A stretch of DNA of 64,000 nucleotides, from the NCBI GenBank assembly GCA_028683385.1, contig JAQUIJ010000020.1:1-64000 (forward strand), given 5' to 3'. A model generated the notes under the pieces. It saw nothing but the letters and a program-made list of their open reading frames with translations. It was not told the origin of the DNA and did not search any database. Positions 1-64,000 of the stretch are shown in pieces; position 1 is the stretch's first letter, and every line of letters begins with the position of its first letter. The DNA is from Prolixibacteraceae bacterium. GTDB lineage: Bacteria; Bacteroidota; Bacteroidia; Bacteroidales; Prolixibacteraceae. The translations under genes and the position numbers were made by a program.

Positions 1-133
1 TAGCCTTGCATTAAAAAAATGCAAAGTTACTTTTCATTTCAAATCAAAAAGTCAAAGAACGCCTGTAAATATATTTATATCAATAAGTTACAACGAAAAA
101 TAAAAAATTAACGCACCATCAGTAATTTTACAG

Positions 134-685
134 ATGAAAAAAAGAATCTTAACACTCGCATTACTATCCATATTCCTGATTTTTGGTGCCAATTTATCGG
201 CTCAGAACAAAAATTATTCTGAAAACCATGGAGGTGCATTAAACTTAGGACTGGGTATTGGTGGATATGGCGGATATTATGGATATTATGGAAGAACTTT
301 GCCGGTTTTTAGTCTGAATTACGAGTTCGATGTGGCAAATAATTTCACATTGGCTCCTTTTATCACTTTTGTTTCCTATCACGATTATTACAATAACTAC
401 GGTTACAGAGAATCAGTTATCCCGATTGGCGTGAAAGGCAGCTACTATTTTGATGAAATTTTAAATGCTAATTCAAACTGGGATTTTTATCTCGCGGGTT
501 CATTGGGGTTTTCAATCGTAAAAACCTCATGGGATGACGGTTATCAAGGCAATAAAGACTACCGGACAGCAAATCCATTGTTCCTGGATTTACACATTGG
601 TACCGAATATCACCTGAGCAACCGGGTTGGATTATTCCTTGACCTTTCAACCGGTGTTTCAACAGTTGGTTTGGCAATACATTAA
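134..685 (+). CDS. Outer-membrane beta-barrel protein (chromosomal flank)
   Basis: Probable small outer-membrane barrel of the OmpA/OmpW-like size class (183 aa). Residues 1-23 form a Sec signal peptide (MKKR start, hydrophobic core, LSAQ cleavage region). A Gly/Tyr-rich stretch follows at about residues 36-53, then alternating aromatic and hydrophobic strands. The ATG at 134 is the only sensible start because it gives an intact signal peptide. A strong bidirectional terminator follows at 712-753. The gene lies outside the inserted element, upstream of the tRNA-Arg fragment. No catalytic motif is visible, so only the location and fold class can be proposed. Confidence 0.7.
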   Translation: MKKRILTLALLSIFLIFGANLSAQNKNYSENHGGALNLGLGIGGYGGYYGYYGRTLPVFSLNYEFDVANNFTLAPFITFVSYHDYYNNYGYRESVIPIGVKGSYYFDEILNANSNWDFYLAGSLGFSIVKTSWDDGYQGNKDYRTANPLFLDLHIGTEYHLSNRVGLFLDLSTGVSTVGLAIH

Positions 686-711
686 AAGATTGTTTGCACA
701 ACTGTTTAAAT

Positions 712-753
712 AAAAAAAATAGCTGTAAACTAATTGTTTACAGCTATTTTTTT
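712..753. terminator. Bidirectional intrinsic terminator
   Basis: Perfect inverted repeat: A-run plus TAGCTGTAAAC, 5-base loop, GTTTACAGCTA plus T-run. It has U-tracts in both directions, so it can end the barrel gene on the plus strand and the tRNA-Arg transcript on the minus strand. Confidence 0.9.
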
Positions 754-800
754 GTGACCCCGGCAAGACTCGAACCTGCAACCTTCTGATCCGTAGTCAT
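754..800 (-). other. Attachment site: 3' half of a tRNA-Arg(ACG) gene
   Basis: Read on the minus strand, 800 to 754 gives an anticodon loop CTACGGA (anticodon ACG), the 3' anticodon strand, a variable loop, a T-arm GCAGG-TTCGAGT-CTTGC and a 3' acceptor strand CGGGGTC followed by A. The 5' half (acceptor 5' strand, D-arm) is absent: the sequence beyond 800 is AT-rich and does not fold as a tRNA. An integrase starts 155 bp away. Known integrases of this class recombine inside the anticodon-to-3'-end part of tRNA genes and leave such a fragment at the integrase end. The intact tRNA-Arg should lie at the other end of the element, outside this window. Confidence 0.85.
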
Positions 801-908
801 AAATTTAGCCATATCCATCAATATATTATCATCATCAAATACCCTTATTTAATGGTATTTACATGAATATTATTACTCAGAAAAAAATCATTATATTCTA
901 ATATTAGC

Positions 909-956
909 TATATTTGTGTATCAAATAGTGTTGTATAAATCTAAACTTGATACACA
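909..956 (+). promoter_or_regulatory. Integrase promoter with flanking 10-bp inverted repeat
   Basis: TATATTTG at 909-916 matches the Bacteroidota -7 box TANNTTTG. TGTGTATCAA (915-924) and TTGATACACA (947-956) are perfect inverted repeats 22 bp apart that bracket the expected transcription start and touch the ATG at 956. The arrangement suggests an operator or integrase arm site giving autoregulation. No convincing -33 element was seen. Confidence 0.55.
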
Positions 957-2245
957 TGGGTGCAACCATATCTATTTTCCTTGATACTAGAATTCAGAAA
1001 TCAGACAATGTTTATCCAGTTAAAATCAGGGCAACTTATGAACGAAAAAGATTATATCTGGGAATTGAGAGAAATCGTATCAATAATATATTGAACAATT
1101 CTAGGCTTGAAAAATATAGGTTTGATGGATCAGGTAATTATTCTATAGACAAAGATATATTTGAAAAAACACTAAATCCAAAGGTTACCGGAATACTCAA
1201 AGAACTTCAGGTTGTTTTCAAAGGGATAGAACTGGAAGCTCAAAAGATTGCAGATAGTATAGAGCCATTTACTCTTGATGCTTTTAAGTCTCAAATGAGC
1301 AAGAAAAGAAATAAAAATAACCTAGTATTTTTACAATTTGATGAGCTAATTAGTGAGTTAAAATTAAGCGACCGCATAGGCACGGCAATCAGTTATCAAT
1401 GCGCCTCTACTTCATTAAAGAAGTTTACAGGAGACAAAGATGTCCCCTTTGAATATTTCACAAAAGAAAAGTTAGAAAAGTATAAAATCTGGATGCAAAG
1501 TGGCGAAAAGCCCAGTTCTGACACTACAATTGGAATTTATATGAGAGCTTTGAGAGCATTATTTAACAGATCAATCGAAGCCGGAATAACTGCTCATTAC
1601 CCATTCATTAAAGGGAAAGAAGGGTTCAAAATACCCAAAGGGAAAGGTCGAAAAATTGCACTTAACAAGCCAGAACTTCAAAAAATATTTGACTTCCAAC
1701 TTTCAAAAAAACACCCCAACTCTTTTTATCTCGATATGTGGAAGCTCATGTATTTACTTGGCGGCCCCAATCCAACCGATGTTTGTATGCTTCGCGAAAG
1801 CAATATAAAGAACGGATTTGTATATTTTTTTAGGCAAAAGACTAAAAGAACAAGCAATGAACCAAAAGAAATCCAAGTACCATATTCCACTCCAGTAAAA
1901 TTAATAATTGATAAATGGAAAATATCAGATAAAAAAGATCCGTATTTAATACCAGTTATAAAAGATACAATGGATGCAACTCAAAGAAAAGCCACTATTG
2001 CTCAATTTGTAAAGATGATAAATAGCACAATGAAACAAGTTGCCTCCCATTTAAAGATTAGCCAAAAAACTACCACTTATGTTGCCCGTCATTCTATTGC
2101 AACGCAATTATTAAGATCTGGAGCTTCGGTTAAGTTCATTGGTGATCAACTAGGTCATCATGACACCAAAACAACTGAAACTTATCTGGATGGGTTTGAA
2201 GATGAACAAATCAGAGAGGCATTTAATCTAGCGACTAAATTTTAA
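956..2245 (+). CDS. int: Tyrosine recombinase (element integrase)
   Basis: Site-specific recombinase that should integrate and excise the element at tRNA-Arg. The order is an N-terminal arm-binding beta domain (about residues 1-90), a SAM-like core-binding domain (about 110-210) and a catalytic domain (about 225-425). Visible catalytic residues are Arg in ARHS (near 378), His in LGHH (near 401) and the nucleophile Tyr in ETYLDGF (near 410). The first catalytic arginine position reads LLGGPNPTDV without Arg, a substitution common in Bacteroidota integrases. I prefer the ATG at 956 over the in-frame TTG at 947, which would lie inside the inverted repeat. Length (429 aa) is normal. It is followed after 3 bases by a small gene. 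Confidence 0.93.
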   Translation: MGATISIFLDTRIQKSDNVYPVKIRATYERKRLYLGIERNRINNILNNSRLEKYRFDGSGNYSIDKDIFEKTLNPKVTGILKELQVVFKGIELEAQKIADSIEPFTLDAFKSQMSKKRNKNNLVFLQFDELISELKLSDRIGTAISYQCASTSLKKFTGDKDVPFEYFTKEKLEKYKIWMQSGEKPSSDTTIGIYMRALRALFNRSIEAGITAHYPFIKGKEGFKIPKGKGRKIALNKPELQKIFDFQLSKKHPNSFYLDMWKLMYLLGGPNPTDVCMLRESNIKNGFVYFFRQKTKRTSNEPKEIQVPYSTPVKLIIDKWKISDKKDPYLIPVIKDTMDATQRKATIAQFVKMINSTMKQVASHLKISQKTTTYVARHSIATQLLRSGASVKFIGDQLGHHDTKTTETYLDGFEDEQIREAFNLATKF

Positions 2246-2248
2246 GAA

Positions 2249-2767
2249 ATGGAAACAAGCGATTTTATTTTTAAAGGTAAGAGATTCAGATACCCACAAG
2301 ATTTTGAGCAAGAGTTTAAACCGACAAAATGGAGTATCCGCAAATTCATGTCATTTATAGCCGATTTTGAAGAAGATGAAAAGTATTACTTTGCAATTCA
2401 CACAACGAATATTCTTGGCAAATACCATACTTCGGATAAAGACACCATGAATTTCATAAGGCAGATTAAAGAAAAAAGGGATTTAAATTTTGACATCAAC
2501 AATGACCAATCTCAAAAACAAATTCTGCTTTCCGTTGAAAAAGACAATTATGATACACTTATAAAATTGATGACTATACTTCAAAAAGACAAAATTATTC
2601 AAGGCACCGGAAAAAACATTGCAGAAATCCTAATAAATAACTTTGGCGTAAGGCTCTCATTATCAACTATTACAACAAAATTTTATCGATTTAGTGAAGA
2701 ATTAAATGAAGAAAAATTTTCAAAAGAAACTTTCAAAAACTTTCATGCTCTTTGTGAAAAAATTTAG
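2249..2767 (+). CDS. Hypothetical protein co-transcribed with integrase
   Basis: A 172-aa soluble protein starting 3 bases after the integrase stop, so almost certainly in the same transcript. It is rich in Lys, Phe and Asn with mixed alpha/beta character. There is no signal peptide or membrane segment, and I recognise no catalytic motif. The position suggests a directionality or accessory factor for recombination, but that is inference from neighbourhood alone. The next 150 bp are very AT-rich and noncoding. Confidence 0.6.
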   Translation: METSDFIFKGKRFRYPQDFEQEFKPTKWSIRKFMSFIADFEEDEKYYFAIHTTNILGKYHTSDKDTMNFIRQIKEKRDLNFDINNDQSQKQILLSVEKDNYDTLIKLMTILQKDKIIQGTGKNIAEILINNFGVRLSLSTITTKFYRFSEELNEEKFSKETFKNFHALCEKI

Positions 2768-2920
2768 ATAATACTCTTATTAACAAATATTTAAAATATT
2801 AAACAATAAATCAATATTTTCAAAGATTATCAATAAATAATAAATTAATTGTAAATCAACTAGTTGACAGGTATTAAAATAACAGATAGTTTTGAGTGAA
2901 AACAATTAAAAATTAAAGCT

Positions 2921-3115
2921 ATGACACCAATCTTTTATACTCTTCCAGAAGCAGCAGAATACTTGAGGATGCCAATCAATACATTCCGAAAACATCGACC
3001 ATCAATTGGTGGTACTAAACTTGGGAAACGTTGGCTCTTTACCGAATCAGAGTTATTAATTTATGTTGGGAAAAATCGTTCCAAACCACTCTCTGAACTT
3101 AAATCAGTTTCATAA
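2921..3115 (+). CDS. Excisionase-like helix-turn-helix protein
   Basis: A 64-aa HTH_17/MerR-type protein. Residues 5-50 (YTLPEAAEYLRMPINTF then RPSIGGTKLGKRWLF) follow the pattern of Bacteroidota excisionase-like HTH proteins: helix, recognition helix and a beta wing with GKRW. It lies downstream of the integrase on the same strand after a 153-bp AT-rich gap. Its likely role is a recombination directionality factor or local repressor. Size and fold support DNA binding; the specific job is inferred. Confidence 0.75.
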   Translation: MTPIFYTLPEAAEYLRMPINTFRKHRPSIGGTKLGKRWLFTESELLIYVGKNRSKPLSELKSVS

Positions 3116-3255
3116 TTTTAAATACTTCGCTGAAATTTCTATTCAAGGATTCTGTGTAATCAAAATATAGAATAGGGATTTTTGAATTTGGTTGAGAAGT
3201 CATTATGAATAAGGTATCAGGATTTTGTTACATAATAAATGAAAGTACTTAATAA

Positions 3256-3383
3256 TTATCTGACCAATTCTAATGCTATATCAAGCCATTGCACAGCTTT
3301 GTCCCAATTAATAATGCTGAACAGATTATCTACAAAGTCGTTCTGTTTGTTTTACAAATTTAGATAATAGGCATGTTGGATTA
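3256..3383 (-). pseudogene. Degraded 3' end of an iron/manganese superoxide dismutase gene
   Basis: The minus strand upstream of position 3256 reads VIQHAYYLNL, stop, NKQNDFVDNLFSIINWDKAVQ and about ten further residues before a stop. This matches the conserved C-terminus of Fe/Mn superoxide dismutase (E-H-A-Y-Y-L-x-Y-Q-N-K, then a N-W pair), including the metal-ligand His of the xHAYY motif. The internal TAA stands where a CAA (Gln) codon is expected. The rest of the gene is missing: it is cut at the stop codon of the next gene. It is a remnant of older DNA, not functional. Confidence 0.72.
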
Positions 3384-4124
3384 CTTTTTTATAATAAAAT
3401 CATCGAAATAGGTTTGAGCATCGGCCTTTGTCCAAAAACCAATTTTCCCGGCATTTGGGAATGTGGTATCCTGCACTTTGAAAAGCTCCTTACCATTCAG
3501 GGAAACAGTAAACAAATCACCTTTTACCAGTAGTTTTAATGTGTTCCAGCCACTACCCAGTTTGTCAACATCTACTCCATAGGTTTTACCTTTCCCTACT
3601 TCAGGAAGGTCTGTGCGATTGCCGTTTTCTACTTTATACAATACGACATTGTCTTCTAGCGGATTAGCTCTAACAAGGTAATAGTTGTTTTTGTCAATAA
3701 ACCGCCATACAAACCCGCCTCCCTGATCATGCTTTCCGGCAACCCCTTTTAATCGAACCGTGAGTTCCATATCTTTTATAATTATGCTGTCGTTCACAAC
3801 CATATTAAAATGGCCGCTGGGATTGCTGCTGTAAAGTTGAGCCAGCACTTTGTTCCCTCCGTCGTCGGTAATTTTCCAATCGGTGCCGCCTGAACCGGAA
3901 TAGTATTGCGACCAACCTTTTGACAATTTGTTTACAGCATATTTTTCGAAATCAAAAACAATTTCAGAACCCGTTTTTTCGGAAGCTGAAAGTTGAGTTT
4001 GTTCATTCTTGTTTGAACTTACGTTGGTTAATTGTTTTGAATTAGCTTTTCGTTCGGGCGATGAAGCATTTACACAAGCAAATACCAAAAGTGTTGCAAC
4101 TGAAGTGAAAATAAACTTTTTCAT
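3381..4124 (-). CDS. Concanavalin/LamG-like secreted lipoprotein (paralogue 1)
   Basis: A 247-aa exported protein with an N-terminal signal and possible lipobox (VFAC, Cys17). After a Ser/Asn-rich linker a jelly-roll domain runs from about residue 55 to the end. It resembles the family-16/DUF1080-type lectin-like fold, with the blocks QGGGFVWRF, YYLVRANPLE and GFWTKADAQTYFDDF. The gene at 12478-13158 is a clear paralogue sharing these blocks. It is last in the metal-cluster operon, 21 bp after the ATPase gene. No glycosidase active site is evident, so binding of a polymer or a surface role is likely. The substrate is unknown. Confidence 0.7.
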   Translation of the reverse strand: MKKFIFTSVATLLVFACVNASSPERKANSKQLTNVSSNKNEQTQLSASEKTGSEIVFDFEKYAVNKLSKGWSQYYSGSGGTDWKITDDGGNKVLAQLYSSNPSGHFNMVVNDSIIIKDMELTVRLKGVAGKHDQGGGFVWRFIDKNNYYLVRANPLEDNVVLYKVENGNRTDLPEVGKGKTYGVDVDKLGSGWNTLKLLVKGDLFTVSLNGKELFKVQDTTFPNAGKIGFWTKADAQTYFDDFIIKK

Positions 4125-4145
4125 AACGATACATTTTAAATTGGT

Positions 4146-4874
4146 TTATAACTCAATAAAATTTTGAACATTCGGATTGTCTGATTGGCGCATCTCCTGG
4201 GGTGTTCCCAAAAATTCGATGCTGCCTTCATTCAAAAAAAGAATTTTGTCACTCATTTCCATTGCTTCGCTGTGGTCGTGAGTGATGTAGAGTAATGTGA
4301 TATTTCTTTCACTTATAATTTGTTTTAAAAGACTTCGGATTTGAGTTTTCAGTTTTACATCAAGGTTTGCAAGGGGTTCGTCCATTAAAAGGATTTTCGG
4401 CTGCAAAACCAAACTTCTTGCAAGTGCGACCAGTTGTTGTTGTCCGCCAGATAGTTGATTTGGATATGAAGCTGTCAATTCTTCTATATTGAATTGTCTT
4501 AAAATAGCTACTACTATTTCTTTATAGTCGGTAACCTTTTTCACTTTTAAGCCAAAAGCAATATTCTCAAAAACCGTAAAATGCGGGAACAGGGCAAGGT
4601 CCTGAAATACAAAGCCAATATCACGTTCGTGAGGTGGGATAATGATTTTCCCATTCTCACTTGCCATTTTGTTATGGATAAAAAGAGTACCACTATTCAG
4701 TTTTTCCAGGCCTGCCAGCAAACGAATGAGGGTTGTTTTGCCACTTCCCGATTTGCCCAGAATGGAGATAAATTTACCACCATCGCTTAACGAGAAAGAG
4801 ATGTTATTTAAAACAGTTTTATTGCCAAAACGCTTGGTGCAATTCTGAAATGCTATGATTGATTTCTCTTCCAT
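4146..4874 (-). CDS. ABC transporter ATPase, ferric-ion/thiamine type
   Basis: A 242-aa nucleotide-binding subunit powering import through the adjacent two-domain permease. Walker A GKSGSGKTT is at 40-48, signature LSGGQQQ near 140, Walker B ending LLMDEPLANLD near 165, and the switch His in YITHDHSEAM. It lacks the long C-terminal regulatory domain found in many FbpC/PotA proteins, ending soon after the core. It overlaps the end of the permease gene by 22 bp, showing translational coupling. The substrate is inferred only from the neighbours (Fe3+-type binding protein and TonB receptor). Confidence 0.9.
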   Translation of the reverse strand: MEEKSIIAFQNCTKRFGNKTVLNNISFSLSDGGKFISILGKSGSGKTTLIRLLAGLEKLNSGTLFIHNKMASENGKIIIPPHERDIGFVFQDLALFPHFTVFENIAFGLKVKKVTDYKEIVVAILRQFNIEELTASYPNQLSGGQQQLVALARSLVLQPKILLMDEPLANLDVKLKTQIRSLLKQIISERNITLLYITHDHSEAMEMSDKILFLNEGSIEFLGTPQEMRQSDNPNVQNFIEL

Positions 4875-6421
4875 TGTTGATTGATTAGTATTTTATGGCC
4901 ACCCATCATAAGAGCAATGAGGGATAATGTAAATAGCAATGCTACCAGGCACATGGCGCTCACAGCGCTTTGCGGGGCATTCGCCATCAATGTAAAAATC
5001 CTTACCGGCAATAATGATATGCCAGGTGGATATACCATTATAACGGTGGTAAGCTCTCCTATGCAAAAAATAAGGATGATGAAAAATGAAGTAAACAAGG
5101 CTTCGAATAGCAGTGGTAATGTAATCTTCCGAAACACGTATAAGGGCGATGCCCCCATCAGAAGAGCCGCTTCCTGAAATGACGCAGGTATTTGCATCAT
5201 ACTGCTGGCTATAATCTTTTCAGAAATAAAAAGAAACCGCGCCGTAAAAGCGATTAGAATTATCAGCGATGAGCCATAAATAAGATTCAAAGAAGGTGTA
5301 TTGTAAAATTTTGCGAGAGCAATTCCTGTTACAAGGGCAGGAACGGCAAACACCAACAGCAAAAGGAAATCGGCAGTTTTAATATTATATTTTATAATGA
5401 GGGTTGAAAAAGCAAAGCCGAGCAAAGTAATAAGTAATGCACCAGACGAGGCTAATAGCAAACTGTCAGTTAATGACGGCAAGAGTTGTTCAATGATACT
5501 CCAAAAAGAAATGCTATTATCGCTTACCGACTGCCAGACTAGCATAGACAGTGGAAGTAAAACAAACAGCAAGATATACGCCAGGCAAATCAGTGTCCAT
5601 TTCGATTTGTTTTCGAGTAAAAGGATTTTATAGCTTGATGATTTCTTTCCAAAAGAGATGAATGGCGCCTGCGACAAATAAAACTTTTCAGGTATAATGA
5701 GTAACAAACAAATACCGGTTAGCACCAAGGCGTGGGCAATGGCTGCCGAAAAATTATAGAAGGCTGCAAATTGGGTGAAAATTTCGGTGGTAAAAACATT
5801 CACCGACAAATAAGATGGCACGGCAAATTCGGAAACCGAAAGAATGAAAATCAGGATAAACGATGAAAATAGCGCCGGACGGATCAATGGCAAAATGATT
5901 CTAAGGAAAACGGTTTTATAGGAGGTCATCATTTCACCAGCTTCTTCGATGGAAGCAGTAATATTTTGCAAACTGCCCGAAATGATGAAGGTTGCAAGGG
6001 GTATGTAAATGGTGGTTAGAATGAAAACCACGGAAGGCAAGCTGTAAATAAATGTTTTTGGGAAACCAGCAAAGAGCCATACATCGGTCCAGGCAACTGT
6101 AATCATATAAGGCGGCAACAGCAACGGCAGTAACAGAAGAAAACGCAGGGTGTTTTTGAAAGGCAGATTTGTTTTGGTAAACAGGAATGCAAAACCATAA
6201 CCAAATGCAACCGACACAAAACCAACCCATGCAGCAATGATAAGACTATTACCTATACTTTTCAGTGTAGTTGTCTGAAAAATGCTACTGAAATTCTCGA
6301 TGGTCAATTTACCATCTGCAAAAACGGAGGTAACCAATAAGGAAAGCAATGGCAATAAAATGACTGCTGCAAATAGCAGTGCAGGAAGCAAGATGACATA
6401 TTTTGAGTTTATCGTTTTCAA
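4853..6421 (-). CDS. ABC transporter permease, fused two-domain (FbpB/ThiP type)
   Basis: A 522-aa inner-membrane permease with about 12 hydrophobic helices in two homologous halves, the architecture of FbpB and ThiP. Each half carries an EAA coupling loop: EEAGEMMTSYKTVF in the first and EAALLMGASPLYVFRKI in the second, where the ATPase docks. The start shown is TTG at 6419-6421; no in-frame ATG precedes the first helix, so the TTG start is favoured. It works with the ATPase at 4146-4874 and the binding lipoprotein at 10030-11055. Co-localised receptor and propeller genes suggest uptake of a chelated metal or oxyanion. Confidence 0.88.
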   Translation of the reverse strand: MKTINSKYVILLPALLFAAVILLPLLSLLVTSVFADGKLTIENFSSIFQTTTLKSIGNSLIIAAWVGFVSVAFGYGFAFLFTKTNLPFKNTLRFLLLLPLLLPPYMITVAWTDVWLFAGFPKTFIYSLPSVVFILTTIYIPLATFIISGSLQNITASIEEAGEMMTSYKTVFLRIILPLIRPALFSSFILIFILSVSEFAVPSYLSVNVFTTEIFTQFAAFYNFSAAIAHALVLTGICLLLIIPEKFYLSQAPFISFGKKSSSYKILLLENKSKWTLICLAYILLFVLLPLSMLVWQSVSDNSISFWSIIEQLLPSLTDSLLLASSGALLITLLGFAFSTLIIKYNIKTADFLLLLVFAVPALVTGIALAKFYNTPSLNLIYGSSLIILIAFTARFLFISEKIIASSMMQIPASFQEAALLMGASPLYVFRKITLPLLFEALFTSFFIILIFCIGELTTVIMVYPPGISLLPVRIFTLMANAPQSAVSAMCLVALLFTLSLIALMMGGHKILINQQWKRNQS

Positions 6422-6481
6422 GATTTAATCGAAATTATTTCAAATTAATCAATGCAAGTGATATTATAAGTATTTTCATAA

Positions 6482-8908
6482 TCATTCATTTTTAAATTGA
6501 TTTTCCATTAATTTTTCTTTTACTGAAGTACCGAATGTATAAGCGAGAGTGACCAGAACTGCCCTGCTATCAATGGTTGAAATTCTATGAAAATAAAAAG
6601 TATCATCAGATACCACAGAACCAGATTGCTGAGTTTTGAAAACATCAGTAAAAACAATACCTACCCGGCCTCTGTCATTATTAAATTTTTGTTGGAAGCC
6701 CATGTCCATATAATAATTCTCAAGCTGCTTGCCTTGTGGAATGGATACCGGCGAAGTATAATTGATTAAAACTTGCATTTTGGCACCTTCCCAAAGGGAA
6801 AAATTATTGATGAATTTGGTGTACCAGGCCAACATATTTTTTGCAATTTCCTGTTGATTTACTTCGCCGGAAATTTCATTTTTGTATAGTGAATAGCTGA
6901 AATTTGCATTCCAGATTTTATTGGTATTGATGGTTAAAACACCTTCAAATCCATAATTGACAGCCTTTCCGAAGTTCATTGGCTTAGAAAGAAAAGCTCC
7001 TGAATCGATAACCGATAAATAAGGCATGATTACATTATTTGTTTGACGATAAAAGATTGCAAAACTAAGGGAAGCTTTTTTCCAATCGTGATTATAGGCC
7101 AATTCAAATGAGTTAATCAGTTCAGGGTCAAGGTCAGGATTTCCACTATGCTGGTTTAAAGAGTCTGTAATATCAACAAAAGGGTTTAAATTACCCAATC
7201 CGGGTCTATTTATCCTGCGGCTGTAGCTTAACCGATAAAAATCGGAAACAACTGGATAAAAAACAAGATTTGCCGATGGAAATAACTTGAAATACTGTTT
7301 GTTAAAATCCTGTGATTGGTCGGTGGTTTTACCTGAATTAAAAACCTGTTCGCCCCTTACGCCCAAATCATATTTCCATTTGGGGCGTTCGTTACTTCCC
7401 ACCCAAGCATTGTACTGTGCATATAACGCATGTATTTGTTCCCTGAATTTAAAAATAGTACTCCGCTGAAAATTGGTTATATATTCACCATTTACATTAG
7501 CTTGTGTCTGGTAATCAGCATCTAGGTGCCGAAATGTAAATTTGTAACCGGTTTCAATACTTCCAAAATCACTAACTGGTTGTTTATAGTCAACAGAGGC
7601 AATTGTCATATTGCTTAACTGATAACTACTCGTTCGTTCCAGGTCTAATTCACCCAACTGAACATTATCTTCTGACAGTCTTTTCACATTGATATCGGTA
7701 TTTTCCTTTTCATCGTCGAAACTGGTTGTAACATTTGTTGTTAAGGTTTTCCCTTCCCGGTTGAATGTTTTAACATGGTTCATTTCGAATTCAAGAGCAT
7801 TAAATTTTCGAATTTCAATTGATTGGCGTGTATTACTTCTTGTAAAACTACTATCCTGATTTCGAAAGGTACTGGTCAACGTTTCATTGTTATCCTGCTC
7901 ATTGTACGCCCAGGCTGCATTAAAACTTAAGGTATTGTATTTGTTTGGTGTATAATCCGTATTCAGCCTGAGTTCCTGATTTTTTACCAACCTGCTGTCA
8001 AACCTTTTTTGGGTTAGAAAGTGCTCGTCCTGCAAATTAAATTCAGTCCTTTCTCCATCAACATTTCGTTCTCTCACGGTATACCAGTTGTTGTAATAAA
8101 GCCCTGCATTCCATTTATTCGTTTTGTGATTGAGCATAACTGAACCGTTTAAACGTTCCTTCGCCCCATAACCCAAACCAAGGGCAAAAGCTCCATTTGT
8201 ACCCGCTTCCACATTCTTCTTTAAAACGATATTGATAATACCGGCATAGGCATTTGCATCATATTTAGCTGAAGGATTGTTGTTAATTTCAATTTTTTCA
8301 ATATTGTTAGCTGGAATACGCTCTAATTGAGCGCTACCATCAACTCCGGTTAAGCCCGAAACACGTCCGTTTATCATGATTAACGGGCTTTTACCCCTGA
8401 TTGTAACCGCACCATCGGCATCGACCATAACGGTTGGCATATTTTTAAGCAAGTCGGCCGCATTGCCTGATGCCTGTGTTAAATTGTCGTTGGCATTGAT
8501 AACAAATCCCTGCTCGGTTCTTTTAATGCTCTTACGAAAAGAAATTACATCAACTGACTGTAAAACATTCTCATCAACTTTAATTTCAATAGATTTTAAA
8601 TCAATTTCGTGATTAGAAGAAGTAATAGCTACACTTGTTTTTACAGGAACATAGCCAATAAATTGGATATTTAAGATGTAATTCCCAAATGGAATTTTAT
8701 CAACAATAAAGCGTCCTAAACTATCGGTATTTGTTCCTGAAATTATATTAGTGCTATCCGATTGAGTTGTGATAAATACATCGGCAAATTCAACTGGCCT
8801 GTCATTTTCTATCACATTGCCTTTTATTGAACCCATCTTATTTTGACTGTAAACCGCAAAATAATTACTTAAAAAGAGAAAAATGAGCGTTGAAATTGTT
8901 TTGTTCAT
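6482..8908 (-). CDS. TonB-dependent outer-membrane receptor
   Basis: An 808-aa outer-membrane protein with a signal peptide (1-21), a carboxypeptidase-regulatory-like beta-sandwich (about 27-110), a plug domain with GRVSG and IERIEINNNPSAKYDA motifs (about 115-235) and a long C-terminal beta barrel. The layout is that of the Bacteroidota outer-membrane beta-barrel family (TonB-linked, siderophore- or metal-receptor-like) rather than a SusC giant. It lies within the transport operon, 60 bp upstream of the permease gene, so it probably delivers the same solute to the periplasm. A 106-bp gap before it could hold a secondary promoter. Confidence 0.87.
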   Translation of the reverse strand: MNKTISTLIFLFLSNYFAVYSQNKMGSIKGNVIENDRPVEFADVFITTQSDSTNIISGTNTDSLGRFIVDKIPFGNYILNIQFIGYVPVKTSVAITSSNHEIDLKSIEIKVDENVLQSVDVISFRKSIKRTEQGFVINANDNLTQASGNAADLLKNMPTVMVDADGAVTIRGKSPLIMINGRVSGLTGVDGSAQLERIPANNIEKIEINNNPSAKYDANAYAGIINIVLKKNVEAGTNGAFALGLGYGAKERLNGSVMLNHKTNKWNAGLYYNNWYTVRERNVDGERTEFNLQDEHFLTQKRFDSRLVKNQELRLNTDYTPNKYNTLSFNAAWAYNEQDNNETLTSTFRNQDSSFTRSNTRQSIEIRKFNALEFEMNHVKTFNREGKTLTTNVTTSFDDEKENTDINVKRLSEDNVQLGELDLERTSSYQLSNMTIASVDYKQPVSDFGSIETGYKFTFRHLDADYQTQANVNGEYITNFQRSTIFKFREQIHALYAQYNAWVGSNERPKWKYDLGVRGEQVFNSGKTTDQSQDFNKQYFKLFPSANLVFYPVVSDFYRLSYSRRINRPGLGNLNPFVDITDSLNQHSGNPDLDPELINSFELAYNHDWKKASLSFAIFYRQTNNVIMPYLSVIDSGAFLSKPMNFGKAVNYGFEGVLTINTNKIWNANFSYSLYKNEISGEVNQQEIAKNMLAWYTKFINNFSLWEGAKMQVLINYTSPVSIPQGKQLENYYMDMGFQQKFNNDRGRVGIVFTDVFKTQQSGSVVSDDTFYFHRISTIDSRAVLVTLAYTFGTSVKEKLMENQFKNE

Positions 8909-9014
8909 GCTACCAGTTTATTGAAAATAGTCTTTAATATTGAGAGCGATAGTTATTTAAAAAGAACTATGCTTGCTTAATAAAATAAAACCTTATAAAA
9001 GTTTGTTCCATTTA

Positions 9015-10004
9015 TTATTTGATTGTTCCAACTTTCAGCCGTTTTGGTGCCTTACCGACTGAAATGGTTTTCACAACCTGCATTTTTTGCAAATCAATAA
9101 TTGACGCATCGTTCGAACCGGTATTGCTAACCACTCCATATTTTCCGTCAGAAGTAAAATCAATCCAATTTGGGTCTGTTCCTACCGTAATTTCTTTTAC
9201 GGGAAGCAACGTTTTTGTATCAATAATACTTACGCTGTTTCGCACCTGACTGGTAATGTATAAACGCGAACCATCAGCCGACAACGCAATTCCGTGCGAT
9301 GCTTTACCTTCGGACGGGAATTTTTCGTTTTGTGGAAGTTGCACCCAGTTAATAGCCTGCTTTTTCTCTGTGTCAATAACCAATGCTCCGTTGAGCCAAC
9401 GAAGTGACAGATAAAGCTTTTTGCCGTCATTTGTAATATCAGGTATGCGCGGCCAGCCAAATACTGGGATTTCACCGGTTGTTTTTAATGTTGAAATATC
9501 AAGTACCACCACTTTTTCATCGCCTTCAAGGGTCACATAAAGCAATTTTCCATCAGGCGAAGGCTTCACAATATGAGGATTTCGTCCAACAATAACGGTC
9601 TTGTCAATTTCCCATTTGGTTACATCAATTACTGTTAAGGAATTGTCAAAATTTATAGTGACAAAAAGCTTTTTCCCATCTTTACTGAAAGCCAATTGGT
9701 GTGGATGGCTACCGACAGAAATTGTTTTAATTACTTTGTTTGAACCTGCATCAATTACAGAAACCGTATTGCTGCCTTCGTTGCTCACTGCCACCCAACT
9801 ACCATTTGGGCTAACATCTACTCCATGGGGATTTTTCCCGGTGGTGATATCTGCAACTTTGGCAAGAGTAGTCAAATTGATGACTGAAACTGTTGTGTCG
9901 TTAAAGTTCGTAATATATGCACACGGTGTTTGTGAATATACACTTAGCCCTATCAGCATCATTAACAATGCGGTTGAGCCTTTCAGAATGTTTCTAATTT
10001 TCAT
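9015..10004 (-). CDS. YVTN-repeat beta-propeller protein, exported
   Basis: A 329-aa secreted protein with a signal peptide (1-24) followed by about seven 40-residue YVTN-type repeats. Examples are NTVSVIDAGSNKVIKTISVG and the paired GRNPHIVKPSPDGKLLYVT segment. The repeats build a seven-bladed propeller typical of surface or periplasmic binding proteins, often next to metal transport or copper/nitrous-oxide genes. No enzyme motif is visible. It sits between the binding lipoprotein and receptor genes (25 bp and 106 bp gaps), so it may hold or deliver the transported ion. That is inference from context. Confidence 0.85.
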   Translation of the reverse strand: MKIRNILKGSTALLMMLIGLSVYSQTPCAYITNFNDTTVSVINLTTLAKVADITTGKNPHGVDVSPNGSWVAVSNEGSNTVSVIDAGSNKVIKTISVGSHPHQLAFSKDGKKLFVTINFDNSLTVIDVTKWEIDKTVIVGRNPHIVKPSPDGKLLYVTLEGDEKVVVLDISTLKTTGEIPVFGWPRIPDITNDGKKLYLSLRWLNGALVIDTEKKQAINWVQLPQNEKFPSEGKASHGIALSADGSRLYITSQVRNSVSIIDTKTLLPVKEITVGTDPNWIDFTSDGKYGVVSNTGSNDASIIDLQKMQVVKTISVGKAPKRLKVGTIK

Positions 10005-10029
10005 AACTTACCTTTAAGATTTAAAATAA

Positions 10030-11055
10030 TTACTGTTCTAACCACTGTTTAATAAATTCTTTTATTGAATCTGATTGTTGAGCAACAGCGCTATAATCCA
10101 CTTTCATGGCAACTATGTTGTCAAGCGACGGAACCGATTCAGGAATTGGAACATTTTTGTGCAAGGGCATTTGTGCGCAGCTTTCAGCCAACATTTTTTC
10201 CACTTCAACCGACAATAGATAATCAATGAGTTTTTTCCCATTCTCCTGATTTGGGGAATTTTTAATAAGAGAAACTGTGTTCGGCACAATCAGGTTTCCA
10301 AAACCATTTTGGTCTAGGAAAACCATCTTTACATGAGCGCCTTCTTTGATGGCTTCGTTTCCATCATCGGTATCTGTTAATCCCATCGAAACTTCACCCG
10401 TTGAAACTTTCTTTTTCACATCGCCATTGCTTGATGCAATTACAACCTTGTTGCGTTTCAGGTCCGACAAAAACTGTTTTGCCTTCTCATTGCCCAATTC
10501 TGCAAACAGGGCAGCAATATGAAACGAAGTGGTGCCGAATAAGGGATTGGCAATGGCTACTTTCCCCTTGTATTTTGAGTAGGTCAAATCAAGAATTGAT
10601 TGCGGAATATCTTCCGCAGAAACTAAATCAGTATTAATCAAAAGTATTCTTGCACGCGAAGAGAAACCAATCCAGTGGTAATCTTTGTCGATGAAAACAG
10701 GATTGATACCTATTGAAGCTGAGGAGTTGTAGGATTCGGTAATTCCTTTTTGTTTCAGTACATCTGCACGCATTGGGTCGCCACTCCAGAAAACATCACA
10801 TTGCGGGTTATCTTTTTCTGTTATCAGGCGATTGAGCACACCGGTAGATTTGGTTTCTTCGGTATCGAAAATTGCTTTCACTTTTATCCCTGTTTTCTGC
10901 TCAAACACCTTCAAAACAGGTTCGCTAAACACCTGATCAACACTTGTGTAAACAACTATTTCATATGTATTCCGGTTGCACGAAATCAGGCCAAGAAAAA
11001 TAAATATCAGGATAAATTGAAATTGGAAAAACAGTTGAAACCTACTTTTTTTCAT
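10030..11055 (-). CDS. ABC transporter substrate-binding lipoprotein, ferric-ion type
   Basis: A 341-aa periplasmic binding protein of the FbpA-like extracellular solute-binding family. The signal peptide ends at the lipobox LISC (Cys26). The mature protein begins with the typical IVVYTSVDQVFSEPVLKVFE strand-helix, then CDVFWSGDPMRADVL and GLTDTDDGNEAIKEG blocks seen in iron and related oxyanion binders. It lies in the operon with its ATPase and permease. Tyr residues that bind Fe3+ in FbpA cannot be assigned with confidence, so another ion or small anion remains possible. Confidence 0.85.
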   Translation of the reverse strand: MKKSRFQLFFQFQFILIFIFLGLISCNRNTYEIVVYTSVDQVFSEPVLKVFEQKTGIKVKAIFDTEETKSTGVLNRLITEKDNPQCDVFWSGDPMRADVLKQKGITESYNSSASIGINPVFIDKDYHWIGFSSRARILLINTDLVSAEDIPQSILDLTYSKYKGKVAIANPLFGTTSFHIAALFAELGNEKAKQFLSDLKRNKVVIASSNGDVKKKVSTGEVSMGLTDTDDGNEAIKEGAHVKMVFLDQNGFGNLIVPNTVSLIKNSPNQENGKKLIDYLLSVEVEKMLAESCAQMPLHKNVPIPESVPSLDNIVAMKVDYSAVAQQSDSIKEFIKQWLEQ

Positions 11056-11067
11056 ATTTACGCTTGT

Positions 11068-12465
11068 TTAATTTTTTAATTCGATGTATTCGAAGTAAGT
11101 GCCACAGATGAAATCGAAGTCCCGGATGGTGTCGAGATAATTATTTTCAAGGTTATAACGGTTTTCTTCGGTGGTCACCAGCGACCGGAACGATTGGATG
11201 AAATTGTCAACACTTTCCCGATCAGAAAGGTACATTTGCTTTTTTGACTGGTATATTTTGTTCCATGAATTCAGGCTTTCAAGTGTATTAATGAGTTGTT
11301 CCTTCTTCTTAATCAGACCGTCTTTTAATTTTTCAATATCAGAGCTAATCAGTTTTTCACGGTCGGCAATCGTGTATTCAATAGCTGATATATCGGCCTG
11401 TGCTTTGGCAATTGTGTTTTTCAGTACGGTGTTGTCGTAAAGTTTAATTTTTAAACCTGCATCAGCAATCAGGTAATTATCTTGTCGCGCTCCTCCTTGA
11501 AGTTCATAGTAATTGTACCTTCCTCCGGTTGTGGCAAATACATCCCATTTCCCCTTCTGGGCAAGTCGTTTTTTTTCCTCCGCATTCTTCTTGATGATAC
11601 CCAAAACTTTAAATTCGGAGTCGTTATTAAGCGCTTTTTTGAAAATACTATCTGTTGGCTCTTCAATGTAATATCTTCCGAAATAATCAGGTTTGGAATA
11701 ATCAACATTTATTACAGCCAGTTGCGACAGATCAATATTTTTCACGTTCATATAGAGCTGCATACTTAATTTAATGGAGTATAATGTAATTTCCCAACCT
11801 GTGATTTTAGAATTTAAGGTGGTGATTTCACTTACAATTTGTTCTTTACTTTTGATTGAATCATTGCTTAATAAACTTTGTAATTCAGCCCGGTACCTTT
11901 TAAGCATCTCATAAGTTTTAATGCGTGGCACTATATCGTAGTATTGCTCCAGGGCAGTGTGAATATTAGTCTTGACTGCGTCAACATAGTCAAGATTTTT
12001 AGTGTACAGTTCATTTTCTTCAAAGGTTCGTTTGATCAGGCGGTCAAGTTTTCGGGCAGACGTAAACAGTGGGAAGCTAATCTCTGATTCGATAAAATTG
12101 ACGTTTTGGTTAACTGCATTACGCCCCCAATCATTCGTATTCCCAACGGAAGCGCTTATGGATGATCCGTCGAAAAATTCCTTGCTCATGCCAGTTGATA
12201 AATCGCTGTGATACACACCCTTTGAATCGGACAGAACTTTTGAATCAACTATCAATGGATTGAACTGTGTGTATTCACTCTCAAATAGTTTAAAATTGCA
12301 CTTCGCAGATTCAAGATTATAAAACGCGGATTTTATGCGGTCACTTTTCTCAAAGGTTATTTTGATGATATTTTCAGGAAAAAGAGAAGTCGTTTGATCG
12401 AATGGGATTTGTCCAAAAAGATTGTAAACAGACGAGAGGCAAAGAATAAAAAATAGTTTCTTCAT
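11068..12465 (-). CDS. TolC-like outer-membrane protein
   Basis: A 465-aa exported protein with an N-terminal signal (1-18) and long amphipathic helices with heptad character (about residues 40-75, 150-240 and 340-450). It has the two-part helical-repeat pattern of TolC/outer-membrane efflux proteins. Strands predicted around 85-130 and 305-335 would form the barrel segments. No periplasmic adaptor or RND pump gene is adjacent, which is unusual for a TolC partner. It is 12 bp from each neighbouring gene in the transport operon. Efflux or a structural role in uptake are both possible. Confidence 0.7.
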   Translation of the reverse strand: MKKLFFILCLSSVYNLFGQIPFDQTTSLFPENIIKITFEKSDRIKSAFYNLESAKCNFKLFESEYTQFNPLIVDSKVLSDSKGVYHSDLSTGMSKEFFDGSSISASVGNTNDWGRNAVNQNVNFIESEISFPLFTSARKLDRLIKRTFEENELYTKNLDYVDAVKTNIHTALEQYYDIVPRIKTYEMLKRYRAELQSLLSNDSIKSKEQIVSEITTLNSKITGWEITLYSIKLSMQLYMNVKNIDLSQLAVINVDYSKPDYFGRYYIEEPTDSIFKKALNNDSEFKVLGIIKKNAEEKKRLAQKGKWDVFATTGGRYNYYELQGGARQDNYLIADAGLKIKLYDNTVLKNTIAKAQADISAIEYTIADREKLISSDIEKLKDGLIKKKEQLINTLESLNSWNKIYQSKKQMYLSDRESVDNFIQSFRSLVTTEENRYNLENNYLDTIRDFDFICGTYFEYIELKN

Positions 12466-12477
12466 TAGTTTAGGTGT

Positions 12478-13158
12478 TTATTTTTTTATACTAAAATTGT
12501 CGAACATGGTTTGGGCATCTGCTTTAGTCCAAAGACCTGCCTTTCCTGCTTTGCTGATTGTAGAATCCTTGGTATCAATAAAGAGCTGGCCGTCGTAATA
12601 GCACTGGATGTTATTTTTTTTATTGATTACAGCCAGATTGTGCCATGTTTGGGCAGTTATTGGTAAACTGTAGCTTTCGATTTGCTTCCGGTTGCCATCT
12701 ATTACTTTATAAACCCGCAGGTTGCTTTCCAGCGGATTTGCTCGGGCAATGTAATAGTTTTCAGCATCCTGATAACGCCAGACCAAGCCACCGCCCTGAT
12801 CCTCTTTCCCATCTATGGCTTTGAATGAAACCGACAAGGCAAGGTCTTTCAGTTCTGGTTGGTTTGTTATTAGCAGATTGAATAAATATCCTGAGCCACT
12901 GCCAGATGTCTGTCCTACAACCTTTCCGTTTTCGTCTTCAATAATTTCCCATTGCCCGGCAGTACCATTACCAGTAACCGCTGTAAACCATCCGGAAGGT
13001 ATTCTCCCATGTTTTATCGAATCAAAAGTTTCGGTATAATCGGCATTTACGAATAGCGAATCAATTGTTTTGTTCGATTGGACAGTAGTTGACTTTTTCG
13101 GCTGGCAAGCCGTAAAAAACACCAGCATCAAAAGAAAGTGAAATACGATTTTCTTCAT
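12478..13158 (-). CDS. Concanavalin/LamG-like lipoprotein (paralogue 2)
   Basis: A 226-aa lipoprotein (lipobox FTAC, Cys18) with a jelly-roll domain from about residue 45. It shares with the 3381-4124 product the blocks DQGGGLVWRY, NYYIARANPLES and GLWTKADAQTMFDNF. It is the first gene of the nine-gene transport operon, directly under a promoter region with two TTCTTCAT half-sites 11 bp apart. The start ATG at 13158 is followed at once by the signal peptide. Two paralogues at the first and last positions of one operon suggest duplication. The ligand is unknown. Confidence 0.72.
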   Translation of the reverse strand: MKKIVFHFLLMLVFFTACQPKKSTTVQSNKTIDSLFVNADYTETFDSIKHGRIPSGWFTAVTGNGTAGQWEIIEDENGKVVGQTSGSGSGYLFNLLITNQPELKDLALSVSFKAIDGKEDQGGGLVWRYQDAENYYIARANPLESNLRVYKVIDGNRKQIESYSLPITAQTWHNLAVINKKNNIQCYYDGQLFIDTKDSTISKAGKAGLWTKADAQTMFDNFSIKK

Positions 13159-13185
13159 TTTTTTGTTGTAAAGGTAAGTTCACAA

Positions 13186-13205
13186 CATGAAGAAACGATG
13201 AAGAA
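13186..13205 (-). promoter_or_regulatory. Direct-repeat site for an OmpR-family regulator (operon promoter)
   Basis: On the minus strand TTCTTCATC (13205-13197) and TTCTTCATG (13194-13186) are direct repeats with an 11-bp period, the geometry of OmpR/PhoB-family sites. TACCTTTA just downstream resembles the -7 box. The site lies between the histidine-kinase stop and the first gene of the transport operon. A near-identical copy precedes chrA. Confidence 0.65.
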
Positions 13206-13210
13206 GATAG

Positions 13211-14599
13211 TCAGGCCAAAGGTAAAGTTACATTAATTGTTGTACCGGTTCCGGGAACGCTGGAAATTGAGATGGTTCCAAAATGGGCTTCAGCAATGGA
13301 TTTTGATACGGCCAACCCCAAACCATAACCGCCGCTCTGCCGAGAGCGTGATTTCTCGACACGGTAAAAGCGCTCGAAGACAAATGGCAAATGCTCGGGT
13401 GAAATACCTATACCTGTATCGGAGATACTGAATACGGCCATATTATTATCTTTTGTTAATTCAATAACTATTTTCCCATTTTCAGGAGTATATTTCACGG
13501 CATTGTCAGCCAGATTCAACATCAACTGGTACAATCGCGATTTATCACCATTCACTTCCAAATTTTCAGTTATGGATATCACTACCTCCTGATGCTTACT
13601 TTCAGAAAGGATCAGAAGATCATCATTCAATGAATGAACCAATTCAGACAGATTAATTACAGGAAATTCATTTAAATTGAATATTTCTTTTGTGGAAGCC
13701 AAAAGCAAGAGATTGTTGATCAGGTTTGAAAGCCGTGCTAATTCTTCAACATCCGACTGTATCCTTACCCGAAAATCTAAAGGTAAATCTTGTTGTTCTG
13801 CCAGTTTTTCCCACTGTGTGCGCAATATGGCCAATGGTGTTTTTAATTCATGAGAAGCATCCGCAATGAACTGTTGTTGAGAATAAAATGCCCGTTCAAG
13901 CCTCTGGAGCAAATTATTGAAAGTTCCGGACAGTTGACCAAGCTCATCATCCGGATTGGGGCTAATGATTCGTTGTGAAAGATTTTTTTCATAAATAGTA
14001 TCGACCTGTTTCCTGATTTGTTCAACGGGTGCAAGTGTTTTTCGTGCCAGAAAACGCCCGCTGAAAAAGAGAAACATCACGATTGAAAGACCAAGTGACA
14101 CCATTAAGAAACCTATTCGTTCGAGTGTTCGTTTTTCATCTGAAACAGGAATTACAACTTCAACCCATCCTGAAAATTGAAGCCCTTCGTTTATTGGAAA
14201 AACAACCGACGAAAACCATTGCTCCTTGTCTTCAAAATCGTAAAACCAATGAGTTACTTTTGAACTCTGGATAATTTTCTGAATACTTGCGGTTTCCGGC
14301 ATAACCGAGAAGACCGGAGCTGGATGATAAAGGATCCCATCAGGCCTAATTATCCGGAACCAGTACAACGGATTCGCATTAAAATCACCTTCAGGCAGGT
14401 CTGAAAACGATTGTGATTCTTTATCGAATGTTTCGGAAAGTTTATGGGCATAGGTTAACAATTCGTTTCTCGATTTTGATTTAAGTGAGTACGCAATTGA
14501 GGAATACAATATGACACAGAACCCTGTTAAGAGTCCAAACAAAATAGTGGTGTATAAAACCGATAACTTTCCCCGTATGGTTAATTGCATTTTACTCAT
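13211..14599 (-). CDS. Sensor histidine kinase (OmpR-type partner)
   Basis: A 462-aa membrane sensor with TM1 at about 11-35, a periplasmic sensor loop (about 40-155), TM2 at about 160-180 and HAMP at 181-235. The dimerisation/phosphoacceptor segment is SHELKTPL with His250. The ATPase domain has the N-box NLADNAVKYTPENG, G1 ISDTGIGI and G2 GGYGLGLAVS. It overlaps the response-regulator gene by 8 bp (operon order regulator then kinase). Duplicated promoter sites upstream of the transport and chrA operons suggest it controls both. The ligand is probably a metal or oxyanion, by inference. Confidence 0.93.
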   Translation of the reverse strand: MSKMQLTIRGKLSVLYTTILFGLLTGFCVILYSSIAYSLKSKSRNELLTYAHKLSETFDKESQSFSDLPEGDFNANPLYWFRIIRPDGILYHPAPVFSVMPETASIQKIIQSSKVTHWFYDFEDKEQWFSSVVFPINEGLQFSGWVEVVIPVSDEKRTLERIGFLMVSLGLSIVMFLFFSGRFLARKTLAPVEQIRKQVDTIYEKNLSQRIISPNPDDELGQLSGTFNNLLQRLERAFYSQQQFIADASHELKTPLAILRTQWEKLAEQQDLPLDFRVRIQSDVEELARLSNLINNLLLLASTKEIFNLNEFPVINLSELVHSLNDDLLILSESKHQEVVISITENLEVNGDKSRLYQLMLNLADNAVKYTPENGKIVIELTKDNNMAVFSISDTGIGISPEHLPFVFERFYRVEKSRSRQSGGYGLGLAVSKSIAEAHFGTISISSVPGTGTTINVTLPLA

Positions 14600-15263
14600 C
14601 TTTTATCATATAACCTAAACCTCTGATTGTCTGGATCAATTTTCCCGGTGAATCAGAATCAACTTTTTTTCGGATATTTTTAATGTGGACATCCACAAAG
14701 TTAGTCATCGTATCGTAATTATCCTGCCAGATGTGTTCTGCAATGGTAAGCCGGGAAAGCGCCCTGTTCTTATTGTAGGCCATAAATTCAAGGATCTGAA
14801 ATTCCTTGGAGGTAAGATTTATTGTCCGCCCGTCTCTGGTAACCTCACGTTTAGTTGTGTCAATTATCAGATCATCAATACAGATGGAACTGGTTTTCTG
14901 ATTGCTTTTTCTTCGCAGCAACATTCGTACCCTTGCCGATAATTCATCCATCGCAAAGGGTTTGGTCAGGTAATCATCTGCGCCCAAATCCAATCCGTCA
15001 ACTTTACTTCTTGTATCGCCAAGAGCTGTAAGTAAAAGTACCGGGGTTGTTATTTTTTCAGCACGAAGTTTTTTGAGTATGGAGAGTCCATCTAATCCAG
15101 GCAATAAAATATCAAGTATAATTAAGCTATATATTTCAAACAAAGCCTTATTCAAACCTGTGATTCCATTGTTTGCCCACTCCACCCGATAGAGTTCAGC
15201 AGTTAGACGCTCTTTGATGTTTTGAGCAATTGTAGGTTCATCTTCAATCAACAAAATATTCAT
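14592..15263 (-). CDS. OmpR-family response regulator
   Basis: A 223-aa regulator. The receiver domain (1-118) has the acidic pair E7/D8, phosphoacceptor Asp51 in LIILDILLPGLDG, a conserved Thr/Ser near 80 and Lys near 101 in DDYLTKPFA. The C-terminal winged helix (about 128-220) includes LTSKEFQILEFM and VDVHIKNIRKKVD, typical of the OmpR/PhoB family. It probably binds the TTCTTCAT direct repeats at 13186-13205 and 17726-17745, because repeat spacing fits this family and the sites flank its own locus. Confidence 0.93.
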   Translation of the reverse strand: MNILLIEDEPTIAQNIKERLTAELYRVEWANNGITGLNKALFEIYSLIILDILLPGLDGLSILKKLRAEKITTPVLLLTALGDTRSKVDGLDLGADDYLTKPFAMDELSARVRMLLRRKSNQKTSSICIDDLIIDTTKREVTRDGRTINLTSKEFQILEFMAYNKNRALSRLTIAEHIWQDNYDTMTNFVDVHIKNIRKKVDSDSPGKLIQTIRGLGYMIKDE

Positions 15264-15298
15264 AAAACCTTATTATTGGAATACAGATATACCTGAAT

Positions 15299-15967
15299 TT
15301 ATTTTATGCAAGGATTCTCTTTTAATTTATCACGTTTTAATTTGAAATCAAGCAATTCACTTCCCTTTAAATTTGCTGCAATATCATTAAATTTTGAATT
15401 TTGTTCATTCAATAATTTTTGCAAACTATCAATCGAAGTTTTATATTTTGTATCTATTTTTTTTTCTTCTTCCAAAATAGAATTTGTAATCTTTTGAACT
15501 TGGTCATGGCATTGTTTGTATTTGCTATCAGCATCCCGCTGCATTTTTATTTGCTCTATTTGGCCATTGTACGCTTCAATGTTCTTTGCTAAACTCAATT
15601 TAAGTGCATACATTTTCTTTTCATAGGCGGGAGTTGAAAAATGTCCATAAAGATCGGATTGTTTATCACTTTCTGTCCTGTATTTTTTAAGATATTCCGA
15701 GTTTTCTTTAATAATCTTTTCTTCAAGCAACTTTATCTCTGATTTATATACTGCATTTACTTTTGAAAGATTCTTCTCCGCAGCTTCTTTTTCTTTGATC
15801 GACTCTTTGATAATGACACTCTTGTCATTTGCCTTATTTATGGTATCGCTGATATATGCACATTTTATTTCAGCATATTTATTCAGCCATTGTTGCTTTT
15901 CATCCTGACAAGAACTAAAGTAAACGATTAAGGAAACAACATACAAAATGTATTTTGGAAATCGCAT
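15299..15967 (-). CDS. Coiled-coil lipoprotein of unknown function
   Basis: A 222-aa lipoprotein starting at the ATG of MRFPKYILY (15967), which overlaps the ChrB-like stop in a TGATG arrangement. A longer start eight codons upstream is possible but spoils the signal peptide. The lipobox is FSSC (Cys20). The rest is highly charged, rich in Lys, Glu and Gln with long heptad stretches (about 55-200), so an elongated helical periplasmic protein is expected. It is third in the chrA operon. I do not recognise a family. Confidence 0.65.
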   Translation of the reverse strand: MRFPKYILYVVSLIVYFSSCQDEKQQWLNKYAEIKCAYISDTINKANDKSVIIKESIKEKEAAEKNLSKVNAVYKSEIKLLEEKIIKENSEYLKKYRTESDKQSDLYGHFSTPAYEKKMYALKLSLAKNIEAYNGQIEQIKMQRDADSKYKQCHDQVQKITNSILEEEKKIDTKYKTSIDSLQKLLNEQNSKFNDIAANLKGSELLDFKLKRDKLKENPCIK

Positions 15968-16425
15968 CATACTTTTAAATCTGGATTCCAAGTATGTCGT
16001 TCATTTGAAACGTATTTTGCCCAACTGTACAGGGCATCATAGATTTTCATGCCTACATTCAGCATTTCATGGTCATCTTTTATATTGTGGGAAAGCCCTG
16101 CCGATATTGCCCAAAGCCCTGCTGATTGTCCTGCCAAATCAAAACGGTCAGTATCTGCTCCACGGACAATAACCGCCAGTTGTAAAAGTGCAGGATCGGT
16201 GAGATTGTGTTTCCTTACTATGGTGTCAAAAGTGCAAAATTCACCTTCATGAGAATATTCAACGTTCGGAATATCAAACGGAGTTGCTCCCAACTCATTC
16301 GCCTTTAACAGCACCTGATCAGTAGGTACATATATAAACTCGGCTTCTTTGTCAACAAAATTCTTAATCAACCACGGACAAGCTATGCGGTCAATCTTTG
16401 GTCGTTCTCTGGTGATCCATTTCAT
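15967..16425 (-). CDS. chrB: ChrB C-terminal-domain protein (chromate-resistance associated)
   Basis: A 152-aa protein matching the C-terminal domain of ChrB: WITRERPKIDRIACPWLI at the start, then EFCTFDTIVRKH, VRGADTDR and GLWAISAGLSHN blocks. The N-terminal regulatory part of full-length ChrB is absent, as in stand-alone chromate-resistance exported-type proteins. It overlaps chrA by 4 bp (ATGA). Conserved Cys18 and His/Asp residues could bind metal or heme. Linked to ChrA, it may sense or process chromate or sulfate-like oxyanions. The family assignment is firm, the biochemical role is not. Confidence 0.85.
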   Translation of the reverse strand: MKWITRERPKIDRIACPWLIKNFVDKEAEFIYVPTDQVLLKANELGATPFDIPNVEYSHEGEFCTFDTIVRKHNLTDPALLQLAVIVRGADTDRFDLAGQSAGLWAISAGLSHNIKDDHEMLNVGMKIYDALYSWAKYVSNERHTWNPDLKV

Positions 16426-17600
16426 ATCAATGTCTTTAAAATTAATCCAATAATAGCGGCAACAATTATAATATAAGGCTCCTGAACCTTTTTGAAGTAA
16501 AGTATAACAAACACGGTTGCAATGGCAATTAATATGGTTGGAATATCGGTTATACTTCGGGTGCCAATAATTACGACTGCACCAACGAGAGCGCCGATCA
16601 CTGCGGCTGTGATTCCATCGACAAATGCCTTGATTGATTGGTTGTGACCGTATTTTCTAAAATAAGGAGCCGGAATAACTGTGAGTAAGTAACAAGGCAA
16701 AAAGGTAGCCAATGCAGCTACACAGGCACCGGGGAAACCTGCCACCAAATAACCTATAAATCCAACAGTGATTACCACAGGGCCGGGCGTAATCATAGCA
16801 ACTGCAACCGCATCAACAAACTGATGCTCTGTGAGCCATTGATGATCTACAACCACTCCTCCGTGAAGAAAGGGAACAATGGCCAATCCGCTTCCAAAAA
16901 CAAATGCGCCAGCTTCTGCAAAAAACAATGCAATATCCCATAAGGTACCCGATTCATAGCTCCAGAAACCAATTCCGGCCAGTAACAAAATGCTATTTAC
17001 TGTTTGGGGCTTCCTGATCCAATCAGGCGGAGCTTTGACAATCATGTATATTATTCCGGCAGTAACAAAGAATAAAACATTCTCGGCTTTTGTAATCACT
17101 GTAATTGTGATACCCAGAATATAAAACAACCAGAGCATCCAATTTTGACTGACTGATTGCAGGTTGATTTTTCCGACAGACTTAATTGTAAGCTTGTACG
17201 AACTCATTGCAATGATTCCGATAACAGAAGCCCCAACACCGTAAAATACAGCCTGCATCCAAGGCAATCCGCCATAGATTTTGTAGGCGATGCCTAGCAG
17301 AACAACCATTACGAACGATGGGATAATGAATGCCATTCCACAAAGCGAAGCACCTATAATACCGTAATGGACATATCCCAGATAGATTCCCAATTGTGCT
17401 GCCAACGGACCGGGTGCAAGTTGCGCAAGGGCAAGACCTTCTTTATATTCCTCTTCCGAAATCCATTTTCGGGTTTCAACTAAGTCGCGGTGCATATAGC
17501 CAACCAACGCAACCGGCCCGCCAAACCCGGAATATCCGAGTTTGAAAAAATAGAGGATGAGTTGACGGAGTGTATAATTCTGATCTGTTTTGACTGCCAT
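16422..17600 (-). CDS. chrA: Chromate transporter ChrA, long-chain type
   Basis: A 392-aa inner-membrane CHR-family antiporter with two homologous halves of about six helices each. The first half starts FFKLGYSGFGGPVALVGYM and has EGLALAQLAPGPLAAQLGIY. The second half repeats the pattern with FVDAVAVAMITPGPVVITVG. Both GFGGP-like and PGP motifs are intact. Known members export chromate or related oxyanions. The gene lies about 100 bp downstream of the duplicated OmpR-type site, so it is probably induced by the neighbouring two-component system. Confidence 0.92.
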   Translation of the reverse strand: MAVKTDQNYTLRQLILYFFKLGYSGFGGPVALVGYMHRDLVETRKWISEEEYKEGLALAQLAPGPLAAQLGIYLGYVHYGIIGASLCGMAFIIPSFVMVVLLGIAYKIYGGLPWMQAVFYGVGASVIGIIAMSSYKLTIKSVGKINLQSVSQNWMLWLFYILGITITVITKAENVLFFVTAGIIYMIVKAPPDWIRKPQTVNSILLLAGIGFWSYESGTLWDIALFFAEAGAFVFGSGLAIVPFLHGGVVVDHQWLTEHQFVDAVAVAMITPGPVVITVGFIGYLVAGFPGACVAALATFLPCYLLTVIPAPYFRKYGHNQSIKAFVDGITAAVIGALVGAVVIIGTRSITDIPTILIAIATVFVILYFKKVQEPYIIIVAAIIGLILKTLI

Positions 17601-17725
17601 ATTTTCAGGTTTGTTTAAAGACGATTATTTTGTTTTAACATCTTAGCTGAAATAAAGTTGTCAGATAACATTTACTATCAGAGGATGCAATTTTTTTCTG
17701 TCTTGTTGTAAAGGTAGGCTCACAA

Positions 17726-17745
17726 CATGAAGAAACGATGAAGAA
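17726..17745 (-). promoter_or_regulatory. Second OmpR-type direct-repeat site, upstream of chrA
   Basis: The half-sites TTCTTCATC (17745-17737) and TTCTTCATG (17734-17726) have the same order, orientation and 11-bp period as at 13186-13205. The flanking GTTGTAAAGGTA and CACAAC are also shared. The leader to the chrA ATG is about 100 bp. Confidence 0.65.
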
Positions 17746-17750
17746 TATGG

Positions 17751-17795
17751 TCAGCCTAATCGTATGATAACATTAATAGTTGTGCCAGTTCTGAG
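17751..17795 (-). pseudogene. Remnant of a histidine-kinase gene 3' end
   Basis: The minus strand encodes LRTGTTINVIIRLG then a stop. This aligns with the last residues of the kinase at 13211-14599 (PGTGTTINVTLPLA, stop). With the adjacent promoter it forms a diverged copy of the segment 13164-13250. The rest of this 319-bp gap (17601-17919) holds the chrA leader and the promoter of the plus-strand permease gene, with no other gene. Confidence 0.65.
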
Positions 17796-17919
17796 AATAT
17801 GTCATACCTAATTCAAATCGAATGATAATTCATGGATTGTTGGGCTGATCAGAAAATGCATCTTTTGCAAGCCCATTTTAATATTCAAAAAATTGACGAA
17901 CTTTGTATAAAACTCGATA

Positions 17920-18960
17920 ATGAAGCGGTTTGCAATTGTAACAGGTATTCTTTCTGGATTTCTTTTTGGAATAGCCACTCCGTTTAGTAAGCTGTTATTG
18001 TCGGGATTAAACTCCTTTCAATTAGCTGGGTTGCTTTATTTGGGTGCGGCTCTGGCCATGTTGCCATATATATTTCGGAAAAACAGTAACCTGAAATTGC
18101 TTTTTCAAGCGGGTAACCGGTCAAAAACCATCGGGATCATTTTCTTTGGAGGGTTCGCCGGGCCTTTGCTTTTATTGGCTGGTTTGAAAATGGCTAATGC
18201 AGCTTCGGTTTCAATCTGGCTAAATATGGAACTGGTAGCAACCGCCATCTTAGGCGCTTTAGTTTTTAAAGATGCCCTCGACCGGAATACATGGATTGGC
18301 GTTTTTCTAACCATTATAGCCGGAATTGTTGTATCGTTTGGAGAAGGTTCAAGCGGTATCATTTCAGGATTGCTTATTACTGCAGCCTGTATTTGCTGGG
18401 GCATAGATAATCACCTGACAGCCCTTACTGACGGCGCTTCACCTCAAATAGTTACTTTCGTAAAAGGAATAGTGGCGGGTTCGGTCAATTTAGTGATTGG
18501 CTGCCTCATTGCCGGTCAGGTTATGATATTGGGAAATGTAGTTCCGGCAATAATTGTTGGCGTTTTCGCTTATGGTTTCAGCATTGTGCTTTATGTCACT
18601 TCAGCACAAAACATCGGGGCAACCCGTAGTCAAATCTTGTTTTCAACTGCGCCAATTTGGGGTGTGCTTTTATCGTATTTATTTGTTCATGAGCCTTTCC
18701 AATGGGTTCACCTCATTTCAATTATACTTTTGGCAAGCGCTGTTATCGTTACCAATTTGTTTTCACATAAACATCGGCATACTCATGTAGTTATGGAGCA
18801 TATCCATTATCATAAACATACCGATGGGCATCATAACCATTCGCACGATGGAGAAACCATTTCGGAGCGCAAATGGCATTCGCACCTGCATACCCATAAT
18901 CCTGTAACGCATGAGCATCCTCATGATCCTGATTTACACCACAGGCATGAGCATAAATAA
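17920..18960 (+). CDS. DMT/EamA-family permease with histidine-rich C-terminal tail
   Basis: A 346-aa inner-membrane protein of the drug/metabolite transporter superfamily: ten hydrophobic helices in two EamA halves (about 1-140 and 145-280). Typical motifs include NAASVSIWLNMELVATAILG and ATRSQILFSTAPIWGVLLS. After the last helix a hydrophilic tail of about 64 residues contains 23 histidines in HxH and HxHxH patterns. Such tails bind Ni, Co or Zn in known metal transporters, so metal export or sensing is likely. It is the only plus-strand gene in this stretch and diverges from the chrA operon. Confidence 0.85.
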   Translation: MKRFAIVTGILSGFLFGIATPFSKLLLSGLNSFQLAGLLYLGAALAMLPYIFRKNSNLKLLFQAGNRSKTIGIIFFGGFAGPLLLLAGLKMANAASVSIWLNMELVATAILGALVFKDALDRNTWIGVFLTIIAGIVVSFGEGSSGIISGLLITAACICWGIDNHLTALTDGASPQIVTFVKGIVAGSVNLVIGCLIAGQVMILGNVVPAIIVGVFAYGFSIVLYVTSAQNIGATRSQILFSTAPIWGVLLSYLFVHEPFQWVHLISIILLASAVIVTNLFSHKHRHTHVVMEHIHYHKHTDGHHNHSHDGETISERKWHSHLHTHNPVTHEHPHDPDLHHRHEHK

Positions 18961-19046
18961 TTGAATTATCATTACAAGAGACAGGTGAATAGTCTTTACA
19001 AGCCCAAGGAGACATTTGGTTGCCAGAAAAAGACAAAACAACAAAC

Positions 19047-19979
19047 TTACAATCTCCTTTGCCCTATTCTCCTTTTCTTTAATATCTGCTGCTTCTTCCT
19101 AAAACTATTCTTATCCGAATAGTTGGGTATCAACCGAAGTAAATCAATAAGTCTCTTCGAATTTTCTTGATAATTCTTTATAGTATTGACAGATTTGTCT
19201 GTAGTATAACCATTTCCAAGCTCAATCTTTTCAGCTTTCCCTTTCGATTGATAAAACCTCGGCCTTTCCTCAAAATCAGACATTTTAATTGGATGCCGAA
19301 CCGGATTTCCTTGTCCATCAGTTACAAATACCAGATGCCCTTTCTGAACCTGCCGAATTTCAACATGAAACAGTTTTAAGGCATCATTATACATTTGCTT
19401 ACTGGTAATAAAATCCATTCGGTTGAGTTCTGTGAATAGGTTTTCAAGGTTCTGTTTCAAGTTCTTGCTGTATGCCGTGAATTTCAGATTGATCTTTTCC
19501 TTTGGCTCATTGTTGGTTAACTGATACGTTTGTTCCAGCTCTTTGATGAACTTCTGTACTTTCTCCTTCTCAAAATTGTCTTTGATCTTTTTGCCTGTCT
19601 GTCTGTCAATCCGGGTGGAAACAATATGAAAATGTACGCGGTCAATGTCCGCATGACGATAAACCAAGTAGGGCTGATTTCCATATCCAAGTTGTTTCAT
19701 CAGATTGTCAAGTTCAGTTCGTATTCCCTTTTCGCCCATTCGGATCATATCATTCGTTGTAGGGTTAAAAGAAATATGCAATCCTTTATTCTTAACACGA
19801 GTATTTGAATCTTCAATTCGCTTAAAAATTTGAAACCGATGCTGAGCGGAGTAAATAAATGGGTTCGCGGAAGGTGTATTTCGGCTATGATAGAAGGTGG
19901 CTTTACCTTCTTTTGCTTTCCGCTCATTGTAAAAAAAGGCATTTGCCGTGCTTGATGCCTGGTGGATGACGATAACCAT
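19047..19979 (-). CDS. Relaxase/mobilization nuclease (MobB-like)
   Basis: A 310-aa relaxase that should nick the element at oriT and pilot the strand during conjugation. The N-terminal domain carries the histidine triad His109, His116, His118 in RHADIDRVHFHIVSTRID, with a candidate catalytic Tyr among the early tyrosines (for example 17 or 30). The C-terminal third is charged and helical. It is somewhat shorter than many Bacteroidota MobB proteins but shows no frameshift. It lies 24 bp downstream of the ribbon-helix-helix protein and near the inverted repeats at 20430-20540. Confidence 0.88.
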   Translation of the reverse strand: MVIVIHQASSTANAFFYNERKAKEGKATFYHSRNTPSANPFIYSAQHRFQIFKRIEDSNTRVKNKGLHISFNPTTNDMIRMGEKGIRTELDNLMKQLGYGNQPYLVYRHADIDRVHFHIVSTRIDRQTGKKIKDNFEKEKVQKFIKELEQTYQLTNNEPKEKINLKFTAYSKNLKQNLENLFTELNRMDFITSKQMYNDALKLFHVEIRQVQKGHLVFVTDGQGNPVRHPIKMSDFEERPRFYQSKGKAEKIELGNGYTTDKSVNTIKNYQENSKRLIDLLRLIPNYSDKNSFRKKQQILKKRRIGQRRL

Positions 19980-20003
19980 TTCTTTGGTTCTTATGGTTAG
20001 TCA

Positions 20004-20381
20004 TTATGGAATATGATCCATGTACTTTTGCAAAAGCTCAAAGCATTTTTTGAGCGTTTCATAAGAGTAATTCAGGGTTCGCTTATCCTCCGAATCGAGT
20101 TGATATCCCAAATAAGTATTCAGTTTTTTGGCAATCTGGTTTAGGTTAACTCCAATTCTATTGAGTTCAAAATCCATTTGACCCATCAATTCCGAAAATT
20201 CCTTACTGGCTTCAATTCTCAGGATTTCCCTTTTTCGCAACAGTTTGGCCCGGCCAAAATCACTAAGGTTGGAGTAGCCTTCTTTTCGGCACCGTTCAGT
20301 CAACAGTTCCTTTTCCCGGTTGGTCAGACGAACCCGGATTCCTTCACCAAGCTTTTTATCATTCGGGGTTAGAGGCCTCAT
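20004..20381 (-). CDS. Relaxosome accessory protein (MobA/MobC-like)
   Basis: A 125-aa mobilization protein with an N-terminal ribbon-helix-helix segment (about 10-50: RVRLTNREKELLTERCRKEG then LSDFGRAKLL) and a helical C-terminus with IGVNLNQIAKKLN. This is the MobC/NikA-type pattern, where the protein binds oriT and loads the relaxase. It is immediately upstream of the relaxase gene, and the 268-bp gap before it contains several perfect inverted repeats proposed here as oriT. Confidence 0.85.
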   Translation of the reverse strand: MRPLTPNDKKLGEGIRVRLTNREKELLTERCRKEGYSNLSDFGRAKLLRKREILRIEASKEFSELMGQMDFELNRIGVNLNQIAKKLNTYLGYQLDSEDKRTLNYSYETLKKCFELLQKYMDHIP

Positions 20382-20429
20382 TAATCTACTTTTCTGAACC
20401 TATTGAATTGTGTTTTTAACTTGCTTTTT

Positions 20430-20540
20430 GAAAGAGGGGAATCATTATTACCAACCTTTAGGGAATGAGGGGAATGCTCCGTAGGACAGCTTTGTCAAGG
20501 TTTTTGTGGAACAAAAACACATCTTGCATTCCCCTCTTTC
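20430..20540. other. Candidate origin of transfer (oriT)
   Basis: GAAAGAGGGGAAT (20430-20442) and ATTCCCCTCTTTC (20528-20540) are perfect 13-bp inverted repeats. A third element GAGGGGAATGC (20467-20477) is also complementary to 20526-20536. Between them GTTTTTGT-gga-ACAAAAAC (20500-20518) forms an 8-bp hairpin. The cluster is in the noncoding gap just upstream of the relaxosome genes, the usual oriT location. The nick site is not identified. Confidence 0.6.
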
Positions 20541-20649
20541 ATGAGATTCCCTCCCTTCTTTGAACGTCCTTTTCAATCAAAAAGACAGGAAAAACCTTTT
20601 GAAATTCTTCCCGTCTTTGATGACTTTTCACTTCTGAAAACTGGAAAAT

Positions 20650-21339
20650 CTAATTGACACTTTGCTTTGCACCTTGTCGTTTTCCTTCCGATTTTTCCTG
20701 TTTAGCAGTTTCGGATTGACCTTGTTTTTCCTGCTTGAAATAAGAAAACCCAATTCTTCGCGATGCTGCATCAATCTGAAGAGCGGCTGAAAACTTCTTG
20801 TCATCTTTACTGGTCATACCATCAACGGTCACTTTCTTTCCGGCTGCCAGGTTTTCCTTTTGCTCAGCTGATAAGGTAGCTCCCTTGATCTTGTCCGGGA
20901 TTTGAATGTAGCTTGTCCGCAGTGGAATCAGCTCATTGGTTTTGGAATCAATGCTCAGGTAAAATGGTCCACGTTCCCCGACTTTAGGAGTCAGTTCAAC
21001 CGCCTTGCCCAGGTTTTTGTCATTGAGTAAAGCTCCCTTTTCTTCCTTGGTGAACTTATGCCCCATATACTCATCCGGGATGTTCAGTCGTTGGATCGGG
21101 TGTACTTTGATACCGACCGATCCGTCCTCCTTGCTTTGCATACGAATCTTTGCTGGGATTTTGAAATCTTCTCCACCAATTTTGGCGTTAACCGTGTAGA
21201 GTTTGTCCGAACGAAATCCGTTCAGAAAATCATTGAGTTCCTGCTTTTCCATCTTACCCACAAAGCTGCGGTCGATGCCTACTTTTTCCAGTTTCTCAAA
21301 CGGAATCTGGTCCATGCTCATGCGCGTTTTCTGTTCCAT
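20650..21339 (-). CDS. DUF3945-type mobile-element protein
   Basis: A 229-aa soluble protein of the DUF3945/DUF4099-like group frequent in Bacteroidota conjugative elements. Two similar repeats are visible: a segment ending GHKFTKEEKGALLNDKNLGK (about 80-115) and IPDKIKGATLSAEQKENLA (about 150-170) followed by a GKKVTVDGM beta strand. The C-terminus is a charged Gln/Lys-rich tail. It is co-oriented with the coupling-protein genes 20 bp upstream. Its function is unknown; a link to conjugation or anti-restriction has been suggested only by context. Confidence 0.7.
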   Translation of the reverse strand: MEQKTRMSMDQIPFEKLEKVGIDRSFVGKMEKQELNDFLNGFRSDKLYTVNAKIGGEDFKIPAKIRMQSKEDGSVGIKVHPIQRLNIPDEYMGHKFTKEEKGALLNDKNLGKAVELTPKVGERGPFYLSIDSKTNELIPLRTSYIQIPDKIKGATLSAEQKENLAAGKKVTVDGMTSKDDKKFSAALQIDAASRRIGFSYFKQEKQGQSETAKQEKSEGKRQGAKQSVN

Positions 21340-21359
21340 AATTTTTACTTTTTAAATGA

Positions 21360-21875
21360 TTAATCAACTTCAAATACATGTTTCTCCCTGCGGTTCAGTT
21401 CAACCAAACCACGAAGGATTTTATACTTTTCTTCCGGATCTTTGATAGCATTCAACCGGAATATAGGAGTCGTTTTATCTGAGGTGTAAATGATTAGGTT
21501 GCCCAGCCCAAACAGGCGGTATATCAAAGGCCTTTCCACACGGTAATCCTTGATCCGATAGTTTTCTATAAACTCGTGTTTTCTCCGGAAAATTCCTGAA
21601 TAGTACCTGAGCTCTTCAGCGTGAATTTCATATCGGATGCAGTAAACCCGAAGAACCTGATACGCCAGGTTCAGTAAAATAAACACACCCAGATAATGGG
21701 GTAACCGGTAAAGATGTAAAGTCAGTTTTGCAGGGATAAATTGAACAGGGAGTTGCTGTTTTAGAATCCCATCCATTAAAAGGATAACCGGTACTGCCAG
21801 AATTGTCAACAGGAAGGTTTCCAGATTAATCAATTGGGATGGCCTGCTTTTGAAGTAAACGGTATTTTGAATCAT
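21360..21875 (-). CDS. Membrane protein with bacterial PH-like domain
   Basis: A 171-aa protein with two hydrophobic helices near residues 20-40 and 55-80, then a C-terminal beta-rich domain with the pattern YEIHAEELRYYSGIFRRKHE, YRIKDYRVERPLIYRLFGLG and a following strand. This is typical of bacterial PH (YdbS/YdbT) domains. It overlaps the coupling-protein gene by 4 bp, so the two are translationally coupled. A membrane-scaffold role for transfer is plausible but unproven. Confidence 0.7.
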   Translation of the reverse strand: MIQNTVYFKSRPSQLINLETFLLTILAVPVILLMDGILKQQLPVQFIPAKLTLHLYRLPHYLGVFILLNLAYQVLRVYCIRYEIHAEELRYYSGIFRRKHEFIENYRIKDYRVERPLIYRLFGLGNLIIYTSDKTTPIFRLNAIKDPEEKYKILRGLVELNRREKHVFEVD

Positions 21876-23863
21876 GATTTTTTGGATTTTTTAGTAGTTA
21901 AAGTTTTTTGTTTGGTTTGATCCGGTTGATCGGGTTGATCTGACACCGATCTATGAATGATAATTGACCGGATGTCGTTTTGTATTTTGGTCCGGTTGCG
22001 TTCCAAAACATCTGGAATGTTGTCGAACCGGTAAAAATCAGGAATAGGCACAAAGCGCTTTTCTTCGTTTTCCTGTGCTTTCACATCGACATTGATCAGG
22101 CAATTGAAATTCTTCTGGGAAATGGCTTCTCCAAAGTTGTCGGCAACCTGACCCACCATATAGCCTTGTGGTAATGTGGCAATCTTTCCTTCCGGCACCA
22201 GAAAGTCGAGCTGTGTGGAGAATGTGGAGGATTGGACATTCCGGTTGATGTTGACCGATTGCCGTTCCTGAAGGATTTTGCCCATCCGCCCCTGAATAAA
22301 CCTTGCAGTTTCTCCGGCTGCCTGACCTGAAAACACATTGCCGATGTTGCTGGTGATCGCGTTTGCCTGTTCTTTTCCGTAATCACGGATCAATTGGTCA
22401 ATGGTTTGAACTCCCAGCAAGGTTGAAATCCGGTTGCTCCGCGCCGTGGCAATCAACGTATCTAGTCCCCGGAAGTAAATGGTAGGCAGCTCATCAAAAA
22501 TCAGCGAAGATGGTTGCTGTCCCTTTTTGTTGATGACCTTCAGCATCCTGGTAATATAAAGCGATAAAACAGCCCCATACATTTCAACTCTTAATGGATT
22601 ATTGGCAAGGCAAAGGATTTTGGGTGATTCAGGGTTGTTGATGTCTAGTGAAAAATCATCGCCTGAACAGATCCAGTAAATCTCAGGACTGATGATCTTG
22701 GAAATAGCAATCTTCAGGCTTCCGAGCTGTCCTTCCAACTGCTCGCTGGCTCCGCGTTTGTGGGCATTGATAAAAGGATTGATGATATTCGCGACATCTT
22801 TTTCCTGCTCCATCACCGCAAATAGATCATCGTAATCCATTTGCAGCAATTCGATGGCATGTGGCAAAGTACAGAATTGACCATCCTTGTATTTTTTCAA
22901 AAACCAGATCACGGCGGCAAAAAAGGAAACGGCAGATTCGGAGAAGAACTCACCCTGCTTTCTTATCCATTCCCTGTTCAGGTTATAAAGTACCGTTCGC
23001 GAAGATTCAAAGGCATCGATTGGACTTTCCATCCACTCCGGTGCCAATGGGTTGCACCTGTAGGATTTTTGGATGTTCTCAAAATTAATCACGTAGAACC
23101 GGCTTGATTCCGGGAGCTTTCCGCTTTTCCTGGCTTTCAGAAAATGGTTGTAAGTAACCATCGATAAATCCGGATACTTAAAATCATAAACGCACATCGA
23201 AAAACCCTTTTTCAGGTGCTGCCGGATAAAAGGCAGCACTACTGAAAAGGATTTGCCGGAACCGGGTGTTCCAATAACCATCGTCGCCCTAAATGGGTTG
23301 ACAATGTTGATCCAGCCTTCCTGCTGTTGGTCTTTGTAGAGATACCTTGTCGGCAGGTTCACCGAATATTCGTTTTCCTTTAGTATCTGTTCCTGCGGAA
23401 AACTCTCGTTCTCCACATTAAACCGATCTTTCATCAAATTGACGTTGATCAGCTTGGAGATGTTGTCAAATCCGATGTTCAACAGAACAAAGCCAAAGAA
23501 AGTCAGGGTCAGATAAGATACAGGATAAGATTTAAACAGGACCAGGCTTCCCCAATACAGAATCAGACCGGTCACCACCTGCGCGACAATGGAAGAAACG
23601 GTGAGTTCACGATCCTTATGGGCTTTGGTTCCCACACAAGTTATGGCCAGAAACACCAGGCAAACGGTTTTTGATTTATAAACATTTGCCAGAAATGTCA
23701 GGTTTTGCAGTTTGGCTATCAGCGGATGAAAAGCCGGAATGTGTAACCCGTGCATGGTAAAGTAACCCAACTGGTTCAGGTACATAGATAAAAAAAGAAG
23801 TACATAGCTGAAGAACCGAAAGCCTTCATGCAATTTAACCAGTTCATGAGATTCGTGTTCCAT
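21872..23863 (-). CDS. Type IV coupling protein (VirD4/TraG family)
   Basis: A 663-aa inner-membrane ATPase that links the relaxosome to the mating channel. Four hydrophobic helices occupy about residues 15-135. The motor domain has Walker A GTPGSGKS at 198-205, Walker B near SSLIFDELPTI (about 455-465), the TraG/TraD motif TLLGVQTIDQLIRDYG, and a conserved ITSNIGNVFSGQAAGETAR segment. The C-terminal 40 residues are Asp/Gln/Lys-rich and could contact the relaxase. Length is normal for Bacteroidota coupling proteins. Confidence 0.93.
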   Translation of the reverse strand: MEHESHELVKLHEGFRFFSYVLLFLSMYLNQLGYFTMHGLHIPAFHPLIAKLQNLTFLANVYKSKTVCLVFLAITCVGTKAHKDRELTVSSIVAQVVTGLILYWGSLVLFKSYPVSYLTLTFFGFVLLNIGFDNISKLINVNLMKDRFNVENESFPQEQILKENEYSVNLPTRYLYKDQQQEGWINIVNPFRATMVIGTPGSGKSFSVVLPFIRQHLKKGFSMCVYDFKYPDLSMVTYNHFLKARKSGKLPESSRFYVINFENIQKSYRCNPLAPEWMESPIDAFESSRTVLYNLNREWIRKQGEFFSESAVSFFAAVIWFLKKYKDGQFCTLPHAIELLQMDYDDLFAVMEQEKDVANIINPFINAHKRGASEQLEGQLGSLKIAISKIISPEIYWICSGDDFSLDINNPESPKILCLANNPLRVEMYGAVLSLYITRMLKVINKKGQQPSSLIFDELPTIYFRGLDTLIATARSNRISTLLGVQTIDQLIRDYGKEQANAITSNIGNVFSGQAAGETARFIQGRMGKILQERQSVNINRNVQSSTFSTQLDFLVPEGKIATLPQGYMVGQVADNFGEAISQKNFNCLINVDVKAQENEEKRFVPIPDFYRFDNIPDVLERNRTKIQNDIRSIIIHRSVSDQPDQPDQTKQKTLTTKKSKKS

Positions 23864-23879
23864 TTTCAGGGTATAAAGC

Positions 23880-23907
23880 CCTGCGTCCCCTTTCGGGGAA
23901 TCGCAGG
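23880..23907. terminator. Strong intergenic hairpin between coupling-protein and traN genes
   Basis: CCTGCG-t-CCCC-tttc-GGGG-aat-CGCAGG forms a ten-pair stem. No T-run follows in either direction, so it is more likely an RNA processing or stability element, or a rho-dependent site, than an intrinsic terminator. Confidence 0.5.
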
Positions 23908-23961
23908 AAGCAGGATAAAGAAACGTGTGTGGTTTATGATTGAATTTTCCTCTCGCTTGAT

Positions 23962-24762
23962 TTATTTCAGGGATCTGGCTTTAAGGATATCCTTGTTTTT
24001 CAGGTTGAAGGTGAGTTTTCGGCCAGTATTGCCCAATGCTTTTTCATTGAGTTCGATCTTCAGGATACGCTGATCCGGAATAGTCATTTTTTCGATTACG
24101 AATACTTCCCGAACTGTAACTTCTCCCGGAATGCGCTGCACCTTGTTCTGCTGATACTGCGGGAAAACCTGGTATTCCTGAACATTGGTTGCTTTGGCTT
24201 TTTTCTTATCGGTGATCCAGAAATTAAAACTTTCGACATCATAAGCCATATTGGTTTTGTTGGTGATCTGAAGCTCAAAAAAGAGTGCATCGTTTTTCAG
24301 GTGAATGGAATTCAACCGAATTTTAATCCCATCTTTTTCGGTCTTGCGCTTTCTAAACTGAACTTTGTGTTTGTCCAAAACCTGATCACAAAGGTCTTTC
24401 AGCAAATGGTCTGGCATCATTTTTCCGGAAAAAGTCATGGCCTTTTGTGAATCAAAAGTTTCAATCGGGTACGTGATCGGTGCATCGTTTCCATACTGTA
24501 ATTCGAAAGAATAAATCTGGTCAGCACAAACGACGGTCAGGGAGGTAGGTTTATCAAAAGGCTGCACGGCTTTGACACGGATCAGGTTTGAAAGTTCTGG
24601 AACAATCTCTGCCTGAACAATCGAATAATCTCCGGCTTGTACATATTGGACTTTATCTGGACAAACCAGATGGCTGGTTTTTGTATCGGATACGGTGAGT
24701 CTATTTTGAGCGAATGTAATGCTGCTTACTAATGAAATTAGGATGACTAAGAACGTTTTCAT
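23962..24762 (-). CDS. traN: Conjugative transposon protein TraN
   Basis: A 266-aa exported protein of the Bacteroidota TraN (DUF4138) family. The signal peptide is residues 1-18. Two beta-rich domains follow: the first with SHLVCPDKVQYVQAGDYSIV and the second with NKTNMAYDVESFNFWITDKK and VREVFVIEKMTIPD. By analogy to VirB9/CagX-like proteins it belongs to the outer-membrane-proximal core of the type IV secretion channel. It begins 1 bp after traM ends, in the uninterrupted tra operon. Confidence 0.88.
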   Translation of the reverse strand: MKTFLVILISLVSSITFAQNRLTVSDTKTSHLVCPDKVQYVQAGDYSIVQAEIVPELSNLIRVKAVQPFDKPTSLTVVCADQIYSFELQYGNDAPITYPIETFDSQKAMTFSGKMMPDHLLKDLCDQVLDKHKVQFRKRKTEKDGIKIRLNSIHLKNDALFFELQITNKTNMAYDVESFNFWITDKKKAKATNVQEYQVFPQYQQNKVQRIPGEVTVREVFVIEKMTIPDQRILKIELNEKALGNTGRKLTFNLKNKDILKARSLK

Positions 24763-24763
24763 G

Positions 24764-25951
24764 TTATTTGCTTTTATTGATTAAATAAACGAGGGTATTT
24801 TTCTTGACTGTGACTTTTTTGATTCGGATCATTTTTAACAAGGATTGTGCGGTGCGGTCGGCTGCCTGCATCCCCATATAAGTCAGCGGATTGTTGCTTA
24901 CACCGAACATAGAGGAAGTGTTGGCGCTGCTGCCAACTTCTTTGGCAACTTTTCGGGAGGCGTTATCGGGAACATACAGGCCTGGAAATCCGTCCAGATC
25001 GCAAACCGATACCTGAACCGGAACAAATTTTTCACCTACTGGTATTTGCAGCACTTCAATCTGAAGGCGTTCATTGGTGACTTCACAGATGCCATACAAA
25101 AAGGTGTTGACCGGAATTTTCACCCCGTTTAGCCAGGCTTCTTCCAATAGTCGTAGCTTAACCCGGTTGCCGGTCAGCACGGTGGTGGTTTCATAAACTT
25201 CAGCTTCAATAACCGGGACTGCTGTATCTTTGGGTTTAAACCCTGACTTTCCACTTTTCTCCAGTGTAAAACGTTTGTTCTTTTCTGCTTCCAGCTTCTC
25301 ATTTTTAGCAGAGGTTTCCTTTAACCGTATGTTCAAGGAATCATTCTGCTTGGCCAACCTGCTATTTTGCCGGAAAACATTGTCCAGTTCTTCAATACCG
25401 GTTGGAGCAATTGCAGTTGATCCTTTTTGATCCTTGTAATCCCTTTTGTTTTTCTCGTCCTGATTTGAGTCTGCATCCTCATTTTGTGATTTTGCTTCTG
25501 CCTGGCTGTTTTCCAAATCTTCCCTGACTTTCTTTTCCTTTTGCCGGATATGTGCCATAAGGTCGGTGGAAACATCAGCATTCAACTCGGGAACCGGATC
25601 GTTCTTATACAGGTGTTTCTTTTCGGAAAGTAGTTGTTCTTCGGTCAACGTTTCATCCGCCAAAGTTTCCTCATTGGTGGAATCGCTCTCGCCAGCAATG
25701 TTGTAATTACGACTGGTGGTGACTGCCTTTTTCGAGGAATAGTTGTCCATCTTGTCGTAAATCGCGACGCTTTTATCAGCATCCGGCAGGGTGTAATTGG
25801 CTCCCTTTACCGCTTGCTGCTCTTTTTGCTTTTGTTCTTCCTTTTCCTTCTTTTCGCCACCTCCCAATACATAGAATATCAGGACAATAAAAGGGATCAA
25901 AACCAGCGGAAGGAAAAGCAGCGGCTTATTTCTTTTCAGGTAACTTTTCAT
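24764..25951 (-). CDS. traM: Conjugative transposon protein TraM
   Basis: A 395-aa VirB10-like channel scaffold. There is one hydrophobic helix at about 10-30, a long charged linker with coiled-coil stretches (about 35-235) and a C-terminal beta-rich domain starting near 245 (VIEAEVYETTTVLTGNRVKLRL, continuing NGVKIPVNTFLYGICEV). The layout spans inner membrane to outer core. The gene overlaps the small upstream gene by 26 bp and ends 1 bp before traN. Confidence 0.9.
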   Translation of the reverse strand: MKSYLKRNKPLLFLPLVLIPFIVLIFYVLGGGEKKEKEEQKQKEQQAVKGANYTLPDADKSVAIYDKMDNYSSKKAVTTSRNYNIAGESDSTNEETLADETLTEEQLLSEKKHLYKNDPVPELNADVSTDLMAHIRQKEKKVREDLENSQAEAKSQNEDADSNQDEKNKRDYKDQKGSTAIAPTGIEELDNVFRQNSRLAKQNDSLNIRLKETSAKNEKLEAEKNKRFTLEKSGKSGFKPKDTAVPVIEAEVYETTTVLTGNRVKLRLLEEAWLNGVKIPVNTFLYGICEVTNERLQIEVLQIPVGEKFVPVQVSVCDLDGFPGLYVPDNASRKVAKEVGSSANTSSMFGVSNNPLTYMGMQAADRTAQSLLKMIRIKKVTVKKNTLVYLINKSK

Positions 25952-26279
25952 TTATATCTTGTTTTAGAATGGTTTCAAACGAGTCAACAGGCATTTCAAA
26001 GGAGAGGGATTTTTTGTGTTTCAGGGTTTTCGCTGTATTCGGGGTTCCTTCACTGACCGGTTGAATGGGATCGTAGGTGATCGCCGGTTTTGGGAAAATA
26101 AAGAACGAAATCACATAAATCAGGAACGATGCAACCAGGATGATGATCCATTTTTTCTTCCGCTTGGCCGGGTCCAGTTTTTGATCCTTCCGGTCCAGCC
26201 GGTAGATCCATTCATGGAAGCGGATGGCCTCACTGATTCGGGTCACCAGGTTTTTGGATTGTTTATTTTCTGTATTCAT
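25926..26279 (-). CDS. traL: TraL-like small membrane protein
   Basis: A 117-aa protein with a basic N-terminal half (SEAIRFHEWIYRLDRKDQK), one hydrophobic helix at about 44-62 (WIIILVASFLIYVISFFIF) and a periplasmic C-terminal tail. Its position between traK and traM and its size match TraL of CTnDOT-type operons. The sequence alone is too short for a confident family call. It overlaps the start of traM, so the stop and the next ATG are translationally coupled. Confidence 0.7.
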   Translation of the reverse strand: MNTENKQSKNLVTRISEAIRFHEWIYRLDRKDQKLDPAKRKKKWIIILVASFLIYVISFFIFPKPAITYDPIQPVSEGTPNTAKTLKHKKSLSFEMPVDSFETILKQDINEKLPEKK

Positions 26280-26299
26280 AATCGTCGGTTTTTTAAGAA

Positions 26300-26926
26300 T
26301 TAAAAGGATTTACGCTTCAGCGTTTCCAAATCTTTGTTGTCGGTTATCAGCCAGTCCTCGATCATGAACCCGTGCGGGTTATTGTCAGTCCGGGAGATGT
26401 TGCGGAGCCGTCCGGAAGTTTCCAGATTGCGGATCGTGATGTTGGATTTGCGGACAATCTTTTGTCTGCCAAAAAACCGGAACTGATAAGGATAAGCGGA
26501 AAAGTCGATCTGAACCGAATCGGTTGAAAGGGTCATGCTGATGTCGGAAGCAATGATCTGGTTATAGACGTTGTTTTCTTTGTAAGACTGGTACTGCTTC
26601 ATGGCCGAACCGTCGGCAAGATACAGTGCTTCACGAGAATTGTTCTCGATGTACTGCTTGTCGGGTTCCATCGTAAAAAACAGTTCATGGAAGCGTTTCA
26701 CATGGTCCTTGGCTTCTGAAGGCCGGTTGTCCGTGATGTCGGCACGAAGAGCCAGTAAAAGGGATTTACCGTTGTCCAGAACATAGATTTTCTGCCGGGA
26801 GCGTTCGACCAACCCGATTGAACGGGTGAAAACAAAGGTGCTGAATCCGGTAATCAGCAGGCTTACGGCCAAAAGGATGTAAACAGTAAACCGGAATTTA
26901 CGCTGTATATCAAATATTTTATTCAT
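26300..26926 (-). CDS. traK: Conjugative transposon protein TraK
   Basis: A 208-aa VirB8-like channel protein with one N-terminal transmembrane helix (about 13-35, YILLAVSLLITGFSTFVF) and a periplasmic NTF2-like domain. The domain includes LALRADITDNRPSEAKDHVK, FFTMEPDKQYI and a C-terminal RNISRTDNNPHGFMIEDW block conserved in Bacteroidota TraK. It is located between traJ and the traL-like gene in the usual order. Confidence 0.9.
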   Translation of the reverse strand: MNKIFDIQRKFRFTVYILLAVSLLITGFSTFVFTRSIGLVERSRQKIYVLDNGKSLLLALRADITDNRPSEAKDHVKRFHELFFTMEPDKQYIENNSREALYLADGSAMKQYQSYKENNVYNQIIASDISMTLSTDSVQIDFSAYPYQFRFFGRQKIVRKSNITIRNLETSGRLRNISRTDNNPHGFMIEDWLITDNKDLETLKRKSF

Positions 26927-26993
26927 CGTTTGATTGATTGTTTAGTATTGATAACTGATGATTGGAGATTCATCTCAAGATATTTCTACTGGA

Positions 26994-27944
26994 TTATTTC
27001 ATAGCCCCTTTGGTGATCATCATCATGGCCGCGGTTTTCACCATCCGTCCCCCGCCGCTTCCTGTTCCCGATGCGCTGACAATCCACGATGCAATCTTGG
27101 GAACCATCATCAGGCCAACGATGCCGCAAACCGGAACAACCATATTTGAAACATAGTACAGCGAGGGCTGGTAGATCAGCGAGGCTTTAGTGGCAGTAAT
27201 CTCTGCATCAAGTACATAAATCAGCACTTCCTGAACCAAGGAAAGGACGATCATGGCAATGGGCAGATACAGGTTCACATTCACAAACCGGGCAATCCAT
27301 TGAAGGTAATTCTCTTGAAAACCATCGAAGATCGAGACGGCAAATACCAGTGGCCCGAAAATGATCAGCAACACGCAAAAGACGGTGCGTAAAAAGGCAA
27401 TCAGGTAAACGAGCGCTTCAAAAAAGGATTCCAAAAGCTGCCGGACACTGTCCATCAAATAAAAGTTGATCTGGTGTTGCAAGGCCCTTCCGGAAACGAT
27501 GTTGTAAGTGGTCAACAGCAGGTTGACGCCTTTATCCCACAGGGATGCTTCTTTCTCTTCGTTTTCCTGAAATGAAGGCAAATCAACAGCAAGGATGGCA
27601 TCCTGCTTTTCTTCGAGTTTGGCTGCCACAATATGCTTTTTGTCGGCATAAATGGCTTCAGAGAGTTTGGTCAGCCCTTTGGTGGGAACCATCAGCAGTT
27701 GGACAAAGGGAGCCCAGAAAGTAATCACCAACACCAGCGCAAAAGGCCGGAGAAGTGGTAATAGTGAGATTGGATTATCAGCAATCAGCTGTTCATAGAT
27801 GCGTTTTGAGATGTACAGGAAAGCGGCAATACCACCAATGGCGCGAGCCATATTCACCAAGAGTTGTGCATTGTCCAGGCCGCCGCGGACCAGTACATCG
27901 GTAAATTGGAAAAAGCTTTGGGTACTCATTACTTGTAAAAGCAT
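26994..27944 (-). CDS. traJ: Conjugative transposon protein TraJ
   Basis: A 316-aa VirB6-like polytopic membrane protein. Hydrophobic helices lie near 30-48, 60-85, 165-205, 215-235 and 265-290, with loops containing VKGLTKLSEAIYADKKHIV-like and SIFDGFQENYLQWIARFVN segments typical of TraJ. The first ATG (27944) or the one five codons later are both possible. It forms part of the inner-membrane translocation platform and precedes traK by 67 bp. Confidence 0.87.
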   Translation of the reverse strand: MLLQVMSTQSFFQFTDVLVRGGLDNAQLLVNMARAIGGIAAFLYISKRIYEQLIADNPISLLPLLRPFALVLVITFWAPFVQLLMVPTKGLTKLSEAIYADKKHIVAAKLEEKQDAILAVDLPSFQENEEKEASLWDKGVNLLLTTYNIVSGRALQHQINFYLMDSVRQLLESFFEALVYLIAFLRTVFCVLLIIFGPLVFAVSIFDGFQENYLQWIARFVNVNLYLPIAMIVLSLVQEVLIYVLDAEITATKASLIYQPSLYYVSNMVVPVCGIVGLMMVPKIASWIVSASGTGSGGGRMVKTAAMMMITKGAMK

Positions 27945-27990
27945 GAATCAAGTTTTAAATGGTTAATGTTTAATTCTGGAAAATAGAGTA

Positions 27991-28704
27991 TCAATCCTTC
28001 AGGAATGCGTAGGATTGCGGAACATTGTTGTTGAAAGCCTGAAGGTGCAGCACCTTTCGGTAGGTGTAGTCCGTCTCGCCAATTTGTTTGTTCAGTTCGC
28101 AACGGATTTCGTCAAAGGCTTCCAGCTTTTTGCCGTGGTCGGTCAGAAACAGGTTGACAGAAATAAACCGCGCCAGCAGTTCATCGGCCTCTTTCTGGTA
28201 AGTTTGGCGGAGCCATTTGCAATTGGGCAGCTTGTCCATGTTCGCGATGCTGACATATAGCCGGATAAAACCGGAAGCTAAACTGTACACATCGGGCAAC
28301 TGATCGGAATTGGCATCGAAGATTTTTTTTTCAATATCCCTTTGAGTTTCTGTGTTGTTTTTGATCTGGGTTGTTTCCTCATGCCTTTTCTCCATCTGCG
28401 ATTTTTCAATCAGCCTTTCAATGATTTTCAGCAGGTTGGTTTTCAACATTCCGGCGTATTCTTCCGTGTCATATACCAAAGCCGCATCAACTTCTATATA
28501 GTAGTGAGTCGGCCAGGTACGGATAAACACATGGGGGACCGGAATTAACCAGCCTTTGAAGGCAATAAAGGAAAGCGGGTAAGTTCCTTCCATTTCGGGA
28601 TAAGTCCCGTTCCACGATTTGATGTCAAAAACCTGGGCTTTCAATTCCTTCCCCGGCAGCAGTGCTGCCAAGGGAAAGATGAGAATGAAAAGTATCGTTT
28701 TCAT
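27991..28704 (-). CDS. Exported conjugation-operon protein of unknown function
   Basis: A 237-aa protein with a Sec signal peptide (1-22, ending LKAQ). The N-terminal part has aromatic strands (SWNGTYPEMEGTYPLSFIAFK, PHVFIRTWPTHYYIEVDAAL region). The C-terminal half is helical with a Gln/Glu/Lys linker and conserved-looking Cys pair. It is inserted between the TraI-like and TraJ genes, where CTnDOT-type operons sometimes carry an extra periplasmic protein. I do not recognise the family; location implies a mating-channel accessory. Confidence 0.65.
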   Translation of the reverse strand: MKTILFILIFPLAALLPGKELKAQVFDIKSWNGTYPEMEGTYPLSFIAFKGWLIPVPHVFIRTWPTHYYIEVDAALVYDTEEYAGMLKTNLLKIIERLIEKSQMEKRHEETTQIKNNTETQRDIEKKIFDANSDQLPDVYSLASGFIRLYVSIANMDKLPNCKWLRQTYQKEADELLARFISVNLFLTDHGKKLEAFDEIRCELNKQIGETDYTYRKVLHLQAFNNNVPQSYAFLKD

Positions 28705-28746
28705 GTGCTTTGTTTTTTTGTTTCTGTTAATTTGGTGGATAGGACT

Positions 28747-29403
28747 TTAATCGTAAAGCGTGTAGTAAAAAGCGAACTTCTCGATCTGTCCGGTATTGAA
28801 ACTGCGTTGGTAAGAAGCCCAAGCCAGCTTGTTATAGAGGTAACAGATGGTTCCGTAATGCTTTTTAACTTCTGTATATATCCCGTTGATGGTGTCGTAC
28901 CGCTGTTTGTCGTCCATCATAAACAGGTCGTCTTCCACGATGGTATTCAAAATGGTGGTTACCAGCTGGCGGCTGTCATCAAGCACCAAATCAAAAGATT
29001 CGACAATCACGGCAGCCTGACGGGTAGTAAAGTTTTCGTCCTGAACCAACAACGGCAGTTTAGTGGTGTAGATGTAAATAATCTTATCCAGCATCTCTTT
29101 GGTCTGTTTGATGCGCTTGTAATCTTTGATCAGGTACGAAACCTTTTGAAGGCTTGCCAGCTTCTGTTGATCGATCCCGACCAGTTCTGAGGTTAGCCCT
29201 TTGATGTCGCCGTTCAGGATTTTAATCAGCACATTGTACCAGTTGATTTCAGACAGGATTCCCTTTTCCTGCTCCCATAAAGCTTCCCGTTGGATGCCTG
29301 CCCCAACATCGGTCACCGGAGCCTGGGCAAAAGTGTTTTTTGGGATGAGTATGTTGAATAAAACAACTATCCCGAGGATTAAAAATGTTGCTTTTGTTTT
29401 CAT
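28747..29403 (-). CDS. traI: TraI-like periplasmic conjugation protein (DUF4141/TrbJ-like)
   Basis: A 218-aa exported helical protein. The best start is the ATG at 29403, giving signal peptide MKTKATFLILGIV...FAQ; a longer reading to 29448 would bury it. The mature part is almost entirely helical with GIQREALWEQEKGILSEINW and a coiled-coil region, the pattern of the VirB5/TrbJ-like TraI proteins of Bacteroidota elements. It starts 19 bp after the TraG ATPase gene. Confidence 0.75.
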   Translation of the reverse strand: MKTKATFLILGIVVLFNILIPKNTFAQAPVTDVGAGIQREALWEQEKGILSEINWYNVLIKILNGDIKGLTSELVGIDQQKLASLQKVSYLIKDYKRIKQTKEMLDKIIYIYTTKLPLLVQDENFTTRQAAVIVESFDLVLDDSRQLVTTILNTIVEDDLFMMDDKQRYDTINGIYTEVKKHYGTICYLYNKLAWASYQRSFNTGQIEKFAFYYTLYD

Positions 29404-29422
29404 GGTTGTAATTGTTGATGTT

Positions 29423-31849
29423 TTACATGGATTTGAGGATCTCGACAAAGGATTGGTTCTGTCCTTCCTGAAGTTTTTTCAGGATCGTTTCCTTTTCGCT
29501 TTGTTCAGAGGTGTAACAGTAGTATTCAGGTTTACTTACTTCAAGTGCATAAACCTGTGAGTAGCTTCCAAGGCCAATAAAGACTTCCTTTAGTTTTCGA
29601 CCTGATGGCAGGTTTTTGTTGATCGAAAGGATCTGGTCTTTCTGGAACTCCGACAATCCAAGGGTGTCGCTGATGCTCTGGAATTTGTTACGGAATTTGC
29701 TCATATCAAGCAGAATTCTTGTGTCAGCGTTATTGATAATGGCATCGCGGATCACTGGTGAAGAAATCACATCGTCTACTTCCTGCGTAACAACCATCGC
29801 TTCTCCAAAGAATTTGCGGATGGTTTTGTAGAAGTATTTGATATAGCTGGCCATTTGAGGGGTGGCAATGGCTTTCCAGGCCTCTTCGATGCACAGCACC
29901 TTGCGAACCCCCTTTAACCGCCTCATTTTCTGCATGAAAATGTCGATAATGATCAGAGTGGCGACCGGAAAAATCGTTGCGTGGTCTTTGATATTATCCA
30001 GTTCGAAGACAATAAACGGACAACGAAAAAATACATCGGTATCCATTTCTTTATTCAACAGATAGTCATATTCCCCTCCCCGGTAGTATTTGCCCAGGAT
30101 AAAGAAAAACTCATTGCTGTTGAACTGGATTGACTGCTCCGTAACCAGTGCCGGAATGTAGCTTTGACAATACTCATAATAACCATTGAAAGAACGTTCT
30201 GCTGAACCAGCAGAAAAGAATTCAGTCAATGAATGTGCAATCACATCCTTTTCCATCTCCGAAAGGTTTTCCTTGTAAATGGTATAGATCACCGAAAGGA
30301 TCGTTTGCTTGCGCTCAATATCCAGTTCTCCTTCCAGAATAAATGGATTGAACGAGATCGGATTTTCTGTAGTGAACTCAACCATCATTGCTCCGCCCTG
30401 ATCTTTTAACCGTTCATTTAAGTAATGGGTCAGTAGTTCATAGCTTCGGCCAACGTCTAACAAAACAATGTGACAGTTTTCGCTTTCAGCATATTGCCGC
30501 AGCAAATGGTTGGTAAAAAAAGATTTTCCGGAGCCAGACCCGCCAATAATGATCTTGTTACGGTTATGGATCAAATGCTTGTGCATCGGTTCATCCGAAA
30601 TGTCAATTTTTACCGGGCAACCTTCCAGACGGTCGGAAAGCCGGATGGTAAAGTCCGAAGTGCTGCTTTTCAGTTCTCCTTCAAAGTTGGTCAAACAGCA
30701 AGCCTGGGGAACCTGCGTGATAAAAAGCTCTGTTTCAGGAAGCTGCGTGGAGAAAGGCACACAAGAGAAAAACAGCATCGGCAGGTCGTGGGTGTGCTGA
30801 TAAGGAAAACAGTTCATCATTGAAAATGCAGAACTGGTTTCGCTTTTGTGTTGCTTCAGTTCCTTCAGGGCTGAATCGAATAACATTACATTGAAGTGAG
30901 TTTTCACGATTTTTTCTCCTGAAGTTTGCACCTGGTCCAGAAAGGATTCAATCAGCCCGGCATTGACCTTGTTTTCTGAAGAAAACTTGGATAAACTGAA
31001 GATTTTTTTGTAGCTACTTTCCAGAAAACCCTTGATTTCCTGCTGATCGGGAATGTAGATAAACTGGTTGGTGATGTGCGAAAATGGCAGGTGATAAGTC
31101 ACCGGGTATACCAGCGATACGGGTAGTCCTGTTTGCGGATGTTCTGATGCTGGCCTGAGTTCTGCCGGAATGTGGGAATAATCGCTTAATGACAATACCT
31201 CCACAAACTGATCCATGACCTTCAACCTATCGCGGAAATCAATTCCTCCCAATGCCGGGTGGTTCTCGGTAAAATTGAGGCTCAGAAAACGTTCGATCAG
31301 CCCCAGGGAGTGCTGATCGCCTATGGCTTCTTCCCTTGATATGGGGTCGCATCCAATTCCATTCTGGTTAAAAATGGCCACCACATTACTCCGCAGTTCA
31401 TTGATCTTGTCGTACTGCAATTTTTCGAGGTTTCGTTCCTTTCTGGAAAAGATCAAAGCGGATTCGAGGTAATTTTTCAGAAGGCCCTTATTCAGCAGAC
31501 TGATGTAAAAGCAGCAATCATGTTTCAGGTAATGCCGTCCATCAAAGTGTTTCAGGTAAGAATCATTAAGGCTGTCAGTATTGTTTGTGCCGATTTGATC
31601 TTCCAATTCCTGTGGTTGAAATTCTTTTATCAGGAAAAAATCCTGTTTATGGATAAAACTTCCGGCAGGCAGCAGGTTGATCATCCGCTGAAAGGTATCG
31701 TGCAACATATAAAGTTGCTCGGTACTACACGACAATACTTCGAGAAGCCTAAGCCGGAATCCAATGGTCAGGTCAAGGTTATTGGAAACCTGAACATCCC
31801 CGTTAAATCCCATTACAGGTAGCATACTTTCAAGATTTTTGATCTTCAT
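29423..31849 (-). CDS. traG: TraG: VirB4-type conjugation ATPase
   Basis: An 808-aa ATPase that powers assembly of the mating channel. The N-terminal half (1-420) contains the CagE/TrbE-like domain. The C-terminal motor has Walker A GGSGSGKSFF near residue 437, followed by IVLLDVGRSYELL, and Walker B in KVLCIEEAWKAIATP (near 655) with a downstream TQEVDDV motif. The length is typical of Bacteroidota TraG. It starts 2 bp before traF ends, in the tra operon. Confidence 0.93.
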   Translation of the reverse strand: MKIKNLESMLPVMGFNGDVQVSNNLDLTIGFRLRLLEVLSCSTEQLYMLHDTFQRMINLLPAGSFIHKQDFFLIKEFQPQELEDQIGTNNTDSLNDSYLKHFDGRHYLKHDCCFYISLLNKGLLKNYLESALIFSRKERNLEKLQYDKINELRSNVVAIFNQNGIGCDPISREEAIGDQHSLGLIERFLSLNFTENHPALGGIDFRDRLKVMDQFVEVLSLSDYSHIPAELRPASEHPQTGLPVSLVYPVTYHLPFSHITNQFIYIPDQQEIKGFLESSYKKIFSLSKFSSENKVNAGLIESFLDQVQTSGEKIVKTHFNVMLFDSALKELKQHKSETSSAFSMMNCFPYQHTHDLPMLFFSCVPFSTQLPETELFITQVPQACCLTNFEGELKSSTSDFTIRLSDRLEGCPVKIDISDEPMHKHLIHNRNKIIIGGSGSGKSFFTNHLLRQYAESENCHIVLLDVGRSYELLTHYLNERLKDQGGAMMVEFTTENPISFNPFILEGELDIERKQTILSVIYTIYKENLSEMEKDVIAHSLTEFFSAGSAERSFNGYYEYCQSYIPALVTEQSIQFNSNEFFFILGKYYRGGEYDYLLNKEMDTDVFFRCPFIVFELDNIKDHATIFPVATLIIIDIFMQKMRRLKGVRKVLCIEEAWKAIATPQMASYIKYFYKTIRKFFGEAMVVTQEVDDVISSPVIRDAIINNADTRILLDMSKFRNKFQSISDTLGLSEFQKDQILSINKNLPSGRKLKEVFIGLGSYSQVYALEVSKPEYYCYTSEQSEKETILKKLQEGQNQSFVEILKSM

Positions 31850-31851
31850 CT

Positions 31852-32151
31852 TTAAGAAATTTGATGGATTCGTCGTTTGCAGCTAATGAATTGAGGCAGT
31901 TTACGAGCGGTCTGTTTCTTGCCCCATCCTTCAGGTCCGTATTTTTTCTGGATGGTATTTAGCCGGTAGAGGTATCCAAAAAAGGCTGGAACTCCGATCA
32001 GCACGGCAGGAAAAACCCCGGCCAGAATGTAGAGTGCAGAGAATAAAAAGAAGGTGGCAATAATGCCATACAGTGCCCGGAATACCAAAGGGCCTGAAAG
32101 CCCTTTGATATACAACCGGGTATCCACCTTTTTGACTGGATAGCCCTGCAT
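31852..32151 (-). CDS. traF: Conjugative transposon protein TraF (DUF4133)
   Basis: A 99-aa VirB3-like membrane protein. I choose the ATG at 32151 (MQGYPVKKVDTRLY), which overlaps the traE stop in a TGATG arrangement; a TTG 17 codons upstream would extend deep into traE. There are two hydrophobic helices at about 28-45 and 48-65 and a conserved tail KKYGPEGW. Known TraF proteins are small inner-membrane parts of the channel that work with TraG. Confidence 0.88.
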   Translation of the reverse strand: MQGYPVKKVDTRLYIKGLSGPLVFRALYGIIATFFLFSALYILAGVFPAVLIGVPAFFGYLYRLNTIQKKYGPEGWGKKQTARKLPQFISCKRRIHQIS

Positions 32152-32465
32152 CAGACGAAGAATGCTTTGATTACGACTCCAACCAAAATCAGGAACAGAC
32201 AAGCACCAAACCAGCCCATGATGGCTTTCTGGGTATCCTGGTCACCGCTCTGCCATTTGATGTAAACACGGACCCCACCGATCAATCCAACTACTGCTCC
32301 AATAGCAATAATCAGGTTGGAGATAGGGTCAACGTAGGAACTTACTTCAGCAGTGGCCTGATCAATACCTGCGGCTGACTGAGCCATGGTCTGGTAAACA
32401 CCAAGAATAAGCAAAGCAACAAGGGCTTCTGCCCGTTTAAAAAAACACTGAACTTTTGTTTTCAT
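32151..32465 (-). CDS. traE: Conjugative transposon protein TraE (DUF4134)
   Basis: A 104-aa VirB2-like pilin candidate. A signal-like helix (about 8-28) precedes the mature segment AGIDQATAEVSSYVDPISNLI, then a Gly-rich helix (LIIAIGAVVGLIGGVRVYIK), the charged loop WQSGDQDTQKAI, and a final helix. This matches the DUF4134 pattern closely. It is the first clearly conserved gene of the tra operon after one small single-helix gene. Confidence 0.92.
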   Translation of the reverse strand: MKTKVQCFFKRAEALVALLILGVYQTMAQSAAGIDQATAEVSSYVDPISNLIIAIGAVVGLIGGVRVYIKWQSGDQDTQKAIMGWFGACLFLILVGVVIKAFFV

Positions 32466-32504
32466 GAAACTTTGAGTTTTTAAGAATGAATAATTGAGAT
32501 TGAC

Positions 32505-32867
32505 TTATGACTGAAACTGGATGTTCTCCAGAATTTCCGGGTTGTGGGAAAGATGGTCTTCATAAAATTGTTCGACATTGTAACCTTCATCTATTCCATT
32601 CTCGCGGTAGAAGTCCACTTTCAGGTCAACAGGTTCGATGGGATTAAAAGGAATCAGTTCTCCAGGATAATCGGAGGCTGAGACCAAAATGGGAAGCATC
32701 CGTTCAGGGTGGATGTCTGTTTCATCGGCATTCTCGAACAGATTACCGGATGTCCGGCCAGAACGGCTGAGCCAGGCCCGGATGAAAACTGCGGCGTAAT
32801 AGACGCTGCAAAGCAGAAAAAGCATGGTGGTAAATTTGGTCCAACTGATGGTATCCAATCCAAACAT
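32505..32867 (-). CDS. Small single-helix protein heading the tra operon
   Basis: A 120-aa protein with one hydrophobic helix at about 9-30 (WTKFTTMLFLLCSVYYAAVF) and an acidic cytoplasmic or periplasmic tail. It occupies the place of TraC/TraD-type small genes in CTnDOT operons but has no clear similarity I can name. An overlapping reading frame at 32654-33010 on the same strand looks less protein-like and was not chosen. The repeated regulatory region starts about 125 bp upstream. Confidence 0.6.
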   Translation of the reverse strand: MFGLDTISWTKFTTMLFLLCSVYYAAVFIRAWLSRSGRTSGNLFENADETDIHPERMLPILVSASDYPGELIPFNPIEPVDLKVDFYRENGIDEGYNVEQFYEDHLSHNPEILENIQFQS

Positions 32868-32992
32868 AAGGCTTCAATTTTAAAGGTGAATACTGGGTTG
32901 TTCTTCCCGGATCGGACCTTGATCAGATCATGATCAGGAATTACTTTTCCGAAACCGGGCACCGCAAAATTGAAGGATCGAAAAATATAAAT

Positions 32993-33165
32993 TACCCAAG
33001 GTGTCCCCAAGTTGGGTGTTTTATATGGTTAACCAAATTATGTTCTGATCATTTTATTTGATCGATTTTGATATGATTTGTTGATGGCTTTGTTCAACAG
33101 ACTATTCAAATTAATTGAATTTAGTTTCATTTGATTGATTTTGCACAAGCCAAATTATTTTCAAA
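32993..33165 (-). promoter_or_regulatory. Repeated operator/promoter region, copy A (tra operon)
   Basis: This 170-bp block has an imperfect direct copy at 35997-36170 upstream of the HTH/rep operon. The best-conserved core spans about 33 bp around the palindrome CCCAAGTTGGG (within GGTGTCCCCAAGTTGGGTG). It is placed about 130 bp upstream of the first tra gene. It is probably a shared operator, perhaps for the HTH protein or RteC. Confidence 0.6.
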
Positions 33166-33228
33166 AGAGGAAGAAAAAACGGCAAAAAAGAAAAAGAAAG
33201 TCCTTTTCATTGCCGGTTGTGGCAAAAA

Positions 33229-33318
33229 TGCAAGGCTGTTCCGGTTAACTTTTAAAAATGTTGATTGAAAAACAAACGAAAATGGATAAAAAACCGGAAC
33301 ACTCGCACTGGCCTTGCA
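33229..33318. repeat. Large inverted repeat in noncoding region
   Basis: TGCAAGGC+TGTTCCGGTT (33229-33246) pairs with AACCGGAACA (33292-33301) and GCCTTGCA (33311-33318): 10-bp and 8-bp perfect arms separated by an 8-nt bulge, with a 45-nt loop. This is a possible replication origin, transfer site or RNA stem. The whole 32868-33988 gap (1.1 kb) has no credible gene. Confidence 0.6.
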
Positions 33319-33589
33319 GTTTTACGGTACGAAAGACTGGCAGGGAGACCGGCTAAATTTGAGTTTCTTTTTTACACTTGGCGTGAGGAGTCTAAGCTTA
33401 CAAAACAATTACTGTAACCTTACAAAAGCGTGTGGGCATAAGGCATGTGTGGTTACTGCACTGGAATGGAGCGATTGTATGAGATGAAATGGAGCTTGTT
33501 TCCGGACTTTGTGCTTCGGATTGTGCGTTTTGGAAAGACCGGAGCAGACGAAATGAAATTTGGGCAGGAAATCGCATAATGCAAGGTAA

Positions 33590-33712
33590 GGAACCGCTCT
33601 TGCCGTGGGGTCAAATCCGGCTTATGAGTGCAGCGAGCAGACTGAGCGAACGGTTCCGGTGAGGTACGAACCGGCTTAGGGAGCGAAGAAGCGAGTGAAG
33701 TGAATGTGCCGG
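33590..33712 (+). ncRNA. Candidate structured RNA or cis element
   Basis: Two adjacent stems are visible: GGAACCGCTC (33590-33599) with GAGC-gaa-CGGTTCC (33644-33657), and CCGGC (33671-33675) with GCCGG (33708-33712). GC content is much higher than in surrounding noncoding DNA and short purine-rich GAGCGAAGAAGCGAG tracts recur. There is no reading frame. The strand is uncertain. In CTnDOT a small RNA (RteR) near the tra operon tunes its expression; an analogous role is a guess. Confidence 0.35.
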
Positions 33713-33988
33713 ATGAAGTGGGGTGAAGGAATTAATATTCGACAATTTTCTGCTATGAAAACAGCCTGAAAACCTTAAAAAAAACGGGAAGTGTGGTCAA
33801 GTTTGGTGAAAGTCAATTCAGGCAAGAAATGCCAGGAATTGAGCTTTAAACCGGCTTGGGCAACTCTTCATGCAGAATCGAGGCTTGTTCGCGTCTGGCG
33901 GAGCCAAAGCGCGAACAGGCCGCAGAACCAACTAACCAAACATCAGCAAATAGCTAATTTTGGGATTTGAATTTTGTTTGGCTTCCTT

Positions 33989-34717
33989 CTAAGCCCTTTT
34001 GTCTTTTGTATCCCTGTCAAAGGCAACTAAATTGAACATTTCCCGCATCCGGCTTCTAATCCGGTTACCATAGATGGATTCCAGTTCTGAAGCTGAAAGG
34101 TTGGTGGTGATGTGGGTCATCATCCGTTTGGATACAAACAGGTCATAGCGGTTTAACAGGATTTCGGCCATCACATTGCATTCGTTGCCGAAATATTTCG
34201 GGGTTTGTTCCAGTCCCAAATCGTCGAAACAATACACTTTAGGCAGAAAAGGCATATTGGCATATTTGACAAATGACCCTTTGCTGTAATGGTTGATCAC
34301 CGCAAATCCATCTTTTTCAAACTCAAAACTGATCTCCCGTGTTGGTTTAACGAGGTATTGGGTCTCTCTTGGAAAAAAGAAACTGACGAGTTGCATCAGT
34401 GAAGTTTTTCCGCAGCCTATCGGACCCGTTAGGAGGATTCCTTTTCTCAGGCTGATCCCGTGATTGGCCGCATTTTCCTGATCCCCGATGGCATAAACCA
34501 ACAATTTGTAGATCAGCTCGAAGTCGGATTCGACTAGTGAAAAATGGTTCCCGAACAGGATTTTGCCCCGCTCTTCCATCCATTGCAGGCTGACCGGGAA
34601 GCTGAAATTAAACACTCCGCCGCGGTAATCGGCGATCTGCTCATAGGGGTTCAGAATAATCTTTGTTGACGGTGACGCTAAGTTTGCTGGTCCCGACTTG
34701 ATTGGGTTCTCGTTCAT
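33989..34717 (-). CDS. DnaC/IstB-like AAA+ helicase loader
   Basis: A 242-aa ATPase. Walker A GPIGCGKTS is at 98-105, Walker B is in VYCFDDLGLEQ near 175, a sensor-I motif is in MTHITTNLS near 205 and an arginine finger is in YGNRIRSRMREMF near 220. This pattern is that of replicative helicase loaders in phages, plasmids and Bacteroidota elements. The start overlaps the end of the initiator-like gene by 77 bp. Together they form a replication module that could let the excised element replicate. Confidence 0.85.
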   Translation of the reverse strand: MNENPIKSGPANLASPSTKIILNPYEQIADYRGGVFNFSFPVSLQWMEERGKILFGNHFSLVESDFELIYKLLVYAIGDQENAANHGISLRKGILLTGPIGCGKTSLMQLVSFFFPRETQYLVKPTREISFEFEKDGFAVINHYSKGSFVKYANMPFLPKVYCFDDLGLEQTPKYFGNECNVMAEILLNRYDLFVSKRMMTHITTNLSASELESIYGNRIRSRMREMFNLVAFDRDTKDKRA

Positions 34718-35639
34718 CTGGTTTAAAACTTTGGGTATTGTTCATCCATTTCCGGGCAACGGCCTGCCAGGAAAGTATTTTCATCTGATCCCCGGTCTTC
34801 CAGCCTGACGACTGGTAGTGGGCGTAAAACTTCTGCGCCTCGCTGCGCGGAAACTGGTTCTGTTCAAAAAATTGCTCAGTTTCGGATAAATCCGGAACCT
34901 GAGATTTCTCATCCGGAAGATTTTTGGAATTTGTCGTTCGGAATCGTTTTTGTTTTTTTTCGTTTTCATCAATTTCAAATTTTTGATTTCTTCTGACTGA
35001 CTCTTCTTCTTGTTTGTTTTTGTTTAAACTGTTTATAAAAGGTGTATCAGTTGCTGTATTCCATGCTGTATCATTTTTGATACCGGCACCACCAATTTTG
35101 TCGCCAGCGGTATTTCTTCCTGTATCACTTTTGAGATCGCTGGAAATACCAGTATCACTTGCTGTATCAGTTCCGGTATTTCCAGCAGTATCATTTTTAA
35201 TACCGGTATTCCTTGCAGTATCAGTTGCTGTATCATTTATGAGATTGCAGGATGTGCCGGTATTTCTTCCTGTATCAGTTCCTGTATCACCAGCGGTATC
35301 ATTTTCAATACCGGTATCTGTTCCTGTACTGTTTGCGGTATCACTTGCAGTATCAAATCTGATACAGGAGACACGGCTGCCTGAATGTATATTGGATGAA
35401 GGGATGTATTGGATATAACCCCACAGGGAGAGTTCCTTCATACAGCGGGCGTAAGTATTAACTGAACCTAACCGGGACATATACATTGTTTCTGTCCGGG
35501 TAATTACAAACTGTTCCCCAAACCGGTCTGCATTCCACTGCTGAAACAGGGCAAAATACAGGCTGATGTGATAAGATGACATGCGCTTGTCTTCAGCCAG
35601 CCGTGCAAAAAATCCATTCAGGTGTCTGATATAATTCAT
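34641..35639 (-). CDS. Replication-initiator-like protein with DnaD-type C-terminus
   Basis: A 332-aa protein with three parts. Residues 1-95 form a winged-helix domain (SSYHISLYFALFQQWNADRF, ITRTETMYMSRLGSVNTYARCM, LSLWGYIQYIP). Residues 96-200 are a low-complexity array of about 20 four-residue units of the form x-D/N-T-A/G. Residues 250-305 carry a phage replisome-organiser or DnaD-like C-terminal motif (EAQKFYAHYQSSGWKTG then WQAVARKWMNN). The layout recalls RepA_N initiators, whose origin lies inside the gene. It overlaps the upstream HTH gene by 4 bp (ATGA) and is followed by a helicase loader. No nuclease motif is seen. Confidence 0.72.
   Translation of the reverse strand: MNYIRHLNGFFARLAEDKRMSSYHISLYFALFQQWNADRFGEQFVITRTETMYMSRLGSVNTYARCMKELSLWGYIQYIPSSNIHSGSRVSCIRFDTASDTANSTGTDTGIENDTAGDTGTDTGRNTGTSCNLINDTATDTARNTGIKNDTAGNTGTDTASDTGISSDLKSDTGRNTAGDKIGGAGIKNDTAWNTATDTPFINSLNKNKQEEESVRRNQKFEIDENEKKQKRFRTTNSKNLPDEKSQVPDLSETEQFFEQNQFPRSEAQKFYAHYQSSGWKTGDQMKILSWQAVARKWMNNTQSFKPDEREPNQVGTSKLSVTVNKDYSEPL
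35040..35365. repeat. Iteron-like 12-bp array inside the initiator gene
   Basis: GTATCA/TGATAC and GTATTn hexamers recur at 12-bp or multiple-of-12 spacing throughout the middle of the gene, for example near 35042, 35067, 35125, 35155 and 35215. They encode the DTA/NTG units. Base composition and helical phasing fit DnaA-like or initiator-binding iterons. Confidence 0.6.
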
Positions 35640-35932
35640 CGCCTGGCTTCAAAACCGAATAGTTTTTTTTCATTTTTTGATTCAAGCGTTTTTCGGATAT
35701 CCTCGTAATCATAGAATATCGTTCCCCCAATTTTGGTAAAAGGGATTGTTCCGTTTATCCGAAAATTTTGAAGTGTTCCAGGGGAGATGCCCAGCATTTT
35801 TATTATCTCTTGGGATTTCAACCATTTTCGATCTGGTTGACCACGATGTTCCTTTAACATCCTTCTTATCTCGACGAGCAATTCGATCTTGAATTCCCGG
35901 AGATCATCTGTTGTTACAATTTCTGAAGGCAT
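35636..35932 (-). CDS. Helix-turn-helix regulator (excisionase/MerR-like)
   Basis: A 98-aa DNA-binding protein. The HTH_17 domain is at about 38-90: WLKSQEIIKMLGISPGTLQNF then NGTIPFTKIGGTIFYDYED, with the wing residues typical of Bacteroidota element regulators. The ATG at 35932 is preferred; an upstream TTG at 35971 would add 13 residues. It overlaps the initiator gene by 4 bp. It is well placed to bind the palindromic core of the repeated regulatory regions at about 36005 and 33005. Confidence 0.82.
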   Translation of the reverse strand: MPSEIVTTDDLREFKIELLVEIRRMLKEHRGQPDRKWLKSQEIIKMLGISPGTLQNFRINGTIPFTKIGGTIFYDYEDIRKTLESKNEKKLFGFEARR

Positions 35933-35996
35933 AACATTTATCTTTGAATGATACAATTTGAATTCATCCAAAAATCAATATTTCAGAAATACTTTT

Positions 35997-36170
35997 TTAC
36001 CAAGGTGTCCCCAAGTTGGGTGTTTTATATGGTTAAATAAATTATGAATTGATAATCTTATTTGACCATCTTTGATTGCAGTTGGAAATGGTTTTGTTTA
36101 ATATTCAAGTCAAATTAATCGCAATTGAAACAATCTATGTTGATTTGTCTCAACACAATTATTTTTGTAA
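35997..36170 (-). promoter_or_regulatory. Repeated operator/promoter region, copy B (HTH-rep operon)
   Basis: Imperfect direct copy of 32993-33165. The first 33 bp, with the palindrome CCCAAGTTGGG and GGTGTTTTATATGGTTAA, are nearly identical. Later similarity is patchy (ATTTGA, TGGTTTTGTT, CAAATTAAT blocks). It lies about 65 bp upstream of the HTH gene start. The remainder of the 302-bp gap to RteC is AT-rich with nothing else recognised. Confidence 0.6.
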
Positions 36171-36274
36171 AAATAAAAATGATTCTTGTTCTGGGAATCA
36201 GGGATAAAATATCGGAATATTTGTGATACTCAGATGATCTGGCATCCAATCCGAATGCTTATTTATGGTGATTA

Positions 36275-37126
36275 TTATAGATCAGACTCATATATTTTGT
36301 TTTCGAGCTTACTTTTCATTAAATCCAAAAACTTTGTGCGATCAATCTTCCTTCGCTTAATTTCGACAAAGGATCTGTAAAACTCCTTTAATTCGATATT
36401 AAACATCTGTTCAAAACCTTCAATGATATCTTTTATTTCAGAATTGCCATCGTTTACCATTTGAGTAAAATGTACTCCGTATGCTAATTCTATCAAGAAT
36501 ATTTTTTTGCCGGTCCATTTAGATTTGGATTTTAAATATGGTTGTTGGGCTCCCTTTGCTCCGTCTAATATGCGAAGTTCTTTTTGAATATATTCAATAA
36601 GCATTTGATTGGCAATGATCTCCGAAAATGTATGATCGTGCCAGGTATGGAATTTTTCGTCTATCAAAAAATATTCGTTTCTCTTGGGTATTGGTATTTC
36701 TGAGCTATCACGTGTAAAGTAATATTTGTCAAAATGGCAAAAACCACATTTAAAATATTGTAATTCAGTTTGATTCTCCTGCATAAATTCGTTAATCCTA
36801 TCTATTCTCCTCTGATAATACTGAATTTGACACTGACATTTAGCAACAGGAAGTTTACTTTGAATGTCATAGACTTCCAAATAATAAAGCATCTTACTGA
36901 AAATTTCAGGCTTCAGTTTCTTAAAAAAGTAAATCTCACACTCCTGATCTGGAAATCCGTCCTGAATAACTGTTTCCCGCATTTGTTTCAATGCTTGCTT
37001 ACAATAGACTATTGACATTTCAAGTTGCTCCAAAATCTTATCAGAATGAGCGTCAATTTTTTCCAGTTTTGAGACCAAATCAGTAATGATTTGCTCGTGT
37101 TTCTCAATTACAGAAAGTTGTATCAT
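36275..37126 (-). CDS. rteC: RteC family excision/transfer regulator
   Basis: A 283-aa protein matching the RteC family that controls excision in CTnDOT-like elements. The C-terminal part carries the family hallmark: GKKIFLIELAYGVHFTQMVN, IKDIIEGFEQMFNIEL and EFYRSFVEIKRRKIDRTKFL. The N-terminal half is helical with an RRIDRINEF and CGFCHFDKYYF block. No rteA/rteB or tetQ gene is in the window, so an inducer other than tetracycline is likely. It is transcribed alone, with AT-rich gaps on both sides. Confidence 0.9.
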   Translation of the reverse strand: MIQLSVIEKHEQIITDLVSKLEKIDAHSDKILEQLEMSIVYCKQALKQMRETVIQDGFPDQECEIYFFKKLKPEIFSKMLYYLEVYDIQSKLPVAKCQCQIQYYQRRIDRINEFMQENQTELQYFKCGFCHFDKYYFTRDSSEIPIPKRNEYFLIDEKFHTWHDHTFSEIIANQMLIEYIQKELRILDGAKGAQQPYLKSKSKWTGKKIFLIELAYGVHFTQMVNDGNSEIKDIIEGFEQMFNIELKEFYRSFVEIKRRKIDRTKFLDLMKSKLENKIYESDL

Positions 37127-37462
37127 ATAATTTCCAGAGAATTGATTAAAACAAACCTAAAAAGAACAATGTGAGTTATTTATACCGTCACTTAATTCCC
37201 AAACGTCACATTTATCTAAAATGATATTGAAATATGAATTGATTATGAAATATAATAAATTGCTAATTAATCAAGTTTCAATTTTTTATTTTTTAACACT
37301 TAATATTCAGACAATTAACAATTTTTATTGAGAGTTGACTGATTTTAAGATTTGATCAACACAATTTCTTCTTTTGGTGCCTAATGGACAATACCTAAAA
37401 GGATGATTTTTCGAGCAAAAAAAACAATGGGCCTATTTCCTGAAATTTCAAAAAACGATAAG

Positions 37463-37480
37463 AAAAAGCCCCGAAGGGCA
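37463..37480 (-). terminator. Intrinsic terminator after methylase-like gene
   Basis: On the minus strand GCCC-ttcg-GGGC is followed by TTTTT directly after the stop codon at 37481. The rest of the 37127-37462 gap is AT-rich with no gene; a CGTCAC motif occurs twice near 37190-37210. Confidence 0.8.
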
Positions 37481-38230
37481 TTAAAAGTCAAACAACAGTT
37501 GCTTAATCGGCTGTTTAGATATTGGTGATAATTCAACCGGATCGAAAACTGGCAGTACTTGTTGTTTGATCTTTGGCTGTTCATCTTTGTGTTTGGGAAG
37601 TTGCAGCACCATATAACTCTGGTCTTCAGAAATCGGAACAATGTATGGTGCTCCGGTTATAGGATGTGGATTCACCTGCCATCCAGAGAAAAACTGGTTG
37701 GTCAGGGTATCCATGCAGGCAACTTCTCCAAACATTCCGTTCAGGCACATATTGACCAAACACATCATGGCACATGTCCGGTCGATATCGGCTCCGTAAA
37801 ACCGTGCATTTCTATTGATCCTAGCTGCTGCCAATAGCGTTCTGCCTGAACCGCAGCATGGATCGGCAATCCGTTCACCATCCCGGATTTCCCCGATGGT
37901 AATTAATGCCATCATTTCACAGATATGTTCAGGGGTAAAAAACTGCCCGGCTTTGCCGTAACTGATGTGTTCCATAAAGAAGTCGCCAAAGCCATCTTTC
38001 AGTCCCTCACCATCGTTTTCCATCTCTATTACAATAGATGCCAATGCAGAAGAGAAAACCATAAGCTCATCCTTGTCATAACCTTTAATAATTTCAAAAT
38101 AGCGATCTTCCATTTGTCCCAATGAAAGGGCACAAACAGTCATTTCCAGAAAATCGGAGAAAACATGACTAACCCCATGTTTTCGTGCCAGCTGATCCAT
38201 GTAATTTGAAAAACTGAATAACTTTTCCAT
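37481..38230 (-). CDS. N-6 DNA methylase-like protein without motif IV
   Basis: A 249-aa protein related to type I methylase subunits. An HsdM-like helical lead-in ends GQFFTPEHICEMMA (near 95-108), then motif I ADPCCGSGRTLLAAARI (123-130) and FYGADID (motif II). The expected motif IV (N/D-PP-F/Y) is missing: after the substrate-domain stretch MCLNGMFGEVACMDTLTNQF the protein runs into a Pro/Gln/Lys-rich tail. It probably binds SAM or DNA without methylating. Such genes are common in CTnDOT-like elements. It is ahead of a terminator and downstream of the RadC-like gene. Confidence 0.78.
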   Translation of the reverse strand: MEKLFSFSNYMDQLARKHGVSHVFSDFLEMTVCALSLGQMEDRYFEIIKGYDKDELMVFSSALASIVIEMENDGEGLKDGFGDFFMEHISYGKAGQFFTPEHICEMMALITIGEIRDGERIADPCCGSGRTLLAAARINRNARFYGADIDRTCAMMCLVNMCLNGMFGEVACMDTLTNQFFSGWQVNPHPITGAPYIVPISEDQSYMVLQLPKHKDEQPKIKQQVLPVFDPVELSPISKQPIKQLLFDF

Positions 38231-38252
38231 ATTGATGTGAATTAAAATGATT

Positions 38253-38275
38253 AAAAAAAAGCCCCGTGAGGCTCA
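38253..38275 (-). terminator. Intrinsic terminator after RadC-like gene
   Basis: On the minus strand AGCC-tcacgg-GGCT is followed by eight T. It lies 3 bp after the stop of the JAB-domain gene. Confidence 0.65.
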
Positions 38276-38277
38276 TT

Positions 38278-38724
38278 TTACATCATCCCTTCATCGGCAA
38301 AAGAGAAAAAGGAATCTTCGGTAAGTATGATATGGTCAAGAGCTGTGCAGTCAAAAATCTTCAGGGTATCTTTTATTTTTCGGGTAATGTCTTTATCCTG
38401 CTGGCTGGGAACAAGCCCCCCTGAAGGATGATTATGTGCAAGTATAACTGAAGTTGCCAAGGCTTCTACGCAGTACTTGGCGATGATGGTGGCATCTATA
38501 ACCGTTCCGACAATTCCGCCTTGCGAAATCTTTGCGTATCCAATCGTATTATTGCTCCTATTCATCAACAGGATGAAAAAGCTTTCAAAAATCCCAATGT
38601 CATCTGAGTAGAAATTGCGAATAAATTCATTTGCATCTGTTGATGTCACAATCTTCACACATGGAAAATCTGACTTGGTTTTCTTCAAAGTGATTAATGG
38701 AAGAATTTTCTTATACGTTTTCAT
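38278..38724 (-). CDS. RadC-like JAB-domain protein
   Basis: A 148-aa JAB/MPN metalloprotease-fold protein. The JAMM residues are present: Glu47 (IGIFESFF), His97 and His99 in ILAHNHPSGGL, then Ser107 and Asp110 in PSQQDKD. This is the RadC pattern common in mobile elements, where it has been linked to recombination or antirestriction without proof. It starts 9 nt after the conserved hairpin and is first in an operon headed by long leader copy 1. Confidence 0.88.
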   Translation of the reverse strand: MKTYKKILPLITLKKTKSDFPCVKIVTSTDANEFIRNFYSDDIGIFESFFILLMNRSNNTIGYAKISQGGIVGTVIDATIIAKYCVEALATSVILAHNHPSGGLVPSQQDKDITRKIKDTLKIFDCTALDHIILTEDSFFSFADEGMM

Positions 38725-38733
38725 TGTTCTTGA

Positions 38734-38990
38734 CCGCTGCCCTGCGGACTTATTTTGGCTTCTGGCTCGCCGGTTAATTTTGAGCCGAATACCATTGAGC
38801 AGACCGGATTCTTGTCAAGGGCGAATGTCATAAAACCTAACGTCCCCTGAGTGTGAAACAGTCGAGGGGCGTTAGGTTTTTGACCGAGCGCGAAGCGTGG
38901 CGCTGGTGGAAAGTGTGGAAGGAAAAGCCACCCTTGACTTTTCCGGAGTGCGGAAATAACTTTGCGCTAAAATTGAGTGAGAGTAAAAAA
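38734..38990 (-). promoter_or_regulatory. Long leader, copy 1 (with start-codon hairpin)
   Basis: A leader of about 260 nt upstream of the RadC-like gene. In plus coordinates: hairpin CCGC-N6-GCGG (38734-38747); stem AAACCTAACG/CGTTAGGTTT (38833-38842/38870-38879); stem GGAAAAG/CTTTTCC (38921-38927/38938-38944); and a long-range pair GTCAAGGG/CCCTTGAC (38814-38821/38931-38938). Homologous copies are at 41747-42025 and 46501-46752. The rest of the gap to 39172 is AT-rich with nothing recognised. Confidence 0.7.
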
Positions 38991-39172
38991 CTTATAAAAA
39001 AGGAATTGAGTGAATAGGGAAAACTCAAATCATCTGCACTAAATAGAAGTGAGAGCATTATAAATCGTTATATATAACTAAAATGTAAATATTCTTTAAT
39101 TTACTCACATTAAAACTATGAATATATTTTTCTGTTCATATAGTCGCTTTATCAATTGACTTAATCCCCCAC

Positions 39173-39361
39173 TTAATGAATAATGTAATATTTATATCTA
39201 TCTCTATTATATATTTCTATATAGCGATCCGCCCTTGCTTCATCTTTGACTTTGACTTCCTGATCGTTTCCGATAATATACCAGCCGTCTGATCTTTCTT
39301 CTTTGTGGATTTGATCTGATAAATTAAATTCCGTTCCATCAGGAAGTTTATAAATTGTCAT
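39173..39361 (-). CDS. Small hypothetical protein
   Basis: A 62-aa soluble protein with alternating acidic and basic residues (YKLPDGTEFNLSDQIHKEER, then DGWYIIGNDQEVKVKDEA). A beta-hairpin then helix fold is likely. No family is recognised. It lies 52 bp downstream of the CsbD-like gene on the same strand and has an ordinary ATG start. It lacks the hairpin leader seen in front of neighbouring genes. Confidence 0.5.
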   Translation of the reverse strand: MTIYKLPDGTEFNLSDQIHKEERSDGWYIIGNDQEVKVKDEARADRYIEIYNRDRYKYYIIH

Positions 39362-39413
39362 TTTTGACTTAATTTAAGTAGGAAACCGATTAAAAATTCA
39401 ACAACATACAATA

Positions 39414-39599
39414 CTAAAGCCCAGCAAGGATATTTTGTAATTCATCTCTTGTTTTACCAAGCTTGATTTCTAGTTTTGAAATCATCTCCTCTTTTTTACC
39501 TTCTTCAAGTATCAAATCGCTATCCTGTAATTTTACAAATCTCTTTTTGAGCTTAACTTTTTGCTCTTCCCAGCTTCCATTTATTTTTCTCAATTCCAT
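39414..39599 (-). CDS. CsbD-like stress protein
   Basis: A 61-aa protein with the CsbD pattern: INGSWEEQKVKLKKRFVKL, then DSDLILEEGKKEEMISKLE, LGKTRDELQNIL. CsbD proteins are short, helical, stress-induced and of unknown mechanism. The gene lies between a small unknown gene and 39628-39969, all minus strand. Confidence 0.8.
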   Translation of the reverse strand: MELRKINGSWEEQKVKLKKRFVKLQDSDLILEEGKKEEMISKLEIKLGKTRDELQNILAGL

Positions 39600-39627
39600 T
39601 TTTCAGAATAGATTTCAGAATGTTTCA

Positions 39628-39969
39628 TCAGCCAAAAATGAAAACTTTATCTATAGAAAACATTATACAATTATGAAAATAAATTACACAATTCACACAT
39701 TTAATAATTCGTTTCCCGTTTGATATTTCAGAATCCGCCAGTGTGGAAAGATATTGGTCATCAAAAATGACAACAACTTCATGGTAAGCATCAAAATCAT
39801 GATTGAAAGCTTTGATGTAATAATAGGCATTTGAAGCAAATTCGTCAGGAACTGGGTAATTCACCTGGAGAAATTCAAATAAAATCCGAAGTTCGATTTT
39901 CGCTTTAGTGAAATAATCCGGATCGCCAACTTGTGCAAAACCGTTCGAACCAACGACTAAATAATCCAT
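39628..39969 (-). CDS. Hypothetical protein of the hairpin-led operon
   Basis: A 113-aa protein starting at the ATG of MDYLVVGSNGFAQVG (39969), 8 nt after the conserved hairpin. An in-frame ATG at 40005 would translate part of the repeat itself (MPIQVRRAAA) and is rejected. The sequence has an alpha/beta look with YFTKAKIELRILFEFLQ and FDAYHEVVVIFDDQYL. No family is recognised. Last gene of the operon started at 41738. Confidence 0.6.
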   Translation of the reverse strand: MDYLVVGSNGFAQVGDPDYFTKAKIELRILFEFLQVNYPVPDEFASNAYYYIKAFNHDFDAYHEVVVIFDDQYLSTLADSEISNGKRIIKCVNCVIYFHNCIMFSIDKVFIFG

Positions 39970-39977
39970 AGGGATTG

Positions 39978-40038
39978 CCGCTGCCCTGCGGACTTGTATT
40001 GGCATCCTTCGATAAACTCAGGACTGGTCTGGCTCGCC
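39978..40038 (-). repeat. Start-codon hairpin repeat, copy 2
   Basis: CCGC-tgccct-GCGG (39978-39991) then the shared GGACTTGTATTGGCAT and a 20-bp insertion before TCTGGCTCGCC. It ends 8 nt before the ATG at 39969. Confidence 0.75.
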
Positions 40039-40045
40039 TTGTAAA

Positions 40046-40399
40046 TTAAAATAAAGTAAGTTGTGATGCAGCCCATTCAGGCTTTGAAAGACATTGGCCG
40101 TTTGTGATCCTTTCCATGCCTTTGCTGATCAGGCGAAATGAAATCTTGTAACTGTCGCAGAACTCGAAAATCCAGTTTCCTTCGGAATAGCCTTCCTTGA
40201 AACAAAACCGAATATTACTACATCGTTTATGCTTTTTGTTGATACGGTCGGTCTGTTGAGTCAGAAATTCAACCAATGGCTTTAAATCTTCGTCTGAAAT
40301 AACAAAGCGGTGAAACTTTTGAATCAAGCCAACTGCTTCATTTTCTGCATTGTTTTTCAGTGCCGTATAAGCACTTACATCTATAAAATAATAATTCAT
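40046..40399 (-). CDS. Hypothetical protein of the hairpin-led operon
   Basis: A 117-aa protein starting MNYYFIDVSAYTALKNN, 9 nt after its hairpin repeat. It contains a helical middle (EAVGLIQKFHRFVISDEDLK) and a basic, Cys-containing stretch (KKHKRCSNIRFCFKEG) followed by aromatic strands. No known family. Its ATG overlaps the readthrough end of the upstream gene by about 60 bp. Confidence 0.6.
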   Translation of the reverse strand: MNYYFIDVSAYTALKNNAENEAVGLIQKFHRFVISDEDLKPLVEFLTQQTDRINKKHKRCSNIRFCFKEGYSEGNWIFEFCDSYKISFRLISKGMERITNGQCLSKPEWAASQLTLF

Positions 40400-40640
40400 G
40401 GTATAATGCCGCTGCCCTGCGGACTTGTATCGGCATCTGGCACGCCCAGTTGAGTTTATTGAGAAATAATTTTTTGCCAGACACCTTTATCTTTCGAAAA
40501 ATAAATGGCATCAAAAAACTGGGTTTTAGGTTTTTTCGGGGATTGTCCTGTTGCAAAACCTGCCAACCTCGCTTCGTTTCTTTTACAATCTGGCAAGTCA
40601 TTCCTTTAATGTGTTTGTGTTCGAATTCCGGATTATACAT
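40338..40640 (-). CDS. Hypothetical protein whose frame reads through the repeat
   Basis: A 100-aa frame with start MYNPEFEHKHIKGMTC, 9 nt after its own hairpin. The first 65 residues look like a real small protein (ETKRGWQVLQQDNPRKN). The last 30 (CQMPIQVRRAAALYHELLF) are a translation of the next hairpin repeat and the start of the next gene, so an original stop near 40445 seems lost. Function unknown. Confidence 0.5.
   Translation of the reverse strand: MYNPEFEHKHIKGMTCQIVKETKRGWQVLQQDNPRKNLKPSFLMPFIFRKIKVSGKKLFLNKLNWACQMPIQVRRAAALYHELLFYRCKCLYGTEKQCRK
40409..40447 (-). repeat. Start-codon hairpin repeat, copy 3
   Basis: CCGC-tgccct-GCGG (40409-40422) plus GGACTTGTATCGGCATCTGG and CACGCC. 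The ATG at 40399 is 9 nt away. Confidence 0.8.
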
Positions 40641-40649
40641 TTTGTATTG

Positions 40650-40687
40650 CCGCTGCCCTACGGACTTATATTAGCATCTGGCACGCC
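40650..40687 (-). repeat. Start-codon hairpin repeat, copy 4
   Basis: CCGC-tgccct-ACGG (40650-40663). In the minus-strand RNA the changed base gives a U-G pair, keeping the stem. The ATG at 40640 is 9 nt away. Confidence 0.78.
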
Positions 40688-40695
40688 CGTATAAA

Positions 40696-40890
40696 TTAAA
40701 AATGGATAAGCTGATGATGGTCTAATCTCCACCCAACCGGCACCTTGGCAACGATTTCGTTGTAAGACTCGGCCAGTTCAAGTAACCAGGGTGATTCCCT
40801 GATACTGTTGTCGTCCAAAGACGGTCCTAAACAGAACATGATGGCATTGAGAAGCCTATCGGTGGTTGAAATATCTAATTCCATATTCAT
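40696..40890 (-). CDS. Hypothetical protein of the hairpin-led operon
   Basis: A 64-aa protein (MNMELDISTTDRLLNAIMFC, then DDNSIRESPWLLELAESYNE). It is helical and acidic with no recognised family. It starts 8 nt after hairpin copy 5 and ends about 9 nt before copy 4, so it fills the space between repeats exactly. Confidence 0.55.
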   Translation of the reverse strand: MNMELDISTTDRLLNAIMFCLGPSLDDNSIRESPWLLELAESYNEIVAKVPVGWRLDHHQLIHF

Positions 40891-40898
40891 GTGAAATG

Positions 40899-40957
40899 CC
40901 GCTGCCCTGCGGACTTATCTGGGCAACCTTCTAAAACTAAGGTGATCTGGCACGCCC
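40899..40957 (-). repeat. Start-codon hairpin repeat, copy 5
   Basis: CCGC-tgccct-GCGG (40899-40912), GGACTTATCTGGGCA, then an insertion like copy 2 before TCTGGCACGCC. The ATG at 40890 is 8 nt away. Confidence 0.78.
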
Positions 40958-40963
40958 TGTTGA

Positions 40964-41449
40964 TTAATTTAATTGATTGGATGTTTCGGGTTGGGTTTCA
41001 ATTTTCTGAGTACCCCAGAAATCTCTCATCTCATCCATGGATTGAATCTTTCCGTTTTTCTTCCGGTATTCTCCTTTGTGCCAGTACCAGGCAGTTTTTG
41101 GATGACTGAACATGAATCCCAGACTTTTTAATGTTGTTCTGACAGCAAACGTATTTCCAGTAATCCAGATCCACCCGCCAATGACTTCAATATCCACACC
41201 TTGCAAAAACATGATGCGGTTCAGCATCTCCCGGATTTCTTCTGAAACCTGCATCTCATATTCCTTACGTCCTTCTGAAAAGTCGACATTTCCTTTAATG
41301 AACTTTTCAGATAGCCGATCGTACCTATCGTTCAGAATCTGCATCAGCACAGTGTCGCCACCTTTGTCAGGATGATAGATAAATGCCAATCTCCGGTACT
41401 CCTTCCTAAGTTCGGTTAGCGTTGTCACATTTTCAAAAAAATTCAACAT
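40964..41449 (-). CDS. J-domain protein
   Basis: A 161-aa protein. Residues 1-50 form a DnaJ-type J domain with the HPD motif in YRRLAFIYHPDKGGDTVLMQ. A middle region binds unknown partners, and residues 90-150 resemble a domain with GGWIWITGNTF and SHPKTAWYWHKGEYRKKNG, as in mobile-element J-domain proteins. It probably recruits host DnaK. It starts 8 nt after hairpin copy 6. Confidence 0.82.
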   Translation of the reverse strand: MLNFFENVTTLTELRKEYRRLAFIYHPDKGGDTVLMQILNDRYDRLSEKFIKGNVDFSEGRKEYEMQVSEEIREMLNRIMFLQGVDIEVIGGWIWITGNTFAVRTTLKSLGFMFSHPKTAWYWHKGEYRKKNGKIQSMDEMRDFWGTQKIETQPETSNQLN

Positions 41450-41457
41450 TTGCTTTA

Positions 41458-41495
41458 CCGCTGCCCTGCGGATTTATTTGGGCTTCTGGCTCGCC
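41458..41495 (-). repeat. Start-codon hairpin repeat, copy 6
   Basis: CCGC-tgccct-GCGG (41458-41471), then GGATTTATTTGGGCTTCTGG and CTCGCC. The ATG at 41449 is 8 nt away. Confidence 0.8.
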
Positions 41496-41500
41496 GATAA

Positions 41501-41523
41501 AAAAAAAGAGGCATTTTCGCCTC
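41501..41523 (-). terminator. Intrinsic terminator-like hairpin after Zn-ribbon gene
   Basis: On the minus strand GGAGGCG-aaaat-GCCTC is followed by eight T. It lies between the Zn-ribbon gene and hairpin copy 6, so it may attenuate rather than end the operon. Confidence 0.65.
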
Positions 41524-41528
41524 CCTTC

Positions 41529-41738
41529 TTATCGATACCAACTCTGGTAAATTTCTTCATCCTGAGCTGAAGCCAGAAATTCATTGTAAGGTACTTCGCC
41601 ACATTTCAGGCAAAACATTTCTCTGGAAGATGGCCAGTAGTAAATTTCCTGACCTTTGCTGATTTTGGCAGCGCATTTGGAACAACTGGAATCAAATCTG
41701 GCTTTGAGCTGCTTTGGATCATTGGAATAACGTTGCAT
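41529..41738 (-). CDS. Zinc-ribbon protein
   Basis: A 69-aa protein with two Cys pairs, CSKCAAKI (near residues 19-22) and CLKCGE (near 43-46), giving a four-Cys zinc site. The intervening GQEIYYWPSSREMF is typical of small mobile-element Zn-ribbon proteins. It is the first gene after long leader copy 2 and starts 8 nt after its hairpin. Confidence 0.75.
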   Translation of the reverse strand: MQRYSNDPKQLKARFDSSCSKCAAKISKGQEIYYWPSSREMFCLKCGEVPYNEFLASAQDEEIYQSWYR

Positions 41739-41746
41739 TTCGGTTA

Positions 41747-42025
41747 CCGCTGCCCTGCGGATTTATTTTGGCACCCTTCAGCTAACTCCGGGCTGGTCTG
41801 GCTCGCCGGTTAATTTTGAGCCGTGAACCATTGAGCAGACTGGATTCTAGTCAAGGGCGAATGTCACAAAACCGAACATTCCCTGAGCCTGAAGTGGTCA
41901 AAAGATGTTCGGTTTTTGACCGAGCACGAAGTGTGGCTTGAATGGGAATAGCGAGAGGAAAAGCCACCCTTGACTTTTCCGGAATGCGTAAATAACTTTG
42001 GTGAGAAATTGAGTGAGAGTAATAA
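41747..42025 (-). promoter_or_regulatory. Long leader, copy 2 (with start-codon hairpin)
   Basis: Homologue of 38734-38990. The hairpin CCGC-N6-GCGG starts at 41747. The central stem is AAACCGAACAT/ATGTTCGGTTT (41869-41879/41905-41915), where copy 1 has T-A and CG pairs instead, so base pairs covary. The GGAAAAG/CTTTTCC stem and the GTCAAGGG/CCCTTGAC pair are kept. It heads the six-gene operon 41738-39628. Confidence 0.72.
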
Positions 42026-42149
42026 CTTATAATTGATGATTACATCATTACAGCATAGTCATATCGGATTTCCAATTGATAAACCTGAAATGTATAATCA
42101 TAAAAGGTGTAAAATATTTATTTGAAAAAAATCGAATTAAGCTGATCTG

Positions 42150-42971
42150 TTAGGCACTAGGGTTTATTTTCTTAAATGTCAAATATGTTTCTGCCAAATC
42201 AAACTCTCCGTTTTCTCTCAATAATTTAATATAATCCTTATTCTGCAATCTTTCAATTAAATTGTTGTATCTTTCTTTCATCCAGCGATATTTCACCTTT
42301 ATATCGGACTTATAAATACTGCTTGATCCCATTAATCCTTTTCTGATCTTTGTTCCAATCTTATCTATGTATTCAGGGAAATCATAGTCTGGGTCATCTA
42401 ATTCCGATTGAGCCTTTCCAAAATAATCGATATAATACATCCCATCCGAATCCTTTTCAAGCAAAGACTCAACATGCTCTTTTTCTTGGTTTGAACTGTG
42501 ATGAAAAGATTTGGATTTACCAGCTAGATCTATAATATCCTTATGAAGTATAACTCGGGGATAAAGTGCCGCCTTTGATTCTAAAATATAAGCTTCAGCA
42601 AGTGCGGGTCCAAAAAGTACATCGTCTCTATGTATTAATTTTCCATAAGTTATAGCACCTCTTACCAAAATTCCTTTATAGATTAAGCGTATAATCATCC
42701 ATTTGATTTCTAACAAAGTAAAAAAAATCTCGCTTTCTTCAGAAGCTTTAAAAGATATAACCAAGCAGTCAGAAAATGTTGTTACTTTTTTACTTTTACT
42801 AAACGCCTTTTCATCATTGTCCAAATTCCATACATCCCTTATAGAATGATATGCAGATAAAATTTCATCAATTTTATCCGTTTTGTCCTCTCCCTTTTCC
42901 ACGGTTTCGGAAAGCATATCTTTAAAACCGAGAATATCAATATAAACCGTTACTCTGTCTTCGTAATTCAT
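42150..42971 (-). CDS. Class III nucleotidyl-cyclase-like protein
   Basis: A 273-aa protein with the fold signature of adenylate/guanylate cyclase-like domains. Metal-binding Asp12 is in VYIDILGFKDML and Asp68 in TTFSDCLVISF. It then has the GAITYGKLIHRDDVLFGPAL and AYILESKAALYPRVILH blocks seen in many stand-alone bacterial homologues, some linked to defence (Pycsar-type PycC is one distant group). No TM or TIR effector is adjacent, so a Pycsar assignment is not supported. It could make or bind a cyclic nucleotide. Confidence 0.68.
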   Translation of the reverse strand: MNYEDRVTVYIDILGFKDMLSETVEKGEDKTDKIDEILSAYHSIRDVWNLDNDEKAFSKSKKVTTFSDCLVISFKASEESEIFFTLLEIKWMIIRLIYKGILVRGAITYGKLIHRDDVLFGPALAEAYILESKAALYPRVILHKDIIDLAGKSKSFHHSSNQEKEHVESLLEKDSDGMYYIDYFGKAQSELDDPDYDFPEYIDKIGTKIRKGLMGSSSIYKSDIKVKYRWMKERYNNLIERLQNKDYIKLLRENGEFDLAETYLTFKKINPSA

Positions 42972-43197
42972 ATTTACCTATATATCAAAGTTTTATTTCG
43001 CATTAAACGTTCATCAATCTGAAAAATTCATACCAAGCCTTATGACTCTTTTAGGGTCAAATGAAAGATAAAAATATAAATCACACTAAATCAAGGACTT
43101 GTAAATTTAGTCAGTAAGACCTTAAAATCATTAGAAAACACACTATTAATATATCATTAAAAGAATTACAAAATAGCTAGAACCCAATGTATAAGCT

Positions 43198-43920
43198 TTA
43201 TTCCTTTAATTGTTCCACATACATAAATGGACTAAATTCGATGGGATTATCTGAATTTGAAAAATATTTTACTTTATCTTCCTTTACAATTTTCCCATTT
43301 TTTGTCCATCGCAAATTCCAATTAATGTTGCAAGGTTGAATTATAGGTTTTATTAACTTTTCATTTTCGAGTTCAATATCCCATCTCCAGCAAGGATTCG
43401 TATTTGTTGCCTGATATGGTTCTACATCCCATAATTCGAGTTTATTTAGACTATTGGGGATTTCTGTAGATGCTTGTACTTCAATTATTGGTTTATAAAA
43501 TGTTAGGTCAGACTCAGAATAACCTCTATCGGGAAACTTTATAAATCCCATTTTTCGCCAAAAATGTTCTGATTCTCTTGGTTCACAAAAGAGCTTAATT
43601 GCGAGAATCTTTTGTTTTTTGAATACATCTTCAATTTTTTCAAAAAAGATTTTTCCAAATCCATTTCTTCTGTAATTATGGTGTACTTCCATTATATCAA
43701 TTTCAATGTAAATATCACCAATTGAATAAATCAAAAAGCCAATTACACTTTTATTCAACTCAAAACTTATCAGCTTGTTTGACTTAAATGATTTCTCAAT
43801 TATGTTCCAATTACAATAAAAACCAAATTTATGCTTTTTGTCCTCTTCTTTAAGCCACATCTCAATCACCTTTAAATCCATAACAGATGGCGTCAAATTT
43901 ATTTCAAATTCATTTTTCAT
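43198..43920 (-). CDS. GNAT N-acetyltransferase with C-terminal extension
   Basis: A 240-aa protein. Residues 1-140 carry the GNAT fold, with motif A HHNYRRNGFGKIFFEKIED (the R/Q-x-x-G-x-G/A acetyl-CoA loop is RRNGFG) and a C-terminal FWRKMGFIKFP strand. Residues 150-240 are an added domain with NTNPCWRWDIELEN and a conserved Trp-rich look that I cannot name. The substrate is unknown. It is a single gene with AT-rich flanks (226 bp and 244 bp) holding no other gene. Confidence 0.8.
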   Translation of the reverse strand: MKNEFEINLTPSVMDLKVIEMWLKEEDKKHKFGFYCNWNIIEKSFKSNKLISFELNKSVIGFLIYSIGDIYIEIDIMEVHHNYRRNGFGKIFFEKIEDVFKKQKILAIKLFCEPRESEHFWRKMGFIKFPDRGYSESDLTFYKPIIEVQASTEIPNSLNKLELWDVEPYQATNTNPCWRWDIELENEKLIKPIIQPCNINWNLRWTKNGKIVKEDKVKYFSNSDNPIEFSPFMYVEQLKE

Positions 43921-44120
43921 TTTTGAATTGATTCGTTATAAAAAGCCAATAAATTAACGTAACCCATGATATAAAAGGGACACAACAACCTAATCTATAG
44001 ATTATCCCCTTTCCCTGATTTTATCAAATTTACGAATTCTAAAATTATATCAAGTAGCAATAAATATGATTCTTTTAAAATTATATCAACAATATTCCGT
44101 GGAATCACCATTTGCACCAT

Positions 44121-44141
44121 AAAAAAGAGGCTTTCGCCTCT
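44121..44141 (-). terminator. Intrinsic terminator
   Basis: On the minus strand AGAGGC-gaaa-GCCTCT is followed by six T. It is downstream of the 56-aa gene at 44165-44335. Confidence 0.88.
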
Positions 44142-44164
44142 GAAATTCATTTGAGTAGTTACGG

Positions 44165-44335
44165 TTAATTCCCGTAACTACTCAAATAAGCTGCATATTC
44201 AAAACTAATCAGTTCTGGATCGAGGGATTCAGAAGCTCCTTCGAAATAAACTGAATTCAGGTATTCGGTGAAAGATTCCCAAACGGAACTGTTATCCTGA
44301 TTGTCTTTGGCTGATTTTGAAGTGTAAGATTTCAT
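44165..44335 (-). CDS. Small acidic hypothetical protein (56 aa)
   Basis: A short frame from the ATG at 44335 (MKSYTSKSAKDNQDNSS) to TAA at 44165, followed by a strong terminator. It is acidic and aromatic (SFTEYLNSVYFEGASES, then SFEYAAYLSSYGN). It is preceded by an element that recurs in front of the gene at 44659-44967, so both look like expressed cassettes. No family is recognised. Confidence 0.6.
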   Translation of the reverse strand: MKSYTSKSAKDNQDNSSVWESFTEYLNSVYFEGASESLDPELISFEYAAYLSSYGN

Positions 44336-44348
44336 GCGATAGTTTTTA

Positions 44349-44448
44349 AAAATTATATGCCTTTCACCGTTGGGGCCACTTCGGAATACACAAACAGGAA
44401 CGGAATACCGTTAAGAAAAATGGAACATTTTTTAGGATATGCCGGAAA
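44349..44448 (-). repeat. Upstream repeat, copy A
   Basis: Blocks AAATTATATGCC, AGGAACGGAATACCG and AGGATATGCCGGAAA occur in the same order and nearly the same spacing at 44988-45086. Both copies lie just upstream of a minus-strand gene. In gene orientation they read GGCATATAATTT near the start, promoter-like. The rest of the 44336-44658 gap has nothing else recognised. Confidence 0.5.
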
Positions 44449-44629
44449 TTCTTTGTGTAATCTGCCAGGCAGTTCCGAATGGACCCTGCATCTTCGCGTA
44501 TAATTTCATAAAAACAAGCAATGAAACTCTTACCTGATCAGCTAAAAAAGATGGTGGTCAACATTATTGAGTATCAAGCAGAATTTGAATCTGGAATTTC
44601 AGGTTAAACCCCATTTATTGGGCGACCAT

Positions 44630-44652
44630 AAAAAAAGCCTTTCGGCTTTTTA
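44630..44652 (-). terminator. Intrinsic terminator after SSB-tail protein gene
   Basis: On the minus strand AAAAAGCC-gaaa-GGCTTTTT plus extra T. It lies 7 bp beyond the stop at 44659. Confidence 0.88.
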
Positions 44653-44658
44653 GGTTTT

Positions 44659-44967
44659 TTAGAATGGTAGATCATCTTCTTCCGGAACCGCTGGTTCTTT
44701 CTTCGAAGCTTTCTTAGCCTTCTTCTGCTTCTCAGGCTGTGCATCAGAAGCATCTTCTTTATGCTCCTTGGTTTGGTAATAACAGGTATGTGTTCTGCCG
44801 AATTTGTCAGGTGTTTTCATTTTGGCCACTTCGAAACCAAGGTATTTGATCCCTTCCTTTTCGAATATTGCTGCTTCAATACCTTCTACTGGGAGAACTA
44901 CTTTTACGATGTCAAGATTACTAACCTGTGTTCCTTTTCCAATGTAATGCTTTTCAAAAGTTGTCAT
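44659..44967 (-). CDS. Small protein with SSB-like acidic C-terminal tip
   Basis: A 102-aa protein starting at the ATG of MTTFEKHYIGKGTQV (44967); a longer upstream reading crosses the regulatory repeat and is rejected. The core (KVVLPVEGIEAAIFEKEG, YLGFEVAKMKTPDKFGRTHT) is beta-rich. A Lys/Ala/Glu linker follows, and the last residues EEDDLPF mimic the SSB C-terminal tip that recruits PriA, RecQ, RecO and exonuclease I. It could be a small ssDNA-binding or SSB-decoy protein of the element. Confidence 0.65.
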   Translation of the reverse strand: MTTFEKHYIGKGTQVSNLDIVKVVLPVEGIEAAIFEKEGIKYLGFEVAKMKTPDKFGRTHTCYYQTKEHKEDASDAQPEKQKKAKKASKKEPAVPEEDDLPF

Positions 44968-44987
44968 AACGTAAATTTTTAAAGTTA

Positions 44988-45086
44988 AAATTATATGCCA
45001 GGTCAAGCAGGACGCGGATTTTGGAGCAATCAGGGAGGAACTGGAATACCGGACCCCGAGTATTCGGGGGAGGATATGCCGGGAAA
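44988..45086 (-). repeat. Upstream repeat, copy B
   Basis: Second copy of the element at 44349-44448: AAATTATATGCC, GAGGAACTGGAATACC and AGGATATGCCGGGAAA, with an added hairpin ACCCCGAG-tatt-CGGGGG. It is upstream of the SSB-tail protein gene. The remaining gap to 45520 has only short, weak frames. Confidence 0.5.
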
Positions 45087-45520
45087 ATCCTTGATTGAGG
45101 GGACCGAACGCCATAAACGTGTCCAACCTTTGCAGAGAATTCTTAGCTTGCCTTAAAAATTAGTTATGACCCGTTTGCCCGAAAAGCCATTGGAGAAAAG
45201 GGTTATGATAGGATAGACTTGAACCGGATAGTTCGTTGGTAAGGTAAAGCTGTTATTGTTTGTATCGGATCAAGATGCAGTTATGAAAGCCAATGAACCG
45301 AATAAATTAGGCGATTCACCTGACTATGCCTTTATTTGCATGATGAAGATACTGCACAGCCTGAAAGGAAAAGTGTCCTAAAGCGGAGAAAAACAGGTAG
45401 TTCGTTTTATGATCTACTTCAAAATAGAAAAGTCAGGAAGGCTTATATTACGGGGAGTACAATAGTTTTTTAATAAAGATGGATTTTGTTGCTTGGATAT
45501 GATCGGAAATATTACCGAGC

Positions 45521-45541
45521 AAAAAAGGGGCGAAAAGCCCC
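45521..45541 (-). terminator. Intrinsic terminator
   Basis: On the minus strand GGGGC-ttttc-GCCCC is followed by six T. It ends the operon 46492-45592. Confidence 0.85.
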
Positions 45542-45591
45542 AATGATTAACTCATTTTTTGTTTAGCCTTCTGTCTGGCTTCTGTGATTTC

Positions 45592-45774
45592 TTAGATTGA
45601 CCAATCCACCTTTGCCATTTGAAAGGTTTCATCTTCCAGTTCGGCAATCTTTCTGGTAATCTGCTGAACTTCGGCTTTTGCCTGCCCCAATAATCGATTC
45701 AGGTACAGAATGTCTTCTCCTTTTCGTTTTATCCTACCGGCTTCCGGCAGATAAGCTGTCCAGTGTTTTTCCAT
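45592..45774 (-). CDS. Small coiled-coil hypothetical protein
   Basis: A 60-aa protein. The N-terminus is MEKHWTAYLPEAGRIKRKG, then a heptad-rich helix (LGQAKAEVQQITRKIAELED). No known family. It lies 11 bp downstream of the 89-aa gene and is last in the operon before a strong terminator. Confidence 0.6.
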   Translation of the reverse strand: MEKHWTAYLPEAGRIKRKGEDILYLNRLLGQAKAEVQQITRKIAELEDETFQMAKVDWSI

Positions 45775-45785
45775 AATTCTGTTAT

Positions 45786-46055
45786 TTATTCCTGCAACCA
45801 GGTTGAATGATTCTTAAAAAAGCGGATAGACCGGTAAAAACGTCGGGCTTTGGTCAGTTCGTCAATATTGAATTCCTGTTTCACCAACAGCTTTTCCCCG
45901 GTTCGGTATGCTGAAATAACGAAAGTGGACCCATAGAGTACCATGCTTTTGTGTCGGTTGTACTTGTCTTTGGATTCGGCAAGTCCGGCAATAAAGCCTT
46001 TCAAAGAAACTTCCCCCGACTGGAGGAAGTTTTCTGAAGATTTTTCGGTTGCCAT
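45786..46055 (-). CDS. Hypothetical element protein
   Basis: An 89-aa soluble protein with strands HKSMVLYGSTFVISAYRTGE and a basic C-terminus (ARRFYRSIRFFKNHSTWL). Start and stop are separated by only 2 bp and 11 bp from its neighbours, so it is in the same operon as the DUF6573-like gene. No family recognised. Confidence 0.58.
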   Translation of the reverse strand: MATEKSSENFLQSGEVSLKGFIAGLAESKDKYNRHKSMVLYGSTFVISAYRTGEKLLVKQEFNIDELTKARRFYRSIRFFKNHSTWLQE

Positions 46056-46057
46056 GG

Positions 46058-46492
46058 TCAGTCTTCGCTTGGCTTCATAATAAAAATAGCTGGAGATGGA
46101 TCGTCGAAATCCTGAGCCTGAATTACTGCTTTGAGGGTAACCAGTCTGTTGAGTCGATTTTCGGGAGATTCAAGCGTTTCATTGGGCTCCCAGTTACCTT
46201 CATCAGGCAGGTAGCTGATAAAATCATACTGTAAAAAGTTGGAAGAAACTTTCCGGGCTTGAAAAGCAAACATGTACAGCACATCCCAAAGGCGACCTGA
46301 AAGGTTTTGAATCTGCTCCATACCTTTCGGAACTTCAACGTACTTGTCCCATACAGCACGTGTCAGGTAAACCGGAAACTTAATTCCTGCTTCCTTTGAG
46401 GCTTCTCCGTCAACCTTTACAAGAAACCCGTCATCAACAGCTTGTTTGGTTGAATACGTGGAAACAATTTCCCATCCATTTGAATCTTTCAT
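46058..46492 (-). CDS. DUF6573-like protein
   Basis: A 144-aa protein with the pattern WEIVSTYSTKQAVDDGFLVKV, EAGIKFPVYLTRAVWDKYVE and NLSGRLWDVLYMFAFQARK. This resembles the DUF6573 family of mobile-element proteins, whose role is unknown. It starts 8 nt after hairpin copy 8 and is headed by long leader copy 3. It is the first of a three-gene operon. Confidence 0.72.
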   Translation of the reverse strand: MKDSNGWEIVSTYSTKQAVDDGFLVKVDGEASKEAGIKFPVYLTRAVWDKYVEVPKGMEQIQNLSGRLWDVLYMFAFQARKVSSNFLQYDFISYLPDEGNWEPNETLESPENRLNRLVTLKAVIQAQDFDDPSPAIFIMKPSED

Positions 46493-46500
46493 TGATCTTG

Positions 46501-46752
46501 CCGTTGCCTTACGGACTTATTTTGGCATCTGGCTCGCCGGTTAATTTTGAACCGTGAACCATTGAGCAGACCGGATTCTAGTCAAGGGCGAATGTCACAA
46601 AACCGAACGATCCCTGGGCGCGAAGCTGTCGAGGGGTGTTAGGTTTTTGACCGAGCGCGAAGCGTGGCGGTGGCAGAAAGTGTGGAAGGAAAAGCCACCC
46701 TTGACTTTTCCGGGATGCGTAAATACCTTTGTGATAAATTAAGTGAGAGTAG
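46501..46752 (-). promoter_or_regulatory. Long leader, copy 3 (with start-codon hairpin)
   Basis: Third long leader. The start-codon hairpin reads CCGT-tgcctt-ACGG (46501-46514), a covarying C-G to T-A change against the other copies. The central stem AAACCGAAC/GTTAGGTTT (46599-46607/46638-46646) has one mismatch. GTCAAGGG and CCCTTGAC (46581-46588/46698-46705) are kept. The rest of the gap to 46990 holds the terminator below. Confidence 0.72.
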
Positions 46753-46839
46753 TACTTCTCTAAATTTTGTTTATAAAGAGGCTAAAATAGAAACTTTAAA
46801 CAGGTAGAATATCTTTCAATTAGGTTATAAGATAAATGT

Positions 46840-46867
46840 AAAAAACCCTAGTCAGTGACCAGGGTTT
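46840..46867. terminator. Bidirectional terminator
   Basis: AAAAACCC-N14-GGGTTTT centred near 46853, with A- and T-runs on both sides. It lies downstream of the AbiE pair and upstream of leader copy 3, isolating the defence island from the accessory operons. Confidence 0.75.
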
Positions 46868-46990
46868 TCAATTTCCACCTCTATAACAACAAAAAAAGCT
46901 GCGTTAATTCTTTTTACTGTGACAAAAAAATCTAACCTAAATTTACGATAATATTTGACAAGTGCAGTTAAATATTTTATCAATTTGTGA

Positions 46991-47911
46991 TCAGCCAAAT
47001 AACACGCTCTCTAAAACAGAGACCATCTCCTTGTGCTTCCTGGGATTATCGTGTTTTAATCTTTCAATATTCTGCAATTTCCAATGAACGGCTGGTAATT
47101 CTCTGGCATTTTTAACGGATAATTTTTCCCAATCCGGGTTGCCATCCTTGAAACTCATTAAAAATTGCCGGTCGCTGTTTGTTAGTTTTGATTGGATTTG
47201 ATCAACTAACTGTATTCGGGTTTGTTCATAATCGTCATAGCTAAAAGGAATATTTGCCATACCTGAAAATTGAGTTTCAAAGGCTTGTTGCTGATTAATA
47301 AACATTGGACTGATTACCTCACTGATTGGTCGCATGTGAGAAATAAGCGCAACAAGAAAACCGTCTTTTATATCATCCGTGAAACCCTCATTATCCAAAA
47401 GAAGCCTGACATCAAACAAATCGCGGGGATGCTGCCGGTCTAATGCAGCACAAATCTTTCCTCCATAAAGTTCAGCCATTGAAACAACATGAATGGCAGC
47501 AAATCTGCCGAATGCAGATTCAACAGAATCATGAACCCTCATAAGTCTGGTTGGATGAATACCCCCTCTGGTTGTGGTATTTACTTCAATTTTAATTTGA
47601 GCGCCAGGTAGCTGACAATTAATTTTAACATCCTGTCCTTCGCGTGATGCTGCTGTTACACTAATTCTTGGAATAGATTGTTCCAGATCGAATTTGATTC
47701 GTGCTAGTCCGTCTGAAATATTCTTCAATGCCGTTTCCCGATCATCAATGGGAAGATAAGTTAAATCGATATCTACTGATAGCCTGGGCATACTTCGGAC
47801 AAACAGGTTAATGGCAGTTCCCCCTTTGAGCGCGAATATTGTTTCTTTTGCAACATACGGGAGCGTTTGCAACAATAAATCAACTTGTGCTTTATATTTT
47901 GGATCAATCAT
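46991..47911 (-). CDS. AbiEii-family nucleotidyltransferase toxin
   Basis: A 306-aa type IV toxin-antitoxin toxin. The nucleotidyltransferase motif is intact: GGTAINL (near 30-36) then RLSVDIDL with Asp47 and Asp49 as metal ligands, and the downstream K-[ILV]-C-A block GGKICAALDRQHPRDLFD (near 145-165). Related AbiEii/MenT proteins transfer nucleotides to tRNA and halt growth on phage infection. It overlaps the antitoxin gene by 4 bp (ATGA). Confidence 0.88.
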   Translation of the reverse strand: MIDPKYKAQVDLLLQTLPYVAKETIFALKGGTAINLFVRSMPRLSVDIDLTYLPIDDRETALKNISDGLARIKFDLEQSIPRISVTAASREGQDVKINCQLPGAQIKIEVNTTTRGGIHPTRLMRVHDSVESAFGRFAAIHVVSMAELYGGKICAALDRQHPRDLFDVRLLLDNEGFTDDIKDGFLVALISHMRPISEVISPMFINQQQAFETQFSGMANIPFSYDDYEQTRIQLVDQIQSKLTNSDRQFLMSFKDGNPDWEKLSVKNARELPAVHWKLQNIERLKHDNPRKHKEMVSVLESVLFG

Positions 47912-48675
47912 AATTGAGCTAATTCTTTGGATATTGTAATGCGAAATTCGGAATCATACGAACCATTACTGACAATATTGCGGTCACCCTCTCCAAGAGT
48001 GACCGAAGATAAATCAAGAAATTGGAACCATTGATGATTTGCTTTTTTCGCCATGTATAAAAATAAACGTTTAACTTTTACCGAACTGCATCCTTCCAAA
48101 AGCTTCTGCAACAAATCCGGCCTTAGATTTACCAATCCGGACATGATTTGATAAACCTCCATGATATCCAACTTTTCCGGAGTAAGGTAAAGACATTCAA
48201 AAATTGCCCTTTCCGCTGAAGAAATGATCAAAGGGAATTGTGTTTCCTGAAATTCATCTATGCCAATCCCTACCGGAAGAAATGATGTCTTGAGGTGGCT
48301 TACTGCTTCATTCCAAGAATATTGTTTAAACCAAGCTGGCAATCTCATATTCAATTGAGAGAATAAATAAGCAGTCTCGGCTCCGGTGCGGATGTAATGC
48401 GAAAATCCCAACATAGATAAAGCTGTTGGACCACCAATGTAAACAGGCAAATTAGCTTGTTTTTGCAGGGAATAAAGTGCACCTTGCCAATCGACAACTT
48501 CATTCGGACGTTTGAATGCACCAACCCCAATTGATTGGAGCCAACTGCTTTTTAAATAACGATGTTGCAGGTCACGCGAGAATCCGTTTGCATCAAGCCA
48601 TGATGCAAGCACTATTGTTCCCGGAACATGCAAATCCAGAAGTTTCTTTAATTTTATTTCATTATTTGTACTCAC
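47908..48675 (-). CDS. AbiEi-family antitoxin/autorepressor
   Basis: A 255-aa partner. It has an N-terminal winged-helix part (about 1-90), a GTG start at 48675 (no nearer ATG fits), and a C-terminal domain with YIGGPTALSMLGFSHYIRTG and SSAERAIFECLYLTPEKLDI. The layout is that of AbiEi antitoxins, which repress their own promoter and neutralise AbiEii without direct binding. The 50-bp gap to hsdR suggests it is read from the same or a nearby promoter. Confidence 0.83.
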   Translation of the reverse strand: MSTNNEIKLKKLLDLHVPGTIVLASWLDANGFSRDLQHRYLKSSWLQSIGVGAFKRPNEVVDWQGALYSLQKQANLPVYIGGPTALSMLGFSHYIRTGAETAYLFSQLNMRLPAWFKQYSWNEAVSHLKTSFLPVGIGIDEFQETQFPLIISSAERAIFECLYLTPEKLDIMEVYQIMSGLVNLRPDLLQKLLEGCSSVKVKRLFLYMAKKANHQWFQFLDLSSVTLGEGDRNIVSNGSYDSEFRITISKELAQL

Positions 48676-48725
48676 AGTACAAATATCGTAATATTTTTAA
48701 AGAAACAAACGATATCCAGATTATT

Positions 48726-51700
48726 TTAACCTACTGCATTGTTGTTTACCTGCTCCACAATCCGAATAATCCGGTCTTGATCTTCATCTTCAAAAAGGCC
48801 AAATATACCGTGGTCGTTAATGTCAGTAAATGGTGGTTGTGCTAGTTGAGATAATTCGAGTATTCCGTTATTCTTAAAATGAGTGACTATATTCCGGATA
48901 AACTGTATTTGATCAGCTCTTAGGTTACCAAGATCAATGAATTCAGAAAAGGCAGTTTGTGTTGCTTCCTCGTCCATCCCCAAAATGGAACGGATAAATT
49001 TGCCCAAAGGCTGCTCTCCGTAATGCTTGACAAAGTCATCTTTGGTGCCAAGATGGGAATCTATAAAAACCAGTCTTTCCAGCTCCTGTAACTCAGCAGA
49101 GGTAAGTTTTATATTCTTCCGAAGTTTCTGTATGGTGATGTGGTATATGTTTTCCCGAATGTAACGTTCAACCTTTAATTTGTAATTGTCGCTTTTCCGA
49201 TATCCTCCTTCAACGTCGGTAATCGTATTGATTCCAATCAACTCATCTTCGAAATCAGTCTGGTAGATAACCGTTTCAGTAGCAGGAATATATTTAATGA
49301 GCTGACGGAATGATTCTCTGACAGTCTCCAATTTTAAATGTGTTCTTTCTACCCAGAACTCATCGGTCATAGCAGAACGAATAACATTCTGAACTTTTGC
49401 AACTTCGTGAATATTTAATAAACGCGAAAGCTGATTGGCAATCGTTCGCACTTTATTGCAATAACGTTGCTGAATGACATCATTTTCGACTACAGCCAAC
49501 TGAAAACTCGTCATTAATTGATCAAATCGTTTTGCCTTTTCATCATCTTCCGGAATAAATATCAACTTGGCCAGATGAGTATGTATATTGTGCTTATCTT
49601 CATTCGTCAGTGCATTCCAGTTGTTTCTGTCAGAAAACTGATCAACATGCCGTAATACCATTTTAACGGTAAAACTACTTCTGTTTAAAGCTGAAACACT
49701 TTCGTGCGCCCAATCGAGATATTCAGTTCTTGCTTTTTGGTGGTATTCATCAAGATAGGGGTCTTGTCGAAAAGCTTCAGCCAAACCAATTACATTTTTA
49801 AATATCCGGGCTGACACCGAATCGTAATTAACCGGAACGATCCCTGTTGCATTTTCCTGAAAAAACTCAAAGTTTCGACAGATATCAAAAACATTAAAAA
49901 ACTGTTTATGATCGCCGGGAGCAAACAAATCCTCGCACAAGCGGGTTCCCCGGCCAATCATCTGCCAAAATTTCGCCTTGCTGTAAACGGGTTTAAAGAT
50001 GACCAGATTCACGATGGCAGGCACATCAATGCCCGTATCAAGCATATCCACCGAAACAGCAATCTGCGGTAATTTTTCGACCATTTCAAAATCGTCAATC
50101 AGGTCTTGCGCATATTTCTCGTAGTTGTCGATTACACGTAAAAATTTATTGCTGAATTGCGGATAAATAAAATTGAAGCGTTCTTCAATAAATTCAGCGT
50201 GTGCATGGTTGCGTGCAAATATGATGGTTTTGCCTGTTTTGTCGCCTCCTTCAACACGAACACCTTCATTCATCAAAATGTCCAAAACTTTATCGACGGT
50301 ATCTTCATTAAACAACCAATTATTAATGGCAGCAGGACTAATTGCATCCGGGAGGTTTCCCTGCTCATCCCTGAAGGTTTCTTCGTAGCGAACTTTTTCC
50401 TCCGGCGTTAGTTCATTATATCTGATTCCACGGGTCATGAAACCCAGATCAACCTGCTTCGCCTGAAACGGGACCAGATATTTCTCGTCAACAGCTTCCT
50501 GCAATTCGTAATCAAAAGTTGGAATTCCCTGCTCTTCTTCGAAAAGACGGTAGGTATCGTAATCGGTACTATCCTTGGGCGTGGCCGTTAATCCCAACAT
50601 CAATGCATCAAAGTAGTCGAAAATGGCACCGTATTTTTGGTAAACCGACCGGTGAGCTTCATCAATAATGATTAAATCGAAGTGCCCGACAGAATAAAAC
50701 CGCTGCTCGCCGCTATGAATACCGTCAATGCAGTTCATCATGGTTGGATAAGTGGAGAACACCAGCCGCGTCTCTTTATCTTCTTTTTCTTTGGTTAAAT
50801 CAACCGATGACAAATGAGGTAATAGTTTATTAAAGTTTCGTTTGGCTTGAGTAACCAGCGCGTTACGATCAGCTAAAAACAATACCCGACTGATCCAGCC
50901 TGCCTTCATCAAAACATCGACAAATGAAATAGCTGTTCGGGTCTTTCCTGAACCTGTGGCCATTACTACCAATGCTTTGCGCGAACCGCCTTTTAATCCT
51001 TCTGGTGTGTTTTTAAGATATTTGTCGAGCACACTTTTAATGGCCAGTTTCTGATAAACCCGATTGGTAATGGCGTTATTAATCGTTTGCATCCGTGGAT
51101 CAATCCGATCTTTCCGACGATTGACCAACACTTGCAGCTCGTCCTTGGTATAAAAGCCATGCACTTTCCGGGGCGTATAAAAGCAATCATCCCATAACTC
51201 GGTTTCAAATCCGTTTGAGTAATAAATTACCGGTCGCTGACCAGTCATTCTTTCCAAACAATTGGCATAGAGTTCGGCCTGATGCTTTCCTTCATGAATA
51301 TTTCGTGAAGTTTTTTTCGCTTCAACCAAAGCCAGGGGCAAACCATTGTCACCCCATAACACATAGTCAACATATCCGTTGCCTGTTGGATTCACGGATT
51401 TGGGCATACCTGTAACCGGAAATTCCGTTGCATTGGTCGCATCCGGGTTCCAGCCTGCTTCACGCAACATGGAGTTGATATAAAGTTCACGGGTTTTAGC
51501 TTCGGAATACTGAGCTGCCGGTATGATTACCGGTGAATTTTGCTGTTTTCTGGATTCAGTTAAAGCAAACTGCGCTTTAATTTTCCTAAGTTCTTCTTCT
51601 ATTTCCAGACGTTTTTTCCGTTCACGGTTGGCAATTTCAATTTGCCCGGTATTCTCGTCTTCCAATCGTTTGATCTCGGCCTGTGATTTTTCCTGATTTC

Positions 51701-52127
51701 CGATTTCCGGAATAAATGATTCATCAAATGCAGCAATTTCCGGCGGAGTTTCACTATACATTTTCACTGTCCAACTCAGAAATCGAAACAAAAAACGGAC
51801 GCAGGGAACACTTACTTTCGAGGATGATTTGCCCTGATGTGCAGCTAAATTCCCTTCCCTCCGGATAAAGTCAATATCGCGGTAAATAGATGGTGGTATG
51901 ATTTCCTTAAAGGTTTGCTCTCCCAAGCGTGCAGCTAGGTTGCTGTTATATGGCTGATTCAGACATCCTTCGTTTTCGTAGAGCCAATTCACCATTTTTT
52001 CGAGCGAAAGGCGGGCATAAAAAGCTGATGTAACCGGTGCTGTTTTAGCGCTTTGTTCTGCTTCAAAAGCCGATTGATAAAGGAAATCCCATTCGTTCTG
52101 AAGGAAGTGGAAATTTGAATTAGCCAT
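48726..52127 (-). CDS. hsdR: Type I restriction endonuclease subunit R
   Basis: A 1133-aa restriction and translocation subunit. The N-terminal DUF4145-type helical domain (about 1-125) has YARLSLEKMVNWLYENEG and REGNLAAHQGK. A nuclease of PD-(D/E)xK type follows with Asp254 and the E269-A-K271 pair. The helicase core has Walker A ATGSGKT at 390-396 and DEAH at 489-492; motif VI is in IGRGTRLCEDLF. The C-terminus resembles EcoEI-type subunits. It needs the HsdM and HsdS proteins encoded 4-7 kb upstream. Confidence 0.94.
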   Translation of the reverse strand: MANSNFHFLQNEWDFLYQSAFEAEQSAKTAPVTSAFYARLSLEKMVNWLYENEGCLNQPYNSNLAARLGEQTFKEIIPPSIYRDIDFIRREGNLAAHQGKSSSKVSVPCVRFLFRFLSWTVKMYSETPPEIAAFDESFIPEIGNQEKSQAEIKRLEDENTGQIEIANRERKKRLEIEEELRKIKAQFALTESRKQQNSPVIIPAAQYSEAKTRELYINSMLREAGWNPDATNATEFPVTGMPKSVNPTGNGYVDYVLWGDNGLPLALVEAKKTSRNIHEGKHQAELYANCLERMTGQRPVIYYSNGFETELWDDCFYTPRKVHGFYTKDELQVLVNRRKDRIDPRMQTINNAITNRVYQKLAIKSVLDKYLKNTPEGLKGGSRKALVVMATGSGKTRTAISFVDVLMKAGWISRVLFLADRNALVTQAKRNFNKLLPHLSSVDLTKEKEDKETRLVFSTYPTMMNCIDGIHSGEQRFYSVGHFDLIIIDEAHRSVYQKYGAIFDYFDALMLGLTATPKDSTDYDTYRLFEEEQGIPTFDYELQEAVDEKYLVPFQAKQVDLGFMTRGIRYNELTPEEKVRYEETFRDEQGNLPDAISPAAINNWLFNEDTVDKVLDILMNEGVRVEGGDKTGKTIIFARNHAHAEFIEERFNFIYPQFSNKFLRVIDNYEKYAQDLIDDFEMVEKLPQIAVSVDMLDTGIDVPAIVNLVIFKPVYSKAKFWQMIGRGTRLCEDLFAPGDHKQFFNVFDICRNFEFFQENATGIVPVNYDSVSARIFKNVIGLAEAFRQDPYLDEYHQKARTEYLDWAHESVSALNRSSFTVKMVLRHVDQFSDRNNWNALTNEDKHNIHTHLAKLIFIPEDDEKAKRFDQLMTSFQLAVVENDVIQQRYCNKVRTIANQLSRLLNIHEVAKVQNVIRSAMTDEFWVERTHLKLETVRESFRQLIKYIPATETVIYQTDFEDELIGINTITDVEGGYRKSDNYKLKVERYIRENIYHITIQKLRKNIKLTSAELQELERLVFIDSHLGTKDDFVKHYGEQPLGKFIRSILGMDEEATQTAFSEFIDLGNLRADQIQFIRNIVTHFKNNGILELSQLAQPPFTDINDHGIFGLFEDEDQDRIIRIVEQVNNNAVG

Positions 52128-52204
52128 TTATTCAGGTTTAAGTCAGAATCTTAAAGCCTAAAATTAAGATAATATTGTTAAAAAGCATTCTTCCTAAAAT
52201 AATT

Positions 52205-52711
52205 TTAACTTTTATCTTTCTCGGAAGACAAAGCAGTATCTACCCGATCATAGATAATTTTAGTTTGTTTCCGATACGAAAGAATCAAGAAAACAAACAA
52301 TGCTAATACAATTGCTAATTTCGCAAACCCAGCATTCCAATCAAACTTAATCCCTGTCATGTCATAAGCAATGAATACACATAGAACCAAAAACATCGCT
52401 GCCACAGACCGGAACATATTATTGGTTTCGGAATGAATTTCAATTTTGGCATCCAAGGTTTTTGCTTTGTTGAAATCTTTCAAAGGTTGGAATACAACTA
52501 ATTTGGTTTTTCTTAAAATTGGTTCAATGCAAAGTGAACCAACTCTATTTATAAGCATACCAATGAAATAATAAAGAAAAACACCTTCCAAAACATTCTC
52601 TTGCAAAAAGTGAAAATTTGTGGCCTTATCGAGCAAAACCACAAATAATACTCCAGGAAATAAGTAATTGAAAAGGTTGTAGGACGAGATTTTATTGATA
52701 AGATCATTCAT
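52205..52711 (-). CDS. Four-helix membrane protein of the E2-E1-JAB cassette
   Basis: A 168-aa integral membrane protein with helices at about 13-28 (LFNYLFPGVLFVVLLD), 42-58, 100-115 and 128-145, and a cytoplasmic loop and tail rich in Lys/Glu. It starts 3 bp after the E2-E1-JAB stop, so the two are co-translated. It resembles small membrane proteins used as effectors or anchors in defence operons, but no family is certain. It may be the membrane-acting output of the cassette. Confidence 0.65.
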   Translation of the reverse strand: MNDLINKISSYNLFNYLFPGVLFVVLLDKATNFHFLQENVLEGVFLYYFIGMLINRVGSLCIEPILRKTKLVVFQPLKDFNKAKTLDAKIEIHSETNNMFRSVAAMFLVLCVFIAYDMTGIKFDWNAGFAKLAIVLALFVFLILSYRKQTKIIYDRVDTALSSEKDKS

Positions 52712-52714
52712 GTG

Positions 52715-54922
52715 TCATGGTTTAAAAATTATAGTACAATCGTTATCACCTAATATACCCATTAAAACAGGGGAACCCTGCCGCGACATTTTATTATACA
52801 GATATTCGTACAATTTAAAATCATAAGTACTTGGATTAGTTGAATACCCTTGTGGATGAGAATGCCATTCTCCCAAATAACACAACTGATTATCAACAAC
52901 TTTAAGATATTCATTATATTCGTCGAGTAACCCTTCTACTCCACGTTCAAATGTGGACTTATCTTCAATACTATCAGGCGGCGCAAATAAAGAATCACAG
53001 ACATAAATTACTTTCCTCTGAAAATCATAGGAGCCAATTAATATGCCGCCTGTTTCGTTCGGCAATTTAGAGTATCTAAAAGATTTCATCCGGTCGAGCA
53101 ACCATAAATCAAAATACATCTTCCATTGGCCAACATCCTTCCGTATCCATCTTGTTGGTTCGAACGAATATTTCCTGACTTCAAATGTTGTTTTATCAGC
53201 TCTCCAAATTGAGATTGTTGGCTTACCATTCTCTATGATTGACTTTAACGCCTTTGTGCAGATAGATGCATTCAGAGCAACGTCTGTTTGATTTATCCTA
53301 TTTGTTATTTCTCTGCAACTATTACGATTATATCGAACTTTCAGTGAATCATCATATTTCAAGTGATCATGCAACGATTCTTCCTGAAACAGGCATCTGT
53401 AGTATTGCATTTCCAAAAAATCCAATCTGAATTTTCGATGTTTATCTTCAGCTAAAACAACCAGATCAGTGCCATCAGGATTTAGAAAAGATGAAATACG
53501 AGGAGTTTTAATTGCTTCATTGTAATCCCTCGCCAGTGTTCGGGCAACAGCAATTGATGTTGACATATCAATGATGGCCTTTGCATCCTTAAGCTTTGCT
53601 ATTACCGAATCATCTTCTTTTATCGTAAGAAAATCCGAATTTATTGGCTTTGCAATTTCCATCCGATGCAATTCATTTGCTTTTTCAGATACCTTAATCG
53701 CTTTATTGTAACCGACCGATTTCCGGTCTAGTGTGTGTTTGGCTAGATTGTGGGGATAAAGATTATCATGATCGATAATGGTCCATGTGCCAAATCCCAT
53801 CCTTACAAATTGATCAAATACCTGTGATCCCAATGCCCCTGCGCCAATTAAGATAAAAGGATTATCATTTTTTTCAATGTTATTAAAAAGTGCTGACGTG
53901 GAAGGATTAAAATCGAGCATTGAAGAATATAACTCAATAGGAATATTATTAATCACTTCCAGATCAAATTCCTTATTGATGATTGGGACTATCGCACCAT
54001 CTTTTTGAAACAAACACCCTGATTTCTCGCCTAAATCAAGAATGCTCTGGTTTGTTAAAAAAAAGAGGTATTCCCAAGAGGATGGTTCTACATCATCCAC
54101 ATGTCTTTTAACTGGTATCAAACCATGAAATGCCAGTTTATCCTTGACAAGTTTTTGATTTTGTAAAAACTCTTTTAATCTTACATTTAGTATCCTATGT
54201 AAGAAAATCGGGAAAGAGGTTCCTTCAATCTTAAAGATGCCTGCAATATCAGATAGAATCTTTGGCTGACACCTGATAAAGCCATGTGTTTGAGGATCGG
54301 ATTTAAACCCAAACATATGGAAAGGAGATTGACCGTCTGGTTCAGTGCTTAATTCAAACAGGTTTGATTCACCAATTCGGTTTAAGTGCGTGTATTTTTC
54401 AGGATCATAGGGATTCGTTAATAATACATACCCTTTTGAAAAAAAGAACGGTTCCAATGGTTGATCTTCCTGATGTAACTTTCCCTCCGATGTTAATGAA
54501 AACCACCTAAAAATATATCCGAGAAATTCAAATTCAGTTAATCTGTGCTTTGCTTCAGTGAACGACTGTTCCGTCACACAAAGAGCTACCGGATGCTCGA
54601 AGGGGCTAAGATAAGTATGAGGTAACCCTCCTTCAAAATCTTCGCGCAAAGCATATACCTCTGGAAAAGCATTGTCATTCTCAGAACAAATAATCGCGAT
54701 ATCCTCATAAACCTGAATCCCATTTAAAGGATTTTGAGGAATCTCAATATCCAAAGTCACAAGAATAACCTCACAGCCATCAGCTCTGCGCTTACATACC
54801 ATTCTTTCATCCAAACAATAAGAATGCTGCTGAATAGCAAAAGCTAAGTTCTTAGCTCTTGCTATTTTAAATTCAGCAGGTTGTATTTCTGCACCTTCAA
54901 TTATTGGATAGGAATAATTCAT
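52715..54922 (-). CDS. E2-E1-JAB triple fusion (bacterial ubiquitin-like conjugation)
   Basis: A 735-aa fusion. N-terminal E2-like domain (about 40-170): the loop PHTYLSPFEHPVALCVTEQ places a candidate catalytic Cys115. E1/ThiF domain (about 340-580): nucleotide loop GAGALG (360-365), IIDHDNLYPHNLAKH with acidic and basic adenylation residues, and candidate E1 Cys at 536 in RNSCREIT. C-terminal JAB/JAMM peptidase (about 600-735): Glu623 in NETGGILIG, His687 and His689 in GEWHSHP, Ser698 and Asp701 in STYD. All three activities look intact. It is flanked within 3 bp by an MBL-fold gene and a membrane-protein gene. Relatives are Cap2/Cap3 of type II CBASS and Bil systems; no CD-NTase or ubiquitin-like gene is nearby. 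Confidence 0.9.
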   Translation of the reverse strand: MNYSYPIIEGAEIQPAEFKIARAKNLAFAIQQHSYCLDERMVCKRRADGCEVILVTLDIEIPQNPLNGIQVYEDIAIICSENDNAFPEVYALREDFEGGLPHTYLSPFEHPVALCVTEQSFTEAKHRLTEFEFLGYIFRWFSLTSEGKLHQEDQPLEPFFFSKGYVLLTNPYDPEKYTHLNRIGESNLFELSTEPDGQSPFHMFGFKSDPQTHGFIRCQPKILSDIAGIFKIEGTSFPIFLHRILNVRLKEFLQNQKLVKDKLAFHGLIPVKRHVDDVEPSSWEYLFFLTNQSILDLGEKSGCLFQKDGAIVPIINKEFDLEVINNIPIELYSSMLDFNPSTSALFNNIEKNDNPFILIGAGALGSQVFDQFVRMGFGTWTIIDHDNLYPHNLAKHTLDRKSVGYNKAIKVSEKANELHRMEIAKPINSDFLTIKEDDSVIAKLKDAKAIIDMSTSIAVARTLARDYNEAIKTPRISSFLNPDGTDLVVLAEDKHRKFRLDFLEMQYYRCLFQEESLHDHLKYDDSLKVRYNRNSCREITNRINQTDVALNASICTKALKSIIENGKPTISIWRADKTTFEVRKYSFEPTRWIRKDVGQWKMYFDLWLLDRMKSFRYSKLPNETGGILIGSYDFQRKVIYVCDSLFAPPDSIEDKSTFERGVEGLLDEYNEYLKVVDNQLCYLGEWHSHPQGYSTNPSTYDFKLYEYLYNKMSRQGSPVLMGILGDNDCTIIFKP

Positions 54923-54923
54923 A

Positions 54924-56069
54924 TTATCTTCCTGCTCTAGGTGCTGAACTACTTATAATTCCAATAGCGGCAGCACTCTCAACCTTTGTCAGTTTGATGC
55001 CATCGTCCTCTATAATAAACTCTAGTGGTTCAGGAGCTTTTGAACTTTTATTTATTGCCGTATTCCGAAAGTATCCGGCACCTACTTTTTTGACATACTG
55101 CTCTTTTGCCTGATGATGGGGAGGATTGTTATCATCATCTTCAATTTTAAGACATGAAGCAACAACATATGCATTGCCTTGCTTATAATCCAATAATTCT
55201 AATGCATAATCTTTCGGAGTTGAATTATTTTTATACGGTCTATCATTAAAGAATGACCATGAACAATGATGTGGTGATAAAAAGATATCCCACTTCAATT
55301 TATCCTGATTATTGTTACTCTCTGAAATTCTCAAAACCTTTTCCCAGATATAATGGTCGGCGTCACCTCCAAAGAAAGCCCGTGTTTTAATGCTTCCACC
55401 CTTCGTTAATCGGAATGAAGCCTGAAAAACAATGCTTGTCGAATTATGGTCCTTTTCGGCCTTTCCAATTACCAAATCACTTTTGAATGGAGCATGAATA
55501 AAAAACTCGATATAGTCAGAAACTTTTCCATTGAATTTATTGACTATATCGCTAGGAGCATAATGCAACCCTTCAACAGTTTTGTCCTGGTCATTATAAC
55601 CAATGATTCGCATTCGGTTACCATACGTATCAGCTTTCTTCGGATCATCCTCAAAAAGTTGTCTTCTACGTTTGGCCTCTTTACGAATTAATATTGCATG
55701 TTGGCAAACATCATGTAAAAAGATTTGTTGAGTAACCCACAACTCACCAATAATAATTTCATCTTTCTTTCTGTTATCATCCGAATAATCAGCCGGATCA
55801 CCGCAATAGTAATTATTTTCGAATCCGAGGCAGTGATCTTTATGTGGATGCGATAGTACAAATAAATCAACGAAAGGATTCTTATTGCTGTCCTTCTTCA
55901 ACTCCTTCAAAAGATCCTTTTTGACATCGTAAATTTTCACTCCACTTGAGTTTTCTTCTCCATCCCGAATCTGGCAGTCTATCTGAATTGTTGAGTCATC
56001 ACTTAACTTTATTAAAGTGTTGTCGGCGTTATCGACAGGGTAATATTTAATTATATGCTTTTGCGTCAT
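54924..56069 (-). CDS. MBL-fold hydrolase of the E2-E1-JAB cassette
   Basis: A 381-aa metallo-beta-lactamase-fold protein of the ComEC-like class. Metal ligands are His74, His76, Asp78 and His79 in LSHPHKDHCLG; a later Asp is in FFGGDADHYIW and a His in LSPHHCSW. No signal peptide or membrane helix is present, so it is cytosolic. The tail after the last strand is small-residue-rich and ends SSSAPRAGR, unlike an MBL core; it could be a tail that the neighbouring E1/E2 conjugates or the JAB trims. It ends 1 bp before the fusion gene. Confidence 0.85.
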   Translation of the reverse strand: MTQKHIIKYYPVDNADNTLIKLSDDSTIQIDCQIRDGEENSSGVKIYDVKKDLLKELKKDSNKNPFVDLFVLSHPHKDHCLGFENNYYCGDPADYSDDNRKKDEIIIGELWVTQQIFLHDVCQHAILIRKEAKRRRQLFEDDPKKADTYGNRMRIIGYNDQDKTVEGLHYAPSDIVNKFNGKVSDYIEFFIHAPFKSDLVIGKAEKDHNSTSIVFQASFRLTKGGSIKTRAFFGGDADHYIWEKVLRISESNNNQDKLKWDIFLSPHHCSWSFFNDRPYKNNSTPKDYALELLDYKQGNAYVVASCLKIEDDDNNPPHHQAKEQYVKKVGAGYFRNTAINKSSKAPEPLEFIIEDDGIKLTKVESAAAIGIISSSAPRAGR

Positions 56070-56202
56070 TTTAGTTTTTTTTATGGGGTTTGGGTCCCCG
56101 GTGAATAATCCATACCTTCCCTCTTTTGATCACTCGGAGAGGTCAATTAAAACCGAATTCGCAATTTTTTAGGGAGGGAGGGTGGATAATGAAGAAAAGA
56201 TC

Positions 56203-56303
56203 TATATTTGCAGCCTCATTTGGAAATTCATCGAGGTGGTAAGCCTCGATCCGCCGGCAAGCATTTTTCCAAATCCCAAGTCGCTTACGAAGGCGACTTT
56301 TTT
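56203..56303 (+). ncRNA. Compact structured small RNA with own promoter and terminator
   Basis: TATATTTG (56203-56210) is a perfect TANNTTTG -7 box. About 8 nt later ATTTGGAAA (56218-56226) pairs with TTTCCAAAT (56266-56274). Inside, ATCGAGG (56230-56236) pairs with CCTCGAT (56244-56250). An intrinsic terminator AAGTCGC/GCGACTT plus TTTTTT (56278-56303) follows. It is antisense to the defence operon in the 413-bp gap between hsdS and the MBL gene. The rest of the gap has no gene. Confidence 0.65.
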
Positions 56304-56482
56304 ATTTCAATGTTTCTTACCTTTTTCGTTTTTTATAATTTCTGGTTCAACTTTACAATTGCTGTACCACTGTTAATATTTGTTAAAAATCGGCATTTTG
56401 TCAGTCGCATTATTTCTCTGTTGACAGTTTATCAAATGCGACATTATGCCGTGTCATATTATGTAAGAATCTAAATATATTA

Positions 56483-57655
56483 CTACAATTCTCCATCAAA
56501 CGCTTTTTGCACCAACCCGTTAAACAAATACTCACTCTCCTGCAAACTTTGTTTCACCAATGTTTTTTGCGCTTCAATGTTCTCAACAATTTGGGCAAAT
56601 TGGTCTTGAAGTTTGATTGGAGGACAAATTATCGTTAGTTTTTCAAAATTTGATTTTATAAGTAACTTTTTCATTCCTTTCGTCGCTGCATCTTGTGTTA
56701 CTTTTTTTGAATATTGCATTACTGAATACAAAAAGTACGAATTACATTTCTTTGGAATAATTGCATTAATCTGTTGATTGAATGCAACTTCTCTATTTGT
56801 GATAACACAATTTCCAATTGAGCTCAAACTACCAGCAATACATGTTACTAAAATGGAACCAACAGGAGCTACTCTTCCCTTTTTCATCCCAACCTCTGAT
56901 AAAAATTCTCGTGAATTAGTTGGATAAATAATTTCTGAACTAATATTATCAGTCTTGATCCACTCAATATAATTTCCATAGTTCTCCGGGGTTGCTCTTG
57001 GTGGAGTATTTCCTGTAACGACGTTCCCTATTTCTTTAATCAGTTTCTTTTCCCATCCTTTCGAATTGGTTACCGGGTCGCCAAACATATCCAGAAAAGT
57101 AGCCTGCAACAACTCATCGTAGGTAGCCAAAAGTTGTTTGTTTTTCAGGCGCAAAGCATCGGCTTTATCGAGTATTTCGGCAATGCGTTTTTGTTCTGGA
57201 AACGGAGGAAGAGGGATTTGGATTCTATCTAAGTATTTATCCAATTGCAAGTTAATTATCCCTGTTGTTTTATTTTGGAATTTCAACGTAATACCCAACT
57301 TATGCAATGAAAATAAGAAATAGAAGAGATATTTTGGAAAAACCAAATCATTTGATCTTAGAATTGCAGTGAAGTTATTACAAAGGAAGACTTCATCTTT
57401 ACGATCAAAATAAACCACTCTACCAACTGGTTGACTTGGACTGCCACCGGATTTTTCAATAATAACATCACCTTGAACTAATTTTTTCCGCTCAATTACT
57501 TTTTCTGGTATATCCCGGGTCACTACATTCGAATAATCGATGACCCCATCATTTGTAAAATTGGTAGTTCTCAGAACATTGACCTTTTCTCCTTCATCGC
57601 CCCAATCTCCGGTGATTTTTTCAGAAATTACCTCATTTAAGAATAAATATTTCAT
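56483..57655 (-). CDS. hsdS: Type I specificity subunit S
   Basis: A 390-aa subunit with two target-recognition domains. TRD1 (about 1-155) is followed by the conserved IPLPPFPEQKRIAEILDKADALRL coiled coil in two parts. TRD2 starts near 205 (KGWEKKLIKEIGNVVTGNTPP) and ends with a second helix pair (DQFAQIVENIEAQKTLVKQS). It sets the sequence cut and methylated by the HsdR/HsdM enzyme. The start ATG overlaps the hsdM stop by 4 bp. The exact target cannot be read from sequence. Confidence 0.9.
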   Translation of the reverse strand: MKYLFLNEVISEKITGDWGDEGEKVNVLRTTNFTNDGVIDYSNVVTRDIPEKVIERKKLVQGDVIIEKSGGSPSQPVGRVVYFDRKDEVFLCNNFTAILRSNDLVFPKYLFYFLFSLHKLGITLKFQNKTTGIINLQLDKYLDRIQIPLPPFPEQKRIAEILDKADALRLKNKQLLATYDELLQATFLDMFGDPVTNSKGWEKKLIKEIGNVVTGNTPPRATPENYGNYIEWIKTDNISSEIIYPTNSREFLSEVGMKKGRVAPVGSILVTCIAGSLSSIGNCVITNREVAFNQQINAIIPKKCNSYFLYSVMQYSKKVTQDAATKGMKKLLIKSNFEKLTIICPPIKLQDQFAQIVENIEAQKTLVKQSLQESEYLFNGLVQKAFDGEL

Positions 57656-59202
57656 CCCAGCAATCCTCCCAATTCGTTCATCAATTGCTTGCGTTCTTCA
57701 TCCATTTTGCTAATTCGCTCAATGATAACTTTGGGGGCTGTGTAGTTTACCTGTTCGTGTACAATTTCCTGGTAAAGGTTAAACGAAAGGTTGTAGTTTT
57801 CGGCACGGATTTCATCGGCTGTAACAAAGAATTGCTGGGCAGTTCTATCCACTTCGACAAGCTCAGTGACCGTTGCTCCGCTCGCTATAACGTGGAACTT
57901 TTCAATAATATCAGGGATATTGTTTTCCTCCAACTTGTAGTTTCGCATCGAAGGCAAGTCAGGATTGTCTTCATCGGGTTTGCCCAACAGTTCCCGTTTA
58001 TCGTCCAACGAATAGCCATCGGCTTTCATATCGTAAAACCAAACGCGGTTGGTGCCGCCGGTTCCGGTTTTTGTAAAAAGGAGAATAGCCGTAGCAACTC
58101 CGGTATAAGGTTTGAAAACCCCGCTTGGCATCAAAATTACGGCTTGTAACTGGTTCTCGTCAACCAACAGTTGGCGAACGGCCAAATGGCTTTTGGTGCT
58201 TCCAAACAGCACACCTGCCGGAACAATTACAGCGCAACGTCCGCCCGGCTTCAGCATGCGCAGCATAAGCGAAACGAACAACAATTCGGTTTTGGCTGTT
58301 TTTGCTCTCTTGCCCAAATCGAGTGACTTTTTCAGGCTCAGTTCAATGCCATCGTAATCGGCAGAACCCGAAAATGGTGGATTGGCCAATATCAGGCTGT
58401 ACTTGTCTTTCACCGTGTTGTCGTTCGACAGCGCATCCATGTATTTCAACTTCGGATTGTCGATGCCGTGCATTTGCAGGTTCATGGCGCTAATCCCCAC
58501 CATGGTATTGTCGCTTTCGAAACCGCTGAACATACCATTGTTGAAATGCTGGCGGAATTCTTTCTTGTAAAATTCATCGGGGTAATGCTCGCGCAGATAC
58601 TCGACCACACCAACCAAAAAACCCGCTGTTCCGGCAGCCGGATCGCAAACCAATTCGTCGGTTTGCGGTTGCAGCAAGTCAACCATCAGGCGAATAATAT
58701 GCTTGGGTGTACGGAATTGTCCGTTTATTCCAGCCGTTGCCAGCTTCGAAAGCAGGTATTCGTAAACATCTCCTTTTGAGTCAATATCATCGATTTTCAG
58801 TTTGTCGATCATCTGCACAATACGATCCAACAACTTGGGGCTATTGATATCGAAATTGGCATAGCGCATCGTTTCGGCAAACAGTCCACCTTTTTGACCA
58901 ATACTTTTAATGAAATCGAACACGCCATCTTCTTTGCGGAAAAGCCGGAACATCTGCTCCGGATCTTTGGTTTTGAAAACATTCCAGCGCAATTCCCTCT
59001 GTTCTTCGAGGTAAATTGGATCTTGAATCGGCATTTTCAGTTTATTGGCCTGTTTCTCTTTCAGCTCCTGCTGCCTGTCCAGATTGCGAATAAAAAGCAA
59101 ATAGGTAATCTGTTTAATGATGCTCAAAGGGTCAGTCATCCCATTTTGCCAGAACTCTTTCCAAATTTTATCAATGTCAGTACGTTGTTGCCCTGTAAGC
59201 AT
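57652..59202 (-). CDS. hsdM: Type I DNA methyltransferase subunit M
   Basis: A 516-aa N6-adenine methyltransferase. The HsdM N-terminal helical bundle is at about 1-135; motif I DPAAGTAGFL is at 187-196 and motif IV NPPF at 274-277, both intact. The TPKHIIRLMVDLL entry helix precedes motif I. It is the first gene of the hsdM-hsdS pair, with a 21-bp near-palindrome at 59327-59347 in the 150-bp gap upstream that also precedes the methylase-kinase gene. Confidence 0.94.
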   Translation of the reverse strand: MLTGQQRTDIDKIWKEFWQNGMTDPLSIIKQITYLLFIRNLDRQQELKEKQANKLKMPIQDPIYLEEQRELRWNVFKTKDPEQMFRLFRKEDGVFDFIKSIGQKGGLFAETMRYANFDINSPKLLDRIVQMIDKLKIDDIDSKGDVYEYLLSKLATAGINGQFRTPKHIIRLMVDLLQPQTDELVCDPAAGTAGFLVGVVEYLREHYPDEFYKKEFRQHFNNGMFSGFESDNTMVGISAMNLQMHGIDNPKLKYMDALSNDNTVKDKYSLILANPPFSGSADYDGIELSLKKSLDLGKRAKTAKTELLFVSLMLRMLKPGGRCAVIVPAGVLFGSTKSHLAVRQLLVDENQLQAVILMPSGVFKPYTGVATAILLFTKTGTGGTNRVWFYDMKADGYSLDDKRELLGKPDEDNPDLPSMRNYKLEENNIPDIIEKFHVIASGATVTELVEVDRTAQQFFVTADEIRAENYNLSFNLYQEIVHEQVNYTAPKVIIERISKMDEERKQLMNELGGLLG

Positions 59203-59326
59203 AGTTTTCAGTTTTTATATGAATGACAAAAATATCACAAAACGGCTTAATTAGCCGGAATAAAAACAGGTAGTTATCAACATTATATACTACGCTGAAT
59301 TGTTCAAAACAAATGTAAAAAGGATG

Positions 59327-59347
59327 TGTGCAGTGATTATGCACAGT
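59327..59347 (-). promoter_or_regulatory. Near-palindromic operator upstream of hsdM (site 2)
   Basis: The 21 bases read TGTGCAGTGATTATGCACAG plus T. TGTGCA and TGCACA form an inverted repeat. Eighteen of 21 positions match site 1 at 62925-62945. It is likely bound by the WYL regulator or the receiver protein. Confidence 0.65.
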
Positions 59348-59352
59348 AAAAT

Positions 59353-60258
59353 TTATTTTCGTTCGTCAATAAATTGTTTTAACCAAATCAATATATCGAA
59401 AGTAGCCCAAAGGACAGATTTAAAAGTATAAGAAGAATATTTTTGAATATCGTGCGAGGCTGGATGACAGACTTTAATAATGGTTTGGACTTGTTGTGAT
59501 AGATGATCTTCCCAATATTTGCGGCGTTTGTATTCTATACTTTCCCTATCAACTCTGATTGTAACAGCCAATCCAGACAAATATTTGGAACAATTTACAA
59601 GTCCAACTCTTTGGTCATCAAAATTCAGGAGAGCATACGGCAAAACTATTTCATCCACCTCATTAATTTTCTCAAAGACTCGTTCCAATAAAATCCGACA
59701 AGGATTAAAAAGGAGGTCCTCGGGATTAGTCAACTGATCATTTTCCAATACCTGAATAATACTCAGGAGAAGATTCTCATATCTTCTATCCAGATATTTT
59801 GAACCAAAACACTGAAACGGTTCGGGATATTGATTTATGATTTTGAGTTTAGGCGTTTTTTCAATTTCAGTTTTCAAAAAATCTAAAACCTGAGCTTCAG
59901 AATTTGGCCTCTTCTTAAACATTTTTCCGGCAGCCAGTTCTTCTGAAAATGTATCAAGGTCATCATAATAGGCGGTATGAATAGCATAAGGAATAATTCT
60001 GTTTTTGCCTTCTTGTTTACTAACCCATTTAAGTGCTTGCTGTAAATGTGCTTCAGATTCTTGCCGGTCAGCGGTTAGTTTTCCTTTGGCATCTAATATC
60101 AAACCGTCCACTCCCTCAATGCTTTCGAGATATTGTTGAGCCAGATCCCAGGTTTCGAAAACTTCAATATTCACATTCTGTCCTGCCGAAGCATCCTGAA
60201 AATTTTCCAGAATCCGGTGGTTATCGTCAACAACTACAATTAAAGGTTGATAGTTCAT
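59353..60258 (-). CDS. Receiver-domain protein with HEPN-like C-terminus
   Basis: A 301-aa protein. The receiver domain (1-120) has acidic pair D11/D12, phosphoacceptor candidate Asp56 (VDGLILDAKGK), Thr95 and Lys115/116. The C-terminal half (about 155-301) is helical with NPCRILLERVFEKINE near 186-200 and KVCHPASHDIQKYSSYTF then LWATFDILIWLK near 262-295. This order resembles HEPN/DUF4145-type helical domains, some of which are RNases, but a canonical R-x4-6-H motif is not clear. Its ATG is 1 bp from the end of the methylase-kinase gene, so they form one unit: kinase then receiver. Confidence 0.72.
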   Translation of the reverse strand: MNYQPLIVVVDDNHRILENFQDASAGQNVNIEVFETWDLAQQYLESIEGVDGLILDAKGKLTADRQESEAHLQQALKWVSKQEGKNRIIPYAIHTAYYDDLDTFSEELAAGKMFKKRPNSEAQVLDFLKTEIEKTPKLKIINQYPEPFQCFGSKYLDRRYENLLLSIIQVLENDQLTNPEDLLFNPCRILLERVFEKINEVDEIVLPYALLNFDDQRVGLVNCSKYLSGLAVTIRVDRESIEYKRRKYWEDHLSQQVQTIIKVCHPASHDIQKYSSYTFKSVLWATFDILIWLKQFIDERK

Positions 60259-60259
60259 A

Positions 60260-62884
60260 TTATTGTTTTTGAGGGATAGTAATTACGATATCAACGTTAG
60301 CTTTAAAGTCAAAACTTCCGTCTTTAGTTTTGACCTGAAAACTGGATGGTGGCATAAAACTGATTTGCCCGCTATGGTTTTTCGTTACCTTATTAATCAA
60401 AAATCCACCAATTCCCTGGCCCGAACTTTTCCCGGATTTTCGGGAAAAACCAATAAAATCTTCTAGTGTAAAATCAGCAGGCAAAGGTTCGCCATTATTC
60501 ATGAAATGAATCTCAATTTTATTCTCTATTAAAACTAAGTTGATAAGAATTTTTAAGCTTTCATCAACTGAGGTGTTACTGTGATTCACTGCGTTTGAAA
60601 AAATATTGGTGATAATGTGCTCAAATTGCATTTTATCAATTTCTGCTGGTATGTGTCCAGGATTTAAATAGCTACCATTAGTACCTATAATAAAATCAAA
60701 TCGTTGGTGATCTTTAAGTTGGTCAAATTTTTTACGCATGAAATTTGCCAGATCGGTTTTCTCGGGTCGAAAAAAAGATGATTCTGCCAGCAGGATTCCT
60801 TCCATATTTGCCATGATCTGATAAACTTTGTCAATATCATCTTTTGCACTTTGAATTCTTTCACCTATAGGCCTGGCTTGGTTATGACCAGAGGATGGAA
60901 CATCTAATTGAATTTGATTACGCTCCAAAAATTGAGGGAGAAGATTTAGAAATCCATCAGGACCTTTCAGTATATTCCCAATTTCATGATTAATGGTTTT
61001 GAAAATGGCAACATCAGTGATAGTTTCGGTATCTTTCTTCGCAGAAAGTGATTGTTCCTGAACATATTCGCTTCTTTCCTTGCTTATTCTGATTTGATCA
61101 TCCAATGAAGGGAGTTTAATTTTAACCTTCAAAAGATCTTCAAGTCTCAAATGTTTCAAGGTCGTTGATCCAAGCGATAAAAACTCCATTTGCTTCTGAA
61201 CGTATGCCGAATTCAATTCCTGAAGCAAATATTCATAGTGCGCTTTTCCCGGAATAATTTTAAGTGCAACGATATTGGTAGACAATTCAACCGGAGTGGC
61301 TAATCTGTACCAACTCGGTTTTGAACTCCCGCCAACAGTACCAATTAAAAAAGCTTGTTCACTTAATATTTTGCCCTTGGTACGGCTTTTATTATTCGAA
61401 AGTCTGTTTATTTCATCAATAGACCCCCCATTCAAATCGGTAATCCTTAAATAAGGCAAAGCAGTTCTATTGTTTACAGGCAATTTTAATTGAGTTATTA
61501 ATTTCCCTAATTCTATATAGCCTGATTCCTGTGGTTGAATGTATTTGATGAAGTAATCATTCAGATTCAATGAAAATCCTTCGTTTTTTAATTGCTGAAA
61601 ATCAAATTCCAAGGATTCCGGAATACCATATTGAGCTTGGTCTTCATGTATTAAGTTTGGATGAGAAGAGCTTTCGATTAGATCGACAATTTTATCAATT
61701 TCCAATGAGACTGACTTTTCTCTTGTAATTGAATAAAACTGTTTCGAAGATGCGTCAATAAATCGAACAGCCTGATGATCAACTCCTTTTCGAAATATTA
61801 ACAGACTGGATTTAACTGAAGTTGTTGGATAAAAAAGATTTACTGGAAGAGAAACAATTGTATGAATTAATCTGCTTTCGATGATTTCCCTTCGGAACCT
61901 GTTGTAATCACGTGAGGTACCAAAAAGTACTCCATCAGGAACCAGAAAGATTGCCATTCCATTTCCCCGAAGTTTTTTTAATGAGCTAGAAATAATATTT
62001 AAAGCTAAATCTTTATAGGCTAAATTGTACCTTTCATAGATATTAACCTTTGACATAAATGGTGGAATAGAAACAATAAGATCAAAAGAAGATGATCCCA
62101 AATGCTCAATTTCATCCAATGAATCAAGATTGTTGAAATTTAGCTCAAATCCATTTGTTCTTGCAAATAGTTGTCCAATTTTATAAACTTCCTTATTAAT
62201 TTCAGAAGCTACAGCCATGATTTCAAATCTGGAGCTTACCTTTATTGCTGTCATCAATTTCAACATTCCAGCAGCAGGATTATAAACCCTGAGAGATCGG
62301 TTTGTTGGGATAATCTGACAAATCAATTGAACTAAAGTAGTTGGCGTTGTGAAAAGTTCCCGTACACCACTTGACGAGTTAATGTAGTATTCGTAAAATT
62401 CTCGTGAAAAAGAATAAAATTCTTTAGAATCAAGCTTTTCAATCCATCCAGAATCAAAGAAATGATTCATTGCACGAACGAAAGAATCTCCCAATAGCAT
62501 TGCGATCTGTTCTATTTCAAATAGATTATGATCCTCTATTTCAGAATATTTTCTGTTTTTAATAAAATCTAGGACCTCTTCTGGTACTAGTTTTGGAAAT
62601 TGCCTTCTTAAAAAGAGATAAAATGCTCCTGAATAAAATACGTCTTTCTGATTTGCACCTGTATTCCGAATGAACTTCTCCAATATGCTAATGAAATGTT
62701 GAAGTGGATATTTCAATAAGGTAATAGTTTCACCATCGAATGTTATTAGGTTCTTTTCATTTTGCAAAAAATCCAGAATGGTTTGGCGACCATATTTTTT
62801 ACTTAAAATATCAGTGATCTTATCTAAACTTAGTTGACCATTTGTATTTTGAAGAATCTTCTCGATTGACTCTGAAAGTCCCAT
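60260..62884 (-). CDS. Degenerate N6-methylase-TRD-histidine kinase fusion
   Basis: An 874-aa fusion. An HsdM-like N-terminal bundle (about 100-190) is followed by a methylase fold (about 195-400). Motif I reads YNPAAGML (202-206) instead of DPxxGTG, and the motif IV position reads SIPPF (272-276) with Ile273 in place of Asn. It is therefore probably not a working methylase. An HsdS-like target-recognition domain is at about 455-600 (YLRITDLNGG, LKHLRLEDLLKVKIKLPSLD). Then comes a phosphoacceptor-like helix INHEIGNIL with His633, an ATPase N-box ITNIFSNAVNHS (Asn764) and G-box GQGIGGFL (822-829). It looks like a DNA-sensing kinase. The neighbour is its receiver. Confidence 0.82.
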   Translation of the reverse strand: MGLSESIEKILQNTNGQLSLDKITDILSKKYGRQTILDFLQNEKNLITFDGETITLLKYPLQHFISILEKFIRNTGANQKDVFYSGAFYLFLRRQFPKLVPEEVLDFIKNRKYSEIEDHNLFEIEQIAMLLGDSFVRAMNHFFDSGWIEKLDSKEFYSFSREFYEYYINSSSGVRELFTTPTTLVQLICQIIPTNRSLRVYNPAAGMLKLMTAIKVSSRFEIMAVASEINKEVYKIGQLFARTNGFELNFNNLDSLDEIEHLGSSSFDLIVSIPPFMSKVNIYERYNLAYKDLALNIISSSLKKLRGNGMAIFLVPDGVLFGTSRDYNRFRREIIESRLIHTIVSLPVNLFYPTTSVKSSLLIFRKGVDHQAVRFIDASSKQFYSITREKSVSLEIDKIVDLIESSSHPNLIHEDQAQYGIPESLEFDFQQLKNEGFSLNLNDYFIKYIQPQESGYIELGKLITQLKLPVNNRTALPYLRITDLNGGSIDEINRLSNNKSRTKGKILSEQAFLIGTVGGSSKPSWYRLATPVELSTNIVALKIIPGKAHYEYLLQELNSAYVQKQMEFLSLGSTTLKHLRLEDLLKVKIKLPSLDDQIRISKERSEYVQEQSLSAKKDTETITDVAIFKTINHEIGNILKGPDGFLNLLPQFLERNQIQLDVPSSGHNQARPIGERIQSAKDDIDKVYQIMANMEGILLAESSFFRPEKTDLANFMRKKFDQLKDHQRFDFIIGTNGSYLNPGHIPAEIDKMQFEHIITNIFSNAVNHSNTSVDESLKILINLVLIENKIEIHFMNNGEPLPADFTLEDFIGFSRKSGKSSGQGIGGFLINKVTKNHSGQISFMPPSSFQVKTKDGSFDFKANVDIVITIPQKQ

Positions 62885-62921
62885 AATGTTGAATTTTATT
62901 ATCGCTACAAATTAACAAGGC

Positions 62922-62946
62922 AACTGTGCAGTCATTCTGCATAGTT
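62922..62946 (-). promoter_or_regulatory. Near-palindromic operator upstream of methylase-kinase gene (site 1)
   Basis: AACTGTGCAG and CTGCATAGTT form an inverted repeat with one mismatch around TCATT. It matches site 2 (59327-59347) at 18 of 21 positions. It lies between the WYL gene stop and the methylase-kinase ATG, giving about 40 bp to the start codon. Confidence 0.68.
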
Positions 62947-63952
62947 AAGTGTATTTCTCTTTAAGTTGAATTATTCGATCCTTAACTCGTTGACGAAGTA
63001 TTTCCGGACTAATAACTTCAATCTTTTCAGCATGAGAAAAAATTACTGCCTCCAGTTCAAAGTTAGGTATAACCTGGAGTTCGATGATTGTATATTTTGA
63101 TGTTTGCTCTTTGACTTTCTGGGAACCGTGTATAGGTTTCGTTTTGATATAAGGCCAACTATCAGTATCAATTTTCAAAATGACTATATCTGCTATGCCA
63201 TCATAAGGAACCGAAACACCAACAACATCTTCAAAATACTCTTCAAAATTAATTTCCGTGTTGGGTTGAAATACTTCGGAAACAGGCTGAATTAGCTCAA
63301 TCCGGTCGAGTGCAATGGTTGTAACAGTTTTTGCATCTCCACTTTTTCCAAATAAAAACCATCGGTTATTATATTGCTTCAGGAAGTAAGGATGCAAAAC
63401 CATCAGGATAGATTCATCACGTTTAAAAGGATGATATTTAATTTTCAGAGCTTGTTTGTTGATTATTGCATCATATAAAGCTCCTATATGTTCTTTACCT
63501 GTCAAATATTGATTTTCTTCAAACTCAATGACCTTTTCCTGACTTTTTAACCTGAAGCTTACTTCTAAACGGGCTTTCATCTCATCAACCCATTCGAACT
63601 GTGGTAACCCTTTGAACCGGGATAGGGTCATCAATGATTCTTTCAACTGTTGAGCTTCCCTTTCATTTAAAGGCTGATTGTTTATTGAATAAGACAAATC
63701 GCTATAACGATAATATGCTTTTTTCCCATCTTTAAATGATTCTATTGGTGCATCATAACCTTGCGAATCACGCATAAACTTAATATCATCAAAAAGTTGT
63801 CGCCTTTTTATACCAGTTGAATTTGGATCAATATCTAGCAAAGATTTGTTACAGGCTTCAATTAAATCATCTATGTAATAGATCCTTCCTGGATTTCGGA
63901 AACATTGATTAAGTGCCTGATACCGGATGGCGGCATTTTTATTGGTAGCCAT
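62945..63952 (-). CDS. WYL-domain transcriptional regulator
   Basis: A 335-aa regulator with an N-terminal winged helix (about 5-75: RYQALNQCFRN, IKRRQLFDDIKFMRDSQG), a linker, then a WYL domain (about 150-230: ALKIKYHPFKRDES, HPYFLKQYNNRWFLFGKSG and TIALDRIE). The C-terminal WCX extension (about 255-335) is present. Such proteins (BrxR/CapW-like) repress defence operons and are relieved by nucleic-acid ligands. It is the first gene of the island and the best candidate binder of the 21-bp operators. Upstream DNA runs off the window at 64000. Confidence 0.88.
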   Translation of the reverse strand: MATNKNAAIRYQALNQCFRNPGRIYYIDDLIEACNKSLLDIDPNSTGIKRRQLFDDIKFMRDSQGYDAPIESFKDGKKAYYRYSDLSYSINNQPLNEREAQQLKESLMTLSRFKGLPQFEWVDEMKARLEVSFRLKSQEKVIEFEENQYLTGKEHIGALYDAIINKQALKIKYHPFKRDESILMVLHPYFLKQYNNRWFLFGKSGDAKTVTTIALDRIELIQPVSEVFQPNTEINFEEYFEDVVGVSVPYDGIADIVILKIDTDSWPYIKTKPIHGSQKVKEQTSKYTIIELQVIPNFELEAVIFSHAEKIEVISPEILRQRVKDRIIQLKEKYT

Positions 63953-64000
63953 GAATTATGCGTATTGAGTAATTCGCTTGTTAATATTCATTTCTGAATT

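Follow-up and report, generated by a model that had tools for sequence, protein, structure and literature searches.

A pseudo-methylase/histidine kinase protein and its adjoining response regulator, a putative two-component switch of bacterial defense operons

The 64,000 bp stretch of Prolixibacteraceae DNA analyzed here (the window) encodes an 874 amino acid protein in which a degenerate type I-like DNA methylase and a single HsdS-type recognition domain are joined to a histidine kinase, and the gene directly downstream encodes a response regulator (Table 1). To judge from these sequences and those of their homologs, the two are probably a two-component switch that moves as a unit, has co-opted its methylase body as the input and controls the neighboring defense operon. 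Few sensors are known that switch on defense operons during infection, and if this reading is correct a DNA methylase has been turned into a receptor.

Table 1. Features of the locus in window coordinates, in the order of transcription
Feature	Position	Strand	Basis
WYL-domain regulator, 335 aa, upstream of kinase gene	62945..63952	-	Pfam WYL, WCX
Pseudo-methylase/recognition-domain/histidine kinase protein, 874 aa	60260..62884	-	ORF, Pfam, homologs
Kinase protein N-terminal ~160 aa, fastest-evolving segment	62405..62884	-	Close-pair comparison; HsdM control much weaker
Pseudo-methylase domain, aa ~165-445	61550..62392	-	Pfam; PDB profile matches to type I M subunits; Foldseek
Degenerate motif I, YNPAAGMLKL, aa 201-210	62255..62284	-	Motif reading, family alignment
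Degenerate motif IV, SIPPF, aa 272-276, Ile at catalytic Asn	62057..62071	-	Motif reading, alignment, tree
HsdS-type target-recognition domain (TRD), aa ~455-603	61076..61522	-	Pfam Methylase_S; PDB S-subunit matches
Helical stretch with H633, aa 594-702, taken as dimerization/phosphotransfer region	60779..61105	-	AlphaFold2 secondary structure (low confidence), H-box-like pattern
H633 codon, predicted phosphoacceptor	60986..60988	-	Invariant in 72/72 scoreable
HATPase (catalytic/ATP-binding) domain, aa ~735-870	60275..60682	-	Pfam HATPase_c; PDB kinase matches
Response regulator, 301 aa: receiver aa 1-133, helical output domain aa ~136-301	59353..60258	-	Model, PDB receivers, conserved residues
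D56 codon of response regulator, predicted phosphoacceptor	60091..60093	-	Invariant in 69/69
HsdM, type I modification subunit, motifs intact	57652..59202	-	Pfam N6_Mtase, HsdM_N; PADLOC MTase_I 1.3e-160
HsdS, type I specificity subunit	56483..57655	-	Pfam Methylase_S, two stretches
MBL-fold protein, anti-phage 6A-MBL system (embedded cargo)	54924..56069	-	NCBIfam NF058524, 359.8 bits vs cutoff 220
E2-E1-JAB protein, 6A-MBL (embedded cargo)	52715..54922	-	NCBIfam NF058523, 511.2 bits vs cutoff 320; Pfam Prok-E2_A, ThiF, Prok-JAB
168-aa protein, candidate PDC-M48A (embedded cargo)	52205..52711	-	PADLOC 1.1e-55
HsdR, type I restriction subunit, N-terminal DUF4145 domain	48726..52127	-	Pfam; PADLOC REase_I 2.3e-155

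Domains of the kinase protein

The first-pass annotation had proposed that this open reading frame encodes a dead methylase fused to a recognition domain and a histidine kinase, and the domain searches bear this out. Above the curated Pfam cutoffs, N6_Mtase matches amino acids 164–445 (E = 2.7e-23), Methylase_S 471–603 (E = 9e-7; there is one recognition domain only) and HATPase_c 750–847 (E = 3.3e-8). When a 48-sequence profile that includes the window protein was compared with solved structures in the PDB, consecutive stretches matched type I M subunits (best 1.8e-50), then S subunits (best 5.7e-16) and then histidine kinases (best 2.1e-12). The C-terminal ATPase domain, for which a check had been advised, is thus matched by sequence in both searches. 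The kinase match spans the stretch around H633, which lies within the H-box-like INHEIGNIL (amino acids 631–639); this sequence, the degenerate motif I (NPAAGML) and the SIPPF of motif IV all read as the annotation had described. A Pfam search of the protein gave no HisKA match. Its AlphaFold2 model has helices at 594–655 and 673–702, with low to modest confidence in the kinase part (10-residue blocks of 44–82; around H633, blocks of 52–68 over 611–660, and below 50 at 616–621), and the continuous helix is for that reason a weak point.

By Foldseek, the methylase body and recognition domain fold like the single-chain methylase-TRD enzymes CamA and M.BseCI, with modest TM; the top-ranked match is 7eew, a type I methylase crystallized with Ocr, but the whole-chain superposition is poor, and as a pointer to Ocr the match may be accidental. 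The order of these domains, like their fold, resembles that of HsdM/HsdS, CamA and M.BseCI, but the kinase protein adds a kinase, its catalytic Asn is not conserved in the family, and its single recognition domain is not hypervariable, whereas HsdS has two hypervariable ones. An active HsdM carries DP in motif I and NPP[FY] in motif IV, where the window protein reads NPAAG and IPPF; loss of methylase catalysis in the window copy (Asn to Ile, with motif I altered too) is very likely.

The response regulator partner

The response regulator, which went without mention in the first-pass annotation, has a model with pLDDT 88.6 and matches receivers in the PDB. Receiver residues D12, D56, T/S95 and K116 are each present in 69/69 homologs, and D11 is Asp in 67 and Glu in two. 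A regulator is among the next two open reading frames after the kinase gene at all 69 scoreable loci (three further contigs end too early), and the gap between the two genes is −35 to +7 bases in 66 of the 69 and 22, 52 and 376 bases in the others. Similarity among the kinases strongly parallels that among their regulators (Spearman 0.84, n = 68, P = 0.001), and the corresponding values against HsdM (0.17, P = 0.019) and HsdS (0.15, P = 0.042) are weak and nominal. The methylase and recognition parts show some correlation with the WYL protein (0.22, P = 0.008 and 0.25, P = 0.004, respectively); for the kinase taken as a whole the relation is not clear (0.15, P = 0.056). We infer that the kinase and receiver proteins are a two-component pair in which phosphate would pass from H633 to D56. 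Signaling by phosphorylation, which the annotation had proposed, has a stronger case than was claimed for it, because the kinase, whose own key residues are strictly conserved, is directly followed by a receiver that lacks none of its key residues; phosphotransfer between them is predicted.

The window regulator has no recognized DNA-binding domain; a CSD/S1-like tail, absent in the window copy, is likely in 50 of 69 regulators as judged by length. A HEPN/DUF4145 identity of the output domain was considered but is no more than suggestive. HHalign aligned it collinearly with the DUF4145-bearing N-terminus of 16 HsdR proteins over 91 columns, at P = 0.0079 and a probability of only 5% (six column shuffles gave 0.14–0.43 and the reversed alignment 0.35), and comparison of the regulator with DUF4145 matched one of 50 members (E = 0.057).

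Conservation of kinase and methylase residues

H633 is kept in 72/72 scoreable homologs and N764, G798, G824 and G826 in 70/70 each; positions 633, 764, 798 and 824 are also kept in all 18 sequences picked without a motif pattern (window included). The statement that the ATPase boxes are intact holds for the invariant N and G boxes and agrees with the HATPase_c match, but not for the adenine-binding D-box, textbook DxG, which has Asn (NNG) in the window and in 71/71 scoreable homologs and is a conserved variant. HisKA kinases usually carry an acidic residue right after the phosphoacceptor His; here 45 of 72 homologs have Thr or Ser at that place.

The catalytic Asn of motif IV is present in 37 of 73 kinase proteins, all 37 of which have the motif I Asp replaced, but is intact in 60/60 companion HsdM proteins. 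In a quick tree of 70 sequences, built without a mixture model and with the window row flagged as a long branch, this Asn was altered at least 16 times. Homologs with both motifs intact, which the annotation had set against its own reading, were looked for: motif I Asp and motif IV Asn occur together in 0/72 scoreable kinase proteins, whereas companion HsdM rows have DP with NPP[FYW] in 58 of 61 (one of the remaining three is a fragment) and the motif I Asp in 60/60. The Asp is gone from 68 of 72 kinase proteins, a figure that is partly made by the pattern scan; 61 loci were found with [VI][YF]NP[FH][AT]G, and their motif I statistics hold by construction because the scan selected on that motif. 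In L037–L039 most of motif I is lost. The acidic position of motif II, which contacts ribose, is Glu in 68/72 and in 13 of the 17 scoreable among the 18 sequences picked without a pattern, where motif I Gly206 is kept in 14 of 17. At motif X, the Thr found in 60/60 companion HsdM proteins is replaced by Gln in 46 of 73 kinase proteins. Because the phosphotransfer His, Asp and Lys are strictly kept and the catalytic Asn is kept far less often than in HsdM, the alignments indicate that the chemistry of the kinase has been conserved and that the family can do without methylation; that Asn appears not to be held by selection across the family. Loss of catalysis is not proven for every member, since so many retain the motif IV Asn. 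In 90 of 95 close pairs (the pairs are not independent), conservation is lowest in the N-terminal ~160 amino acids of the kinase protein, an effect much less marked in HsdM, the control.

Exchange among defense systems and a proposed mechanism

Kinases that are 67–78% identical adjoin different HsdM families (those HsdM proteins are 22–33% identical where aligned), and more distant kinases stand before McrBC (L040) and a Gabija/OLD-like set (L039). Seven loci with ~7 kb or more downstream show no type I genes there (L039, L040, L129 and L131, in which neighbors were annotated, and L081, L088 and L142). Of 72 homologous loci, 57 have a WYL gene among the three open reading frames that precede the kinase gene. 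By these comparisons the pair has been exchanged between different defense systems, and it looks like a mobile, interchangeable two-component front end of defense operons with the methylase body as its input.

In the mechanism that we propose, the pair would be placed beside a defense operon, mostly with a WYL gene nearby; in the window this is type I restriction plus the 6A-MBL cassette (a literature search with "6A-MBL" as the term found no paper). The methylase body with its one recognition domain, co-opted as the input module, would receive a signal, most probably at the N-terminus, which evolves fast, and on the face of the methylase, and relay it to the helical region behind the recognition domain. 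H633 would then be autophosphorylated and the phosphate passed to D56, after which the regulator's output domain would raise the expression or activity of the neighboring defense genes. Since each partner has one predicted phosphoacceptor, the idea can be tested by two point changes, and the pair stands beside different defense systems.

Alternative readings and the nature of the input

Several points weigh against the two-component reading: the missing HisKA match in Pfam, the Thr/Ser after H633 and the Asn of the D-box, the modest model confidence in the kinase part, a window regulator with no recognized DNA-binding domain, the weak correlations of kinase with HsdM and HsdS and of WYL with the methylase and recognition parts, and the seven loci in which type I genes were not seen. 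That the fusion arose by chance, or that the gene is a decaying pseudogene without a part in signaling, would fit the degenerate methylase motifs and the kinase gene of L098, which is broken into two reading frames. This is contradicted, and made hardly credible, by dozens of genomes in which the frame is long and open and the kinase and receiver residues are invariant. The annotation had supposed that the protein reads DNA sequence, perhaps its methylation state. What stands of this is a methylase body that seems able to do without catalysis, joined to a kinase with strictly conserved key residues in a defense operon, and the protein may bind DNA, since its methylase domain is more basic than that of HsdM and the window recognition domain carries net positive charge (+5.3 per 100 aa); reading of its own system's site or methylation is not supported. 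The own-locus HsdS ranks first for the recognition domain in 1 of 56 loci (median rank 25, P = 0.43), similar kinases adjoin different restriction-modification types and HsdM families, and the recognition domains are far less variable than HsdS halves (2458 of 2628 pairs are mutually recognizable versus 1096 of 5940, where the halves were cut at fixed positions with first and second mixed, and pair counts are not independent). A module bound to the target of its own HsdS and signaling when that site lacks methylation, for which these charges and the CamA- and M.BseCI-like fold speak, is thus very unlikely, and own-locus methylation sensing was rejected. The methylase body likewise shows no preference for its own-locus HsdM (n = 59, P = 0.97), and derivation from that neighbor was also rejected.

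The remaining readings concern the input and lie within the two-component reading, so not all are rivals to it. The one we favor, though tentatively, is that the protein is a mimic of a type I methylase and that a phage DNA-mimic anti-restriction protein (such as Ocr or ArdA) turns the kinase on. This would explain why the methylase fold is retained though catalysis is dispensable, why the N-terminus evolves fast and why the kinase is independent of the adjoining restriction-modification type, and the possibly accidental 7eew match contains Ocr; however, McrBC and other systems also have the pair in front of them, and there a guard on a methylase is less obviously needed. If the old cofactor pocket instead sensed SAM, SAH or a related nucleotide and reported cofactor loss in infection, the motif II Glu and the conserved motif X change would be accounted for, but the incomplete conservation of that Glu and of Gly206 in the pattern-free set, the Asp missing from motif I and the loss of most of that motif in three loci make this rather doubtful. 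It also seems unlikely that the module is a DNA-bound kinase at a fixed site of its own, for example in its promoter: the recognition domains form one recognizable family across loci and the K522 position is basic in 70 of 73 kinase proteins, but they are less basic than HsdS halves (0.0 versus +1.9 per 100 aa, P = 0.00018). Carrying the favored input further, one may speculate that anti-restriction proteins or cofactor-destroying enzymes trip the kinase by way of its methylase bait and that the receiver fires whatever defense operon lies downstream, which would be a bacterial guard/decoy system made from a two-component pair.

Relationship to known systems

Detocs and other two-component-like defense systems contain histidine kinases and receiver proteins; to our knowledge no methylase or HsdS-like domain is part of the Detocs kinase. 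MADS resembles the protein in its methylase part (PADLOC mad2, 4.2e-19) and recognition part (mad5, 4.3e-8), but the NCBIfam scores fall far below the thresholds for membership (MAD2, 25.1 versus 720 bits; MAD5, 19.2 versus 400 bits). In CapK/CapS, a kinase activated by single-stranded DNA and its substrate control immune operons, and, as here, their genes lie beside diverse immune operons (EMBO J 2026, PMC13373217); with that system published, the "new logic for defence" claimed in the annotation needs softening. There the kinase is of the HTH-STAS-GHKL type and its substrate, CapS, is a STAS-wHTH repressor (PMC13373217), whereas the window pair is a methylase-TRD-kinase with a receiver regulator, and neither protein has a STAS or HTH match in Pfam at E up to 0.1, which places the pair outside CapK/CapS. 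BrxR and CapW are WYL regulators of defense, and most kinase loci likewise have a WYL gene upstream. BrxR homologs co-localize with type IV enzymes in 37/210 cases and with type I enzymes in 34/210; the text of that paper is without kinase or two-component terms (PMC9122601), and here the pair sits between WYL and the defense genes. RptR, a small transcriptional repressor of type I restriction-modification islands, is similarly a dedicated regulator encoded with a type I operon bearing an embedded defense module, but its abstract mentions neither a kinase nor a methylase part (PMC12255303). The literature searched, whose scope left out bioRxiv and most subscription papers, gave no published description of the kinase protein. 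HATPase and REC are among the abbreviations of one figure in the DefensePredictor paper (PMC13092281), so this pair may have been predicted before.

Distribution

Six duplicate loci (L084, L101, L120, L132, L138 and L140) were dropped before counting, and near-identical pairs from different records (L044/L133 and L075/L076) were retained. Twelve pattern matches on viral contigs included no relatives, although the degenerate motif I pattern used misses other branches. On plasmids 466 records match, and among the 30 listed only three, from Myroides odoratimimus, cover 76% of the protein; most of the other matches listed are annotated as type I subunit M. In a phylum sample of 296 genomes at least 9 carry full-length-type kinase proteins, and in a class sample of 395 at least 11 do, with three positive genomes common to both samples; both counts are lower bounds because few candidates were scored per genome.

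Architecture and model of the kinase protein

The product of the kinase gene scores above every curated Pfam cut-off for N6_Mtase (residues 164-445), Methylase_S, the recognition domain (471-603), and HATPase_c (750-847), and in a profile of 48 kinase proteins successive stretches match solved type I M subunits, S subunits, and histidine kinases. Its AlphaFold2 model has a mean pLDDT of 73; by blocks, the methylase and recognition domains lie mostly at 75-95, the N-terminal 180 residues mostly at 45-69, and the part past residue 610 at 44-82. The 50 best Foldseek rows include M subunits of type I systems as well as methylase-TRD enzymes made of a single chain; normalized by target length, TM-scores are 0.33-0.63, and whole chains superpose poorly. 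The region of H633, the predicted phosphoacceptor, is modeled as helices 594-655 and 673-702; because pLDDT blocks are 52-68 over residues 611-660 and below 50 at 616-621, the model lends weak support to a single unbroken helix linking recognition domain and phosphoacceptor.

Conservation

Homologs were drawn from genome samples, a plasmid, 61 loci (apparently Bacteroidota), and one Fibrobacter MAG. After removal of six duplicates, 73 kinase proteins including the window's were compared, 18 not pattern-chosen and 55 from a scan for a degenerate motif I, where motif I counts follow by construction. H633 is present in all 72 scoreable proteins, and N764, G798, G824, and G826 in 70 of 70. The motif I Asp is found in 4/72 and the motif IV Asn in 37/73, never both together, and the Asn state changes at least 16 times on a quick tree of 70. 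Positions 633, 764, 798, and 824 are kept in 18/18 of the proteins not pattern-chosen, which have the motif I Asp in 4/17 and the motif IV Asn in 5/18. The companion HsdM proteins carry the motif I Asp and NPP[FY] in 60/60 rows (one more row is a fragment). By these counts, selection acts strongly on the kinase residues but not on the catalytic Asn. Not every homolog need be catalytically dead: 37 retain the motif IV Asn, with the motif I Asp replaced. The L135 homolog has 811 residues before motif X (family median 140), and L098 has its homolog broken across two reading frames (658 aa and 110 aa).

Neighborhood and exchangeability of the kinase-regulator pair

The response regulator gene lies within the next two ORFs after the kinase gene in 69/72 homologous loci, the other three stopping at a contig end. 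A WYL gene is found at most three ORFs upstream in 57/72 (54 on the same strand, three divergent), and HsdM at most five ORFs downstream in 53/72. With the window included (73 loci), type I genes lie downstream in 55, upstream on the same strand in three, and on the opposite strand in one; none were seen in ten, and four were unscored (three contig ends and L135, whose response regulator is the adjoining gene but falls beyond the distance limit). Among the ten, the contig end of L085 holds a short stretch resembling the start of HsdM, the L096 and L098 contigs stop soon after, and neighbors were annotated in L039, L040, L129, and L131 (see table); L081, L088, and L142 complete the ten. Two of these loci have reverse transcriptase genes a few genes past the pair, and GmrSD-type genes downstream of hsdS in L041 are another kind of cargo.

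Features of the window and of homologous loci
Locus	Feature	Coordinates	Strand
Window	Kinase protein, 874 aa	60260-62884	minus
Window	Type I operon enclosing the 6A-MBL cassette	48726-59202	minus
Window	6A-MBL cassette (MBL, E2-E1-JAB, PDC-M48A protein)	52205-56069	
Window	AbiEi/AbiEii pair	46991-48675	
Window	Orphan N6_Mtase protein, 249 aa	37481-38230	
Window	TraM, TraG, RteC genes	24764-37126	
L039	Downstream of pair: AAA_15, PLD-like, radical SAM, UvrD genes; Gabija/OLD-like PADLOC matches		
L040	Regulator	2438-3385	
L040	Downstream of pair: AAA_5 gene, McrC gene		
L040	Reverse transcriptase	7410-9080	
L041	Two adjoining GmrSD-type genes	323-4530	
L129	Downstream of pair: PLD-like gene		
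L131	Downstream of pair: helicase		
L131	Reverse transcriptase	17335-18438	
L135	Kinase protein homolog, 1463 aa	7502-11893	

If the kinase protein read its own system's DNA target, its recognition domain should track the HsdS of the same locus. This was not borne out: the own-locus HsdS ranked first in 1/56 (median rank 25, permutation P = 0.43), and the methylase body showed no preference for the own-locus HsdM (n = 59, P = 0.97). Kinase recognition domains match each other at E < 1e-3 in 2458/2628 pairs, and HsdS halves in 1096/5940 (fixed-position cuts, first and second halves mixed). Kinase proteins 67-78% identical accompany different HsdM families, and 58 HsdM sort into ten clusters. 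The kinase matrix correlates with that of the regulator at 0.84 (n = 68), versus 0.15 for WYL (P = 0.056), 0.17 for HsdM (P = 0.019), and 0.15 for HsdS (P = 0.042); against WYL, the methylase part alone gives 0.22 (P = 0.008) and the recognition part alone 0.25 (P = 0.004). Kinase and regulator thus form an exchangeable unit that retains a degree of linkage to neighboring genes.

Other features bear on where a signal could enter. The N-terminal 160 residues are the protein's least conserved segment in 90 of the 95 pairs whose kinase domains are 0.70 or more identical; their median identity is 0.31 and 0.41 for the two upper classes, and the first half of the methylase body reaches 0.67 and 0.71. 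In the main HsdM cluster, N-terminus and methylase core lie closer together, at 0.81 versus 0.87 (149 close pairs) and 0.46 versus 0.59 (all 465). Motif II retains its Glu in 68/72 (13/17 in the set not pattern-chosen), and motif X bears a conserved change. Net charge per 100 aa is +0.4 in the methylase body versus -2.3 in HsdM, and 0.0 in the recognition domain versus +1.9 in HsdS halves (+5.3 in the window's copy); on these values DNA binding by the kinase protein is possible. A decoy or cofactor sensor fits the N-terminus, motif, and charge facts, none of them decisive, better than a target-specific methylation reader does.

The response regulator

The regulator gene (301 aa) begins one base downstream of the kinase gene and has no Pfam match. 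In its model (pLDDT 88.6) a receiver precedes a helical domain, which is perhaps, on a weak resemblance, DUF4145/HEPN-like; Foldseek matched receivers with target-normalised TM up to ~0.78. None of 69 sequences departs from D12, D56, or K116; residue 11 is Asp in 67 and Glu in 2, and residue 95 is Thr in 46 and Ser in 23. Judged by length, 50/69 have an additional C-terminal stretch, which the window's regulator lacks; there, a profile built from 50 regulators matches cold-shock proteins (best E 4.9e-4), and 13 of 50 members match the S1CSD-TOTE-2 family (E up to 1, best 2e-6). This stretch is probably cold-shock/S1-like, and the Pfam family matched by the largest number of members is the S1CSD domain of TOTE conflict systems. 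In L040 the C-terminal output part of the regulator is a Schlafen AlbA_2 domain, and McrBC genes come after this gene.

Relation to known systems and the surrounding island

All NCBIfam matches of the kinase protein fall below the models' cut-offs, PADLOC gives domain-level matches to methylase and specificity models, and a literature search (bioRxiv and most subscription papers outside its scope) found no description of it. The nearest functional precedent encountered is CapK/CapS (PMC13373217), a kinase-substrate pair that adjoins immune operons and responds to single-stranded DNA by activation; PMC9122601 describes regulators of defense of the WYL type. We regard the pair as a two-component front end whose input module is without precedent in the literature searched.

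In the window, a ubiquitin-like anti-phage 6A-MBL cassette is nested between hsdS and hsdR, and the defense island is lengthened by a type IV toxin-antitoxin pair, AbiEi/AbiEii, that comes immediately after hsdR. TraM, TraG, and RteC genes (ten ORFs of that region were scanned) mark a Bacteroides-type conjugative transposon, so the island may be its cargo. Beside the transposon genes, a short N6_Mtase protein is encoded as an orphan.
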